From the NCBI GenBank assembly GCA_022749755.1, contig CM040440.1:10651269-10715268 (forward strand): a stretch of DNA of 64,000 nt. The letters are read 5' to 3'. Shown piece by piece: positions 1-64,000 of the stretch. Under the pieces are notes generated by a model that saw only the letters and a program-made list of their open reading frames with translations, searched no databases and was not told the DNA's origin. The first letter of the stretch is position 1. Each line of letters opens with the position of its first letter. The position numbers and the translations under genes were made by a program. The stretch comes from Azadirachta indica. Its lineage: Eukaryota; Streptophyta; Magnoliopsida; Sapindales; Meliaceae.

Positions 1-600
1 ATGATTCAAAAATATCTCTTAAATTTATAATTTACTAAAAAATGATAATTATATCCTTATTTACAGGTAGTTAGTTAAGAAAATTATTTTTAAACTTCTA
101 AATAAAAATAAATATAATAATAGTGATAAAATTATTTTGTAGCATATTGGTAATTAAATGTCTATTAATTTATTATAACTAAAAAATACGTTTATTTTAT
201 TTTATAATATATTAACAAATCAATATTAATTATGTATTAGAAATTAAATAAAATAAAGCATAAATAAATATCAACTCTTTTAATAAAAAATAAAGTTATA
301 AAATAAAAATACAAATCATATTTATACACAGTTAGAATATGTATAATATAATAAAAATAAATATATTATAATTTATTATATAAATAAATTTTAAATAAAA
401 ATATATTACATTTTATCAAATTTAAAAAAAAATTTAATTATTTTTTTTATAAGATATAATTTTTACTTTTTAATAAATTGGAATTTCAATGTATATTTTA
501 AAATCATTACAACTAATTAATCTAATTGACTAAACTTTAAAGACGAGAACAGAATCAAAAACTTATTACAATTGAACAAACTATTTTACTTTTTGAAAAA
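1..600. other. AT-rich intergenic spacer
   Basis: Very AT-rich sequence with many short A/T runs. I see no open reading frame, tRNA-like fold or clear terminal repeat in it. Composition shifts to a more mixed base content near 600, where the upstream region of the PHD-finger gene begins. Confidence 0.6.
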
Positions 601-1023
601 TGAAACACCTTGGGGGCCGTATTGTTATTATTCCATGGCCAATCCCAATCGCTTCCGTCAAAGATCAATCCAGCCAATCTCTACCGTTAGATCATCCAAC
701 TAGAACAGATCTCAACTAATGTACGGACTAGCAACAAACAGACAAATCCTTGTAGACAACATCAACTGCTTAGCCGTAGAGAATTACCTCGGACAGAATA
801 AGAGTTTAATAGACGGAGAGCAAAGCAAAGCAAAGAACACGTTCGCGAAGGGGAATATATATATTAGCAAGCAAGACAAGAAGAAAGAACATAACAGAGT
901 CTTGTATCTTAAACTCTAGCGTGGACTTTGGAAGTTTCTTAATACTCTCATTTTGGTTGCTGTTGATGTTGCTGCGTTGCTTCGGTTGATGGGTTAAGGT
1001 GGTCTTTTTGTTTTAAAAATATT
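600..1023 (+). promoter_or_regulatory. Upstream region / 5' UTR of the PHD-finger gene
   Basis: This 420-bp stretch separates AT-rich spacer from the proposed start codon and is less AT-rich than its flank. It contains a CCAAT-like sequence near 640 and a short TATATATA run near 856-864. A 66-codon open frame (719-919) has no recognisable content and probably lies in the 5' leader. The transcription start cannot be fixed from sequence alone. Confidence 0.35.
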
Positions 1024-3979
1024 ATGAGAAAAGGGAAGTTCAGGAATGTAAAGGAACTTTATGGTAGCAATGGTGAGACTTTGGAGCCAAAGGTATGTAC
1101 TCTGTTTGTATTCTCTTGGTGGGTTGTCGATTTACCGTTGTTTATCGTTGTTTCATTTTGCAAGTTCAGTTTTTTTAGTGTTTTTAAATTGGGTTTTCTG
1201 GTTTAAGTTTTGGTTCATTTGACTTGAAATTTCTGCGTTTTGGGTATGCTTGTATCTTTGTTCTTGAGGCTTTTTTGAATTCTGTTGCTTCTTCTTATTC
1301 TTTTCTCTTAATATCCTTTTAAGAAGATTTGAACTGGATTAACTCCTTTTTGTGAAACTTTGTTTCTGCATTTGATAAAGCATGCATAAAGAAAGCAACC
1401 GTCGTTATAACTGTGTATTGTCTTAAATTTATAGCTCAAGCAATATGATAAAGCAGAATGCATTACTCTGTTACAGATCAGACAAGTACTGGATGGGATT
1501 CACCTTATACAATGGCCTGTTGGTGAAATTGATGAAACAGGCTGCATTTCTCTGTTAAACAAGGTAAGAATACTTTTTCTTGGTATTTTGATTCAATCTT
1601 GATTAGTTCTTGTTAAAGAACAGAAATATTGGATGTTTATGGTCCTTGTGATAATTTCATTATATATATGCTTTTGTTGGAGAGCTAAAACGGAGATGAT
1701 TGGTTCATTGATGTATACCGGTTTTGATGATTTTCTTTTATCCTTAGTGTTACCTTAATGTTTCTAAGTGGCTTCTGATTAACTTGGTTTTTGAGTTTCG
1801 CATGAAATAATGGACTTTGGCGGAAAATATATGGTATGGATATTTGATTGCTATCAATGATTTTGAATTGAATTTTTGTAATCTCTTTTTTCTCCTTTTT
1901 CTTTTAGAAAGAAGAATGTGGCATTTACACTTTCATATAAATGATCAATCCATTTTTGGCAATTAGTTTTCCATGGGATTATATTGTTGCATCTGGTATG
2001 TAGTTACATTTACACTATTTCTTCTTGTAGTATTTTTCTTCTGCTCTAAGATTTGCTCTTGCGTACCTAACCTATTTCATAAGGTACAACTATGTGCAAT
2101 TTGAATCCCCAGAATGTAGTTAGTGTGGACGTTTTGTTTGAAATAACTTCAATACTCCCAAATTTTTGCTCATCTGATTTTCTGAATCTTTTAAAGGGAA
2201 CCTTTATCAGATGCATTTTATCAGTTGAGTGCAGCATTTTCACTTTTTCCATCTGGACATTGTTTTTCTTGGTTTTATTTATGTGATTATTATGGTTTTT
2301 TAGTGTCACATTTTTTTCTTTCTTGCTTTTAATTTGCAGTAGTTTGCATATCAGGACACTGAAAGAGGACATGGTCAAAGATATTACCCAAACTTTGATT
2401 TGAAAGAAGAATTCAGAACATGCTGTATTTGTGATACCTTGTGGTGTATGCAGTCCAGGAGAGTAAAATCACCAATGGGAACAAAGGCCAGTGAGCTTTC
2501 AGATGCCTGTCAGGGAAAGGATGTTAATGGTCGCTCTCTAGATGATCCTGATCTCTTATTGCCTTCTCTGGGCTGTACAAGCATCAGGAGACATCATACA
2601 AGTAGTGAGACAAGCAACCTTGTCAATGCATGCTCAAGTCCTGATTCATTCTTGGAAAATGTGGAGAGTAAAGCACATTTGAGGGCTTCTGCCTCTTCTG
2701 GGGATATTTGTCAAAAGGTAGCAGAAAATAACAGCTCTGCAGGGGCAGATCAAATATGCTCAAATCAGCATAAACACCAGAAAGAATCGGAGTGTTTTGG
2801 TGATAACATTTCTTCTATGAGTGAATTGTGTTACAGAAATGTGATGGCCTATAATCATGATGGTAACATGGAAATGAAAAATGAATCATGTAGTGTGGCT
2901 TCAGTGAATAGCTTTTCCGTGATTGAAACGCCAGTTAATGTTGAACCTGCCTTCTGCTACATGCTGAATACTGTTTCTGGAAAAGTGGACAATAATGACA
3001 CAAGGAAGAGAGAGGAATTTACCAATGAATCTTCACAGGCAATTGCGGCTTGTTCTAACAAATCAGAGCTATCAGAAATTTCTTCCTCAAGAGTTTCTGC
3101 TTCTGAGCCTGGCTCCTTAAAGGTGCATATTCTTTAATCCTTCTTCTCTAAGTGATGAATCAAACTATCACAGAATTTTCTTAAGGTTTAAGTCTTACTG
3201 TTCTTCATTTTCAGGGAGAACCTTCAAAATGCACTGAGGAACAATTGGAATCATCATTAATAAGTTTCACAACCCTTAGAGTTTGCGGTCAGATAAAAAC
3301 TGTACATAATTATGCTGAATGTATAAACTCTGATACTGAATTAAATGATAGAATACCAGCAGTGGAAGAGAGATGTCAAGATCAAGAAAAAAATTTTGAG
3401 ACATCCGTTGCCAAGGTTGAGGAACCCAATATAGGTGAACCTCCATTGCGATCCCAGCTGGTTGACAATTGCAATGAATCAGATGGTGCAGAGTTTGAAG
3501 TAAGTGCTATTCCTTTAACCCATCATATTTCTTAACTGTTTTAGATTAACAATATTCAGTTGCTATTTTCTTGCATGATCTGGCTTGCGCGTGCGCGCGC
3601 ACACACATGCATACATACATTACATACATTACATACTGTGGATTAAATTAATGTTTGTGATGTTTAGTCTAAAGTTTGATTATTTCTATATTAGTTAGAG
3701 TTAGCTATCTTGATTGGTCTTAGTCTTCGAATTTCAATAAATCCCTCTGGATTGACATATTATGGTTATTTCCTGTACCACTGAAAAGCAGGTAAAAGTT
3801 TGTGATATCTGTGGAGATGCAGGTCGAGAGGACTTGCTTGCTAACTGTAGCAAGTGCAGTGATGGGGCAGAACACATGTATGTTCTTCATAACTAATCTT
3901 CTGGCTCTTTTATTTCTTGATTTATTCCTCACAATTTATTTGTTAATAGCTTAAACTAGGTGCAGCTGTCTACCAAATC

Positions 3980-4025
<46 letters not shown>

Positions 4026-7000
4026 TGGAGGGCGAGATGTTACAATTCATTTTTATGTCTCAGATATTGCATGCGTGTAAAAATGGACAAGATTCCTGAA
4101 GCAGATTGGACATGCGAAGAATGCATGCTAACTGAAGAAACCAGAAAGCATATGCAAGATAAATTGGAACATTCTGTAGCTAATGTATCAAGTCAATCAT
4201 CCTTGCATAGAACAAAGGAAAGTGTAGGAAGTTCAAGTGTTCACAAGTATAAGAATAGTCTGAAAATGGGTGTTAAAGCTTTGAGTGTTGAGAGAATAAG
4301 ATCAAGTAAAGTTAAGTCAAATCCATACGTCTCTTCTAAGAGATCTGCGGCCTGTTTAGAAGCTGTCCCAGTAACAAAAAGAAGGGTGTTCGAGAGCATC
4401 AAACATTCTGGGTTTTCAAGGCCCTTGAACAAAACATGTTTGAATTCTTCATTTGAGAACTTCAATAAGGGGGAAATTAAGCAAACTCCTGACTTAAATA
4501 TATCCGGTGACCACTTGTCTGATCAGAATTTAGGAGTGGGCGATCAATCATATAAATTGCAGCCAGAGAATCAAATCTCACCGGGTAACTTTTTCTCCAT
4601 GACTCTCAGGCAGATGTTCTGTGTTGTTTCACTTGTTGTAATTGACCGAGTTTTATGTTTTTGGATTTACAGGTTCTCTCCTTGAGTCAGAGTCATTTAA
4701 GATAATGGACTCAAAAGGTAAAGTCCTGCCAATGGAGGGAGGTGTTTTAAAACAGAATTGTGCTAGAGAAACTGCTGTTGTTAACAATAAAGAGGCACGA
4801 GGAGCTGACAGAACGATGAAGTCTATGTCATTGAGTAATCCCATCCCAACCCACAGGAATGCTTCTGACTCAACAGTTGTTAACTGTCATTCTAATTTTT
4901 CTCGCGGTGAGAATTTGAAGAACAGAGCTAAAGAACAGAGCTCAAGTGATTCTGAGTGTACTTCAAAAATTCATAATCCTTTAGTTAGTTCAATGGTGGT
5001 TGGCGCTGGTGTTAACACACCGATGACTGATGATAAGGGTGCTCGTGGTAAAATTATTTTACCTCTCTCTTCTGGATCCATTTACCATGGTCTGGAGGAT
5101 GGCCAGAATCCTGTGAAATCAAATGAAAAATTGCCTTGGGTTTTGGCCACTCCATCTACAATTTCTGTTGTTCCACAACTTAATTACAGATGGAAGTATG
5201 GTCTTTCGTTCTCTACTCATATTTTTAATGTTGTTCAATAATGTTATTTCCACTCCTGTTGTCGAGATAGTCTCATGCATGAATTTCTGACATGTTATGC
5301 AGAGGTGAGTTTGAAATTCAGGGAGGTGGAGGACTTCCACGCACTTGTAATGGAATTCAAGCTCACTTATCATCTTGTACTTCGCCTAAAGTTCTTGAAG
5401 TAGTTCAGAAACTTCCTCAAAAAATTCTATTGGAGGAGGTTCCTCGCTTAAAGAAGTGGCCAGCTCAATTTCTGGAAAACCATGCAACTGAGGATAACAT
5501 TGCTCTATATTTCTTTGCATGCAATGTTGAGAGGTATGTCAAGTCATTTCTTTGTGATTGTAGTATGGACTTTCATGCTGACAGTTTGCTGATTTTATCA
5601 TTTGCCGTATGAAGCTATGAAAGGGGCTACAAGGATTTCCTGGAGTGCATGATTCAGAATGATTTAACTCTCAAAGGAAATGTTGATGAACTTGAGCTAC
5701 TAATATTTCCATCAAACCTGCTTTCAGAAAATTCCCAACGTAAGCATTGACACTTTAATGATTTTCATTTTGAAGATAAAGTTTTTTGTGTGGATCTGCA
5801 ATGTCAAAGAAATAATACCTTTTCTGGGCTGAAAATTTTAAAATTTGTTGATGGCAGGTTGGAATAAGAAGTTGTTTTTATGGGCTGTGCTTAGAGGAAG
5901 CAGAGCTAACTGTTCATCAGAACTGCCAGTTTTGCAAAAAACAATTGGTATTTGTAGCAGGAATGAAGATCAACTACACGAAAACAGACATCTGTCTGAT
6001 TTTCCCACCTTTGCTTCTCAGAACTTGTGTTCTTCTGGACGTTCCAATGAAAGTTTATCTGCTGGTAGCCCGTCATACAATGCACATCAAAGAACAAACT
6101 TGCTTACCTCGTTAGAACCACTTGCTTCTGGAAGAATGGATGAGATTTGTGGATCCAAAGAATTGTCTACTGAGGACAGGTTGGTTAATTTGCAAACAAG
6201 TCTCATCATCCAAGACAGCAGAGTTTACATTGCCAAAACTCAGCAAGCTAGAGATATGCTGCATATGGACTCATTCAAGGTAACAATTTTTTCGATGAGC
6301 TTGTCACAAATTTTCCTTTCGTACCTCTTTATTCTTGCAATTAGCTTTATATTACTTTATATCTTCTCTGTGACTATATGGTTTATGTATGCATGGAAAA
6401 TATTTGGAAACTCAGAACAAATGTTATATAATTTTTTTTCTCCTTCTGTAAATCAAATTTGATAAACATATAGAGAGTTGCGGTTAAGAAATTCAATGAA
6501 TTAGAAAAGCTAATATCTTGAGCAATGATGTTTTGCAGTGTAGTGCTTGAATATATCTTTAAAATTGCAATTAAAGATTTGATTGTAGGAAGGACAGGTC
6601 ATGTAATCTGGACCATGCTTCTTTCTGTTATTTATGGCAAGTTTGCTTGATGTGGTGTGGAGATTGATTTCATTGGCTTAGATATCATTGTTTATTAGTT
6701 TTGAAGAAGAAAAATATCTTCGTCATTAACTGAAACGTGGTTTATTTGTTTCTTCGTAGATTTATGTGGAGATGGGTCATTGGTAATATCAATATTATTG
6801 TTTCGAAAAATGGGCACCTCTTTTGTAGGCCTTGAGAATCAGTTGGAGTTTGTAGTAACTTTACTAACATGTTATTGTCCTTCCAGCAGAGAGAAGATAG
6901 AGATTCTATGAGAGGGCGGATATTTCACCATTTTGTAAACACAGAAAGTGAATGTAATATGGATGGCGCAAGGGTTGATGAAGAAAGGGAAAATAAGAGA

Positions 7001-7522
7001 TTGAAGAGTTGTTTCAATAGAATGGATGGAGTTAATTTTTCCAAAGAGATGAAGTATATGGGCGAGACGTTTTCAACTGGAATAAATAGCCTTGGTTCGA
7101 CTTTTACAACCAAGAACCACATACCTGACAGAACTTATGATGTGCCAATATCTTCCACCAATTTTGCTTCAAAAAATAGTTGGATGGGTTTTAAGTCTCT
7201 GCAGCAACAAGTAATCTTACACAATGGTTCGGATCCCTTGGATTCCAGGTTTCCAGATCTCGAGCTTTCACTTGGGGTTAGAAACAAACCTGCAAAACAA
7301 AGACTCATGCCACTGTTTGGAGCAGAAGATCGTCAACATATGCTGGATAAGTCTTCAAAAACGTTGGTAAGTGCGAAAAGAGATGAGGGTGAATCCTCAG
7401 TATGCCTCTCTTTATCGCTTGCCTTACCTTGTTCCGGCAAGGAGCAAGTGTCAAATCCTTGTTCAGGATCAGAGCTCCAGCTGCCTGAGTGGTCTGGAGT
7501 GAATACCTCACTGTCTTTATAG
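1024..7522 (+). CDS. PHD-finger protein, AIPP2/PAIPP2-like (11 exons, about 1254 aa)
   Basis: Gene model by splice signals and phase: exons 1024-1092, 1477-1563, 2343-3122, 3215-3499, 3792-3877, 4064-4584, 4673-5195, 5303-5533, 5615-5739, 5858-6279 and 6887-7522, total 3765 nt with no internal stop. A PHD finger at about residues 408-456 shows the C4HC3 pattern (C411, C414, C426, C429, H435, C438, C453, C456; start VCDICGDAGREDLL). Residues about 780-918 (GEFEIQGGG to KKLFLWAVLRG) resemble the conserved C-terminal SPOC-like block of plant AIPP2-type proteins. The C-terminus has DLELSLG and LSLSLAL, both fitting the LxLxL (EAR) repression pattern. In Arabidopsis AIPP2/PAIPP2 act in the nucleus as histone readers in a BAH-PHD-CPL2 repression complex; the same role here is inference. 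The N-terminus (MRKGKFRNVKELYGSNGE) fits the start choice. Weakest points are exons 2 and 3. The only large intact spliced gene in the window. Confidence 0.85.
3587..3635. repeat. GC/CA/CATA microsatellite in intron 4
   Basis: A compound simple repeat: alternating GC, then CA, then CATA/CATTA units. It lies in the intron between exons 4 and 5 of the PHD gene. Alternating purine-pyrimidine sequence like this can adopt Z-DNA in vitro; there is no sign of function here. Confidence 0.85.
3980..4025. repeat. (TC)n(TA)n microsatellite in intron 5
   Basis: About 13 TC units run directly into about 10 TA units, 40 bp upstream of the exon 6 acceptor of the PHD gene. The TC half forms a long pyrimidine tract close to the 3' splice site. 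Likely length-polymorphic. Confidence 0.9.
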
Positions 7523-7739
7523 TTATACTGGTGTTGCAGACTCTTAGGTGTAGAATGATGCATTGTAAATATTAGTCGGCCAAAATGATCTTGATGGTGT
7601 TTTGTATAGGATCCCAAATTTCCTCTCTTTTCTTGCATTAATTAAATTGTAGAGAAACCTCAGTTTTTTTATTTTTTTCTTTTTAAATATTATTATTATG
7701 TATTATCTTTTGTATTGATGAAGCATATTATCACCAAAT

Positions 7740-7745
7740 AATAAA
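7740..7745 (+). terminator. Candidate polyadenylation signal of the PHD gene
   Basis: AATAAA lies about 220 bp after the stop codon, in an AT-rich 3' region with T-rich runs upstream. Plant signals are loose, so another site may be used. Confidence 0.35.
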
Positions 7746-8109
7746 CACCAGAGTTGATTTAGGGAGCTTGTTTTAAAAATTTTTGCTTTCTAATTTAAGC
7801 GAAAGAAAATGCTAAGCATGTCGTTAATTTGATTTCGTTTCACTAAAATTCTTCTTCTAACTAACTATTTTATCAAACGCCTACGCCTCAATCGAGGAAG
7901 TAATAGTCAGGCTATTCCCGTCATTCAACCTTTAATTGTATAAAAGCAATTTTATCAATGTAAATTCTTATTTTTTATAAAAGTAATTTTATTTTTTATT
8001 GACATCTAAAAAAATATCATAACTATTACATTTGGTTGATAAATAGCAAAAATACTTCAACAAGTACAAATGATATCATATAGTATATATGGGCGTGAAT
8101 CAATTGATA

Positions 8110-8724
8110 TGGGTATTAAAGGGATAATTAGATTCTCATAGATAACAGAGAATAAATAAATTAACCACCTAAGTAAAACAAAAAGGGATACAAATATCAC
8201 TGCCAAGTTTGTTAAACAAATATAAAACTTGTAAACAATTATCACTCAATGGAATCCATCTAAGAGATAAAGAGTTGAAAGAAAATATTAAATTTTAACT
8301 TAAATTGTATAAACCCAATAATCTGTTTAGATTACAACTTCAACGACTTAGATAATAATCTTAGAAAACTAAGAAAATGTCTATAACTTTAACCAAAAAG
8401 TAAAATAATTTGAGTGATTTTTAGAATACCTAAAACATTAAGTAAAATGTATAGAACCTAGGCCAAGAAATTCTCCAATTTCTTACAACGTTAACTCTAC
8501 CTTGGAAGTGAATAACCCATGAAGAATTAACCATAACTTCTTCTAAGTTTATTTCTTTACCTTTCCAATGGTACTGGCTTTATTATGAAGTTATATCTTA
8601 GTAAACACATCTTTAATTATAAAGCTATCCCACTCAAAATACCTCATTGCTCAACTGATTAGTGTAATGACCTTGAACTCACTAGCACTTGCATGTCGAC
8701 CTTAGTGTTCAAACATTCTCGCGT
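8110..8724 (-). repeat. gypsy-1 3' LTR
   Basis: About 615 bp, clearly similar over most of its length to 27841-28545 in the same orientation. Shared blocks include GGGATAATTAGAT near 8121, ACACCTAA-type and AAGTAAAATG motifs near 8435-8445, and AATTCTCC further on. It directly follows (minus sense) the C-terminal integrase remnant, as a 3' LTR should. The outer end is set at the TG/CA dinucleotide and is approximate. Confidence 0.7.
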
Positions 8725-8889
8725 TAATCTACCCTAGTTGGAAAGGACTAGACCTTGACTATATATTGCTGTGATTGTCATGTTAAAGAGACAAGTTTGA
8801 AACATTGAATGCAGTCAAAACACCATAGTTCTTTGGTGACTTAATCTTGTAAGCATTCTGACTAATTCATTGTAATGCCTGAATTGATC

Positions 8890-9716
8890 GTCAATTTTAG
8901 GCTTGAGTTTTAGCATATTTTCTAGGAGGAAAATGTGCCTTTTTGAGATGTACCCAAATCATGTCTCTTTCTTTAAACTTTTGCATGCCTGCTATGTTTC
9001 TTTGCAATAACTCGATACTTCTCATCTTGGTTCAAAATTCTGTCTTGAAATTATTCAAATAATTTTTTAATGCTCTTAGCTTATTCTCCAATATCTCTAC
9101 TAAAATGATGATGAGTTGATGGTGGAGCTAAATCTAATGGACCAACAAGATTTTTTTCGTTATCAACCTCAAAGGTAATTCTACCAATAGATTAACTAAT
9201 TGATCGATTGTAAGCAAACTCAATCTAAGGCATAACAAGATCCCATTGCTGACTATTCTTACCAATATAACACTATAATAGATTTTCTAAGCTCTGATTA
9301 GTGACTTTAATTTGCCAATCAATTTTAGGATGATGCGAAAAATTAAAATGGAGACTAGTGCCAAACTTTTTTCCATAGTGTACACTAAAACTTACTCAAA
9401 AACTTGAAATCTTGATATGAAAAAATGGTTTTGGAATACCATGTAATTTTATCACCTCTTCAAGGCTATGAAAACTTTCGAATATCATGAAGATACTTAG
9501 GCGTTGGCTAGCTGAGAATTGCATCCGTCTTACTTGAATCTATCTTGATGCCTTCTTCAGAAACAATATTACAGTCTAAAAAGGCAAGGCTTTTAGCTTC
9601 CATCTTAGTTGAATCTATTTAGGCTTTTAGCATGAAGTTTTTGACACTTGATGAGGGTGGCTCACATGTTCTTCTTTATCTTTGCTATACATAAGAACAT
9701 CATCAATATGTACAAC
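8890..9716 (-). pseudogene. gypsy-1 end of reverse transcriptase and integrase (decayed)
   Basis: Read on the minus strand, 9711-9640 encodes VHIDDVLMYSKDKEEHVSH, the catalytic aspartate region of gypsy RT. Integrase follows: VIKLHGIPKPFF, then HHPKIDWQIKVTNQSLENLL, the typical S/HPQTDGQ(T)EVxNRxLExxL block, then IEFAYNRS, and a C-terminal stretch NQDEKYRVIAKKHSRHAK near 9030. RNase H and the first part of integrase are missing, and several stops interrupt the frame. The right edge (9712-9716, acaac) is the break point where repeat X is inserted. Confidence 0.7.
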
Positions 9717-9919
9717 TATTATTCTTAAGGCTCACGACTCATTGTTTTGATGATAATAAATATTAATTTCTTTAATTATTCAAATTCTTTGTGTAATATT
9801 TATTGTGATATTTCTAGTACGAGGAATTAGAGCAATTATAAAGATTCAAACAATATCAAATCAAGGCATTTAAGAAAAGTAAAATTAGAAACCCCACGAG
9901 CAAATCAAGAAAAGACTTG
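9717..9919 (-). repeat. Repeat X, distal end
   Basis: Sequence between the broken gypsy RT and the Mutator-like element. Its other part is 22318-23440. The motif TTTTGATGATAATAAA near 9755 and the partner end with AAGAGGGGGTGAATTGG look like the two ends of a plant interspersed repeat, but I cannot name the family. Copies of gttgt lie at both outer edges (9712-9716 as its complement, and 22313-22317), a possible 5-bp TSD. Removing one copy joins the gypsy RT in frame. Confidence 0.5.
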
Positions 9920-9928
9920 AAGAATTAA
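9920..9928. other. 9-bp target site duplication of the Mutator-like element (distal copy)
   Basis: AAGAATTAA here is the exact reverse complement of TTAATTCTT at 23432-23440, and each directly abuts the same TIR. The two copies are in opposite orientation because the other end has been inverted. Confidence 0.85.
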
Positions 9929-10414
9929 GGGTTATTTTCAACTTTAACCCTAAATTTATTGACAATCTTCACATATAAATTGAGTTTTTAAAACATCATC
10001 AACAATAACCCTATTAATAGCAAAACACAATAATTTTTAACAAAAAATGACTAAGTGACATATTTACCCTTATCCTTATTGACATTATTTGTACAAAGAC
10101 AAAAATAACGTCATATACAGTAAAAAGACAAAATTAACCATACTATAAGTAATCTATGTATTCTTGAAATAAATAAATAAATTATATATTAAAATCAAAT
10201 TAAATTAATATTTTGAAGTTAAAAAATTAATTAATTAAATAAAATGAATAAATAAAGTGATATTTTTTTGTTATCGTTATCATTATCCTTATTCTTATCC
10301 TTACCATTATTATTTAATTAACCCGATACTTAATATTAATTAATTAGTTAATAAAAGTTCTCAACTTTGCTTCAACCATGAATTGACCTTCTTCATTATC
10401 TCTGTTATTGCAAT
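9929..10414. mobile_element. Mutator-like element, distal TIR and flank
   Basis: Begins GGGTTATTTTCAACTTTAAC, matching the sequence at 23441 over 100 bp or more with substitutions. The element continues across the CACTA insertion at 18535 to about 19262. With the piece at 23441-23757 it totals about 1.5 kb. No transposase is visible, so it looks non-autonomous. The 9-bp TSD and long TIR are diagnostic of the Mutator superfamily. Confidence 0.75.
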
Positions 10415-10751
10415 AACCACTAATAAAAAAATGACAATCACTGATACTAAACTCTTGATATTTTAGATAAAGTGTCAGAAAAAATAGATATAATGATTTT
10501 TTTTTATAAAATGATAAAAAATATCAATATTTACTGACACTAACATATGTATTAGTAATTTATAATATTTAGGTATCACTAGATATAAAATGATATCGCT
10601 TTTTTTATTTTGCTACAGCAACAAAATGTACTTATCATGCTACAGTGACCATACACCTATCATACTATAGTAATTTTGTTACAGTGACAAATGATATAGT
10701 GATTTGCTACAGTAATTTTGTTACAAGACAATGCTACAATGACCATACGAT

Positions 10752-10999
10752 GCTGTTTTGTGTTTAATGAAAACATATCAATACTTAGCAAACTTCAAGT
10801 CAATCTTCTTTACCTTCTCCCTTATCTTTATAATCACCAAAAACCCTTACCCTTATCCTATATTACAAAATTGCTGTTTTGTGTTTAATGAAAACATACC
10901 TATATATACTTAGCAAAATTCAAGTCGATCTAGTTTACCTTTTCCCTTACCTTGACAATCTCCGAAAACCTTTACTCTTATCCTAAATTACAAAATTGT
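10752..10999 (+). repeat. 121-bp tandem duplication in the CACTA 5' subterminal region
   Basis: Two head-to-tail copies, the second starting at 10873. Each begins GCTGTTTTGTGTTTAATGAA and ends near CCTTATCCTA followed by TTACAAAATT. They differ by scattered substitutions and a few small indels. Confidence 0.85.
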
Positions 11000-11471
11000 C
11001 AGTTCAATTGTTAATTGTCACTGAGAAATGTAAGATTTTTTCTACCTTATTTTGGTTACTGAGATCATTTATAGCTTTAAAAAGAAATTAGAAATTAACA
11101 TTTATTGAGAATATTTTGTTTCGTATTATGACTAAATTATATATATTTTATTTAATATTTTGTAGTTTCGTGGCAATCAAGAAAAAATTAATAAATTGCT
11201 TGAATAAAGTCGTGAATCAAGTAAGTTGTCTTGGCATTCTTTTTTTATTTATTATTTTATTGTGGTTATGATTGTGGTTGTGGTTGTAGTATAGTTGTAG
11301 TTGTGGTCGAATTAAATATTGAAGTGTTATTTTTTGTGTGTGAATATATATTATTTATATTTTTTTTTATTTTACAATAAGCACATATTTTTATAGTATA
11401 TTTCATATTATGTATATGCTATTGATTTCATACTAATACATGGCATACAAATAAAGGTTGGCAATTTAAGA

Positions 11472-13759
11472 ATGGATAAAAATTGGATATTTAGTGATAG
11501 ATTATCGACAAAATATGAGAATGGGGTTGGTAAATTCTTGCTTTTGCAATGGTAAATGCAGAAAACCATAAGTCAATTAGATGTCTATGTAACTTATGTT
11601 GCAATATGGATTTTCATACATTTGAACAAATAAGATCATGTTTGTTTGAAAAAGGTTTTCTATCAATATATACTATTTAGAATAGACATGGAGAGATAGA
11701 CCATAATTTTGATTTTTCAAATTCCTAAACACACTATGAAACTCATTAATTTAGGTACAGGGATCTTAGTAATGTTGTTGACATACTTAAAGATGCTTAT
11801 GAATACTGTGAAAAAAATCCTGAGCATTTTAGAGAGATGCTTGAACATGCTGAAAAGCTATTGTTTTCAGATTCTAAACATTCAAAACTATCTGGTTTAA
11901 TGAGAATTTATAATGTTAAAGGAAATTTTGGGTGGTTAGAAAAAGGGTTTTCAGCTTTATTAAATGTTCTTATAGATATATTACCTGAAAATAATACTTT
12001 GCCTAAATCAATTTACGAAGTCAAAAAAACTACGAGAGTGTTAGGCTTAAAATATGAGAAAATAGATGCATGTAAAAATAATTGTATTCTTTATAGGAAG
12101 GAGTATGCAAACCACATTGAATGCCTTTTATGTAAACAAAGTAAGTGGAAAAGGCTAAAAAACAAATAAACAAATAAATTATATGAGATTCCAGCTAAAA
12201 CTTTGTGGTACTTTCTACCTATCCCTAGGATTAAGCGCTTGTTTCAATCACCATATATTATTGAAAACTTAATTTGGTATGCAACAAAGAAAATAAAAGA
12301 TGACAAGCTTCGTCATCCAACAGATTCACTAGCATGGCAATTAGTTGATAACAAATGGCCTGAGTTTGCACAAGATCCTAGGAATCTTAGATTAACGCTT
12401 TCAACTGATGGGGTAAATCCATATAGCACACAAAGTACAGCTTATAATTGTTGGCCTGTTACAATGATAACCTACAATCTTTCTCTATGACTTTGTATGA
12501 AAAATAAATTCATAATGTCATCAATGTTGATTTCTGGCCCAAAGCAGCCTAGTAATGCCTTAGATGTTTATCTTGCACTCTTAATTGAAGACCTTAAAAC
12601 CTTATGGGAAGTAGGTGTAGATGTCTATAAATAATGGAAAAAAGAAACATTTAATATGCGGGCTATTTTGTTGTGGACAATAAGTGATTTACTTACATAT
12701 AACAACTTATCTGGTTGTACTGTTAAGGGATATTATGCTTGTCCAAAATGTGCAAAAAGTACTATGTCATGTTGGCTTAAACATAGTAGAAAAATATTTT
12801 CATGGGTCATTGTCGGTTCTTAGTGCTTAATCATTTATACAGAAAATTAAAAAAGGAGTTTGATGGTAACTAAGAGTGGGATGAGTCTATAATTATGTTG
12901 AATGGTAAGGAAATCTTAAAAATTGTCGAACAAATCAAGAACAATTTCGCGCTAAAAAAAAAGATAAGAAACGAGAGCACACTGATTATGATGAGCCAAA
13001 ATTATTTAAGAAAAAATCAATCTTCTTTGAGTTAGAGTATTGGCAGCATTTATTGGTACGATATCAATTGGATATCATGCCCATTGAAAAAAATATGTGT
13101 GATAGTATATATGGAAAAAGATGAGATTATTGCTAGAAAAAACCTTAAGGAAATGGGCATTAGGCCAAAGTTTGTACTTGATGAAAAACATAAGAACTAT
13201 ATATCATCAGCCTCTTATATACTGTCCAAAGAACAAACAAAAAATGTTTTGTCAAACTTTATATGAAACCAAAGTGTCAAAAGGGTATTGCTCTAACTTT
13301 AGAAACATTGTGTCGATGGAAGATTGTTATCTTCAAGGTCTTAAGTCCCACGATTGTCATACTTTGATGCAACAATTATTGCCATTGGCAATTCAAAATT
13401 GCTTGCTAAATTCAGTTAGAGTTGCCACAACAAAGATGTGTTTCTTCTTCAATATCTTGTGTAACAAAGTAATTGATGTTGAAAGTTTAGATAGATTGCA
13501 AAAGGATCTTGAGGTCACTTTGTGTATGTTTGAACAAAATTTTTCACTAAACTTCTTCGATATAATGATGCATTTTACAGTCCATCTTGTTGAAGAGGTG
13601 AGGTTATGTGGGCTTGTTTATCTTAGATAGATGTATTCTTTTGAGCGATGCATGAAAGTGTATAAAAGTTATGTTCGTAATCGTAATCATCCTGAAGGAT
13701 GCATTGTTGAGAGCTATATTGCTGAGGAAGCTCTAAAATTCTCTACTCAATATCTCTAG
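11472..13759 (+). pseudogene. CACTA transposase: transposase-associated domain, Tnp2 and DUF4218 (decayed)
   Basis: The N-terminal transposase-associated domain starts MDKNWIFSDRLSTKYENGV at 11472, with Cys-rich CLCNLCCN-like sequence after it. The Tnp2 part includes KNCILYRKEYANHIECLLC (metal-binding-like Cys pairs) near 12070-12140, then LRLTLSTDGVNPYSTQSTAY near 12390, the conserved RLxLxxDGxNPFG block. 13320-13759 matches DUF4218: KSHDCHTLMQQLLPLAIQN, then MMHFTVHLVEEVRLCG and MYSFERCMKVYKSYVRN. The reading frame is cut by at least six stops and frameshifts, so no active transposase can be made. Confidence 0.8.
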
Positions 13760-14249
13760 ACCCATGACATTAATGAGAAACATAACCTGTCAACTGATAG
13801 CCTCTTAAGCGCTCTCTTGACCCATGAAATGAATTTAGTTGACCTCCAAACACTGGATCTAGCATATCTTTGCATTTTGGTGAACACACTAGACATTTAC
13901 CCATATACCTTGTACGTGCTCTTTTCTATTTTATTATGTATGCTATTTAAATATAAACTAGTAAAAAAAAATTATAATAATAACGTAGATAACCATTCGC
14001 ATAGGGAACATAAGGAGCTTTTAAGATATACAAATTTAAAGTAATCAAGCAATAATTTATAGTTGCAAAATAAGCACAACAGAACAGGTGGTAGTTGGCT
14101 CAAGAATAAGGTAAGTATACTTAGTTTATTTTTCAATTTAAAAAATTTCAAGTTCATATTTAATTTTCATAAAAAATAACTTGTTTTGTTTTGTTGACTA
14201 AAATTATAACTTTAAGTTCAAAATGACCTTGAAAATAATGTAAATGTTT

Positions 14250-14650
14250 CTGAAACAGTAAGATAGTTCGGCAATAAGCCTCAATCTTTGATGACTAAAT
14301 ATGCAGCATATTCTATAAATAATGTGAATTTCACAATAAGAAATCAAGACAATAATCATATAACTCAAAATAGTGGAGTTATGCTTGTTGCCAAAACTAT
14401 GTAGGTTTCAAGTGTAAGGGACAAGAATCCTTATTTCAGTAACATAAATTTTTATGGGGTTATTGATGAAATATGAGAATTAGATTATTTTATGTTTAAT
14501 AAAGTTATTTTTAAATGCAAATGGGTTGAAACAAGAGCTGTTAAGGTTGACGAGTTTGGTTTTACAGTGATTGATTTAAATAAAATTGGTCATAAATCAG
14601 ACAACTTTGTTTTAGCGTTACATGTAAAATAAGTATTTTATATCAAGGAT
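14250..14650 (+). pseudogene. CACTA DUF4216 domain remnant
   Basis: Near 14400 the translation reads VSSVRDKNPYFSNINFYGVI, then FKCKWVETRAVKVDEFGF. This is the typical SARDxNPxxxxxxYYGV...WVD pattern of DUF4216, found beside Tnp2 in plant CACTA elements. Single stops occur within the block. Function unknown in the family. Confidence 0.65.
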
Positions 14651-15059
14651 CAAATCGATAGTACTAAATCTATGGTATGTTCAGTAGCTAAAAGGGTTCA
14701 TCAAAATAGTTATCATAATGAATGTGATGGCATGGTTTTGCACATACCTTTATCTAATAAATTGCTAGAATGTGAATTTGGAATGGACGATGATGATGAG
14801 ATTTATGAGAGGTTAGATTGTGATGGAATTTGGAAAATTTTGGATCCATAATAATTTAAAAAAAAATTTGTTGTAAGTATTTTTTATCCTATATTCCATT
14901 AACATGCACAATTTTTTTTATTCTTCAATTATGATCTACCAATATATACCATTTTTTATTATATTTACTTTATTTATATTATATGTTGATCGATAGTATT
15001 TCATGATAAAAGTTAATAAGTTCCAACATGCAGATTTCATTAACTAAAAAGTTGGTCTT

Positions 15060-16245
15060 TTTTTAAAGAGATGGATTAAGACTTATAGCTAGACTTGCGA
15101 GCAACAAGAAAATGAACAACGAAAAAGGCACTGCAAAAATTAACACAGGATAAGAAGATTGTGGTAGAGTATAATGATTTTGGTGTTCCAGTAGCTCTGG
15201 ACCCAATGACTTAAGAATTTATATTGGAGTTTTGGTGAGAGATTACGTACTAATCATCTATGATGATTGGAAAAGGTTCCAATTACATTGAAAGAAAATT
15301 TGTGGACTCACATTCAAGTAATATGAGTAATATTTATGTGTTACAATTACTAGTTTTTTACAAGTGCCAAAATTTTGGTATTTAATTTATCATTTTTTAG
15401 AAAAGTTTTAAGATTGATGTGAAGCGTAAAGCAGAGGTCCTTCACTCTATGGGAGTTTCTTTAAGAAATTTTAGATGGACGTTAACAAATGCTTTTGTTA
15501 TACTTTTTAATAACAATCTTAAGCAATTGAAATTGTCATCCATTAATTATCCAAGCATCACAAAGGCACATTGGCAAGTATTTGTAAAGAAAGTTTTATC
15601 TAAATACTTTGAGGTAATGCAATTCATCTTTTGCTTAGTTCATATTGTTCATTATAATAGCTGAAAATTATGAAAAGGCAAAGGAAAAATGTGCCAAGCA
15701 TAAGTATAACCATCATTTGGGAAGTTCAGGGTATAGTGGCATGATGGAGAAACTGATAAGCTGGAGAAACTTAGAGTAACATGCTGTAAACTTTTTAAAG
15801 TTACTAAAATATATGCAATGTAAATTTTTGAGAAGAAGGAACTTGGAGTTCCTTTATTAGTGAGATTAATAGAAGTTAGGCTTGAAAAAGAGCTCGACAA
15901 AAGAAGAATAGAGGATATGATCCTGAAATTATGCTCGTTATTAAAAAAATTGTACATACAAATAACTACACCCAATTTTATATTTAAATTCATTATATTA
16001 TTCACAAATGATAATATTTGTTTATATTTATTCTTAGAAGGAGATAAAAGGTCAAATGAACCAAGGATCATTTGAATTAGACGGAGTTGATGACATACAA
16101 GGAGTTGGCCAATTTGTCACTCTTTGGATTTATTTCCGTTTTCCAAATTGCATTAGTATAATGAGGGAAAAAATGTTGTTTGAGAAAAAATTAGCATTGA
16201 TGTCAATACAGATTGATTTACTAACAATAAGATTAGATTAATAAA
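15060..16245 (+). pseudogene. CACTA Transposase_24 (Ptta/En/Spm) remnant
   Basis: Recognisable pieces are IGVLVRDYVLIIYDDWK near 15225-15275, KFKIDVKRKAEVLHSMG after a probable intron near 15410, HWQVFVKKVLSKYFE near 15570, and EKAKEKCAKHKYNHHLGSSG near 15670. The order matches the plant Transposase_24 family that accompanies Tnp2. Stops and a degenerate 3' part (to about 16240) show that it is inactive. Confidence 0.6.
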
Positions 16246-16959
16246 CAAAGATTGAAGTTGTAGCTCTAATATCCCACTCGTATCTGTAGAGATTAACCAA
16301 CAACCACCAAAAGATGTACAGAAAAGAAAGGTAAGTTGATAAGCATTTTTTTTGGTTTATTCTTTTAAGTTAATAACTATTTTATGTAGAAATTAACATA
16401 TTTTCTAATTTGGTTTGATTGCTTATTAAGGAGAAGCAATCATAAATAAAAAATGTGGAGAAAAAATTTGGGGAAAAAAATTCATGTAACATGCTTATAT
16501 TGGAGATGATGGTGAAGACCTGTTTGCAGAAACCTATTAAAGTCATACATGATGATTTAACATTTGGTCACTCATGGCACACTTATTTGACAGATAGAAA
16601 TTGAGAAGACATCATTAACATGATAGAGTTGTCTAAATTTTGCGTTAAAATTTCGATTGGGTGAGATATTTAAATTTTACTATACTATGTGATACAATAA
16701 TTGTTATTTTAATTAGTTTATTTTGTTAATTTTTTTTCAGGCATTTACAATCTGAGATGATGGTTGATGAATATGATTTCTCAATTCAATTTGTTAAACC
16801 TACGAAAGTTTCTACGTGCAACAATAAACATGAAGATATAACCTAAATCGATCGATTACGTTACTTGTATGAAAGACTAACACATTTGAAGTTGGGCTAA
16901 ATCATTTTAATGCCTTATAACCTATAGTATTATTGCTCCCTTGTCTACACATTGAACAT

Positions 16960-17445
16960 TATTTTCATTATTGTTATTTGTTTTAATGTTTTATTGTGTT
17001 GTTGCTATGTAGTGACTATTGGGTGTTAGTGGCAATTGATTTGTTGATCTAACAGTGTATTATTTTGATTCATTGACTGGAAAATCGTGTGAGGACTTGC
17101 AGGAGATTGTCAAACAGTATAATTTTTTTTTGTTGCCTTCTTAAATTGTTTGATTACATATGTAATTGAGGATTATAATTTTTAAGATGAACTTTATTAT
17201 TTTTTAGGGGGATTAGTTTATATTATTTAGCCCAAAAATCTTCAAAAAAGGTCAACCTACAATGGATTATAACAAAGGTAAGTAGTTATAATTATATGAA
17301 AAACTTGGAATTGGTATTATGGTTAGTGTACTTACTGTATATTTATTTCTAGTGTCCCTTATAACAAGGTACTGTTCAATGTGGATTTTTTGTTATTAAA
17401 TTCATGCAAGATATTGTGAAGGATTTTAACATTCTCAAGAATAAT
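16960..17445 (+). pseudogene. CACTA Ulp1-like cysteine protease remnant
   Basis: Reading across frames gives YWVLVAIDLL near 17010, then VYYFDSLTGKSCEDLQEIV near 17055, and QCGFFVIKFMQDIVKDFN at 17375-17430. These correspond to the His, Asp and Cys blocks of the Ulp1/C48 fold that CACTA elements often carry. The His position reads Tyr, and frameshifts separate the blocks, so it is dead. Confidence 0.65.
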
Positions 17446-18089
17446 GTAAGTTTTTCAATGCAATATTAATTTATGAATTTTATAATTGGAAAATAAAGAT
17501 TTTAATATGAGATCGTAAATATAGCTTATATTTTGTTTATTATTTTATATTTTGAAGATATCGAACAATATATTGAGGATAATATCATCAAAATCCGTGA
17601 AAAATGGGCTTCATATACAGCGACATTAATCACTAACCACCAAGAAAAGGTAATTAATATAAGGGTCTTTTAAGTTAAAATTAAAATTTTGCGACAATGA
17701 ATTGATTATTCTTTTTTTTTTGTTTTGCCTAGAATTAAAATTGCTTGATAGATGCGCTGATGCTGTTGGTTAGAAAAACTCATGGTGTTGTAGGATGTAT
17801 ATGGTTTGTAAGTTTGAAGGTTAAAATTTGTAAACTTAATGTGGGTGTTGGATTGATTTAGTTTTCTTGGAAAGGATGGTGATATTGGAAAAAATGAACT
17901 TGTTGAAATGATGATTTTAGAATTATAACTTATTATTTGATATACGTATGATCAAATTTAGGATTATATGTATTACGCAATCAGTCAATTTGACAAAATT
18001 TTGTATGGATGAATATATTCAACAATTTTAATTTCTAAATTTAATATTTGTTTTAATTTATAGATTTTTTTAATTTTTATTGTTATTTC

Positions 18090-18531
18090 AAAAATATACG
18101 TATTATTAATTATTTCAGAAAAGTATCATTAAATATATAAAATCATTTTAATACCATTAAATATATAAAATAAGTATCATAATTTTATATACAATAGTAT
18201 CAACAATGTATTGATATTATATTATTAATGGTATTTTGACACAAAAGTCTAAATAATGTCTTGATATTTTTGTGTTAGCATATCACTAATACAAAAATCT
18301 CAATAATTTGGTGACACAAACGTATCAATAATGTTTTGACACAAAAGTGTCACTAATATAGTAATACAAAAGTATTAATAATTTTATGATACCTTGATAT
18401 CAATAAGGACTGGTATTAAATTTAATGTTAGCATTTACTGATTAAGACATTCTTAATACTTTGTACTAGTATTAGTAAAACATATCACTGATATTAATTT
18501 ACCGTAAGTAATAACCAAATTTTTAGTAGTG
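18090..18531 (+). repeat. CACTA 3' subterminal repeat array and TIR
   Basis: Short motifs such as GTATCA, AATAATGT, TTGACACAAAAGT and GTCACTAATA recur in both orientations up to the terminal CACTA. Subterminal arrays of this kind bind the transposase accessory protein in well-studied En/Spm elements; binding here is inference. Confidence 0.7.
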
Positions 18532-18534
18532 AAC

Positions 18535-19262
18535 AACAAACGCCACCTTTACTACTAATTGATTCAACTCAAAATGCAGCAAAAAGCAACTTGAGGTAAA
18601 GCATCGATGACAAACAACATGTCTTCATCTTCCATTGTTGGCAAGCTCTCAAAACCCCAAATTATTAAATCCATTTTAGTTTCACAGACCCTAAAATTCT
18701 TCAATCTAAATACAATTACCAAACCAAATCTAAATAAAATAAATATAATTATTTTTATTTAGAGAAAAAAATATAAAGATTTATCAAAAATCTAGAACCA
18801 AAATACAAAATTCATGTAGAAAATATTAAATCCAAGCAACAAAGAACAAAATTTGGATAGAAAGAAATAAAATTTGGGTAGAAATAATCAAATCCAAACA
18901 ACAAAATATAACACCTAGGTAGAGCAAAATCAAATCCAAGTAGAAACTATCAAAACCTAAGCAACAAAATACAAAATTCAAGTAGAATTAAAAAATCAAA
19001 TTCAAGCAATAAAAAATCAAACCCAAGCAACAAAATACAAACTTCAAGTAGAAAAAAATCAAATTTAAGCAACAAATCAAACCCAACCGACAAAAAATCA
19101 AAATCTATCTCTAAGTCACAGAAAATCAAAATTCGTTCTCATCAAAACAAAAGAAAAAAGATGAATATGGATTGTGAATATGGTGGCCTCCTAGTGACCT
19201 TAGATGGTGGCATGAATTATAGGGAGCTCGGGCTATATTATTTTAGATGAAAATTTTTAACG
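18535..19262. mobile_element. Mutator-like element interior, with degenerate AAAATC/CAAGCAAC array
   Basis: This stretch continues the Mutator-like element past the CACTA insertion. From about 18780 to 19130 it holds a degenerate tandem array with units around AATCCAAGCAACAAAATAC and AAATTCAAGTAGAAAA, roughly 35-60 bp apart. It ends at the inversion break point near 19262. No coding content is seen. Confidence 0.5.
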
Positions 19263-21650
19263 GTTTTTTGGGGTGATGTCATTCTCATAGCTTGTTACCT
19301 TATTAATAGAATGCAATAAAAGTCCTCAAATTTGAAACCCCTTTCAAAACATTATAAAGGAGTTTTCCCTCTTTCAAACATATGTTTTCCTCCTTACAAC
19401 CTTGTATCTTTGGGTACACATCTTATGTCTATAATTACAATATTTATGAGTCCAAACTTGTCCTTAGGGTATTGAAGTGTATATTTGTTGGCTATTCTCT
19501 GTCACAAAACGGTAATGAGTGTTTCCATCCTTTAACTAGGAAATATTATGCCTCTCTTGATGTTACTTTTGTTTAAACTCAACCCTACCAGCCTATTCTT
19601 TATGGGGAGAATATGAGAAGTGAAGAAGAGTAGGTTAATAAATTTTGAAGGTTAGAAGGATATCGTGAATACTTTACCCATAACTATCTTGAGCAATAAA
19701 GATGAGTTAGAGACAAAAGATAAGGAGGTTAGCCGTGAAGATGAGACAACACATTATTTGTTCCAACAAGATCAAGTTATGGAAATAGTAATAGAACTAG
19801 CATTTTGGGACCAACAGCTTCATCATAAAAGCAACAACAACATTCTTCACAAAGGAATTAAAGACTTATTCTAGGCGACAAAAAGATACCATTCATTCTT
19901 CCAAGCTAAACCAATTTGTAGAACTCGAAAAAGCAATCCTTAAAAATGCGAGTAAGTCCTCTAACTCTTCTCAAGAGAATTTGAGTATTCTTGTAATGTT
20001 TTAGAAGGGTATGAGACCCTATACTCTACATACCATATTCGACTTTATTCCATATCAAAAGATAAATCCTTAATATAAGGCTTTCATTACTAATATCTCT
20101 ACTATAGAAGTATTTAAAAACATTTAGAAGGCTGTGAAGAATCCGAAGTTGAGAACAGCAATTGTTGAAGAGATGAGAGTACTAAAAACAAAAGACACAT
20201 GGGAACTGACTAGACTACCTATAAGGAAGGAAATAATAGGCTAGAAATTGTTGTTTACTATTAAATTCAAAGTAGATAATATTATAGAGAGATACAAAGT
20301 GAGGTTAATTGTGAAGGGATACACTTAAATATATATGATAGACTGCCAAGAAACCTTTGTCCTAGTTACCAAGATGAACATTATTGGACTCCTATTATCC
20401 CTAGTTGTTTAAAAATACTAGTTTCTAACTCAACTCAACATAAAAAATGCCTTTTTTACATGGAAACCTAGAAGAAAAAGGTGTATGCCGATGTTTCTCT
20501 AAGGTCCAAATAAACTATAAAAATAGATAATGCATGCAAGTTGAAAAAATTATTGTATGGCCTTAAGCTGTCAGAGATTTAAAAAATTCTCTAGTTCTAT
20601 TTATCGCAAAGGATTTCAAAAAAGTCAGAGAGACCACACATTATTCTTTAAACATAGAGATAATAGTAAAATTACTGGTTTACTAGTTTATATAGATGAC
20701 ATTATACTTATAGGTAATAATGAAGAAGAAGCAAAAAGATTAAAAGAGAAGCTAAACAAAGAGTTTGAGATTAAAGACCTCAAGAACTTGAGATATTTTT
20801 TGGGTATAAAAATGGCAAGATCTAGAAAAATAATTTTTCTATCTCAAAGGAAGTATGTTATTGATCTCTTAAAAGAGACAGGATTGCTTGGTCACAAAGT
20901 AGTTAATATTCCTATTAAAGTAAATAACAAGGTTGAAACTCTTAAAAAATGACCGGTTAGTAGAGAAGAATATTAGAGATTGGTGGGTAAACTCATATAT
21001 TGATCTTATACCCATCTTGATGTATCCTACTCTATTAGGATAGCTAGTCAATTTATGCATAGTTCTAATGAAAAGCATATGAAGGCTGTTATTAAAATTA
21101 TCAAATATCTGAAGAATTCTCTCGAATGGGTTTGTTGCTTACTAAAGCAAAGAAGATGGAGGTTAAAGTCTATACTTATACGAACTAAGCAAGATCATCC
21201 CTTGATAGAAAATCTTTCTCAAGTTATTATACCTTAGTGGGAGGAAATTTAGTTACTTGGATAAGTAAAAAATAGTTTATAGTTGGTCGCTCAAGTGCAA
21301 AAAGCAGAGTTCAGATCAATGGACTTAGGGATTTGTGAAGCAATGTAGTTGAAAATTGTACTTGAAGAGTTAAAAGGTTGAGATTTCTAATCCTATGAAG
21401 CTATCTTGTTACAACAAGGTAGCTATTAGTATAGCTCACAATCTTGTTCAACATGATTGGACTAAATATGCTTGAAATAGACAAGCATTTTATAAAGGAA
21501 AAGAAAGAATTAAGGATAATATATGTTACATTTGTTCGATCAGAAGATCAGTTAGCAGATATTTTTACTAAAGGTCTTTTATCCCAACTTTTTTTAATGA
21601 TCTTGAGTAAACTAGGAATGTAAGAATTCTCCAAGCTAGCTTAAGAGGGG
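19263..21650 (+). pseudogene. Ty1/copia 3' half: integrase C-term, reverse transcriptase, RNase H (decayed)
   Basis: Begins in integrase (WGDVILIACYLINRM), followed by the copia GKSP-like region (FSSLQPCIFGYTSYV, CIFVGYSLSQNG, 19383-19570). RVT_2 reverse transcriptase runs from about 20110: AIVEEMRVLKTKDTWELTRL, then GLLVYIDDIILIGNN at 20676-20720 (catalytic YIDD) and LKNLRYFLGIKMARS. RNase H ends near 21580 with SEDQLADIFTKGL, the canonical copia pol C-terminus. A purine tract (AAGAGGGGG, 21643-21651) precedes the LTR. At least ten stops or frameshifts are present. Confidence 0.85.
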
Positions 21651-21651
21651 G

Positions 21652-21906
21652 TTTTGAGAATCAACCAAAGATTTTTGGCAAATTCAGGTGATTTGATCCA
21701 AGCTGGTTTAGTTGGTGTATCTCAATTTTTTAGGGAAATTATTGGACCTGAATATCTTTCCTTTATTTCTCTGATCTACTATTATACTCTTGCTTTTTAT
21801 AATCAAATTTGTATCTATTTTGTATATGAGAGATTACTCCATAAAGCGATACTGCATAAAATGAACTGTTATCAATGAAAGAAACATTTTTCTTCTCTGA
21901 AAGTTA
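21652..21906 (+). repeat. Copia 3' LTR (inside the inverted segment)
   Basis: Immediately follows the polypurine tract. It is about 255 bp and matches the complement of 25842-26098 along its length (for example TCAATGAAAGAAA, then TTTTTCTTCTCT near the end). The first base pair of the expected TGTTGAG start has decayed to TTTTGAG. Outer flanks read attct (5' LTR) and atcct (3' LTR), a possible 5-bp TSD with one mismatch. Confidence 0.8.
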
Positions 21907-21959
21907 TGAATCCTACAAGGTTTATTTCCAAAAATCTTGTTGATTGTGATTGATTTTCT

Positions 21960-22317
21960 TCCTTATTACCATGCATGTATTGCTCCTACATTTGATATAA
22001 TAAAAAAGGTGGTTCCTAACATATATGTTTCCAAAATAAAGTGATAAACAAGATAATAGTTGGTTATTGCTTTCCAATTCTATGCCTTAATGAACTCCTT
22101 GACCAAACTTTATGGTGTTATAATATTTTCGAAGATTGATCTTCGAAGTAGTTATCATCAAATTTGAATGTGGCTTGCAAATGAATAAAGACTACTTTCA
22201 AGACTCCAAATTGACTTTATATATGGATGGTTATGCCCTTTGCCTTTGTAATGATCCCAATACTTTTATGCATTTAAGGAATTGTATTTCTAAGCTTTTC
22301 ATTGGAAGATTTGTTGT
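21960..22317 (+). pseudogene. gypsy-1 reverse transcriptase core (inverted piece)
   Basis: Translation gives INKIIVGYCFPILCLNELL and FSKIDLRSSYHQI, the RT palm motifs of Ty3/gypsy (compare [13 protein letters not shown] in gypsy-2 at 35.9 kb), then a shifted frame ending FIGRFVV. It is on the plus strand while the rest of gypsy-1 is on the minus strand. Upstream the sequence KKGGS.HIYV corresponds to the KKDGSWRMCVD block. It ends exactly where 9711 resumes. Confidence 0.75.
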
Positions 22318-23440
22318 TATGGAAATAACACTAGGACAACCCAAGAGGGGGTGAATTGGATTTTAAAAAATTGACAAATTAAATATTACAACCCAAATTC
22401 TTTTTCAAGATTGTCAAACTCAAATTCAATACACAGTTTAAATATTTAACAAATTAAGTTCAAATATGTGTGAGGAAATATATGAAACAATTATAAGAAA
22501 AGTAAAGAGTTGAACGGAAGAGAAATATAACACAATGATTTTTATGTAGTTCAACAAACTCTGGTTTACGGTCACGCCTCTAAGCCAACTCGCTGGAGGA
22601 TTCCATTAATTGTGCCTCCAAACTTAAGGCATACAATTACAATTCCAAGTGGACTTCACGGGTAAAATTTACCCTCACACTCAATCTCTCAAGAATTACA
22701 ATGAAAATACCTTGATAAAATAATTTTACCAAGAAAAGGATAAACACTCTCTTCAAAGAATGATACAAGTGAAATTTAGCGTATGTAATTGAATTTAAAA
22801 TATAATACACAAGTCTAAGCTCAAAATAACTTGTAAAAACATAATCTCAATTTTTCAAAATGGCAAGTCTTGTTTTTAAATGAATTTTGGCTAGTATTTA
22901 TAATAGGAAAAAAACATAGTCGTTACTAGTTGTTGAGACTAAACCTTTTAAAAACTTGTATTTAAGTCCATTTTCTAATTTTTTAAAAATATAGCATTTT
23001 AGTCCAATTGCTAATATTGACCGCTTGAATCCAAATTCAAAAATATAACCATTAGTACTATTTTGCAGTTCACTATGCATTGATTTTCTTGAACCATTAC
23101 ACTATGCACCAGTTTAATTTGGTCTGATTAGACCAAACAGTGAACTAAGATTGATCATGTTTGACTTTTCATAAAATTTTAAAATTTTGCAATTAGGTCC
23201 GTATTCAACTTTAAATAAGCCCTTTACAAAATAGTTCATATTATTTTAAAATAAAATTTTCACAAAAATATAAATTTATTTCCAAGTGAAAATTGTTTTG
23301 TGAAAAATATATTTTCTAAAAATATGATTTTAATGCAATTTTAAGGAAAATATATTTTGAGCTTATTAATGCAAATTAATAATTAATTCAAAGATACGTT
23401 ATAAATATTTAACCACCTAATACATGTGCCTTTAATTCTT
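22318..23440 (+). repeat. Repeat X, main part (unclassified interspersed repeat)
   Basis: Starts GGAAATAACACTAGGACAAC, then CCAAGAGGGGGTGAATTGG. A block near 22560-22620 reads like the GGTCACGCCTC..CCAACTCGCTGGAGG portion of a repeat seen widely in plant genomes. No coding capacity is seen, suggesting a non-autonomous retroelement, but family and termini are not certain. The last 9 bp (23432-23440, TTAATTCTT) are the Mutator TSD. Confidence 0.5.
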
Positions 23441-23757
23441 GGGTTATTTTCAACTTTAACTCTAGATTTATTGACAACCTTCAAATATAACCTAAATTTT
23501 TGAAAAGCCATCAGCAGTGCCTCTGTTAACAGCAAATCACTGTTAAAGTTAACACCATTAAGGGTAAAAAAGTAATTTAATAAGTGTTTGTAAAATAAAA
23601 AATTTGTCTAAAGGTATATTTGTAATTATGCATTTTATTATATAAAAAAAATAAATTTTTATTTTTTCTCACTCTTTCTCTATCTTTATCTCTCGCTTTC
23701 TAGTTCTTTCTTTTCCTAATTCTTTAATTTCCAAACCTTCATTTCTAGCTAGAAAGT
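23441..23757. mobile_element. Mutator-like element, proximal TIR (inverted piece)
   Basis: GGGTTATTTTCAACTTTAAC at the start matches 9929. The TIR is followed by AT-rich sequence with a CTCTTTCTCTATCTTTATC pyrimidine run. It abuts the copia integrase at the inversion break point. Confidence 0.75.
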
Positions 23758-25830
23758 GACAAGGCAAGACATTGGTCACTCACAAATGAGCTATATCTAA
23801 TAAGTGTATGTTTTTCCTCTTGGCTACCTTATTTTGTTGTAGTGTACCTACATTAAAAAAAAAAATTAATGTTTAATCCTCTATTTTTTAAGATGTTATC
23901 CCAAAATTTCATAACAATATTCAACCGCATTATTTGACCTACGGACTCTAATTTGCTAGTGAAATTGTTTTTTTAATCATATTTTGAAATACTTCAAAGA
24001 AAAATGCTACTAAATTTTCTTTTGAGCAAATAGATCCAACACATTCGAGTATAATTATCTATAAAGGTAACAAACCACCTAGCACTGATTATAGTTTTAA
24101 CCCTAGATAGTCCTCACACATCACTATGAATCAAAGTAAAAGGAATAGTTAGCGTGTAAGCTTTAGGAGGATAGGAAACCGATGATGCTTAGCAAGCATA
24201 CAAGTTTAATAGTGAAAATCTAAAGTTCTATTATCTTTAAATAGTAAAGGAAACAACATTTTTAGATACTGAAAATTTGGATGTCCTAATCTAAAATGCC
24301 ATCTCATGATCTTCCTCTTATTGTTTGAAGCACCTTTAACTTGTAAAACTTGACTCGTGCTAGTTTTCTTGAGAATAAAGAGACCATTCACTTTGTTAGC
24401 ACTACCAATCTTCTTCTACAAAAACATATCCTAAAACTCACAACATTAGAAGAGAAATTAACACCAGAGCTCAAATGTTATGTCAATCTTTTAATAGACA
24501 TTAGATTATAAGATAAATTCGCTAAATAGAGTATTGATCTAAGAACCAGAATCTTATAACATAATAACTGAGCCTTTCACAGCCACAGAGGATAAAGATC
24601 CTGTTGTTTTTACTTTTTGTTGTCCATAGTAGGGAATATATGTTGAAAATAATTTAAAAGAACTAGTCATATGGTTTGAGGCCCTTTAATCAATTATCTA
24701 AGTTCTAGAATCGATTTTAACAAGAAGAGCATTAATATATGTACCTGTTTGAGCAATATTAGCAATGGCATTAGATTGTGAATTAATTTTATAGTATATT
24801 TTCTACAAAAGTTCCATTTGGGACTTACTGAAAATCTAGTCTTCAGGTCCTTGATTACCACTTATTTTCTATTATTGTTTAATCATGGTTTGGAGTCCCT
24901 TATCGAAATTAGGTCCTTTCCCAAAACCTATTGGTTTCCCATGAATCTTCCAGCACTTATCTCTAGTATGTTGTAGTTTATTACAAAAATGTGCCATAAT
25001 TTGCTCTTGTCCTCTAGATTCCATTGGGCTCATAACTATCCTTCCTAAGTATAGTCATTCCTTACTGTAGCAAAAGTAAAGCTTTCTACCATAACATGAG
25101 TTTCTTTCTTCATCATAACTGTGAGTCTACTTATTTCTCTTCTAATCTCAATAGAGGCCTTAATAACAGTCGATATTGGTCTTATGCTTAGGATCTTCCC
25201 TCAGATAGCATCAAATTTTGAATTCAAACCTTCAAGAAAGTCGAAAACATTTCAACGATCTTCTTGTACTACCAAAAATCTTCTTTATTTTTCCATTCAA
25301 ATCCTGATACAAATGTAACTTTAACTAGCACTGGGTAAGGACATTATAATAAGCTATGACATATTGGTTTCCTTGCTTGGTGTCATAAATGTTTCTCCTC
25401 AAATCATAAAGTTTTGAGTCATTATTTAGATTTCAGTACATTATATTAACTATGTCTTATGGTTTCTTAGTTATATCACACAAAATAAAATTTTGACTTA
25501 CCTCTAGTTCCTTTGAATTAATTAACCAAGCAAGTTCCTTTTTCTGCTTGCCAAGTTTTTTAACTCAAATCTCCCACTGCAGGTTCCTTTTTCAATCCAT
25601 CCAACCAACCTATCTTTCCTCATTCTCTGATGACGAATTTCACATATTATGCCCAACAAAGAAAAATATTCTCATTTAATTTATGGGTAGTAATATGAAC
25701 CAAAGAATTTTCATTCGATCTATGACTTGAACCATAACCTAAGGTCTTGCAAGTCTTATAGGCAACCTCCAACATTTTACAAAACAAGAGAAAAAATATA
25801 AAAAGAAAAGAAAGCCGATTCCCTAAGGAT
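23758..25830 (-). pseudogene. Ty1/copia 5' half: gag, gag-pre-integrase, integrase core (decayed)
   Basis: Minus-strand translation gives a copia gag start near 25700 (NSLVHITTHKLNENIF then KIGWLDGLKKEPAVGD). The gag-pre-integrase follows at 24391-24206 (KIMRWHFRLGHPNFQYLKML, with the HxRLGHPN motif). The integrase core continues to 23760 (WFVTFID-like, then TLQQNKVAKRKNIHLLDIAH, the TPQQNGVAERKNRHLLE block). Many stops. It terminates inside integrase at the inversion break; the rest is at 19263-21650. Confidence 0.8.
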
Positions 25831-25841
25831 CTCTGATACCA

Positions 25842-26098
25842 TGAAATCTTTTAGAGAAGAAAAATATTTCTTTCATTGATAATAATTTCTTTTACACAAT
25901 ATCTTTTTACAGAATAATCTCCATTATATAAAATAAATACAAATATGCCTGTAAAAGCAAGAGTCTAATGGTAGATCAAAGAAAAAAAGGAAAGATATTT
26001 AGGAATAATAATTTCCCTAAAAGGCTGAGATACACTAGCTAAATTAGCTTGGACCAAATCACTCGAATATGCCAATAATCTCTGGCTGAATCTCAACA
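25842..26098 (-). repeat. Copia 5' LTR with tRNA-Met primer binding site
   Basis: Minus-sense LTR starts TGTTGAGATTCAGCC and ends GATTTCA, 257 bp. It is followed at 25841-25831 by TGGTATCAGAG, the initiator-methionine tRNA complement used by most plant copia elements. It matches the plus-strand LTR at 21652-21906. Confidence 0.85.
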
Positions 26099-26340
26099 AG
26101 AATGTAGGATACTATCTAAGGTTTTTCTAGTACAAGATTGCTACTTTGATTTACTGCACTTTCCATTTAAATTTCCATAATTTTAGATTCTATTGTTGAG
26201 TTTATTTTATTGTCTACAATTTAGAAGTTTATGAAATATTCCTTCTTGATCTCATGGTAGGTCTATATATATTAAAGTATTTGTTTTTCAATAAAAATAC
26301 AATGTTCATTCTTCATTTTATAATTCTTCTTCTCATGAAC
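26099..26340. other. Unassigned 240 bp between copia LTR and gypsy-1 RT
   Basis: AT-rich. On the plus strand it contains CAATAAAAATACAATGTTC, which resembles the 3' end of an LTR with a poly(A) signal. It may be another old insertion into gypsy-1; I cannot identify it. Confidence 0.4.
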
Positions 26341-27824
26341 TCTTAGTTTCTTGTACTAATCTCTTTGTGATCAGCTTATCAACTTGCTTACGCAACTCTT
26401 CATGCTCTTTTGGACTTATTTAGTAATAACTCCTGTTACAAGGTCAATACAAGTTGTACGTTTGTTATATGAGGAAGTTTAGGTGGAATTTCCTCGAAAA
26501 CAACATCTTGGAACACTTAAGGAGATATTTCATAATATACGATAGTTCATTGCCATCTTTAGTTTCCTTAAAAACACCTAGAACATAGATTGTGTTACCC
26601 AAGACCAACTTCTTTTGACACTCTAAAATAACTAGCAAATTGTTTCCCCTCCTATTTATAGATTTATATAGGAGTACCTTTTAACTTCGATGAACTTAAA
26701 AGAAACTTCATTCCATCCTTAACAAATGTTTCAGTGTTTATATATCCATCATGCATAACCATTTTATTATATTGCCAGTTGTCCTAAAAGTAAATGACAA
26801 ACATGAGTAGGTATAACATCACACTATGCTTCATCCATATCTTTGTTTTTCTAGTGGAAATTAAATAAGGTAATGTTTATTTTCCTTTATCTTATTGTCC
26901 TTTCAAAGTCAATAAGCTTGTTTACGTAAGGATATTGCATATTGCTCAGTTTTCAATTCAACTTCTCCACCATTTCAATATATAGACACAACAATCTCAA
27001 AGCTACCACAATCAGTAATAACATTACATACTTTACTATGAGATGTACATCTTGCACGAAAGATATTCTTTCGCAACAAATCCTCTTCTTTAGAAGCAAT
27101 ACTAAAACATCATTGTATAACAAGAAACTCTCCATGTCAGCATAATCAACATTATCTTCAAGGCCTTTTGGAACTTCAAAATCAAATTTTGGATCTTCTA
27201 TAATTTCTTCATTAGTATCTTTTTTCAAAATATGTGATAGTTTTTGTAGTTACATCACTTAGAAGCAATATGCCCTATACCTTGGTTTTTGCAGCATTGA
27301 TGAGTACTTAATCTTACTTGCTACTTAGAAACATTCCTTATAGGTGCATTTGAAGATGACTTCACATTATTAAAATTCTTTAGAGAAGGAGATACTTGTA
27401 TTAGAAGTAATATTTCAATATGAGAAATGTCTATCATTATGTGTCCAATATGTTGTTGATTTTAGTTCCCAGAACTCTAAAATATTGTTTGATAGTATGC
27501 TTTTTGCTTCCAACAAATCAAATTGTCTTAAGTTGATCAAATTTTGTTATACACTCTTTAATCGTCATGTCCCTTTGCTTTAAATTATGAAGCTTAAAAA
27601 CTAGAACCCCTACTTGATGCATAATGAAATGAATTCTCATTTCTTCATTAACATCTAACTTTATTTTGTTGAGCTTGTCTTTTGTTCTCAAACAAACCCC
27701 TCCTTTGCTAAAGTTGTTCTATTTGTTATCTCATAGTGTTTATTAAAGGATCCTACTAATTTTCCTAAGTTTTAGGTTCTTTCTCATTAACATAAGCATG
27801 ACGATGAGCAGCCATGAAACCTTA
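26341..27824 (-). pseudogene. gypsy-1 gag, protease and start of reverse transcriptase (decayed)
   Basis: After the primer site, gag reads MAAHRHAYVNEKEPKT. A zinc-knuckle remnant near 27250-27300 reads QCCKNQGIGHIASKC (one knuckle Cys replaced). The protease region at 27228-26953 contains CNVIIDGGSCENV-like sequence after a frame change and ends MVEKLN. The RT N-terminus near 26430-26350 reads SPKEHEELRKQVDKLI, the typical MSPxExEELxxQVxELL linker. Frames are broken throughout. Confidence 0.7.
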
Positions 27825-27840
27825 AACTATGATACCAAAT

Positions 27841-28545
27841 TACTATTAGCACTCTAGGGATAATTAGATACTCACAAGATAAAAAAAGAATAAATAAGAT
27901 GATCACCACCTAAGTACCACAACAAAGAGATATACATATAACCATTTAAGTTTGTTATAGAACTTGTAGACACTCACCATTTAATGGAATCTATCAACCA
28001 GGTACAAAATTGAAAGAAAACACTTAGTTTTCAGTGAAATTGTATTAAACTCAATAAATTACTTAGAATTACAATTCATTTTGGAATAGCTCTCTAAGCA
28101 TAGGTAATTTTGGAAGTTGGAAAATAAATTACAATCTTGGAAAAAATAAGTAATTAAATAGTTAAAGCTTTGACCAAGAAATAAATATAACTTGAGTGAC
28201 TTTTAAAACACCTAAGACATTAAGTAAAATGCATTGAACCTAAGTTGAGAAATTCTCTAAACTTGCATAAAATTAACTCTACCTTATAAGTGAACATCTT
28301 ATAATGAATGAGCCATAACTTCTTTTAGGTATCTCCACATTTAGCACAGTAAATGTGTTAGAAAGCTTACTTCTTTATCTTTCCAACGATACCAAGTCTT
28401 ATTTTGAACTTACATCTCAATAAATGTATATTTAATTTTGAAATCACTTTACTTATAGTATCCTCATTGCTTAGCAAATTAGTGTAAAGACCTTTAGCTT
28501 ACTAGCATTTGCATTGTGACCATAGTGTTTGATATTCTTGTATCA
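27841..28545 (-). repeat. gypsy-1 5' LTR with primer binding site
   Basis: Minus-sense start TGATACAAGAATATC; the internal side is followed by TGGTATCATAGTTTAAGG at 27837-27820, a decayed initiator tRNA-Met primer site. Shares long blocks with 8110-8724 (for example AATGGAATC, AAGTAAAATG, CTCTACCTT). gypsy-2's LTR starts with the same TGATAC. Confidence 0.75.
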
Positions 28546-28577
28546 TTAATGGTCTCTAAACACAATTTTTTATGCTA

Positions 28578-28732
28578 TTTATAAACCATTAGATCTAACC
28601 ATTTTTAGTAATTTAGTAATTTAGATTAAATTTAACACATAAAATTAATGTGTAATTAATGCATCATAATTAATGCATATGTGAGAATTAATCTCTACTG
28701 TTGAAAGTGGTTAGATGTAACGGTTTATAAAT
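28578..28732. mobile_element. Hairpin MITE
   Basis: Left arm ATTTATAAACCATTAGATCT and right arm complement ATTTATAAACCGTTACATCT, followed by CTAACCA on both. The inverted arms are about 30 bp and enclose about 95 bp with further AATTAATGCAT repeats. No target duplication was recognised. Confidence 0.6.
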
Positions 28733-28745
28733 GGGATGAGAAATT

Positions 28746-29552
28746 ATATAAAGTTAAGAAACTATTGATTTGCCCCTAACATATATATGATAAGACATTC
28801 ATACTACCCTTATTCGGACCAAGAATGTTATCTTGAATCAATATTTCTCAATGATTGAGACTCAAAATCCTAATTTAAATCAAAACTTGATGAAGATTCT
28901 TGCTCCAGTGATTCTTCGAAGAAGTCTTTGTCAATTATTTATGGGACAATTGATCCATTGGAAGGCCTCTTAAAAGGGTTTATGGTTGATCACTAACCTT
29001 GGGATTCTCCTTTCTTGCTCATTTAAATTGTTGACGTATTTTGTAGCACTAGATCATGGACTATTACTTGGCTTAATAAAGGTTCGCCCCATTTAGATAT
29101 TTACAGCCAAGACGAAAAAGTAATAGATTATATTTCGAATAGGTCTTGAATGGAGAAGGAGGACTAGAATACCTATAGACGTCTATTATTAATTCACCTG
29201 ACTCAATAGTACCAATTTTGGAATATCCAGTGCCAAAGTCATTGAACCGCTAAGTCGCCAATCCCAAAAACAAGCTATGTAATATACTTTATCCGTTAAG
29301 TTTTAGGTGGACATGTTATTAGAGGTTTGTATTGTGTCAATCTGCCCAATATACTTTATTGGGTTTCAAATTGGCATTTTACGTTACGTATGTATTATAT
29401 CAATTTAATTGATTTATATCCATTTTTATCATGATAATGGTTGCACCCATAACACAAGAAAATGGAACAGATTTGGAGAAGCAAAACCACTTTTCATCTT
29501 TGCATAGAAAAAAAAAAGGAATAAATTAAATTACATTAAATATAAGAAACTA
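28746..29552. other. Intergenic region between the MITE and the RING gene
   Basis: Base composition is more balanced than in the spacers. No open frame above background and no recognisable repeat. It may include the 3' region of the RING gene (minus strand) near its right end. Confidence 0.4.
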
Positions 29553-29624
29553 TTGATTCGTATATGGTTTACAATTTTCGTACATAAATCAAAAGAAGTA
29601 GGCAGCATGCTTGCATGTATGGAT

Positions 29625-30119
29625 CTAAATGAAGCTACGACATATTGGGCATCTAAGTTCACCCAACAACCATCTGTTGATACACTCGGAATGATAAACA
29701 TGTTTGCAAACTGGGAGAACCCTATACAAGTCGCCCCTCACAAATTCCTCCAGGCAAATGGCACAGCAAGTGCTACTTAATTTCATGTTACTGTCGACGT
29801 CGATATCGTATTTCTCAGGCGGAGGAAACTTTGCTATTGCCTCTTCCCTTCGACGTCTCGGCGTCTGCGGCTGCATCCACAGCCCCAAATATTCCCACAG
29901 ATTCAAGAACAGTTCATGAATGTTGTCCACTGCATCGGCGCCAGTATTCTCTGCTGTTTCGTTGTTAGTTGTCTGCCGTTGTTGATGCGTCCGTAGATAT
30001 AAGTTGCGTGTGCAGAGGATTATGTCGAAGAGCCAAATTAGGAGCAACAACACGAGGGCAATGGTTATGATATAAAGAAGCACAATCTCAATTATCTGGT
30101 GACTGAAAGTGAGAGCCAT
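29625..30119 (-). CDS. Membrane-anchored RING-H2 zinc finger protein (putative E3 ubiquitin ligase, ATL-like)
   Basis: Single-exon 164-aa protein. One hydrophobic segment at about residues 9-35 suggests an N-terminal membrane anchor. The RING-H2 domain is at residues 119-160: C-x2-C-x15-C-x-H-x2-H-x2-C-x10-C-x2-C, starting CAICLEEF and ending CPICR, with LPVCKH and W after the sixth ligand as in plant ATL proteins. Spacing matches the ATL consensus exactly, so the fold is probably intact and E2-binding. A basic stretch (RRRREE) lies before the domain. ATL genes are usually intronless, as here. Substrate and pathway cannot be read from sequence. The start codon is the first ATG, just before the hydrophobic segment. 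The gene sits between transposon remnants with no close neighbour. Confidence 0.85.
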   Translation of the reverse strand: MALTFSHQIIEIVLLYIITIALVLLLLIWLFDIILCTRNLYLRTHQQRQTTNNETAENTGADAVDNIHELFLNLWEYLGLWMQPQTPRRRREEAIAKFPPPEKYDIDVDSNMKLSSTCCAICLEEFVRGDLYRVLPVCKHVYHSECINRWLLGELRCPICRSFI

Positions 30120-30178
30120 TGGATTAATTCTGAAGAAGAGAGCGTTTCATTTTCTTTTTCAGGTTTTTAAATAGTTAC

Positions 30179-30187
30179 CATATATAA
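30179..30187 (-). promoter_or_regulatory. Candidate TATA element of the RING-H2 gene
   Basis: On the minus strand ATTATATATGG lies about 65 bp upstream of the start codon, with CTATTTAAAAACC just downstream as an alternative. Spacing is reasonable for a short plant 5' leader. Confidence 0.35.
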
Positions 30188-30189
30188 TT

Positions 30190-32355
30190 GGATATGATTT
30201 CAGTTTTTGATTTGAATTCTTTTAATAATTGATTATTACACTTTCCCAAATGAAGTCTTCCAATAAGGAATAAATTTACTACGCAATGTAATGTCATTTA
30301 TGTGCCATAGAAAATTTAAAGCTGATGAGTTTTTAGGAGGATTATTTCAAAATTTAATGCTCTGTATATAATCGAGTCAAAAGAAAAAAGGCTCAGTAAA
30401 TATTCGCCAAATTAATTGAGATCACAAATGTGATAATAATTATAGAGTTACAGTTAAAACCTTATTTTTAATAAAGTAATTAATTATCTTCAAAGATAAT
30501 AGTGTAATTACTTATATTTCTTGTATCTAAAAATAATATTCACATTGCACCAATGTTTTTATAAAGAAATATTAATTTAACTTGTTACTTTTAAAAAATA
30601 TTTTTTTTAATATCATAGGAAAATAAACTAATCTCTTCTCGAACCCTATGCAACCCGGGCTTGATTGCTAAATATCTTATACTACCTTAACAAATTTTAT
30701 TAATTCGTACCAATTAGTGCCCTCAATTTAATTAGTATACATGTTATTTATTGTTACGATGAGAAAAGTAATTAATCATAAGTAAAAGAGTTGTATCGTG
30801 TATCCCAAAATTTATTTATTACTTGTCACCTAAATATATGATGTATTATTTCATAAAATTAAGTTTTGGGATTGTAGATTTTTTTCAAAATAAAAAATTT
30901 ATTAGTTTGAATGGTTTCAAAAACATTGACAGACATTCTTGTCCTTTAGTGTTAATCAAGGTGTAGTTAGATAAAGTTCATGTAATTAGTATAATGACAT
31001 TTTAAGAAAAAAATTTATGCCATCTCAATTCATATATCAAAATTAGTATTAAGAGTTTGTTATCTCTAGCAATATCATATTCATGTAATTGTTATTAGTT
31101 ACTTTTAAGAATAAATTAAGCTTAAATTTTTTTAACGCAAAATATTTAATTAAAATGTCGGTTTCATAGTATATTGACTTACAAATTAAGTACAAATAAA
31201 TAAAAATGTCATTTTGTGGGAAATTATTGAACAGGAATGCATATGAAGACACATAACAGTCTTTTTTTTTTTTCCTTTTTATGGATAAACTCGACAAAGA
31301 TTACATCTCAACTCTCAGAGGGCATATACATAATACTTTCTGATTTTGTAAAGCTGGTTCATCAAACACACTCTTCTTTTGCTTTGCCGTTGACAAATAT
31401 ATATAAAGTATCTACAATGGAAAGTTTTGGAATAATAAGCAGCAATATTATTAATTATTATTACATATAAATTATTCTATATTTACCATTTTAATTTTTC
31501 CGCATAATTAATTTCCAGATTAGAGAGAGAGCTTTCCAAAGATGATGATGGCATATCGTTTATTATTATGTATGGAAAGTAGCATTTACAGCTGAGATCT
31601 CCGTTTTCAAATGCCAAAAAAAGAATCCCAATTCATTTTCCAGGCGTGGATTGAAAGTGTACAAGGAGCTGAACTGAATAGCTTACAAGTTGGATGGGCT
31701 TTAAGCAAGCAAGCAAGCAAGCAATCTTATATATATATATATATATATATATTTGATCATGTAATTAGTTAATAATATTGATAAGTTTATTCCTGTATAT
31801 CCTTGATAGATGATTCATGCATATATAATTTCGACAAAGTATCCTCTCCTCGTTTCTCCTTAACTTTTAACTATTTTTTTGACATATGATATTCATAAAA
31901 TTCAATAGTTTTAGACCAAATTAATTAACAATTATTTTCCTTCCTAAATAGAAAAACTTTCCAAACTCTTGGTTTTCATATTTTTTTTTATCCTTATAAC
32001 GTTCTTATCCCTTCCTTTCTTTCATTTTTCTTTTTTCTATACTTGATTAAAAATGAAAATTGTTTAAATTATGACAATATTTTCTTTAATAAGTATAAAC
32101 TTTAAAATTATTTATTTGTATTTAATTTTAATTTGACTAATTATTATGATAAGAGGTTGAATTTCTAAATTTGATTTTTCTAACCATCAAGGAAATTTTT
32201 TTGTATTTAAATTAAATTTTTATGGCATTGATAAGAAGTAGGAAGAAAGCAAGTAAATTTATAACTTTTGAATTTTTAATTTTTTTTATTTTTAACCCAA
32301 AAATAAAAAGTGAGAGAAAGAGAAAAAGAAAAAAAAAAAGAAGAGAGAAGATAAA
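30190..32355. other. AT-rich intergenic spacer with microsatellites
   Basis: No gene recognised. Contains an AGCA run (31704-31724) directly followed by a 25-bp AT run (31728-31752). Short open frames at 31049-31470 on both strands have no recognisable features. Confidence 0.5.
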
Positions 32356-32364
32356 ATTTCTTTT

Positions 32365-32871
32365 GGGTAATCGTCAATTTACTCTTAACCATTATTGACA
32401 ATCATTAACGTACCTCCAACTTTAATAAAAATTTTCACTCTACCCTCAAATGTTATCTTTTTCCGTTAAATGTTACAATTGATTGCAATTGACTTGAAAA
32501 AAAATATGATTTTATCTCTAATAAATTAAAAATTAATTTTTTTTCTTTTTATTTTTCTTTCTCTTTTTTTAATTTTTATTTTCTTCTTCTTTCCTCTTAT
32601 GACTGTTGCAGGCAGCCATGATGAATGAAAAGGAGGAAAAAATAAAAAACAAAGGGAAGAAGAGAAGAAACGAATAGAGGGACAAGAGGAGAGAGAAGAA
32701 AAAATAATAAATTATTTTTCATTAATTTAAAATTATAAAATTATAATTTATCCATTTACTATTTAAAATAATAGGATAAGTTAACATTTGGGGATAGAGT
32801 GAGGATTTTTATTAAAGTTAGAGATGTATTGATAATTGTCAATAATAATTAGGGTAAACTGAAAATTATTC
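32365..32871. mobile_element. Mutator-like MITE, 507 bp
   Basis: About 90-bp imperfect TIRs: the left arm includes CCATTATTGACAATCATTAA and the right arm complement is similar through ATTGACAATTATC. Flanks 32356-32364 (atttctttt) and 32872-32880 (tattctttt) match at 7 of 9 positions, in line with a 9-bp Mutator TSD. The TIR start GGGTAAT..TCAA..TTAACC..TTATTGACAA resembles the Mutator-like element split at 9929/23441, so it may be the same family. The interior is pyrimidine/purine rich with no ORF. Confidence 0.7.
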
Positions 32872-32880
32872 TATTCTTTT

Positions 32881-34880
32881 AAAAAAAAAAGTAAGGTGAT
32901 TTTGCATTTTTTTTAATTTTAAAAAGAAAAATAATTGTTAATTAGTCAAGTTTATAACTGAAACAAGATTTTGGCCATTGATTTTCATCAATGTCACATA
33001 TCAAAAAATGGTTAAAAGTTAAGAAAAAATAAGGAGAAAAAAAATAAAGAGAGAATCGTGGTCCATATAATTTAGGTAAACCCACATCTTTATGGAAACA
33101 ATCTTTTAGATGGTAAGAAAATATTTTTTATTTGTTAATTATAAATACTCAAATTGTTCTTTTATATATAGATATATAAAATGACTGCATTGCATTGCCT
33201 TTTGTTATCAAATTTTCATTGAATGTAGAAACCAATCTCCAATCCAACCATAAGGCTCTCAATTTCGGAGACCCGTTTGCCGAAATATCAAAGACCTCCA
33301 ACTAAGTCGGAAGAGAGATCATGAAGTACAATGCCAAGTCATGGCGTTCATGAGATAGAAATAAGAGGACTAGATCTCGATATGATCTTTGATCTCTCTT
33401 GCGCTTGGTTTACATACATAGATAAAAGTAGGCCTTAGTATTCCTGGGCCAATATCACAGGCCCTTACCATAGACTGATAATTGCAGGCCTCACGATTTA
33501 AGGCCCAAACCACCAGGCGGTAAATCAAAGGAGTTTAGACCACAAAACCCCAACGTAAGGATCCCTATGCATCTGGATAGCAGAAAAATGAGAATGTGAT
33601 TTTAAAAATCTATCTAAATAAAGAATCCAAGTCCTAACACAAATAGCAAATCCCACAAACTTTATTTCAAAAAGAAACCAATTTCTAAGTAGGGAACAGC
33701 TATGAAACTAAAAGAGCATCGTAAAAAGTAAAGCCTCAACCCTATAGGATGTCTCTTACCATTAATTACAAATTTATTACTTGATATTAGATTTCAAAAT
33801 ATGATATTAATAATAGGCATGGTCATTATCAATACGAATAACAATGTAGTACTTATAGTAGCTTAATATGTAAACAATGGCAAATTCAAAAATGATATTT
33901 AGATGGTACTAAATTCGACTCGATCAAAACCTACTAATTTTTAATAGATTTTAATATAATATTAGTAAATTGTAGACGTATAGATAATATTTTTTTAAAA
34001 AAAAATGATCAACGGATCGTAGGGTAGAGGCACCCCCTCAAGTTGAAAGAAATGTTGGAAGTAAAATGAAAGCAAACTCTAGAAAACAAGTAACAGCAAA
34101 CGCTCTCTCTCTCCATAAGAATTTTACCATAATTAAAATTTTTTAAAAAAAAAAAGAAATTCAGTGTTTGTAACCTCATTTTGTTTAAGGTTTTCTCTTA
34201 TTCATTCATTTCAACATTATTGTTTTTCCTATTTTTGGCTTATTTTAACTTGTGTCTAACAATAATGGTAGCATGCATTACTTGTTATTTTCATTCTCAT
34301 TAAAAAGTAATGGTTGCTAAAATCATAGACATAAATTTATTATCTTTTTTTTTTTTTATATTTTGATATTTTATTTAACAATAATTTAAGTATTTTCTTG
34401 ATTTGCTTAATACTTCTTTTTTATACAAGATTTCTTCCTTAACTTAGAGCGAGTACAAACATATGATTTAATAAAGTAGAAAACTGGAGTACCGTCGAAT
34501 TCCTTTCTTTGGTTATTTGGAGGCTATTAGAGATTTTATAAAGTCTTGTTAACAATTCTACAAAGCAAACAAGAACAGCTTCAAAAATTTAGAAGATGGT
34601 AGTGGATAACGAACGAAAAGAGACTTTAGTATGAGAAGAAAGTAAAAGGAATTACTTAATGTGTTGTCATGTAATATTTCCTTCCAGAAATGATGACAAA
34701 GCATCTTAGTTGTGAAAATGTAGTCTAATTCTTAGAAAAAAAGTCTCACTAGTTTCTTTCTCTTGTTCAAGATAAATAAAAATAAGGAGCTTTCCCCATT
34801 TTTTCTACCATTCTTTGTCCCAAATATCTCAATTTCTTATTTTGTCTTGTTGTTTATTTCTGATTAAAGGGTTTGCGTCC
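32881..34880. other. Intergenic region with an unidentified GC-richer block
   Basis: Mostly AT-rich. A block at about 33190-33600 has more balanced composition, with repeated GGCCC/AGGCC motifs (for example GGGCCAATATCACAGGCCC). It resembles LTR sequence but I could not pair it with anything else in the window. No gene is seen. Confidence 0.4.
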
Positions 34881-34894
34881 TTTAAATATGTCAT

Positions 34895-37800
34895 CTAAGG
34901 AACAAAGTGGAATTTCACATATTTGAAAATAATATTGGATAAATCAAGAGGGATGTGTACTACAACACTCACTTCCCTTTCTTTACAAGCAACAAATGTC
35001 CCCATCATAATAGGGCTATACTTTCTCCAACCCTTTTGGAGAGCTTTGATAATTTTTACAAGATTTCCCCAACAGCCAACAGCTTTTCTTGTTGGCAATG
35101 AGCTTCCTTAGTGGCTTTTTCTATGTCATCCATTCTCATTTGCCCATGTATTCCTTATTAGTACTTTACATTCTTTAGAATGGAACTCATTTAAGATATC
35201 TTCTTTTCTTTCATGACTGAAATACCCTTGGTTACCTTTCAATTCACCATAGCCCCTTGGTTACTAATTTAAAGAAAGCAATGGGTTTGCCTTCCTAACT
35301 TAAAACAGCTCCAATTCTAACATTAGAAACATCACATTCAACTTAAAAATTTCTGCTAAAGTCTAGAAGTGCAAGTATAAGGGCTTCAGTTACCTTTTTC
35401 TTTAAAACTTCAAAACTCATTTGTGCTTGACCTGTCCACTTGAATAAATTAGCTTTCAAGCATTCAGTGACAGAAGCAACAATGGTGCTGAAACCTTTGA
35501 TGAATCGTTGGCAAAACAACATTAATCCATGAAAGATTCGAATGTAATGAAGCATTGAAGATGTTGGCCAAGATATAATAGCTTCTACCTGATTTGGATC
35601 CATCTAAATTCCTTTGCTAGACACCATATAGCCTAAGAAGATTAGGTTGTCAGTAAGGAAGCTACATTTCTTCAAATTTGCATACAATTTTTACTCTTGT
35701 AATGTGCTTAAAACCATGTAAAGATGTTGCAAGTGTTGTTGCTCATCCTTGTTATATACAAGAATGTCATCAAAATATACAACAACAAACTTTCCAATGA
35801 AAGCCTTAAAAAAATATGATTCATAAGGCACATAAAAGTACTAGCCGCATTAGAAAGACCAAAAGGCATAACCATCCATTCGTAAAGTTCGTTGCGAGTT
35901 TTAAAGGCTATCTTGCATTCATTTCCCAATCTTACTCTTATTTGATGGTAACCACTTTGAAGATCAAAATTAGAAAAAATTGTAGCTCTATGTAATTGGT
36001 TAAGTAGGTCATTAAGTCGAGGGATAGGAAAGCAATAATCGATTGTGATTTTTTTTACCGCTTTATTATCAACACACATATGCCAAGAGCCATTAGATTT
36101 GAGCACTAAAAGGGCAGGAACAACACATGGACTCATGTTCTCCCTTATCAAACCTTTAGCCATAACTTCATCAACTTACCACTGTAGCTTTTTGTGTTAT
36201 TTTGGGCTCATTTTATAGGCTGCTTTGTTGGGTAAAAGAGCTTCGGGAACAAAATCAATGCAACGCTAAATGTCCCTTATAAAAGGAAGACCTGGTGGTA
36301 TTTCATTTGGGATCACATCTTCAAATTCTCGAAGTAGACCTTTCATTAATAATGGATGTTCTATGCTTTCTGTATTTTCTTCCAAAACAAAAAGAACACA
36401 AATGTTGCCACTCTCTTTTGCCTCCTTTTCAAACCTAGAAAGAATAAGAAAAGTGTTTCCCTCATTTTTGATAGGGTTAATAGCACCTTTCATCTCAAAA
36501 GGATTTAGAATAATCTTAACACCATCCTTTTTAAAAGAGTAAGTGTTTTAAAACCATCATGCATAGCCTTTCTATCATATTGCTAAGGACGCCCAAAAAT
36601 TAAACGACAAGCATCCATCGAGATTACATCACACAAAATTTCATCTTGATATTTTTCCCAATAAAAAATGAAACAAGCAGCATTTGTTTACCTTAGTTTC
36701 ATTTCCTTTTTGCAGCCAAGATAGCTTGTAAGGATCTAGATGTGCTTTCGTTTTAAGCTTTAATTTATCCACCATCTTAATAAAAATAACATCTTCAAAG
36801 CTACCACTATCAGTGATAACATCACACACCTTACCATGAGATGTGCATCTTGTAAGAAAAATGTTCTTCCTCAGCTAATCATCGTCATCTTCTTTATGGT
36901 TAGCATTTAAAACCCTTCGAGTAAAGAGAGATCCACTTTGATCTCCATAAGTTTCTTTTTCTTCCTCTTCTGAGTAGTTTTCGTCTTTAGCCATTGTATA
37001 AGCTTTATTGTTTTGTTCTCCTTCTTCAATAAGGGTTACAATTCTACAGTTTGGACAACCTGAAACAATATACCAATTCCTTGATATTTAAAGCATGTAT
37101 GCAAGTGTTGGTTTTAGATAAGGCCAACGGTTGCTTATTTCCGCTTCCTTTTGTTATCTTCTTGAGAGTTGATGTTGTCACTGCATTAGGCGTAGCATTT
37201 GAAGAAGTTGTTTGCTTAGAGCGATTATTAGAATAGCTTCCTCTTATTGAAAAATGCATATTTGTGTTGCATACCTCTTTTAATTGCTTCTCAACATTTA
37301 AAGCTAGTTTATACACATCATTGTAGCTCCAATAAGGTTGTAGATGCACTATATTTCCAATTTTTGGTCGCAATCCTTCTAAATAATGAGCTATTATTTG
37401 TTCTTTTGGCTTGACAATGTCGTACTTCAAAATAAAGTGATTAAATTTAATATTATATTCTTCCACGGAAAGATTTGTTTGCTTGAAATTATGAAATTTC
37501 AAGAAAATATCTTGTCCGTAATTATCTGGTAAGTATTTCGAATTGAGCTCCCTCTTTATCTTTTCCTAAGTGACAATTTTTTCTCTTTCTTCATGTGATC
37601 TTTGTATCTTGAGATTTTAACACCATAAGGATGCATGATTCTTCAACTTGATGGCAACAAGCTTTACCTTTATATGCTCAAGAATATCCTTGAACTCAAA
37701 AATTCATTCAATGATGTGAAGCTAATCAACAAACTCTTCCGATTACATGCTTTCTTCGAAATCTAGAATATCAACTTTCATATTGAAATATTTTTCAAAA

Positions 37801-38060
37801 TGAAAATATCGTAACTCTTTTGACAATTGACTTGAAGCATGGTGAAAAGGATTTAAGCCCTCTTCTTCTTCACTAAGAGCTTCATAGACTGGTTCTATAT
37901 GTTGTTGACTTTTGTTTTGATTTTCAAATGACTCCAATCATTGTTAAAGCTGTTAGATTTGTCTCCTTATGTCTACCATTAGAGTATTAGGTCGATCAGC
38001 TTATGTGCTTGAAGGACCTTCTTCATATTGTTTTTGGCGACAACAAGTAGCCGTGGAACC
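34895..38060 (-). pseudogene. Ty3/gypsy gypsy-2: gag, protease, reverse transcriptase (truncated)
   Basis: Minus order: gag 37937-37044 (LSVEEYNIKFNHFILKYDIV, then EQIIAHYLEGLRPKI), protease near 36829-36641 (CDVITDSGSFEDVIF, with the active DSGS), a conserved linker (EFEDVIPNEIPPGLP, 36309-36266), and RT at 36163-35600 ([60 protein letters not shown] in a shifted frame). An RNase H-like start with WTGQAQMSFEVLKKKV lies at 35343-35603. Integrase and a 3' LTR were not found. Frames are broken but RT is better preserved than in gypsy-1. Confidence 0.8.
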
Positions 38061-38080
38061 TTGACCTCTAACACCAAAAT

Positions 38081-38435
38081 TGATATCGGAAAATAGGGGT
38101 TTGTATTCGAGATTTAGGTGTTCACAAATAGAGGGTTAAATAAGCTCTTTTCCTAAGGTTCACAATAAAAGGGTACAGAAACATTATTTTAAAGTTGCTG
38201 TCAAAGGTTGTAAAACTTAAAGAAAGAACACTTATCACTCTATAAAAATTCTCCAAGAAATACAAAGTATAGAATACTAAAATTGTATTAAATTTAAGTC
38301 AAAACAAAATGTCTTTGCATTACAATCTTAGAACTTATATAGTCTCCCAAGTCCCTCATGATCTTTTTACCAAACACTCTTTGAAGGAGTTGGGTTTAAT
38401 CTCAATAATTCCTGAAGTTAGACGTTGTGGTATCA
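38081..38435 (-). repeat. gypsy-2 5' LTR with primer binding site
   Basis: Minus-sense start TGATACCACAACGTC and end CCGATATCA, 355 bp. It is followed by TTGGTGTTAGAGGTCAAGG (38077-38059), a mutated initiator tRNA-Met primer site. The adjoining gag leader continues downstream in minus sense. Confidence 0.7.
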
Positions 38436-38550
38436 ATTTATGCTATTATTTTTATTTTATTCTTTTTATTTGTTTTTGTTTATTTATTTATTTTTTGCTT
38501 TAGTTTATCGTAGTCTTGGTTGTGGTTTGTATCTCTTTTGTTGTTTCAGG

Positions 38551-38960
38551 AATGGCTTCAAAAACTATTAAGGAGCAAAAGTAAAAGGATAAGCATATTG
38601 CTTTGAGCTAACTAACAGATGCTTATAGGCGCTAACACCATTGATATTGGGCTACCAGCATCGTGAATCCCCTAGATCTTATTATGGTCGAGGATCCTTA
38701 GATTTCTCACAAAGGGCATGATGATCTTTCTTCTATGGTTTTTCTCGAGGCTAGCAAACAATGGAACAAACACGGAATGTCGGTTAAAGGCTCTTCTTCC
38801 TCCCCACTTTAAGTTATAGATATTAATGCAGCTAAAAAGGATCGATATGAGCACTTAGTACTTGTAATGAAATATAGAGCATATCATTCTTCAGGAGTGG
38901 ATGGATTCAGAACTTCAGAGCGAAGATATTAAGATTCTTGGTCTACGTTAAGAGCTTAGC
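38551..38960 (+). pseudogene. Possible antisense ORF of the Tat-like element (decayed)
   Basis: Plus-strand reading begins MASKTIKEQK, then, past stops, ATSIVNPLDLIMVEDP, HDDLSSMVFLEASKQWNKHG and RYEHLVLVMKYRAYHSSGVD. I do not recognise the protein. It lies downstream of the minus-strand integrase and is oriented opposite to it, the place and orientation of the extra antisense ORF known in some Tat-lineage elements. A host gene fragment is the alternative. Confidence 0.35.
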
Positions 38961-39268
38961 CATAAGGTATACAAATAATCTTTCTCCATATTGCTTTTGT
39001 TTCTTTTTTCTTTTCTTTTCTTCTTCTATTCTTATATTATTTTGTTTCCCTATGTGTGAGATATGAAGATTACTTTTTGTCTTTTGTTCCAATATTCTAT
39101 TAATTTTTTGTTATCATTTTCTTGCTACGGTACATTTTTTATGGATGTACGTTCTCTATTTGTAAAAGGCACATGTATGATAGAGATGCCTGATTAGTTG
39201 ATTTGAGTATAGTGAATAACTTAATGCCTTGAGGTGATCTTTATGCTCCTTTTGAGCATAAGAAATTG

Positions 39269-39575
39269 GTACCTCGTGAGTACAAGTTTGTCACTATGGA
39301 CTTAGTGATTTTTCTAGCTTTGCATAGATATAGGTGACTCTCATAGAGCAAGTATAGTCAGTACCTAAGAGGTACGGTTTAGTCCCGTGGGACTTAGTAT
39401 TTTAGTCGCAGAGATGCATGTGGCTAATAAGTAGTGGGTGTAGTCAGTTTCTCGGGGTTACAGTCTAATCCTGTTAGACTAGTAATTTGGCATTACGGAG
39501 ATACATACGGCTCACGAGAAGCAAGTGAAGTCAATTTCTCGTGGGTACAATTTAGTCCTTCTGCACTTAGTAATT
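39269..39575. repeat. Tandem repeat, about 87-bp unit, 3.5 copies
   Basis: Copies start at about 39269, 39361, 39447 and 39534. Shared words include GTACAGTTTAGTCC-like, GACTTAGTAATTT, GAGATACAT, GGCTCA and AGCAAGT. It sits between Tat integrase and the expected 3' LTR (minus sense). Tandem repeats in the 3' untranslated part are well known for plant Tat/Ogre elements. Confidence 0.8.
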
Positions 39576-39719
39576 TTTTTAAATACAAATGAGCAAATAT
39601 ATTTAAATCATTAAAATGAATGATTGTTTTAAAGCTATTGCATTAACCTAAATTAAATGTATCAGAAAAATAAATGAACTAGCAAAATAAAACAAAACAA
39701 AAATGAAATGAAATAAAAG

Positions 39720-41678
39720 GGTTCCTTAAGTAGACCTGATCTAAGGTTTTCGTAAACCTATCATGTGTAGTACTTCTTTAACATTTTGGCATTCTAAGAC
39801 TTGTTGATCATTTTCTCATCTAATTGGCTTAGTTAATATGTTCTTGGTTTGATCGATTCCACCACTCTATTAGCCCTTTCAATTTTAACCTAAAAGCCCC
39901 TTCCCCAAGAATTTGGTTGTTGGGATCACCTTTCATAGGATTAGATCTCCCTCTATAAATCTTTTAGCCTTGACCTTCTTGTTATAATGCCTGGTGATTC
40001 TTTGTTGATAGGGCGCGACCTGAACTTGTGCTATTTCCCTTTTCTCCTTAAGCAGATCAAGTTAACATAAAGCATTTTATTATTTGCATGCTCCTAAAAG
40101 TTTAATATTTGATCTGTCAACATGCCTATCTTAGCTAGAATGATAGCTTCGATACCGAAAGCTAGGGAGAAAGACATTTCTCTTATTGGTGTTCATCCAC
40201 CCATGATTTTTTCTTTTTATCCTCTCTATTTTTGAGGGTTTTATTTTATAGTCTTATTGGTTGCTTTAACTTGACCATTGGCTTGAGAATGAGCAAGAGA
40301 TCTGAACCTGAGATCTATTCCCAACTTAAAACACCAGCTTGTGAATTTGTTCTTATCCAACTGCTTGCCATAATCTACAATAATTGCATGCAGTATCCGT
40401 AAGCAATAAATAATGTTATGTGTATGAAATTGGTAGTCTTTTTTTCAGTGGTTGTTTCCAATAGTTTTACTTCTACCCATTTAAGGAAGTAATCAATCAC
40501 CACAATTGCGCTTTCACTTACATTTTTCTTTATGACAAAGATCCAATCATATTAACTCCTCAATCAGCGAATGGCTAAAGACTAACAAAGGATGTCAAGT
40601 TCTTGGGTGGCCACTTAATTAGATTCCCATGTAACTGGAATTTCTTATATTTAATAGCAAGCTGTATTGCATACTTATAGATTATAGGCTAATAGAATCT
40701 TTGCCTCAAAACCTTATAGGACAGGGCTCACAATCTTTCATGGATTTCCCTCATAATATAATTTGCTTCTTCTAGTAACAGATACTGTAGATATGGCAAG
40801 GTATATCCTCTTTGATATTATATCCTATTGATAATACTGTATCAAGTTACTTGATACTTTAGCTTCTTCATACTTCAGCTTATTTGCTTGACTTCTTTCC
40901 ATTGATAATTTTCTTTTTTCCATGTACCTTCTGATTAGATCTATCTATGACTATACCTCTTGGACTATATGTACATGATAGACTTCTGCTGAACTGACAC
41001 AAGGTCATGTCATGAGTTCAATAGGTACTGTTCTTAGTCTCTTACTTTGAATAGTTTAGGCGAGCCTGGCCAATGAATTCGCCTTGGTATTTTCTCTTCT
41101 AAGTATCTTATCTACTTTCACATAAAAATTCTACATCTACTCCTCAACCATTTTCGAGTATTCTTTCATCTTTTCTTTTTTAACCTAAAAATTTCAATTG
41201 ACTTGGTTAATCACCAATTGTGAATCCCTTATTACATAAATCTTACTAACCTAGAGTTCTATAGACAATTTAATCTGACTATCAAGGCTTCATATTCCAC
41301 TTCGTTGTTTATTAATTTGAAATTAAACTTTAAAGCATATATAAACTCTTTCCCTTCAGGACTTAACAACGCAATCTCTATTCTTGCCTCTTAGGCATTT
41401 GCTGCCATATCTATGAATAACTTCTATGTGCATGATTTTGATTCTACTATAGCCATGTTGATATCCAAAGTAACCAAGGTCCTAATGTTTGGAGTTTTTT
41501 GAAATAATATCTACTAAGACTTGAGCCTTCATAGTAGTCCAAGGTTTGTACTCAAGGTCATACTCACTTAGTTTTATAACCCATTTTACTAATCTCCCTT
41601 ATATGTCTTGTCAGTGTAAAATCTGTTGTAGTAACTGGTTGGTCAACAAAATAACCTTGGCAGTTAAAAAAAAAGGGC
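39720..41678 (-). pseudogene. Tat-like gypsy: RNase H and integrase (decayed)
   Basis: Minus order: LTAKVILLTNQLLQQILH (41670-41610), ISPEGKEFIYALKFNFK-type RNase H with NNEVEYEALIVRL near 41330-41280, integrase zinc-binding and core with AIVVIDYFLKWVEVK near 40500-40460, and C-terminal YQQRITRHYNKKVKAKRF then EGDLIL near 40010-39930. The combination is characteristic of the Tat lineage. It continues the RT/RNase H that stops at 52885. Frames are broken by many stops. Confidence 0.8.
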
Positions 41679-41683
41679 ATAAC
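41679..41683. other. Target site duplication of the Athila-like composite (left copy)
   Basis: Plus-strand ataac, identical to 52881-52885. In Tat (minus) sense it is gttat. Removing one copy plus the insert restores the frame RKLCPFFLTAKVILLTNQ in Tat RNase H. Confidence 0.85.
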
Positions 41684-43703
41684 TGATGAATGTTTAAAAG
41701 TATAGGTTTATCAAGAGAAATATTATGATTTACACTTAATAATGTCCTTCTATTCCCCAATAATGAAGCATATTCCTTTATATTGAATTGTAAAACATGA
41801 ATTGCACTAAATAGTTGATTTTGCGCAGGTTTCGTATAATGAGCGTATCTTTCAATCTAAATAATCAATTGATACGATTCTTAGGTTGGACAAGCATAAA
41901 CTCATCATTTCACAACTTTGTAAGCCAAAGGTTGGACCAGTTCGAGCAATTAATGGGACAAAATTGGGCTTCAACAGAACTCAAGCGCATATTTGAACCA
42001 ACCCAACATGCTTCTGTATTTGGGCCGTATGTCCATAAATACATAACAAAAAATTATATGGTTAGGTGATCTAGAAAGTTGAGAAAGGGATCTAAATTGT
42101 TTATATTTTGCACTATCTCAAATTTCAACTGGTCAGTAAAGGAGTTATAATTCTAGAAGGGCGGTAAAGAAATGCAACTTGAACATCTCTATCTTTTTTC
42201 AACACAACTCACGGTCTAAAATAGCAATAAGAGTGAAATATGGATCATTAGAAAGATGAGTCATTCTCCTACAACTTTAAAGAAGGCTATTTTACAACAT
42301 TCGATGGTTTTCATAATCAAAGATATGTTGGAAGTTGGCAGAGCGAGATTAATTGGAAATTGACAAAATTATGTTCACACATGTGAAATATCTTTTATTT
42401 TACCTATATAAAGGAAGATGTAGAAGTGAGAAGGGGAGGAGTTTGTTTTCCATTTCTATTTTCTTTTTGTAATTTTAACTTTAATTAAATGATGTATTTC
42501 TAATTTTGTAATTAGGGTTAAGGATGAATTTTTGATGATTTTATAGTTTTGTTCTTTGATCCTTTGTTTTGTTCTTCATTGTCAATATTTTTATTGATTG
42601 AATACTATATTTTGCAAGTAATTTTAAATTGTTAGAAATCTTGATTCATTGTTAACAAATGGTACATTAAATACTTGGACGTTTTCTACATATCAAGAGT
42701 AAGGCAACTTATAGTTTTTCACCATCAACTAAAAGGTAAGTCTTTTGATTTCTTTGTGCTTAAATATTTTTTTTTTAATCATCCAATTAAGATCACTTCT
42801 TTTGATTCTTAATTTTTTTCTTTAAAAAAAAAGATCAAGAATAAATTCTATACAAATCATTAAAATAGATCCCTAATGCCCTAATATATAATAATATTGA
42901 ATTTAAATTTGATAATAAGCAAATTCATTCCATTTATTATAATATTTGAATATTTGGACTTATAATATTTAAACTTTTGGACTTGTTGACCTTATGTAAC
43001 CTGTTTCCTGTGGACCGACACTCGGACTTTTAAACTTTATTACTTGATATAACCTATACTTGAGAGTTACAATCTTTAAGTAGTGAGCTTTGGGCTAATA
43101 ACTCCCAGACCAGTTGGCCTTAGGATATTAGATGTTAAAACACCTCTACAGGCTTAATTACTCGAGTTAAGGCTATAAACTTATTCATACCAAAATTTTA
43201 CCGTTTTATGCGAACATTCACTACTGATTAGGCAAAAAGCCCGGTTACTAAGTAAAAACTTCGGTTAAAATTTTTATTTATTTTTTTTTCTACTTTTTTT
43301 TTGGAGATTTTCTTTTATTATTATTATTATTTTTTTTACCCTTAGTGGCTACCTTTTACAAAATAAAAGAGGTCAAATATTGTAAAATTCTAATATGTCA
43401 TCCACAATCATGTATCAAAGTGTGTGTGTGAAAGATGGTTTATAAATACTTTATTGATTGAGTATTTAAGCAAAATTTGTAATATGATGATGATATGAGA
43501 GTTCATAAATTTGATCAATTCAAAACAAAGTGAATGATAAATCCTTTGTTATGAATTCAAAAATCAAAACAAATGATAATACATATCTACTAAGATGTGT
43601 CTAAGGAGTAAGATTACTCCTTACTCTACCATCCTTACAAATTATGAATCTATTTTTTTTTAGTTGTATATATAAAAAAAAATGGTTACTTATGTCAACT
43701 ACA
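41684..43703 (-). repeat. Athila-like 3' LTR, 2020 bp
   Basis: Minus-sense start TGTAGTTGACATAAGTAACC directly after the polypurine tract (43704-43715), end ACATTCATCA at the TSD. TG/CA termini and length suit Athila. It contains a GTGTCGGTCCACAGGAAAC block near 43010-43030, similar to sequence in other Athila-type elements. An 84-codon frame (41815-42069) is inside it and has no known features. No second full LTR exists in the window. Confidence 0.75.
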
Positions 43704-43889
43704 CTCCCCCCAACCAGGTTGCAACATTGTCCCCAGTGTTTGAATATAAAGAGGTACAGTATAGAGAACATTACCTGAAATAGTAGTTATTGAAACACAA
43801 GTAAAATCTGAAACAAATTTAAGCAAAAATAAGAAAATGCAATGAGTAAAAAAAAGAGAAAAGAAAAGTTACAAATGAAGCAACAAATC

Positions 43890-44517
43890 CAACTTTCGCT
43901 TTTACTGCTTTCACTTGACCATTCTAATCGTGCCATTGTTGGATCTGATTCATGGACAAAGTTTTGCAACTGATTAATCAAGTCATTAGCAGTTAGAGCA
44001 GAAACGAGGAGTTTACGAGCCATCTGTGAAATAAAATTATGTTCTACAGCATGATCAAGAAAGACAACAACTTGTTAAAGAAACCATTAATATTTAACAA
44101 TCCTATGGGTTTTTGGTGAATGACGAGTTGTGCCCAAGATGCAACTTGAAAAATTTCCTCTTAAGTCCCAATATCACCTGGTAAGGCAATAAAAGCATCT
44201 GCAAAATCAAGTATTTTAGCAATTCTTTCATGCATTGTTGAGACCATTAGTTCTTCTCCAACAGTTTTGCCAGTTATGTTGCTTGCAGATAAAGCCTGTA
44301 GTATGATACCTATAACTTCACTTTCTCCTACATGTGCGGCAGTTGACACACACCTCATTAACCCAAAGCTACCTCCTCCATATACTAGGTTAAGTTTTTG
44401 CTCAGTTAAAAGTCGACCCAAGTTTTTCGCTGCTTTTACAAACTCTTCACCTTTCTTAGAGCTTGATCCACAAAAAATACAAATAGTTTTAAATTGATGA
44501 ATAGAAACTCCTTCCAT
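43890..44517 (-). pseudogene. LOG cytokinin-activating enzyme retrocopy, left arm
   Basis: LONELY GUY proteins are cytosolic/nuclear phosphoribohydrolases that release active cytokinin bases from riboside monophosphates. The copy starts at ATG 44517 and reads TICIFCGSSSKKGEEF, NLVYGGGSFGLM and STAAHVGESEVIGII, then MVSTMHERIAK and DAFIALPGDIGT, where a stop replaces residue 119 inside the PGGxGTxxE active-site motif; the second G of PGG is also changed to D. The rest ([20 protein letters not shown], then FISQMARKLL) is present after the stop, with a 1-nt deletion near 44060 and a shifted C-terminus. It has no introns, whereas plant LOG genes are multi-exon, so it is a processed copy. It lies between integrase and the polypurine tract. 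Confidence 0.85.
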
Positions 44518-44609
44518 TTTTTGCAGTCTTCTACCCTTATCAGTGATTCAAATTTTGTATAAAAATAAAGAAGTGAGGTCCTGTATTTATAAAACTTAAA
44601 AAGAATGCA

Positions 44610-45098
44610 TTAAAGTCAGATTCCCAAGACTATAGCGATCATGTTCTTTTTGAAATAATGTATACAAGTTGAGAATTTCACGTTGCACATATCCACTAGG
44701 ATGCGTCTCAAGAGTCAATAGGATATGATTTAAAAACTCCTTACTTAGTCCATCCTTAATGAATTTAATTTTATCTTCTCTATTAGTAAACACCATCCCT
44801 AAAGAACAACATCATTTGTTACAGGTTGAACGTGTACATTTGTTAAACACTTGTAACTTTTTCGCTCTTCGTTTCTTTGCAAAAGAGCTCTTACCTAAAT
44901 CAGGCATGCGTGAAACAAATGAATCAGAAAACTCACTTGCTACACATACCTTTACTTCAATTATCCACCGCATATCTTCAGCAGTACCTTTTTGCATAAG
45001 CATTCTTAATCTTGCACACCTAGCTTGGTACATTTTTCGTAGAACATCTTAAGAAAAGAAGGAAAATATGTTTCCAATTTAGAAAGAATGACATTCAT
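44610..45098 (-). pseudogene. Cys-rich ORF of unknown function, left-arm copy
   Basis: Equivalent of the right-arm ORF at 51174-51722. The start MNVILSKLETYFPSF is followed by a frameshift, then RCARLRMLMQKG and KSSFAKKRRAKKLQVF. The first Cys of the CxxC pair is replaced, and a stop follows CNK. The C-terminal part is lost in the deletion that also removes the LOG upstream region. Confidence 0.7.
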
Positions 45099-45309
45099 AA
45101 TGAAAAAAAAAAAAGAAAAAATAGAAAAAGAAGTGAGAAAAAAATTTGGTATCAGTAATTTTGGGCAACTGAAAGAACCAACTTAAAGAGTCAAGGAGTA
45201 CCGTTTTCCACCACTTGACCAGAAAGTAACTAAAAACAAGCAATGGAATCAATAAAATTAATAACACAAGAAAACAAGTAATGTATATACAATTAAAAAA
45301 AAAATCATC

Positions 45310-48300
45310 CAGTGTTGTAAACAGGTTCATTCAAAGTGATAGACTTTAGTTCGCTTGAAAAATTCTCAAAGAATGGCTTTAAACGGTGTCCATTAACTTT
45401 AAAAACATTACCATTTTTGGGGTTATCAATCTCAACAGTGCCATGTGGTTAAACCTTCTTAACAATGAAAGAACTTGTCCATTTTGAACAAAATTTGATA
45501 GGAAATAGATGCAATCTTGAATCATAAAAAAGAATTTTTTGTGAAGGTTCAAATGATTTTCTAATGATATGTTTATCATGAAATACCTTTATTTTTTCTT
45601 TGTAAATTTTAAAATTCTCGTAAGCTTCATTCCTAATTTCTTCAAGTTCATCTATTTGGAGTTTTATCAATGATCCTACTTTATCTAAGTTAAAATTAAG
45701 CATTTTAATGGCCCAAAAATCTTTATGTTCCAATTTCACAGGTAGGTGACAAGCCTTTCCAAAAACAAGTCTATAAGAAAACATGCTAAGTGTTGATTTA
45801 AAAGCAGTTCAATAAGCCCAAAGTGCATCGGTTAGTCTTAAAGACCAATTCTTACTATTCGGGTTTACAGTTTTTTCCAAAATCGTTTTATTTCTCTATT
45901 GGTAAGTTCAACTTGTCCACTTGATTGTGGGTGATAAGGGGTAGACACTTTATGTGTAATTCCGTATTTTTTCATTAAATTCTCAAAAGGTTTATTACAA
46001 AAGTGTAAACCTCCATCACTTATTATGGCTCGAGGCAATCCAAATCTTGAAAAATGTTTTCTTTCAAAAATTTCAAAACAATTTTATGATCATTATTTTT
46101 GCAAGAAATTAACTCTACTCATTTTGAAATATAGTCAACTCCAACTAAAATGTATTGATACCCAAGAGAAGAGGGAAAAGGACCCATAAAATCAATACCC
46201 CAACAATCAATATTTCAATGACTAAAATAGAATTTAATGGCGTCATGTTTCTACGAGTTATTCCACTTAATTTTTCACAACAGTCACATGTTTTACAAAA
46301 TGTATGTGTGTCTTAAAATAAGGTGAGTCAATAAAATCCACATTGCAATATTTTTGTAGCAGTTTTCTTTGAAGAAAAATGACCACCACATGCTTCAAAG
46401 TGACAAAAAGAAATGATATTTTGAATTTCATTGTTAGGTACACTTCTCCTTATAATTTGGTCAGGACAATATTTGAAAAGATATGGATCATCCCAAAAGA
46501 AATTGCGTACCTCCCTTAAAAATTTCTTTTTGTCTTGAGCATTCCAATGATTTGGCATTTGACCTGTAACAAGAAAATTGACAATATCAGTAAACCAAGG
46601 TAAAATAGAAACATTAAAAAATTGCTCATCAGGAAAATTGTCATTAACTGGTGTTGTCTCAATCAGTTCTTCAAGCATAAGTCTTGACAAGTGATCAGCA
46701 ACCACATTTTGTACTCCTTTTTTATCTTAAATTGTAAGATCAAATTTTTGGAGTAATAGGATCCACCTAATCAATCTACGTTTAGCATCCTTTTTTGAGA
46801 GAAGATATTTTAATGCTGCATGATCATTAAAAATCACAATAGGTGAGCCAACAAGATAAGATCGAAATTTATCCAATGCAAATACTATTGCAAGTAATTC
46901 CTTTTCAGTGGTAGAATAATTCATTTGAGCACCATTTAAGGTTTTACTAGCATAGTAAATCACATAGGGTTTCTTGTCCTTTCGTTGTCCTAAAACAGCT
47001 CCAACAGCATAATCGCTGGTATCACACATGATTTCAAAAAGCAAAGTCCAATTTGAAGGCTGCATGATAAGAGTAGATGGTAGCATGGTTTTAAGTTTGA
47101 CAAAAACTTCTTGACACGACTCAGTCCACTCAAAGAGAACACCTTTTAATAACAAATTGCACAACGGTCTTGATATAACACTAAAGTTTTTGATAAATCT
47201 CCTATAAAAATCAGCATGTTCTAAAAATGATCTAACATCTTTGAAAGACTTAGGAACAAGTAAATTAGTAATTAATTTAATTTTAGATTTATCTCCTTCA
47301 ATTCCTTTTGATGAGACAATGTGACCAAGCACAATACCATTTATGACCAAGAAATAGCATTTTTCCTAATTAAGCACAAGATTCTTTTCTTCACACCTGA
47401 TCAAAACTTTTTTCAAGTTAGATAAGCAATCATCAAATGAATCACCAAAAACAGAAAAATCATCCATGAAAACTTCAAGAAATCGTTCAACCATACCACT
47501 AAAAATACTAAGCATGCATGTTTGAAATGTAGCTGGTGCATTACATAATCCAAATGGCATCCTTCTATATGTAAAAGTTCTAAACGGATAAGTGAAAGTG
47601 GTCTTTTCTTGGTCTTCAGGTGCAATTTCAATTTAGTTATACTCAAAATACCCATCTAGGAAACAATAAAATGCTATCCAGCTACCCTTTCTAACATTTG
47701 ATCCATGAATGGTAACGAAAAATGGTCTTTCCTAGTCAATGAATTGAGTTTCCTATAGTCAATGCACATTCTCTAGCCAGTAATTGTTTTAGTTGGAATT
47801 AATTCATTATTTTCATTTTGACTACAATAACTCCAGATTTCTTAGGTACAACTTGTGTAGGATTTACCCATGCTATTAGAAATAGGATAAATGATCCCTA
47901 CATCTAAAAGTTTAAGAACTTTATTGCATTTATCTAAATGATTTGGCATTATCTTCCAAATATATCTTATGTGTGCAAATCAAAGGACTAATTCCTTTTA
48001 TGTCAGCTATTGTCCATCATAAGGCATGTTTATGCAATCTTAAAATTTCGAACAACTTACATTCTTAAAGAGCATTGAGTCTAGAAGAAATTATCACCGG
48101 AAAAGTTTCATTAGTACCCAACAAAGCATACTTGAGTCAGATGGTAATGGTTTCCATTCAAGTCTTGGTGGTTGAACACTCGATGGCATCGATTTATCAA
48201 TACGTTGAGATAAGTCTTCAAATTTTGGTCTCCATCCATTAACTTCCAAAACCTGAGAAGATTTTAAAAGAGAATAAATATGAGATACTTCAAGATTTTC

Positions 48301-49005
48301 GTCAAAATTGAAATCATTGCAACCATTTAAACAAGCATTCAAGGATCAAAAAAAGATGAAACATTAAAGCAGTCATGAACGAGTTCTTCAATATAACTAA
48401 CTTGATGCATGTCATTATTTTCACTAGGTTGCTTGCAAATATTGAACACATTCATTTCCAATGTCATGTTTCTAAAGGATAATTTTAGAACTCCATTTTT
48501 ACAGTTGATTATTGCATTAGATGTAATAAGAAATGGACATTCTAATATGATAGGAATTTGGGTGCTTGAGTTAGGAACAGGTTGTGTATCTAAGACAATA
48601 AAATATATGGGAAAGTAAAATTTATCTACTTGAACTAACACATCCTCAAGTATTTCTCGTGGTATTTTTACAGAATGATCAGCAAGTTGAAGTGTTGTAG
48701 AAGTAAGTTTAAGCTTACCTAAACCTAATTGCTCATACACTGAATATGGCAACAAATTAACACTTGCACCAAGATCAAGTAAAGCATGGTTTATCCTAAA
48801 GTTTTCAATTACACAAGAAATGGTGGGACAACTAGGATCTTTATATTATGGTGGAGTGTTATATTGGATAATTGAACTAACATTCTCAGTTAAAAATACT
48901 TTCTTTTGAACATTAAGCTTCCTTTTAACAGTGCATAAATCTTTCAAAAATTTGGCATAAGAAGGAACTTGCTTGATTGCATCTAATAAAGGAATGTTAA
49001 TTTTG
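45310..49005 (-). pseudogene. Athila-like end of gag, protease, RT, RNase H, integrase, left arm and spacer
   Basis: Minus order: late gag (KVKINIPLLDAIKQVPSYAK, 49005), protease DLGASVNLLPYSVYEQLGLG near 48780-48720, RT (RMCIDYRKLNSLTRKDHF near 47770, then MPFGLCNAPATFQTCM and VFMDDFSVFGDSF at 47560-47440), RNase H ([20 protein letters not shown], then [18 protein letters not shown] near 46960-46850), integrase (CGGHFSSKKTA near 46385; [20 protein letters not shown] near 46150), and C-terminus [12 protein letters not shown], then GHRLKPFFENFSSELKS to 45310. Several stops and frameshifts, but long stretches remain open. Confidence 0.8.
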
Positions 49006-49016
49006 ACTTAATACCC

Positions 49017-50972
49017 GTTCTTAAGTTTGTCAAAAATGTTAGATCATTTTTAGGACATGCTGGTTTTTATAGGAGATTTATCAAAAATTTTAGTGTTATA
49101 TGAAGACCGTTGTGCAATCTGTTATTAAAAGGTGTTCTCTTTGAGTGGACTGAGTCGTGTCAAGAAACTTTTGTCAAACTTAAAACCATACTAACATCTG
49201 CTCCTATTATGCAGCCTCCAAATTGGACTTTGCCTTTTGAAATCATGTGTGATATCAGCGATTATGCTGTTAAAGCTGTTTTAGGACAACGAAAGGACAA
49301 GAAACCCTATGTGATTTACTATGCTAGTAAAACCTTAAATAGTACTCAAATAAATTATTCTACCACTGAAAAAGAATTACTTGCAATAGTATTTGCATTG
49401 GATAAATTTCAATCTTATCTTGTTGGCTCACCCATTGTGAGTTTTAGTGATCATGCAGCATTAAAATATCTTCTCTCTAAAAAGGATGCTAAATCTAGAT
49501 TGATTAGGTGGATCCTACTACTCCAAGAATTTGATCTCACAATTCAAGATAAAAAAGGAGTATAAAATATGGTTGCTGATCACTTGTCAAGACTTATGTT
49601 TGAAGAACCGATTGAGACAACACCAATTAATGACAATTTTTCTGATGAGCAACTTTTCAATGTTTCTATTTTACCTTGGTTTGCTGATATTGTCAATTTT
49701 CTTGTTGCAGGTCAAATGTCAAATCATTGGAATGCTCAAGATAAAAAGAAATTTTTAAGGGAGGTACGCAATTTCTTTTGGGATGATTCATATCTTTTCA
49801 AATATTACCCTGACCAAAATATAAGGAGATGTGTACCTAACAATGAAATTCAAAATATCATTTTTTTTTGTCATTCTAAAGCATGTGGTGGTCATTTTTC
49901 TTTAAAAAAAATTGCTGCGAAAATCTTACAATGTGGATTTTATTGGCCCACCTTATTTAAAGACACACATACATTTTGTAAAACATGTGATTGTTGTCAA
50001 AAATTAGGTGGAACAACTTGTAGAAACATAATGCCATTAAATCCTATTCTAATTATTAAAATATTTGATTGTTGAGGTATTGATTTTATGGGTCTTTTTC
50101 CTTCTTCTTTTGGGTATCAATACACTTTAGTTGGAGTTGACTATGTTTCAAAATGGGTAGAGGCAATTTCTTACAAAAATAATGATCATAAAATTGTTTT
50201 GAAATTTTTAAAAGAAAACATTTTTTCAACATTTGGAGTGCCTCGAGCCATAATAATTGATGAAGGTTTACACTTTTGTAATAAGCCTTTTCAGAATTTA
50301 ATGAAAAAATACGGAATTACACATAAAGTATCTACCCCTTATCACCTACAAGCAAGTAGACAAGTTGAATTTGTCAATAGAAAAATAAAATACATTTTGG
50401 AAAAAACAGTAAACCCGAATTGTAAGGATTGGTCATTAAGACTAACCGATGCACTTTGAGCTCATCAAACTGCTTTTAAATCATCACTTGGCATGTCTCC
50501 TTATAAACTTGTTTTTGGAAAGACTTGTCACCTACCTGTAGAATTGGAACATAAAGCTTTTTGGGCCATTAAAATGCTTAATTTTGACTTAGATAAAACA
50601 GGATCATTGAGAAAACTCCAAGTAAATGAACTCGAAGAAATTAGGAATGAAACTTACGAGAATTCTAAAATTTACAAAGAAAAAATGAAGGTGTTTCATG
50701 ATAAACATATCATTAGAAAATCATTTGAACCTTCACAAAAATTTCTTTTGTGTGATTCAAGATTGCATCTATTTCCTGGCAAACTTCGTTCAAAATGGAC
50801 AGGTCCTTTCATTGTTAAGAAGGTTTACCCACATGGCGCTGTTGAGATTGAGAACCCCAAAAATGGTAATGTTTTTAAAGTTAATGGACACCGTTTAAAG
50901 CCATTCTGTGAGAATTTTTCAAGTGAGCTAGAGTCTATCACTTTGAATGAACCTGTTTACAACACTAGATGA
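49017..50972 (+). pseudogene. Athila-like RT end, RNase H, integrase, right arm
   Basis: Begins abruptly in the RT connection ([20 protein letters not shown]), with no upstream RT, protease or gag. RNase H runs 49110-49565. Integrase follows at 49569-50972: the HHCC zinc region (CGGHFSLKKIA ... CKTCDCCQKLG), core GVDYVSKWVEAIS and [14 protein letters not shown] (catalytic Asp), HLQASRQVEFVNRKIK (catalytic Glu block), and C-terminal [18 protein letters not shown]. Only two or three in-frame stops interrupt it (after 49565, near 50073, near 50460), so it is much less decayed than the gypsy-1 pieces. Confidence 0.85.
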
Positions 50973-51173
50973 TTTTTTTTTTGTATATACATTACTTGTT
51001 TTCTTGTGTTATTAATTTTTTTTATTCCATTGTTTGTTTTTAGTTACTTTCCCGGTCAAGTGGCGGATAACGGTACTCTGTGACTCTTCAAGTCAGTTCT
51101 TTCAATTGCTCAAGATTACTGATACAACTTTTTTTTCTCACTTCTTTTTCTGTTCTTTTCTTTTTTTTTCATT

Positions 51174-51722
51174 ATGGATGTCATTCTTTCTAGATTGCAA
51201 ACATATTTTCCTTCTTTTCCTAAAGATGTTCTACGAAAAATGTACCAAGTTAGGTGTGCAAGATTAAGAATACTTATGCAAAAAGGTATTCCTGAAGATG
51301 TGCGGTGGATAATTGAAGTAAAGATATATTTAGCAGGTGAGTTTTCTAATTCATTTGTTTCATGCATGCCTGATTTAGATAAGAGCTCTTTTGCAAAGAA
51401 ACGAAGAGCGAAAAAGTTACAAGTGTGTCACAAATGTACACATTCAACCTGTAGCAAGCGATGTCGTTCTCTAGGGATGGTGTTTACTAATAAAGAAGAT
51501 AAAATTAAATTCATCAAGCATGGACTGAGTAAGGAGTCTTTAAATAATATCTTATTGACTCTTGAGACGCATCCTAGTAGATATGTGCAACGTGAAATTC
51601 TAAATTTGTATACTCTATTTCAAAAAGAACGTGATCGTTATAGTTTTGGGAATCTGACTTTAAAAGATCTTGTTTTCCAATTTGTAAGAAAAATGGATAG
51701 GAAGCCAATCCTCGACTCATAG
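51174..51722 (+). CDS. Cys-rich ORF of unknown function in the Athila-like element, right arm (182 aa)
   Basis: I do not recognise this protein. It is an intact open frame between integrase (ends 50972) and the LOG copy, and is present in both arms, so it belongs to the element family. Visible features: an N-terminal segment with QTYFPSFPKDVLRKMYQVRC, a basic patch FAKKRRAKK, then C-x2-C-x4-C-x3-C (CHKCTHSTCSKRC), which could bind zinc, and a C-terminal part with TLETHPSRYVQREILNLYTL. No signal peptide or membrane segment is seen, which argues against an envelope-like protein. It may be another captured host sequence or a family-specific factor. Start is the first ATG after a T-rich tract. 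Confidence 0.55.
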   Translation: MDVILSRLQTYFPSFPKDVLRKMYQVRCARLRILMQKGIPEDVRWIIEVKIYLAGEFSNSFVSCMPDLDKSSFAKKRRAKKLQVCHKCTHSTCSKRCRSLGMVFTNKEDKIKFIKHGLSKESLNNILLTLETHPSRYVQREILNLYTLFQKERDRYSFGNLTLKDLVFQFVRKMDRKPILDS

Positions 51723-52021
51723 AAGGCGTTGAAGCCATTACTGAACGTAAAATCAGAGGAAGATGTGAGCCACAATCACAACTATCTGTAAATATTTATT
51801 TTTAGCTGTCATTGTTGAAATTTTTATGTTTTAGATTCCTATATTAGCTGTTATCTTTGACATTTTTATATTTTTTTAAATTTTAACTTTTATGACAACA
51901 GCTGGCTTACCTCTATTGGTTTCATTAATGCATTCTCTTTAAGTTGTATAAATGCAGGACCTCACTTTTTTATTTTCATACAAAATTTGAATCACTGATA
52001 AAGGTAAAAGATTGCAAAAAG
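51723..52021 (+). other. Region upstream of the right-arm LOG copy, possible captured 5' sequence
   Basis: About 300 bp, AT-rich, without an ORF. It includes GTATAAATGCAG near 51946-51957, about 70 bp before the LOG start, which looks like a TATA-type core element. The left arm keeps only the last ~95 bp of it. It could be captured LOG leader sequence or native element sequence. Confidence 0.4.
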
Positions 52022-52643
52022 ATGGAAGGAGCTTCTATTCATCAATTTAAAACTATTTGTATTTTTTGTGGATCAAGCTCTGGGAAAGGTGAAGAGTTTG
52101 TAAGAGCAGCGGACAACGCGGGTCGAGTTTTAGTTGAGCGAAAACTTAACCTTATATATGAAGGAGGTAGCCTTGGGTTAATGAAGTGTGTATCAACTGC
52201 CGCACATGTAGGAGGAAGTGAAGTCATAGGTATCATACCAAAAGCTTTATCTGCAGGTAACATAACTGACAAAACAGTTGGAGAAGAATTAATGGTCTCA
52301 ACAATGCATGAAAGAATTTATTACCTTACTAGGTTGTTTTGGGACCTTAGAGGAAATTTTTCAAGTTGCATCTTGAGCACAACTTATCATTCACCAAAAA
52401 CCCATAGGATTGTTAAATGTTAATGGTTTCTTTAACAAGTTGTTGTCTTTTCTTGATCATGCTGTAGAACAGAATTTTATCTCACAAATGGCTCGTAAAC
52501 TCTTCATTTCTGCTCCAACTGCTAATGACTTGATCAATCAGTTGCAGAACTTTGTCTATGAACCAAATCCAATAATGGCACGATTAAAATGGTCAAGTGA
52601 AAGCAGTAAAAAGCGAAAGCTGGATTTATCACTTCATTTGTAA
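52022..52643 (+). pseudogene. LOG cytokinin-activating enzyme retrocopy, right arm
   Basis: Starts at ATG 52022 and keeps TICIFCGSSSGKGEEFV, LNLIYEGGSLGLM (first G of the GGG motif changed to E) and STAAHVGGSEVIGIIPKAL. After MVSTMHERI about 14 codons are deleted with a frameshift. The active-site region is partly recoverable in another frame as LLGCFGTLEEIF, then a W-to-stop change. The C-terminal third is open (52410-52643): [18 protein letters not shown], then MARKLFISAPTANDLINQL, ending KKRKLDLSLHL. It is intronless like the left copy but broken by different lesions, so their common ancestor was probably an intact reading frame. No active enzyme is expected from this locus. Confidence 0.85.
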
Positions 52644-52794
52644 CTTTTCTTATCTATTTTTTCTTCTCATTGCATTTTATTATTTTTGCTTAAATTTGTT
52701 TCAGGTTTTACTTGTGTTTCAATAACTACTATCTCAAGTAATATTCTCTATACTGTACCTCTTTACATTCAAACATTGGGGACAATGTTGCAAT

Positions 52795-52880
52795 CTGGTT
52801 GGGGGAAGTGTAGTTGACATAAGTAAACCATTTTTTTTTAATATACAACTAAAAAAAAATAGTTGCTTATGTCAACTATA
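52795..52880 (+). repeat. Polypurine tract and 72-bp palindromic LTR tip
   Basis: ACATTGGGGACAATGTTGC (from about 52774) and GGTTGGGGGAAG precede TGTAGTTGACATAAGTAAAC at 52809, the start of the LTR as in the left arm. After about 50 bp, at an A9 run, it turns into the complement of the same LTR start (TTGCTTATGTCAACTATA) and ends at the TSD. The tip is therefore two LTR starts joined head to head. Confidence 0.8.
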
Positions 52881-52885
52881 ATAAC
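52881..52885. other. Target site duplication of the Athila-like composite (right copy)
   Basis: Plus-strand ataac, identical to 41679-41683. Confidence 0.85.
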
Positions 52886-55800
52886 TTTCTTGTTGCTATC
52901 ACTAAAGCTAGTGCCTATTTTTGAAGTATACTATATCGAGTTTTTGGATCTAGCTCACATAGTTAATAAAGTGGAAAGTTTCCCTATGGATTTCTTGGAT
53001 AATCACAGCATTAACAACATAGTCTAACATAGCCAAGTATACAAGTAGTTCATGCCCTTCCCTTGGAGTAACTAATAGTGATGCTCTCATTAGATAACTC
53101 TTGATTTCTTGGAATGTGTTATCACACTTCTCATCCTATACCATCTTCTTCTCTTGCCATATTAGCTTGAAGAATTTATGGCACTTGTCAATAAACCTTA
53201 ATATAAATTTACTGAAAGCTATCAATTTTCCCATTAGACTTTGCTTTTTCTTCAGACTTCTAAGTAACTTCGTACCAACCACAGCTTCAATCTTTCGAGG
53301 GTTCACTTCAATTCCTTTTTCACTAACCATGTAACCTAAAAATTTTTCCAAGCTAACTCTGAAAGAATAACTTACAGGGTTAAGCCTCATCTGATATTTC
53401 CTTATATGTTTGAATATTTATGTGAAGTAATGGATAATGATTCAAGATGTTGAATGATTTAGTTATCGTGTTATCTACATATATTTTCATCATCTTGCCA
53501 ATCAAAGATTTGAACATTTTATTGGCATCTCTGATATATGAATCCTACATTCTTCGACCCAAAAGGTATAACCTTGTAACAATAAAGACCTTGGTATATT
53601 AGAAAGATGTCTTTTCTTGATCTTTTTCATGTAGTCTGATCTAGTTGTACCTTGAGAATGCATCCATAAAGCTTAAATCATCATACCCGACTGTGGCGTC
53701 TACCAACTGATTTATCTTTGGTAACAAGAAGTTGTCCTTGTCATAGTCATTATTCAAATTAGTGAAGTCTATGCACATTCTCCACTTCCTATTCACTTTC
53801 TTCACCATCACCACGTTAGTGATCCAATCTAGATAACTTGCCTTTTTGATAAAATCAACTTTTAATAGCTTATCTACTTTTTTATGTATCACACTATATC
53901 TTTCATGATTGAAGATGCTTCTTTTCTATCTAGCAGGTTGAGTTTTTGTGTCCAAGAAAAGTTGATGTTATATAAATATGAGCTTTATCCCTTGTATATC
54001 TTTATAAAATGAAGCAAACAAATCAACATTACTTTTTAAAAAAATGACTAGCTCTTCTTTTTCATCTAAGCTCAGTTGGATCTTGACCTTTATTGTCCTT
54101 TTTAAATCCTCAAGTGTAATTAGAATTCCTTCATATACCTCTTCTAGTTTTCTAGGCCTTTCTGCCTCAATACTTCGCTTCCCAGGTCTTCGAGTAAGGC
54201 TAATGTTGCTTTGCACACATCTAGTTTTGCGGGCTTTCCTATTTCTATTATTTTGTTCCTTAGTCCTCGATATTGCATACTTCTGATTCTCTAATTGATA
54301 TGGAGAATGTCTTCCTAGCTAATGTTGCGTAACAACTATGTGCTTCCCACTGATCTTTCTAATCTTTCTATATTACCCAAATCTCATGGTCAGTTCTGAA
54401 TTTCGACTTTTGATAATATATTGACTTTACTATTTGTGTGCTCTTTAAGAAGGGTCTTTTTATTAAAACTTTATCCTAGATCTAGTAATTAGCTATTAAG
54501 AAGTCTACCATTTGTGTCTTGATATACAGACTTATACCTATCGTTACAGGAATCTTAATGCTCTCTAGTGGTGCAACATGTCCATTTACAAATCCACAGA
54601 AAGGTGTGTCAAAAGGCTCCAGCTCTAATTGTTGAATCGCTAATTCGTTTAAGGTCTTCTTGAACAAAATATCGACAAAGCTTTTAGGAGCAACGAGGAT
54701 CCTGTTCACGCTGAATCTAACTACATTCATGCTTACACAATTACATTGTCCTGGGGATAAATAACATTTTTCTTGTTTTTATTTGTGAACATTATGGGTG
54801 TTAAGAAGGTCTTTTGCTTCTTCTAAGCCTAAACATGGAAAACTTGAGTCAAATAGTCAGTTTTGGTAAACATCTTTGAGTACTTCTTTCATGCATTGTT
54901 TGAGTCACTTACTAAGGTCGAGTCTCTTGAAATTATCATGGTCTAAGGTTGTTGGTCTTGGTAACTTGATCCCCTCTGACCTCTTGACATATCTATTAAA
55001 AAATCTAGGTAACCATTGTGTACAAGGCCTTCAACATGCCTTTTTAGACTTCCACACTTCTTAGTGATATACTCATGATCTTTATGAAAAGAACACCACC
55101 TACTTCGATCTTGTACTTTTGGAAGTTTGGCCATTTTCTTTGGATCAATTGCTAAACCTTTTCACCTAATGTCCTTTAAAATGGTTTCTAGCAATATACT
55201 TAAGTGTGTGGACTTCTCAACCTTTATGCTTACTCCACTTCTATAGTAAGGGTTTCTACCTTCCTTAATTTGTACATACAAGTATCGTTTTTGCCTTATA
55301 TCTTGGTCTCCTAACATTTTAACCTCTATCTTTATATTCTTTGTTTCAGTTACTATCATTTTGTTGCTATCCAATAGACTTTCAATCTCTTCTTCCCCAT
55401 AAGCCTTGTTCTTAACTCCTATTATCCATTATTCTTTCTGGCTTTTGTTTGATCCTAAGATCTAGCTTTGGGGACAAAAACCCAACCTTTGGACATTGGG
55501 ATGTCATTCTTGTTGCTGTTTTTCAATTGTCGGTTGTTCTAATAATATTGTCTCTTTGGCTTTCCGATAAACTTTTTGGTAGATATTATACTCATCCTTC
55601 CACATTTTATACCACAACTTATTTGTCCTAGCTCTTTTCAGGGCTATCTCTTTATTGTATGCACCTAATGTAATGACTTTCTTCTTGTATCAATTGATTA
55701 AATTGTTCAAACTCTCTAGAATTCTTTAACAAATTCGCAAGCAAGTTACAAGAAGGAGTGAATGCTTCCTTATTTTAGCTTCTCAAGCCAAGCCCTGGCT

Positions 55801-56560
55801 TTTCTTTCTAAGGTAAGAGAGAAAAGCCTGCACATCTCATCCTTAGTCAAACCTTGAATATATATTATCTCCTTATATCTCTTAACATAAAACTTAGGAT
55901 TTGCTTATTCTGAGTAAAAACTGATATTAGGCATCTTAAATCCCCTAACTATATGTAAAGTCATCTTCTAGGAATTACGGGAGAGGCTATGTCATAATCT
56001 TCGACTTTATCCGTCAATTATCTTTCATTTTTTACTTTTTCTAACTCCTTATGAAATCGTTTAATCTCTTTTATAAAGAAGAATCAGCTACGTATACATG
56101 AAAGGAGTTTGTACATTGGTTGGCTATGTATGTATTTTCGACCAAGTTACCTAGGTTCCTAACTTGTTGGGTTTTACTACTTATCTCGTTTGCCTTATTG
56201 CCTTCAGGATCTCTAAATTTGCGATGTAACGGGTTTGTCCATCTCCTAATGTTGCATTGATGCTCTTATCAACTCTTGATGATGCTTGCACATGTCAAGC
56301 TACTGACAACGATTAATCTAACAATGATGGTTCCTCCTATTGCTTTTCTTTTGCCTATCCCTATTTGTTAATCATCTTCTGCATCTTGATTATCATTTTT
56401 CCCTATTTTTCAATTCTTGCTAGGTGTTCTAGTCTTTACTTTCTTTCATCTTCCAACTTTCGATCTAAATTTAAATGATTTTGATTAGTCTAATTCATTT
56501 CATTCACTTGATTCACCTGATTTGCCTAATTATCCCCTCATTTTGCTATAACTTTGTTTT
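52886..56560 (-). pseudogene. Tat-like gypsy: gag, protease, reverse transcriptase, start of RNase H (decayed)
   Basis: Minus order: gag near 55870-55700 (LTKDEMCRLFSLTLERKARA), a gag C-terminal CxxH-type knuckle near 55110 (RWCSFHKDHEYITKKCGSL), protease at 54730-54482 (SVNRILVAPKSFVDILF, with the active DSGS replaced), a linker ending FYKDIQGIKL at 53975, RT at 53892-53641 (NRKWRMCIDFTNLNNDY, LSFMDAFSRYN) and 53390-53136 (FLGYMVSEKGIEVNPRKIEA), and RNase H to LVIATRKL at 52886. It continues at 41678. The 5' end and LTR are not clear; 56560 is approximate. Confidence 0.8.
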
Positions 56561-56589
56561 CTTCTCACATATAGCACCTACTATTGGTA

Positions 56590-58080
56590 TCAGATTTTAG
56601 AAAAAATATCAATTACCCCCCTAATTGTTTACATTTTTACAACTTAGCTGTATGATATTTTAAAACTATATTTTACCCCCCTATTGTTATAACTCTAACA
56701 CTAACATTTTACTTTTTAAAAGCAAATTACATTATTACCCCTATAAGCAAGGGGCTTAAACCATAACTTAGCGCAACTCTATTTTTAAAAAAGAAAAACA
56801 AATTATTTGTTGCTAGGGTTTTGAACCTTCGACCTTAATATTAAAATTTTAAATTTTAACCATTAAAATATATCAATAATAACCATTAATTATTACACTA
56901 TGTTATTTATTGTGACCACATATTAGATACATAATTAAATAAATATTAATTCCAAGTACTCAAACAAATAATTTGAATAAAATTATTTAATGAAAAGCAA
57001 TTTCAAATTAAAAAATTACTAACAAATAAAAAATTAAAGTCATAATATAATAAATTCTATCTTGTCATTTTCTTAAATTTTTACAATAAAATCAAATAAA
57101 AATCAATAGAATAAAATCTAAATTTTTTGCAAAAATAATTTATGAACATGATATTTTATAAAAACTTATAATGAATAAGATTGTTTTGTGAATTGTTATA
57201 ATTTAAAAACATATTATTCAATAACTATTCTAAAAAATTTAAAATTTAAAATTAAAATTAAAATTAAAATCCATTATAGTCTTAATAAAAAGTTCTTTAT
57301 TTTTTTATAATTTTGGAGTTAGTTTTTATAAAAAATTTTAATATATATTTTTCTTTTTTATTAAATTTATTTGTATTAAATAATTTAATTTTCATTATTG
57401 TTTTAAGGTTTGCAATCATCATTTATTTAATTATCCATCTAGTATATATAATATATAACATGGTACACATATATTTGATTAATAAGTTAGTTTAGTGGCA
57501 AAGAATTAAATTTTTGAGTCTAAAGTCCTATATTCAAACTCCCATACTTACAAAATATTATCATTTTTCTTTAAAAAATTAAGTTGGGCTGGCTTATATT
57601 TTAGCCCCAATACAAATTTAATTTGATTAGGGGTAAATATGTAAAATAATAAAAATATTAATATTCAAATTTTGATTGTAAGGGGGCAAAATATTGTTTC
57701 AAAATATCATAAAAATAAGTGATAAACGTCAAAATTTTGGGGAAAAATTGGTATTTTTCCTAGATCTTGTCACCCAATATAAACAAGTAAAATTTTTTTG
57801 GGTTGTGAGAATTGAATTTTTGAGTTTAAAGTCTTAGGTTCAAACTCTCATACCTACAAAATATCATCTTTTTTTTCTATAAAAAAATTAAGTTGGGTTG
57901 GCTTATATTTTAGGCCCAATACAAATTTAATTTGATTAGTGATACATATGTAAAATAATAAAAATATTAACATTCAAATTTTGATTGCAGTGGGCAAAAT
58001 ATAGTTTTGAAATATCAAGGAGGTAAGTGAAAAAAACATCAAAAATTAGGGAAAAATTTGATATTTTCTTTAGATTTTGT
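56590..58080. mobile_element. TIR element with a tandemly duplicated right end
   Basis: The left end (CAGATTTTAGAAAAAATATC, then AATTACCCCCC) is complementary to two successive right ends, near 57681-57766 (AAGGGGGCAAAATATT..) and 57990-58075 (GTGGGCAAAATATAG..). The right-hand part, about 309 bp, occurs twice head to tail (AAGTTGGGCTGGCTTATATT at 57581; AAGTTGGGTTGGCTTATATT at 57890). No transposase. I found no convincing target duplication, so termini are approximate. Confidence 0.55.
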
Positions 58081-58119
58081 CACCTAATATAAACGAGTGA
58101 AATTTTTTTGGGTTGTGAA

Positions 58120-58560
58120 TAAAAAATGTCCTTGTTTTGTTCTTTCCTCCGTTATATATTAGCGCGTTTCCCATGGCAACCTAAAGTATTAATTTTAGTT
58201 GGATTATGATTCTTTGGGTAACATAGATTTAGATTTTCCTTTATTTTCGTTTGAATAGATTTTTCGGAATTTGGGCTAAAAGCGGTTTGTTGGGCACCTA
58301 TTGGGCTTAGGCCTTGACATTGTACATTAGGCTTGAAGGCTTGCATAAATAGGTCTATGATTGCTTCAGTTTCAAATGATGTCAGTTTGGCAAGTCGGTG
58401 GGTAGGTTATTGGGCTGATACTTCTTTACGCAAGGCTTTGAAATTTCCCTCCACTATCATTGGATCCGACTATAGGACTTAGCGACTTATGGGTTTCCCG
58501 ATCTTTTGAGTGTTTGGAAATTAGAGGAGAAAATCTATAATTAATGAAATGAGCAACACT
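58120..58560. other. Unassigned GC-richer block
   Basis: Balanced-composition island in AT-rich DNA, with ATTGGGCTTAGGCCTTGAC and similar GGGCTT/AGGCC words. It may be retrotransposon LTR sequence (perhaps of the Tat-like element, whose 5' end should lie nearby). No pair was found, and no gene. Confidence 0.35.
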
Positions 58561-58909
58561 TTATGTAAATTTTCGACAATAATTACTATTTAAAATATTT
58601 TTAAAAAATGATCATCTTAAAATTTTTTAGATCAAAATACTCCTGCATAAAAGTACTTAGTGGTTATTTTTTAAAAAAATTTTATGAGAGTATTTTGGTC
58701 CAAAGTGATCATTTTTTGTAATATATATTATATGATGGTCATTTAAAAAAATCAGTAACCAATGCTGGTTACTGTTAAAAATTATGATATAATCTACAAT
58801 TATATAATTACTCATTTTGTTGTTATAATTGTTAATAAAACTCTTTTATTTTTAGTATGATTGTTGTCCTTCTAAAAGTATTAACCTGATACAAAACAAT
58901 TTAGGCCAA

Positions 58910-60060
58910 ATATTCATTTTTATGCTTTTAAAGTTAATTTATTATTTTAATTTTTAATTTCAGAAGAATTATATTTTCTTTATGAATTCTACATAATAAA
59001 TTAATTTTTATGCCAAAATTTACAAAACGTTGATTTGCAAGATTTCATATTATATTTAAATCTTTTAGTTCCTTTACAAATATAATATTGTCATTTACTA
59101 GTTTTATGTTAATTCATACTTGTATCCTTATATTTACAAGTTTAATGCTGGTTTTATGAAATTAATGTTTATTTTATGCATTTTACATCAATTTTTATTT
59201 TTACAAATATTATATTTTATCTACAAGTTTTCAATTATAATTTAAGTTTTATATCAAGATTTACTAGTGCCATTTTGGTTTGCAAGGTTTACGGTATATG
59301 TATATGTTTTAATTTTATCTAAAAATACAATATTTTTATTTACCATTTTTATGTTAATTTACATTTGTATTATCACATTTACAAGTTTGATATTACTTTT
59401 ATAAAATTAATGTCTCTTTTAATGCTTTGAAGTTAATCTATTATTTTGATTTTAAATCTAAATTTAACTTTTACAAATATTATGTTTCACTTACAAATTT
59501 TGCATGATAAAATGACTTTTATGTCGAGATTTATAATGTAATGTTGATTTATAAGATTTATGTGGTTTATGTTATATTTATATGTTTAGTTTCATTTACC
59601 GGTATAATATTGTTATTTACCAATTATTTAATAACTTACATTTGTATTATTATATTTACAACTTTTATGTTAGTTTTATGGAATTTAAGTTCATTTTAAT
59701 ACTTTGGAATTATTTTTTTTTAATTTATAATTTTTTACAAATATGTTTTTTACTTAAAAGTTTTACATTATAATTTTTTTGGGTCAAAATTTACAAGTGT
59801 AATGTTAATTTACAAGTTTATATTGTATTTTTATGTTATAATATGCCAATTTTATATTAATATATACATGTTTAATTATACTTTATTATGCAAACTTTGA
59901 CATTGATTTATTTTTTGTAGTAAATATTATGTGTATTGTAAGTTTCACATAAGATTTTTTATGTCATGATATGTAAGTGTTTTTTAGATTCATATATTTT
60001 ATATTATATTTATTTGTTTAGTTTTATTTATAAAAATAATGTAGTCATTTGCTAATTTGA
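58910..60060. repeat. Degenerate tandem repeat, 245-280-bp units
   Basis: Recurrent blocks such as TTTACAAGTTTAATGCTGG (59133), TTTACAAGTTTGATATTAC (59378) and TTTACAACTTTTATGTTAG (59655), each followed by TTTTAT.AAATTAA. Earlier blocks TATGTT..AATTTTAT..AATATTG also recur, with a fourth weak copy near 60000. AT-rich and non-coding; could be an old satellite-like array. Confidence 0.6.
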
Positions 60061-60483
60061 TTTTTATTCACCCTTTTTTTACAAGTTAAGAGATATATTA
60101 TATAGCTTATTAACAATTTATGTATTGTGTAAAATATATAAATTTAAATTTTTTTTTTATTTTTAAGTCTCATATTAGTTGATAATATGTATGATTTACA
60201 ATTGTGTGTATTTATTTATTAATTATATAAATAATTTTTCACCAAAAAATTTATTAATCTACAACTTTTTAACATAATTTCGTGTTCTAATTAGCATATA
60301 ATTGTAATTTGAAGAAAATATATATAAAATTGATCGAAAGTGGTACAAGTAATAAATCTGCACAATAAAAAAATATAATAATAGTTTAAAGAGAATAAAA
60401 GATTGACTTTAAATAATAAATATGGAGATAAAGATAGAGATTAATTAAAAGTCTTTAATCTTAATTTATGTAACACAATCAAA

Positions 60484-61764
60484 GGGAATTGATAAATATC
60501 CCTGATGTTTGAGAAAATATATACTTACTTGCCTAATGTTTAGAAAAAAATAAATACTCACCCAAGTTTGGAAAAATACCCTTGACTTTTGTTTCATTTA
60601 GTTGATTGGTTAGGTAAACATCATTTGTATATTTAAATTTTTAAATAATTATGAATTAAAAAATAATTATTTGAATAATAATAATTTAATTTTTATTTAT
60701 AATATTTTTTTATATATATATTTTTTAATTATAACAATTTAATTCTTATTTTAATATTTTTAACAAGATACTAAGATTAAATAATTTTTTAATTTATTAT
60801 TTTATTAAAAATTTTTAAAAAATATCATTCAAAAAATCTAACAATGAGATAAATCAGATTTATATGCTAAAATATTTTTAACATTTTTTTTTACTTTCTT
60901 AATAATAATTTAATATTTAATTGTTAAAAAAATTTTGAAATATTTTTTTATTATTTTATTTTTACATACATTATATTCGTTTAAAAGATCATATTTAGTT
61001 CATAATTTTTATTAAAATATATAAATAAAACATATAAAAGAAGAAGAGAATTTGAAATCATTTGTTAATAAAATTAGTAATTAAGTATATTTTTACATTA
61101 TTGTTAAACAATATACTTTAATTTTAATAAAAATATATTAAAAAAAAGAGAATACACACACATATATAAAAATATATAAAACATGTATTTATTTTTTATT
61201 TATATTTTCATAATTTTTTAAAAAAATATAATGAAAGTTAACATAATTTTCAAATAGATATATTATACATAAAAATAAAATGGCACAATAATATTTTATT
61301 TAAAAATTTTTTGATAATTGAATATTAAATTATTACTAAAAAAGTTATAAAAATTAAAATTATTTTAGCATATGGATTTGATCTAACTCATTATTAGAAT
61401 TTTTTTTAATAATAGTAATTTTTTATTTTTTATTGAAATAATAAATTAAAACAATCATTTAATTCTTAATATATTGTGAAAAATATTAAAATAGAGATTA
61501 AATTATTATATTTTAAAAAATATATCATAAAAAATATTAAAATAGGAATTAAATTGATATAATAAAAATAATTATGTTTAGGTTATTAATGTAAAAAAGT
61601 TTAGAAATATAAATGATATTTATCTTCTTAGTCAACTAATTAAAACAAAAGTTAACGAAAATATTTTTATATTTGTCCAAACTTTAGGGGCATTTATTTT
61701 TCTTCAAACATCAGGCAAGTAAGTGTTTATTTTTTCAAATATAGGGGTGTATGTCAAGTTTCCC
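60484..61764. mobile_element. Mutator-like TIR element, 1281 bp
   Basis: About 150-bp imperfect TIRs (left GGGAATTGATAAATATCCC, right complement GGGAAACTTGACATACACCC; both continue with ACTTACTTGCCT.ATGTTT). Flanks 60475-60483 (acaatcaaa) and 61765-61773 (acaattaat) match at 7 of 9 positions, as expected for an aged Mutator TSD. The interior is extremely AT-rich and has no ORF. Confidence 0.7.
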
Positions 61765-61909
61765 ACAATTAATAGGAGATTAATTAAAAGCAATTAATAT
61801 GGAGATGAGAGAGAGATTACCTTAAATATTCAATCTTAATTTCTATTACACAATTAAAATTAAGATAATTATTTAGTTTTTACTTGTATAATCGGTAAAT
61901 AAAAATTAG

Positions 61910-62651
61910 AAAAAGGACTTATAAGTCCTTAAGGTTTGACTTATTGGTCTGATTATTCTTGATTTAAAATATATATATTAAAATCTCAATTTATTAAAAA
62001 AACATGATTATACTCTTATATAGATAACATTTAGTTAACAAAAATAACTATTAAATTTTTAAATTTTGATAATATATAATATATTTATCTAAAATATGTT
62101 ATGTTAATATAATAATAATAATAACAACAGTAATATTTTATAGCATATTGAAATATCTTATGCTATTTAGATATAATAAATTTATTTATTTTATAATATT
62201 TTTTTTTTTGTTATTTATTTATATTTTAACTATATATGAGTCTATTTTATTTAATTATAATAAAATCATAAATATTGTACTATAAATATGTTGTAAAATA
62301 ATTAAATTTACTAATTTATATTTTATTAATAAATTTATGTTTATTTATACTTTATTTTATTTAATTTTTAATATGACATTAATATTGTATTGTAAATATA
62401 TTATTAAATAAATAAACAAATTTATATTTTAATTTAATATCTAGTGTCAATATGTTGTAAAAATAAATATTTATCATTAATTATTTTTAGTTAAAAATTT
62501 AAAAAATAATTTTCTTAATTAATTACAATTAAATAGGAGTATAATTGCCCATTTTTAAATAAAATTAGAATTTTAATAGGTATTTTTAAAACAGTTGAAA
62601 TTAATAAGTCTAATCAATCTAATAGAGATTAAAAACTTATAAGTCCTTTTT
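61910..62651. mobile_element. Non-autonomous TIR element, about 740 bp
   Basis: Left end AAAAAGGACTTATAAGTCC and the right end complement AAAAAAGGACTTATAAGTTT match for over 100 bp with mismatches (ATTGATTAGACTTATT-type words on both sides). No target duplication was recognised and there is no coding content. Confidence 0.55.
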
Positions 62652-62659
62652 TCTAAAGA

Positions 62660-64000
62660 AATATATTTCCTAAATTAATTTAAAGTTTTTAAATTAAAAA
62701 TTTTGTTTCATCCAATGGTTCATAATATTTTCATTATTGATATCAAGATATTTGTCCCAATACCATATAACGAACCTAGTAGTATATATATTAATAATCT
62801 TTTCTGTTGATCATTAAAAAAAAAATTAAAAATACTATAATAATTATAACTTTTTATAAATAATATAAATATACTAAGAAAATATTATTAATAAAAAATA
62901 AATACATTAATGTAACATAATAATTATATTATTAAAGTAATATATTAAATTAAAAAATAGTAATAAACCTAAAAAATCTGCTACCTAATATATAACATTT
63001 TAAAATAAGTTATTAAATGGCAATATTAATGGGAAGCCAATCCATGCACACTTTATTTATTAGGTAGATGACGATAAAACTTTTGATTGCTAATGGGAAC
63101 AAGGTCATCATAGTAAGATGATGATAAGACTGTTGATTGCTAATTTGAATTTTGTAAACATAAAAATTTTAAAGTCAATATTGCCATGTTATTCTAAGCT
63201 ATAATTATCATTTATGTCTTCAAAATTACACCAATTTTCCACACATTTATACTCTAAATTTAGTAGTAATTAACAAGTTTACACTCCAATGTAAAATCAT
63301 TTCATTAAATTTATGTAAGTAAAATTTTTATATTCATTTTTTTTTCTAAATTGATCAAAATAGATTTTTCTAAAAGAAATCATAGGAATCATGTTAAATT
63401 AAATATTAAAATTATTATATATAAGATGTTGATTTATTTATTCATTTTTGTATATATAAATGTAAAAAACTTGTATTATTACTTATATATATATATATAT
63501 ATATGGTAGTTACTAAGATTAAATAAGTTATTGTATGAAATGTATAAGACAAGTCACGTATATTTTCTTAGGGTTCACATTGTATATAATTAATAACCAA
63601 CAAACATAAACTAATTAGTACAAGTCATTGTCTAGTGATTATACACATTATTAAAATTTTGGGATCCTATTTTTTTTTTTTTTTCACAATAATTAGAGCA
63701 AGCCCACTCCCAATTCCCATCTCTTTCACAATATGAAAATTGCCCTCATGAGCAAAAAGAAAATACACCATATATAATTGTTAATTTCTTTTCGATCCAA
63801 AATTAAAATTAATAATTATAAGTGGAATCTTAAATTAATAATTTTGATAATAGTTAAAATTTAATTTGAATGAATATGTATACCAAATAATCCAATTCGA
63901 TTATATATAGAACCAATTAGAAAGGTTTGTTCTAACAGTTGATAATTATTAGGTTCTAAAATACAAATTAAAGCCACATTAATTTGCAATTAGAATGAAG
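62660..64000. other. AT-rich intergenic spacer
   Basis: No gene seen. Contains a 50-bp-offset direct repeat (GATGACGATAA at 63067 and GATGATGATAA at 63117, each followed by TTGATTGCTAAT) and an AT microsatellite at about 63484-63504. Confidence 0.5.

What the first reader, a model, noticed from the sequence alone, without database searches (positions are those of the whole stretch)
43890..52643. LONELY GUY (LOG) gene captured by an Athila-like retrotransposon
Both arms carry an intronless LOG homologue (CGSSS, GGGSxGLM, HERIAK, PGGxGT-EE region) at the site between integrase and polypurine tract where Athila elements usually carry an env-like ORF. LOG makes active cytokinin in one step, so an intact copy would have been a hormone-activating passenger. 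The copies carry different lesions (stop and G-to-D in the left; deletion, frameshift and stop in the right), so the captured frame was probably intact when the arms separated. I know of no description of this combination.
Basis: partly seen in the sequence, partly recalled or inferred. Interest (0 to 1): 0.9.

Follow-up and report, generated by a model that had tools for sequence, protein, structure and literature searches.

The report
Retrotransposon carrying two borrowed genes
A high-copy jumping gene of flowering plants carries a relative of a hormone-activating plant enzyme and, next to it, a gene resembling a plant-virus protein that blocks RNA silencing; the two copies in this window are broken remnants.

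Summary
Both arms carry an intronless LOG homologue downstream of an Athila-like integrase. It is family-wide: the window's genome has at least 150 LOG matches, 128 of them with the element's integrase or ORF-X upstream on the same strand. One copy is a complete element with 1.4 kb LTRs, a 5-bp target duplication and an open LOG.

Three additions. (1) LOG in Gypsy elements of Citrus and poplar is already in print (PMC9289625). (2) A second gene, ORF-X, sits between integrase and LOG and matches betaflexivirus nucleic-acid-binding/silencing-suppressor families (84 of 84 members hit Carla_C4 at E<=1, best 1.5e-8); its dN/dS is 0.25 against another source's element. (3) The carried LOG is remodelled: catalytic Arg and Glu kept in 113 of 120, pocket Lys absent in 109 of 120, LxLxL tail in 73 of 89 full-length proteins. 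It is probably not a plain cytokinin activator.

Most likely an old two-gene accessory module of a eudicot retrotransposon lineage. Function is inferred; within-genome selection tests were uninformative.

The parts
41679..43088 (+). LTR of the element family, + orientation, directly beside the inverted left arm
   Evidence: 88.7% identical over 1,424 columns to the 5' LTR of the complete copy on contig C14
43080..43891 (-). 3' untranslated part of the left-arm element
   Evidence: 43080-43778 is 88% identical to the 3' region of another copy, L074:2-717; the rest by position
43892..44517 (-). Left-arm LOG-family gene, broken (in-frame stop, later frame change)
   Evidence: PF03641 E=3.4e-12 for the part before the stop; At2g37210 structure E=8.7e-45; own-genome hit
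44608..45069 (-). Left-arm counterpart of ORF-X (virus-type nucleic-acid-binding protein), broken
   Evidence: 80% identity to right-arm ORF-X residues 11-164 with 2 stops
45311..45817 (-). Left-arm integrase C-terminal part, broken
   Evidence: 82% identity to the right arm with 2 stops
46730..47365 (-). RNase H part of left-arm pol
   Evidence: PF17917 E=1.2e-35, PF17919 E=8e-31
48342..48845 (-). Aspartic-protease part of left-arm pol (present in the left arm only)
   Evidence: PF13650 E=0.0016, 19.5 bits, below its cut-off of 24.3
49005..49017 (.). Junction of the two inverted arms; both elements are 5'-truncated here
   Evidence: ends of the inverted match
49104..49565 (+). RNase H part of right-arm pol
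   Evidence: open frame, inverted match to the left-arm RNase H
49566..50972 (+). Right-arm integrase region (zinc-binding domain 49566-50072, C-terminal part 50460-50972; frame broken between them)
   Evidence: PF17921 E=3.2e-11; C-terminal part has no Pfam hit of its own but 158 matches in the genome
51174..51722 (+). ORF-X, 182 aa, open: basic patch and four-Cys motif, betaflexivirus nucleic-acid-binding type
   Evidence: PF05515 E=1.2e-4 (22.6 bits, cut-off 23) and PF01623 E=0.022 for this copy; 84 of 84 members of A1 hit PF01623 at E<=1, best 1.5e-8; viral fold library
52022..52643 (+). Right-arm LOG-family gene, broken (internal deletion, frame change); tail KKRKLDLSLHL kept
   Evidence: PF03641 E=4.8e-6 and 2.8e-6 for two pieces; translation
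52644..52878 (+). Start of right-arm 3' untranslated part; ends in a short fold-back (52811-52878)
   Evidence: 52733-52859 is 96% identical to L074:1-125; self-inverted match

Best explanation
SHOWN: the window holds two 5'-truncated, inverted, broken members of a high-copy Athila-like Ty3/gypsy family. Its usual gene order is pol (RNase H, integrase), then ORF-X, then LOG, then about 1 kb of 3' sequence, then the LTR. ORF-X belongs by profile to the Cys-rich nucleic-acid-binding proteins of betaflexiviruses. The LOG is an intronless relative of plant LOG that kept the fold and the catalytic Arg/Glu, but in most listed relatives changed the substrate pocket and gained an LxLxL tail, usually after a basic pair. 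Proteins of both kinds occur in rosids and asterids, and ORF-X was under purifying selection. INFERRED: a spliced LOG mRNA was captured long ago by an element lineage of which a relative carries ORF-X without LOG. The pair works as an accessory module that helps the element against the host. ORF-X binds nucleic acid and shields element RNA from silencing, as its viral relatives do. The LOG-like protein acts on a changed nucleotide substrate, or as a nuclear adaptor whose EAR-like tail recruits TOPLESS-type co-repressors, rather than as a plain cytokinin activator.
For: Copies and order: 150 LOG matches scored of 285 candidates, 150 ORF-X of 327, 158 integrase from 975 candidates of which 150 were scored. 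Of 150 LOG matches, 109 have ORF-X upstream (median 464 bp), 94 have integrase (median 1,213 bp), 128 either and 75 both; the wrong-strand control gives 2 and 1; 98 of 150 ORF-X matches have integrase upstream. Complete element: LTR TG..CA of about 1.4 kb, LTRs about 98% identical, ATACC on both sides, PBS-like site after the 5' LTR, open LOG of 216 aa inside; 5 of 5 LTR pairs matched among the 40 listed LTR hits enclose a LOG. LOG: 1,242 proteins at E<=1e-10, 120 listed, named ones from Malvaceae, Melia, Xanthoceras, Populus, Parasponia and Paulownia. Model fold: 2a33 TM 0.95 by target and 0.77 by query length, 1.2 A. Arg98 and Glu121 kept in 113 of 120, Lys99 absent in 109 of 120, residue 124 not Glu in 109 of 120; LxLxL end in 73 of 89 full-length, 67 of them after a basic pair. 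CgLOG work names the matching Arg, Glu and Lys as needed for activity (PMC4979012 passages). ORF-X: of the 84 members of A1, window copy included, 84 hit PF01623 and 83 hit PF05515 at E<=1, best 1.5e-8 and 5.7e-9; 105 of 107 relatives carry PF01623 in the database's own annotation. In the viral fold library 14 of the top 19 hits are named silencing suppressors or nucleic-acid/RNA-binding proteins of plant viruses that I know as betaflexiviruses. dN/dS against L077 is 0.25 for ORF-X and 0.12 for integrase, with shifted-frame controls of 1.1-2.2.
Against: The viral fold matches are individually weak (best E=0.038, none at E<=0.001, TM about 0.15-0.4) and the ORF-X model is of medium confidence (pLDDT 67.7, pTM 0.35). 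The window's own ORF-X falls just under Pfam's cut-off. The Cys spacing, C-x2-C-x4/5-C-x3/4-C (80 of 84), is shorter than the carlavirus spacing that I recall. A search with the ORF-X core listed 120 of 622 proteins; none bore the name of a virus, though one Parasponia protein is named 'Viral nucleic acid binding'. In this genome dN/dS among copies is 0.66 (LOG), 0.80 (ORF-X) and 0.58 (integrase), with +1-frame controls near 0.4, and a singleton/shared test shows nothing in frame. So recent copies give no evidence of selection on any of the three genes, and LOG itself has no deep DNA test. L077 shows ORF-X but no LOG-like frame before its purine tract, so LOG is not needed by every relative. 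22 of 150 LOG matches have neither neighbour. LxLxL as an EAR motif is by sequence alone.
Confidence: 0.68

Rival explanations
1. The carried LOG is a true cytokinin-activating enzyme; the element raises active cytokinin in the cells where it is expressed.
For: Fold kept, catalytic Arg/Glu kept in 113 of 120. Nine relatives (P0039, P0040, P0051, P0077, P0079, P0085, P0093, P0112, P0121) keep the canonical Lys and Glu of the pocket and lack the tail.
Against: 109 of 120 lack the pocket Lys whose counterpart in CgLOG was needed for activity, and position 124, part of the proposed prenyl pocket, is Gln or His in 107 of 120.
Confidence: 0.15
2. LOG (and perhaps ORF-X) is a neutral hitchhiker that was spread by element copying and is decaying.
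For: Only 16 of 60 fetched copies have an open LOG of at least 200 aa, and dN/dS among copies in this genome is not lower than +1-frame controls.
Against: Open, motif-keeping LOGs at 55-82% identity to the window's copy occur in several plant orders, though protein databases favour open frames. Integrase, which the element needs, fails the same within-genome tests, so those tests lack power. ORF-X has dN/dS 0.25 at depth.
Confidence: 0.15
3. ORF-X is not of viral kin: a Cys-rich basic protein of the element that resembles NABPs by convergence.
For: The PF01623 match covers mainly a short basic and Cys region, and some members fall below Pfam's cut-offs; the model is of medium confidence; the core search listed no protein of a named virus among the 120 of 622 shown.
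Against: All 84 members hit PF01623 at E<=1 and the best E-values are near 1e-8. The match to PF05515 also spans the helical part before the finger in the window copy (residues 13-122). Of the top 19 in the fold library 14 are named silencing suppressors or nucleic-acid/RNA-binding proteins of betaflexiviruses, 2 are other proteins of such viruses and 3 are unnamed (virus families recalled).
Confidence: 0.2
4. LOG was inserted into one element after it landed, as an ordinary processed copy.
For: Processed-looking LOG copies without element genes nearby exist in this genome (C7:771369, L069).
Against: L069 has a LOG-type C-terminus without the LxLxL tail, whereas element LOGs share position and neighbours in 128 of 150 and 14 of the 16 open ones share the tail.
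Confidence: 0.01

Closest known systems
Gypsy consensuses with a YgdH/LOG domain in Citrus sinensis, C. clementina and Populus trichocarpa (PMC9289625, passages and section 12 read; cites Steinbauerova 2011, not seen)
   Same: LOG-family domain inside plant Ty3/gypsy elements
   Different: Only the domain's presence is reported in what I read: no gene order, no second ORF, no pocket or tail changes, no complete copy
Athila clade with extra 3' ORFs (PMC7264820 part 1 of 3 read; PMC6317226 passages)
   Same: Position of extra sense ORFs between pol and the 3' LTR; 5-bp TSD; no second RNase H domain seen between RNase H and integrase
   Different: Here the ORFs are a virus-type nucleic-acid-binding protein and a LOG, not an env-like ORF; clade membership was not tested by a tree
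Cys-rich nucleic-acid-binding proteins / silencing suppressors of Betaflexiviridae (Pfam PF05515, PF01623; PMC12172455 passages for function of related CRPs)
   Same: Basic patch followed by a four-Cys motif; family-level profile match
   Different: Encoded by a retrotransposon; about 182 aa; shorter Cys spacing than I recall for carlaviruses; activity untested
LOG phosphoribohydrolases (At2g37210, At5g11950, CgLOG)
   Same: Fold, PGGxGTxxE, catalytic Arg and Glu
   Different: Intronless, multi-copy, pocket Lys/His/Glu altered in most, LxLxL C-terminus
Phalaenopsis Gypsy elements with an AlkB-type RNA demethylase (PMC9289625 passages)
   Same: Captured conserved enzyme with a proposed role against host surveillance
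   Different: Other enzyme; elements with Ogre-like features; found there in two Phalaenopsis species only

Membership tests
LTR retrotransposon (Ty3/gypsy) | Paired LTRs with TG..CA ends and a 5-bp TSD around the LOG-bearing unit | tested here: met
   Copy on C14: LTRs about 1.4 kb, about 98% identical, ATACC on both sides; 5 of 5 matched pairs enclose LOG. The window's own copies are truncated.
LTR retrotransposon (Ty3/gypsy) | Order protease-RT-RNase H-integrase | tested here: met
   Left arm protease (weak, below cut-off) then RNase H, right arm RNase H then integrase; L077 integrase core E=2.4e-16
Athila clade | RT/RNase H/integrase group with Athila in a tree | not tested
   No reference set at hand; the name rests on resemblance that I recall
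Athila clade | No additional RNase H domain (marks Tat, PMC6317226 passage) | tested here: inconclusive
   About 92 residues between RNase H end and integrase zinc domain in L077, no RNase H hit there; other positions not examined
Athila clade | Athila ORF-1 (PF03078), present in 16% of Athila elements (PMC6317226 passage) | not tested
   The search could not be answered
LOG phosphoribohydrolase | LOG fold and PGGxGTxxE | tested here: met
   2a33 TM 0.95 by target length; motif columns nearly invariant among 55 relatives
LOG phosphoribohydrolase | Catalytic Arg and Glu | tested here: met
   113 of 120; residue roles from PMC4979012
LOG phosphoribohydrolase | Pocket Lys next to the catalytic Arg | tested here: not met
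   Kept in only 11 of 120; Ile in the window's left arm
LOG phosphoribohydrolase | Cytokinin-releasing activity | not testable with these tools
   needs an enzyme assay
Betaflexivirus-type NABP | Profile match over Pfam cut-off | tested here: met
   L077 33.9 bits, P0169 29.9 and P0195 28.1 bits against PF05515 (cut-off 23); the window copy itself 22.6, P0204 21.8 and P0181 22.3, just below
Betaflexivirus-type NABP | Confident structural match to viral NABPs | tested here: inconclusive
   14 of the top 19 of 31 matches are named such proteins, but all E>=0.038
Betaflexivirus-type NABP | Nucleic-acid binding / silencing suppression | not testable with these tools
   needs an assay

The most novel reading that the evidence does not exclude
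A retrotransposon lineage spread through rosids and asterids assembled a counter-defence kit from two kingdoms of genes: a silencing-suppressor-type protein shared with plant RNA viruses, and a plant cytokinin enzyme turned into a nuclear, co-repressor-binding (EAR-tailed) protein with a new nucleotide pocket. Steps are visible in living sequences: LOG with canonical pocket and no tail (9 of 120), one with canonical pocket and tail (P0081), then changed pocket with tail (68 of 120).
Probability: 0.35. Interest if true: 0.9.

Novelty: new variant of a known kind. Interest (0 to 1): 0.74.

Why it matters
Plant transposons are controlled by small-RNA silencing, and I recall few known anti-silencing proteins of transposons. 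An element with a virus-type suppressor gene under purifying selection would link RNA-virus and retrotransposon counter-defence. It would also bring a hormone enzyme into transposon biology: gene annotations such as 'LOGL10' or 'cytokinin riboside phosphoribohydrolase' in Populus, Melia and others may in part be element proteins, and LOG gene-family surveys would need cleaning. Both proteins are small, can be expressed, and can be tested.

Tried and rejected
Rejected: LOG as a late processed insertion (position and neighbours are family-wide). Rejected: arms as each other's closest kin from one recent event (they are no closer to each other than to others). Rejected: G000 is the Melia azedarach assembly behind P0006 (best own matches 86-87%), which I had first noted as likely; a related Meliaceae such as neem fits size and contig number, but that is my recall, not a test.

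Led nowhere: dN/dS among copies of this genome; viral-contig scans with ORF-X and LOG (no relative confirmed); the third homologue search with the ORF-X core (622 proteins, 120 listed, none of a named virus); papers on carlavirus-type proteins in retrotransposons (none found in the listings); PF03078 search (not completed). The donor LOG clade is unresolved: only two Arabidopsis LOGs were in the tree. Five equal contig lengths in the LOG and ORF-X lists hint at shared contigs but prove nothing.
Full report
WHAT IS THERE. The finding's two arms are real. Left (- strand) and right (+ strand) copies match over 43643-52869 and meet near 49010. Each contains parts of a Ty3/gypsy pol (RNase H in both, a weak protease match in the left arm, integrase in both), then an ORF of 182 codons that I call ORF-X, then an intronless LOG-family gene. 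ORF-X is open in the right arm and broken in the left. Both LOGs are broken. An LTR of the same family lies in + orientation at 41679-43088, against the inverted left arm, and the right end stops in a small fold-back. The arms are 91.2% alike, and some of the 60 fetched copies are closer to each of them. I therefore read the window as two old members, or one old rearranged insertion, of a star-like family; the joining event is not resolved.

THE FAMILY. The window lies in a 280.8 Mb assembly of 21 contigs. There the LOG domain gave 150 scored matches (of 285 candidates), ORF-X 150 (of 327), and the integrase end 158 (150 of 975 candidates scored; not all listed). Of the 150 LOG matches, 109 have ORF-X upstream on the same strand (median 464 bp), 94 the integrase end (median 1,213 bp), 75 both, 128 either and 22 neither; on the wrong strand the same rule finds 2 and 1. 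Of 60 copies fetched, mostly the best-scoring (58 with such a neighbour, 2 without), 16 have an open LOG of at least 200 aa. A copy on contig C14 is a complete element: LTRs of about 1.4 kb with TG..CA ends, about 98% alike, flanked by ATACC on both sides, followed at the 5' LTR by TTTTTGGCGCCGTTGCCGGGGA, which I recall as a tRNA-Asp-type primer site. Its LOG is open (L016) and its ORF-X carries one stop. Of the 40 listed LTR matches (40 of 760 candidates scored), 20 carry the purine tract; 15 of these 20 have a LOG domain within 2.5 kb upstream, and 5 of 5 matched LTR pairs enclose a LOG.

LOG. A search with the left-arm LOG found 1,242 proteins at E<=1e-10; 120 are listed, several of them 90%-clusters with dozens of members (up to 327, in Pterospermum), with named ones from Malvaceae, Melia, Xanthoceras, Populus, Parasponia and Paulownia. 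In a tree with two Arabidopsis LOGs, a processed LOG copy of this genome and a bacterial LOG, the element-type LOGs group together (94/92) apart from the Arabidopsis LOGs and that copy (100/96). With only two cellular plant LOGs this does not name the donor, and long branches may mislead. The model of P0002 has the LOG fold (2a33: 1.2 A, TM 0.95 by target length, 0.77 by query length). In the 120 proteins the catalytic Arg98 and Glu121 are both kept in 113, the Met at 95 in 113 and the Trp at 128 in 119. But Lys99 is kept in only 11 and Glu124 in only 11 (Gln in 70, His in 37), and His96 in 58 (numbering of P0003, one less than CgLOG by the shared motifs). In CgLOG the matching Arg99 and Glu122 are the proposed catalytic residues, Lys100 helps to hold the adenine, and alanine at the tested residues nearly abolished activity with one exception (a Ser); Lys100, His97 and Glu125 are also in the proposed prenyl pocket (PMC4979012, passages seen). 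An LxLxL C-terminus is present in 73 of 89 full-length proteins, after a basic pair in 67 of 89. Nine proteins have canonical Lys and Glu and no tail, one has canonical pocket and tail (P0081), 68 have changed pocket and tail, and 7 full-length ones have a changed pocket without the tail. I read this as a path from a normal LOG to a changed protein. That the nine are element-borne is inferred from the member counts of some of their clusters (39 and 35 for P0112 and P0121). LxLxL as a TOPLESS-binding EAR motif is recalled knowledge.

ORF-X. In Pfam the window copy scores 22.6 bits against Viral_NABP (cut-off 23, E=1.2e-4); of the 84 members of A1, window copy included, 84 hit Carla_C4 (best 1.5e-8) and 83 hit Viral_NABP (best 5.7e-9) at E<=1. 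L077's ORF-X scores 33.9 bits. A search found 107 relatives, including named ones from Acer, Xanthoceras, Citrus, Parasponia and Orobanche; two Orobanche gene models fuse it to LOG (P0210, P0228), and a Citrus model (P0223) runs from ORF-X into LOG-tail sequence. The model is of medium confidence (pLDDT 67.7). The viral structure library gave 31 matches at E<=10, none at E<=0.001; of the first 19, 14 are named silencing suppressors or nucleic-acid/RNA-binding proteins, 2 are other proteins of viruses that I know as betaflexiviruses and 3 are unnamed. Related viral Cys-rich proteins act as silencing suppressors and pathogenicity factors (PMC12172455, passages). Direction of transfer is unknown: virus to element, element to virus, or a shared older source.

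SELECTION. Among copies of this genome dN/dS is 0.66 (LOG, 48 copies), 0.80 (ORF-X, 38) and 0.58 (integrase, 22), while reading the same DNA one base out of frame gives about 0.4, so mutation bias and dead copies swamp the test. A singleton-versus-shared test is also flat for all three genes in frame (one out-of-frame integrase comparison reached p=0.009). A 3.3 kb contig in a bacterial MAG record (L077, which I take for plant contamination) carries integrase and ORF-X at 74% identity but shows no LOG-like frame before its purine tract. Against it, ORF-X has dN/dS 0.25 (38 copies) and integrase 0.12 (22 copies); shifted frames give 1.1-2.2. ORF-X was therefore constrained. For LOG the evidence of constraint is the conservation of frame and motifs across plant orders, in databases that favour open frames.

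WHAT IS KNOWN. PMC9289625 (passages and section 12 read) reports the YgdH/LOG domain in Gypsy consensuses of two Citrus species and, with a looser filter, poplar, and cites Steinbauerova 2011 for an earlier report, which I did not see. A review of extra ORFs (PMC7264820 part 1 of 3) and a survey (PMC6317226 passages) do not, in what I read, mention LOG or NABP; supplements were not open to me. I found no paper on the two-gene module, the virus-type ORF or the LOG changes in the listings of searches. That covers open-licence papers only, and I opened only the papers named in this report and PMC11593424 (passages, no mention of retrotransposons found there).

VERDICT. The element family carries LOG as a stable gene, but this is a new and richer variant of something already noted in print, and the most surprising part is the virus-type neighbour and the remodelling of LOG. 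Mechanism is inferred.

Noticed in passing
L077 (DAIEQH010000041.1), 1-3330: A contig filed under a Candidatus Nomurabacteria MAG encodes Ty3/gypsy integrase and ORF-X of the plant type: probable plant contamination in a public bacterial genome.
   Followed up: partly
G000 C7:771369-771911 (L069), C5:1908281-1908805 (L070): Processed-looking LOG copies without listed element neighbours and with a LOG-type C-terminus lacking LxLxL; the C7 copy appears twice with equal scores (also C7:5951068).
   Followed up: partly
window 52811-52878: The right arm ends in a short fold-back of its own 3' untranslated sequence.
   Followed up: no
window 35708-37565, - strand: Open frames resembling gag and reverse transcriptase of another gypsy-type element (by eye, not searched).
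   Followed up: no
window 29625-30146, - strand: ORF of 173 aa with a RING-H2-like motif, probably an ATL-type E3 ligase gene (by eye, not searched).
   Followed up: no
window 2343-7522, + strand: A run of long frames, one with a PHD-finger-like motif, probably exons of one host gene (by eye, not searched).
   Followed up: no
P0066, P0073, P0087 (Populus); P0006 (Melia): Proteins annotated as LOGL10 or cytokinin riboside phosphoribohydrolase group with element-type LOGs, so LOG gene counts in some genomes may include element genes.
   Followed up: partly
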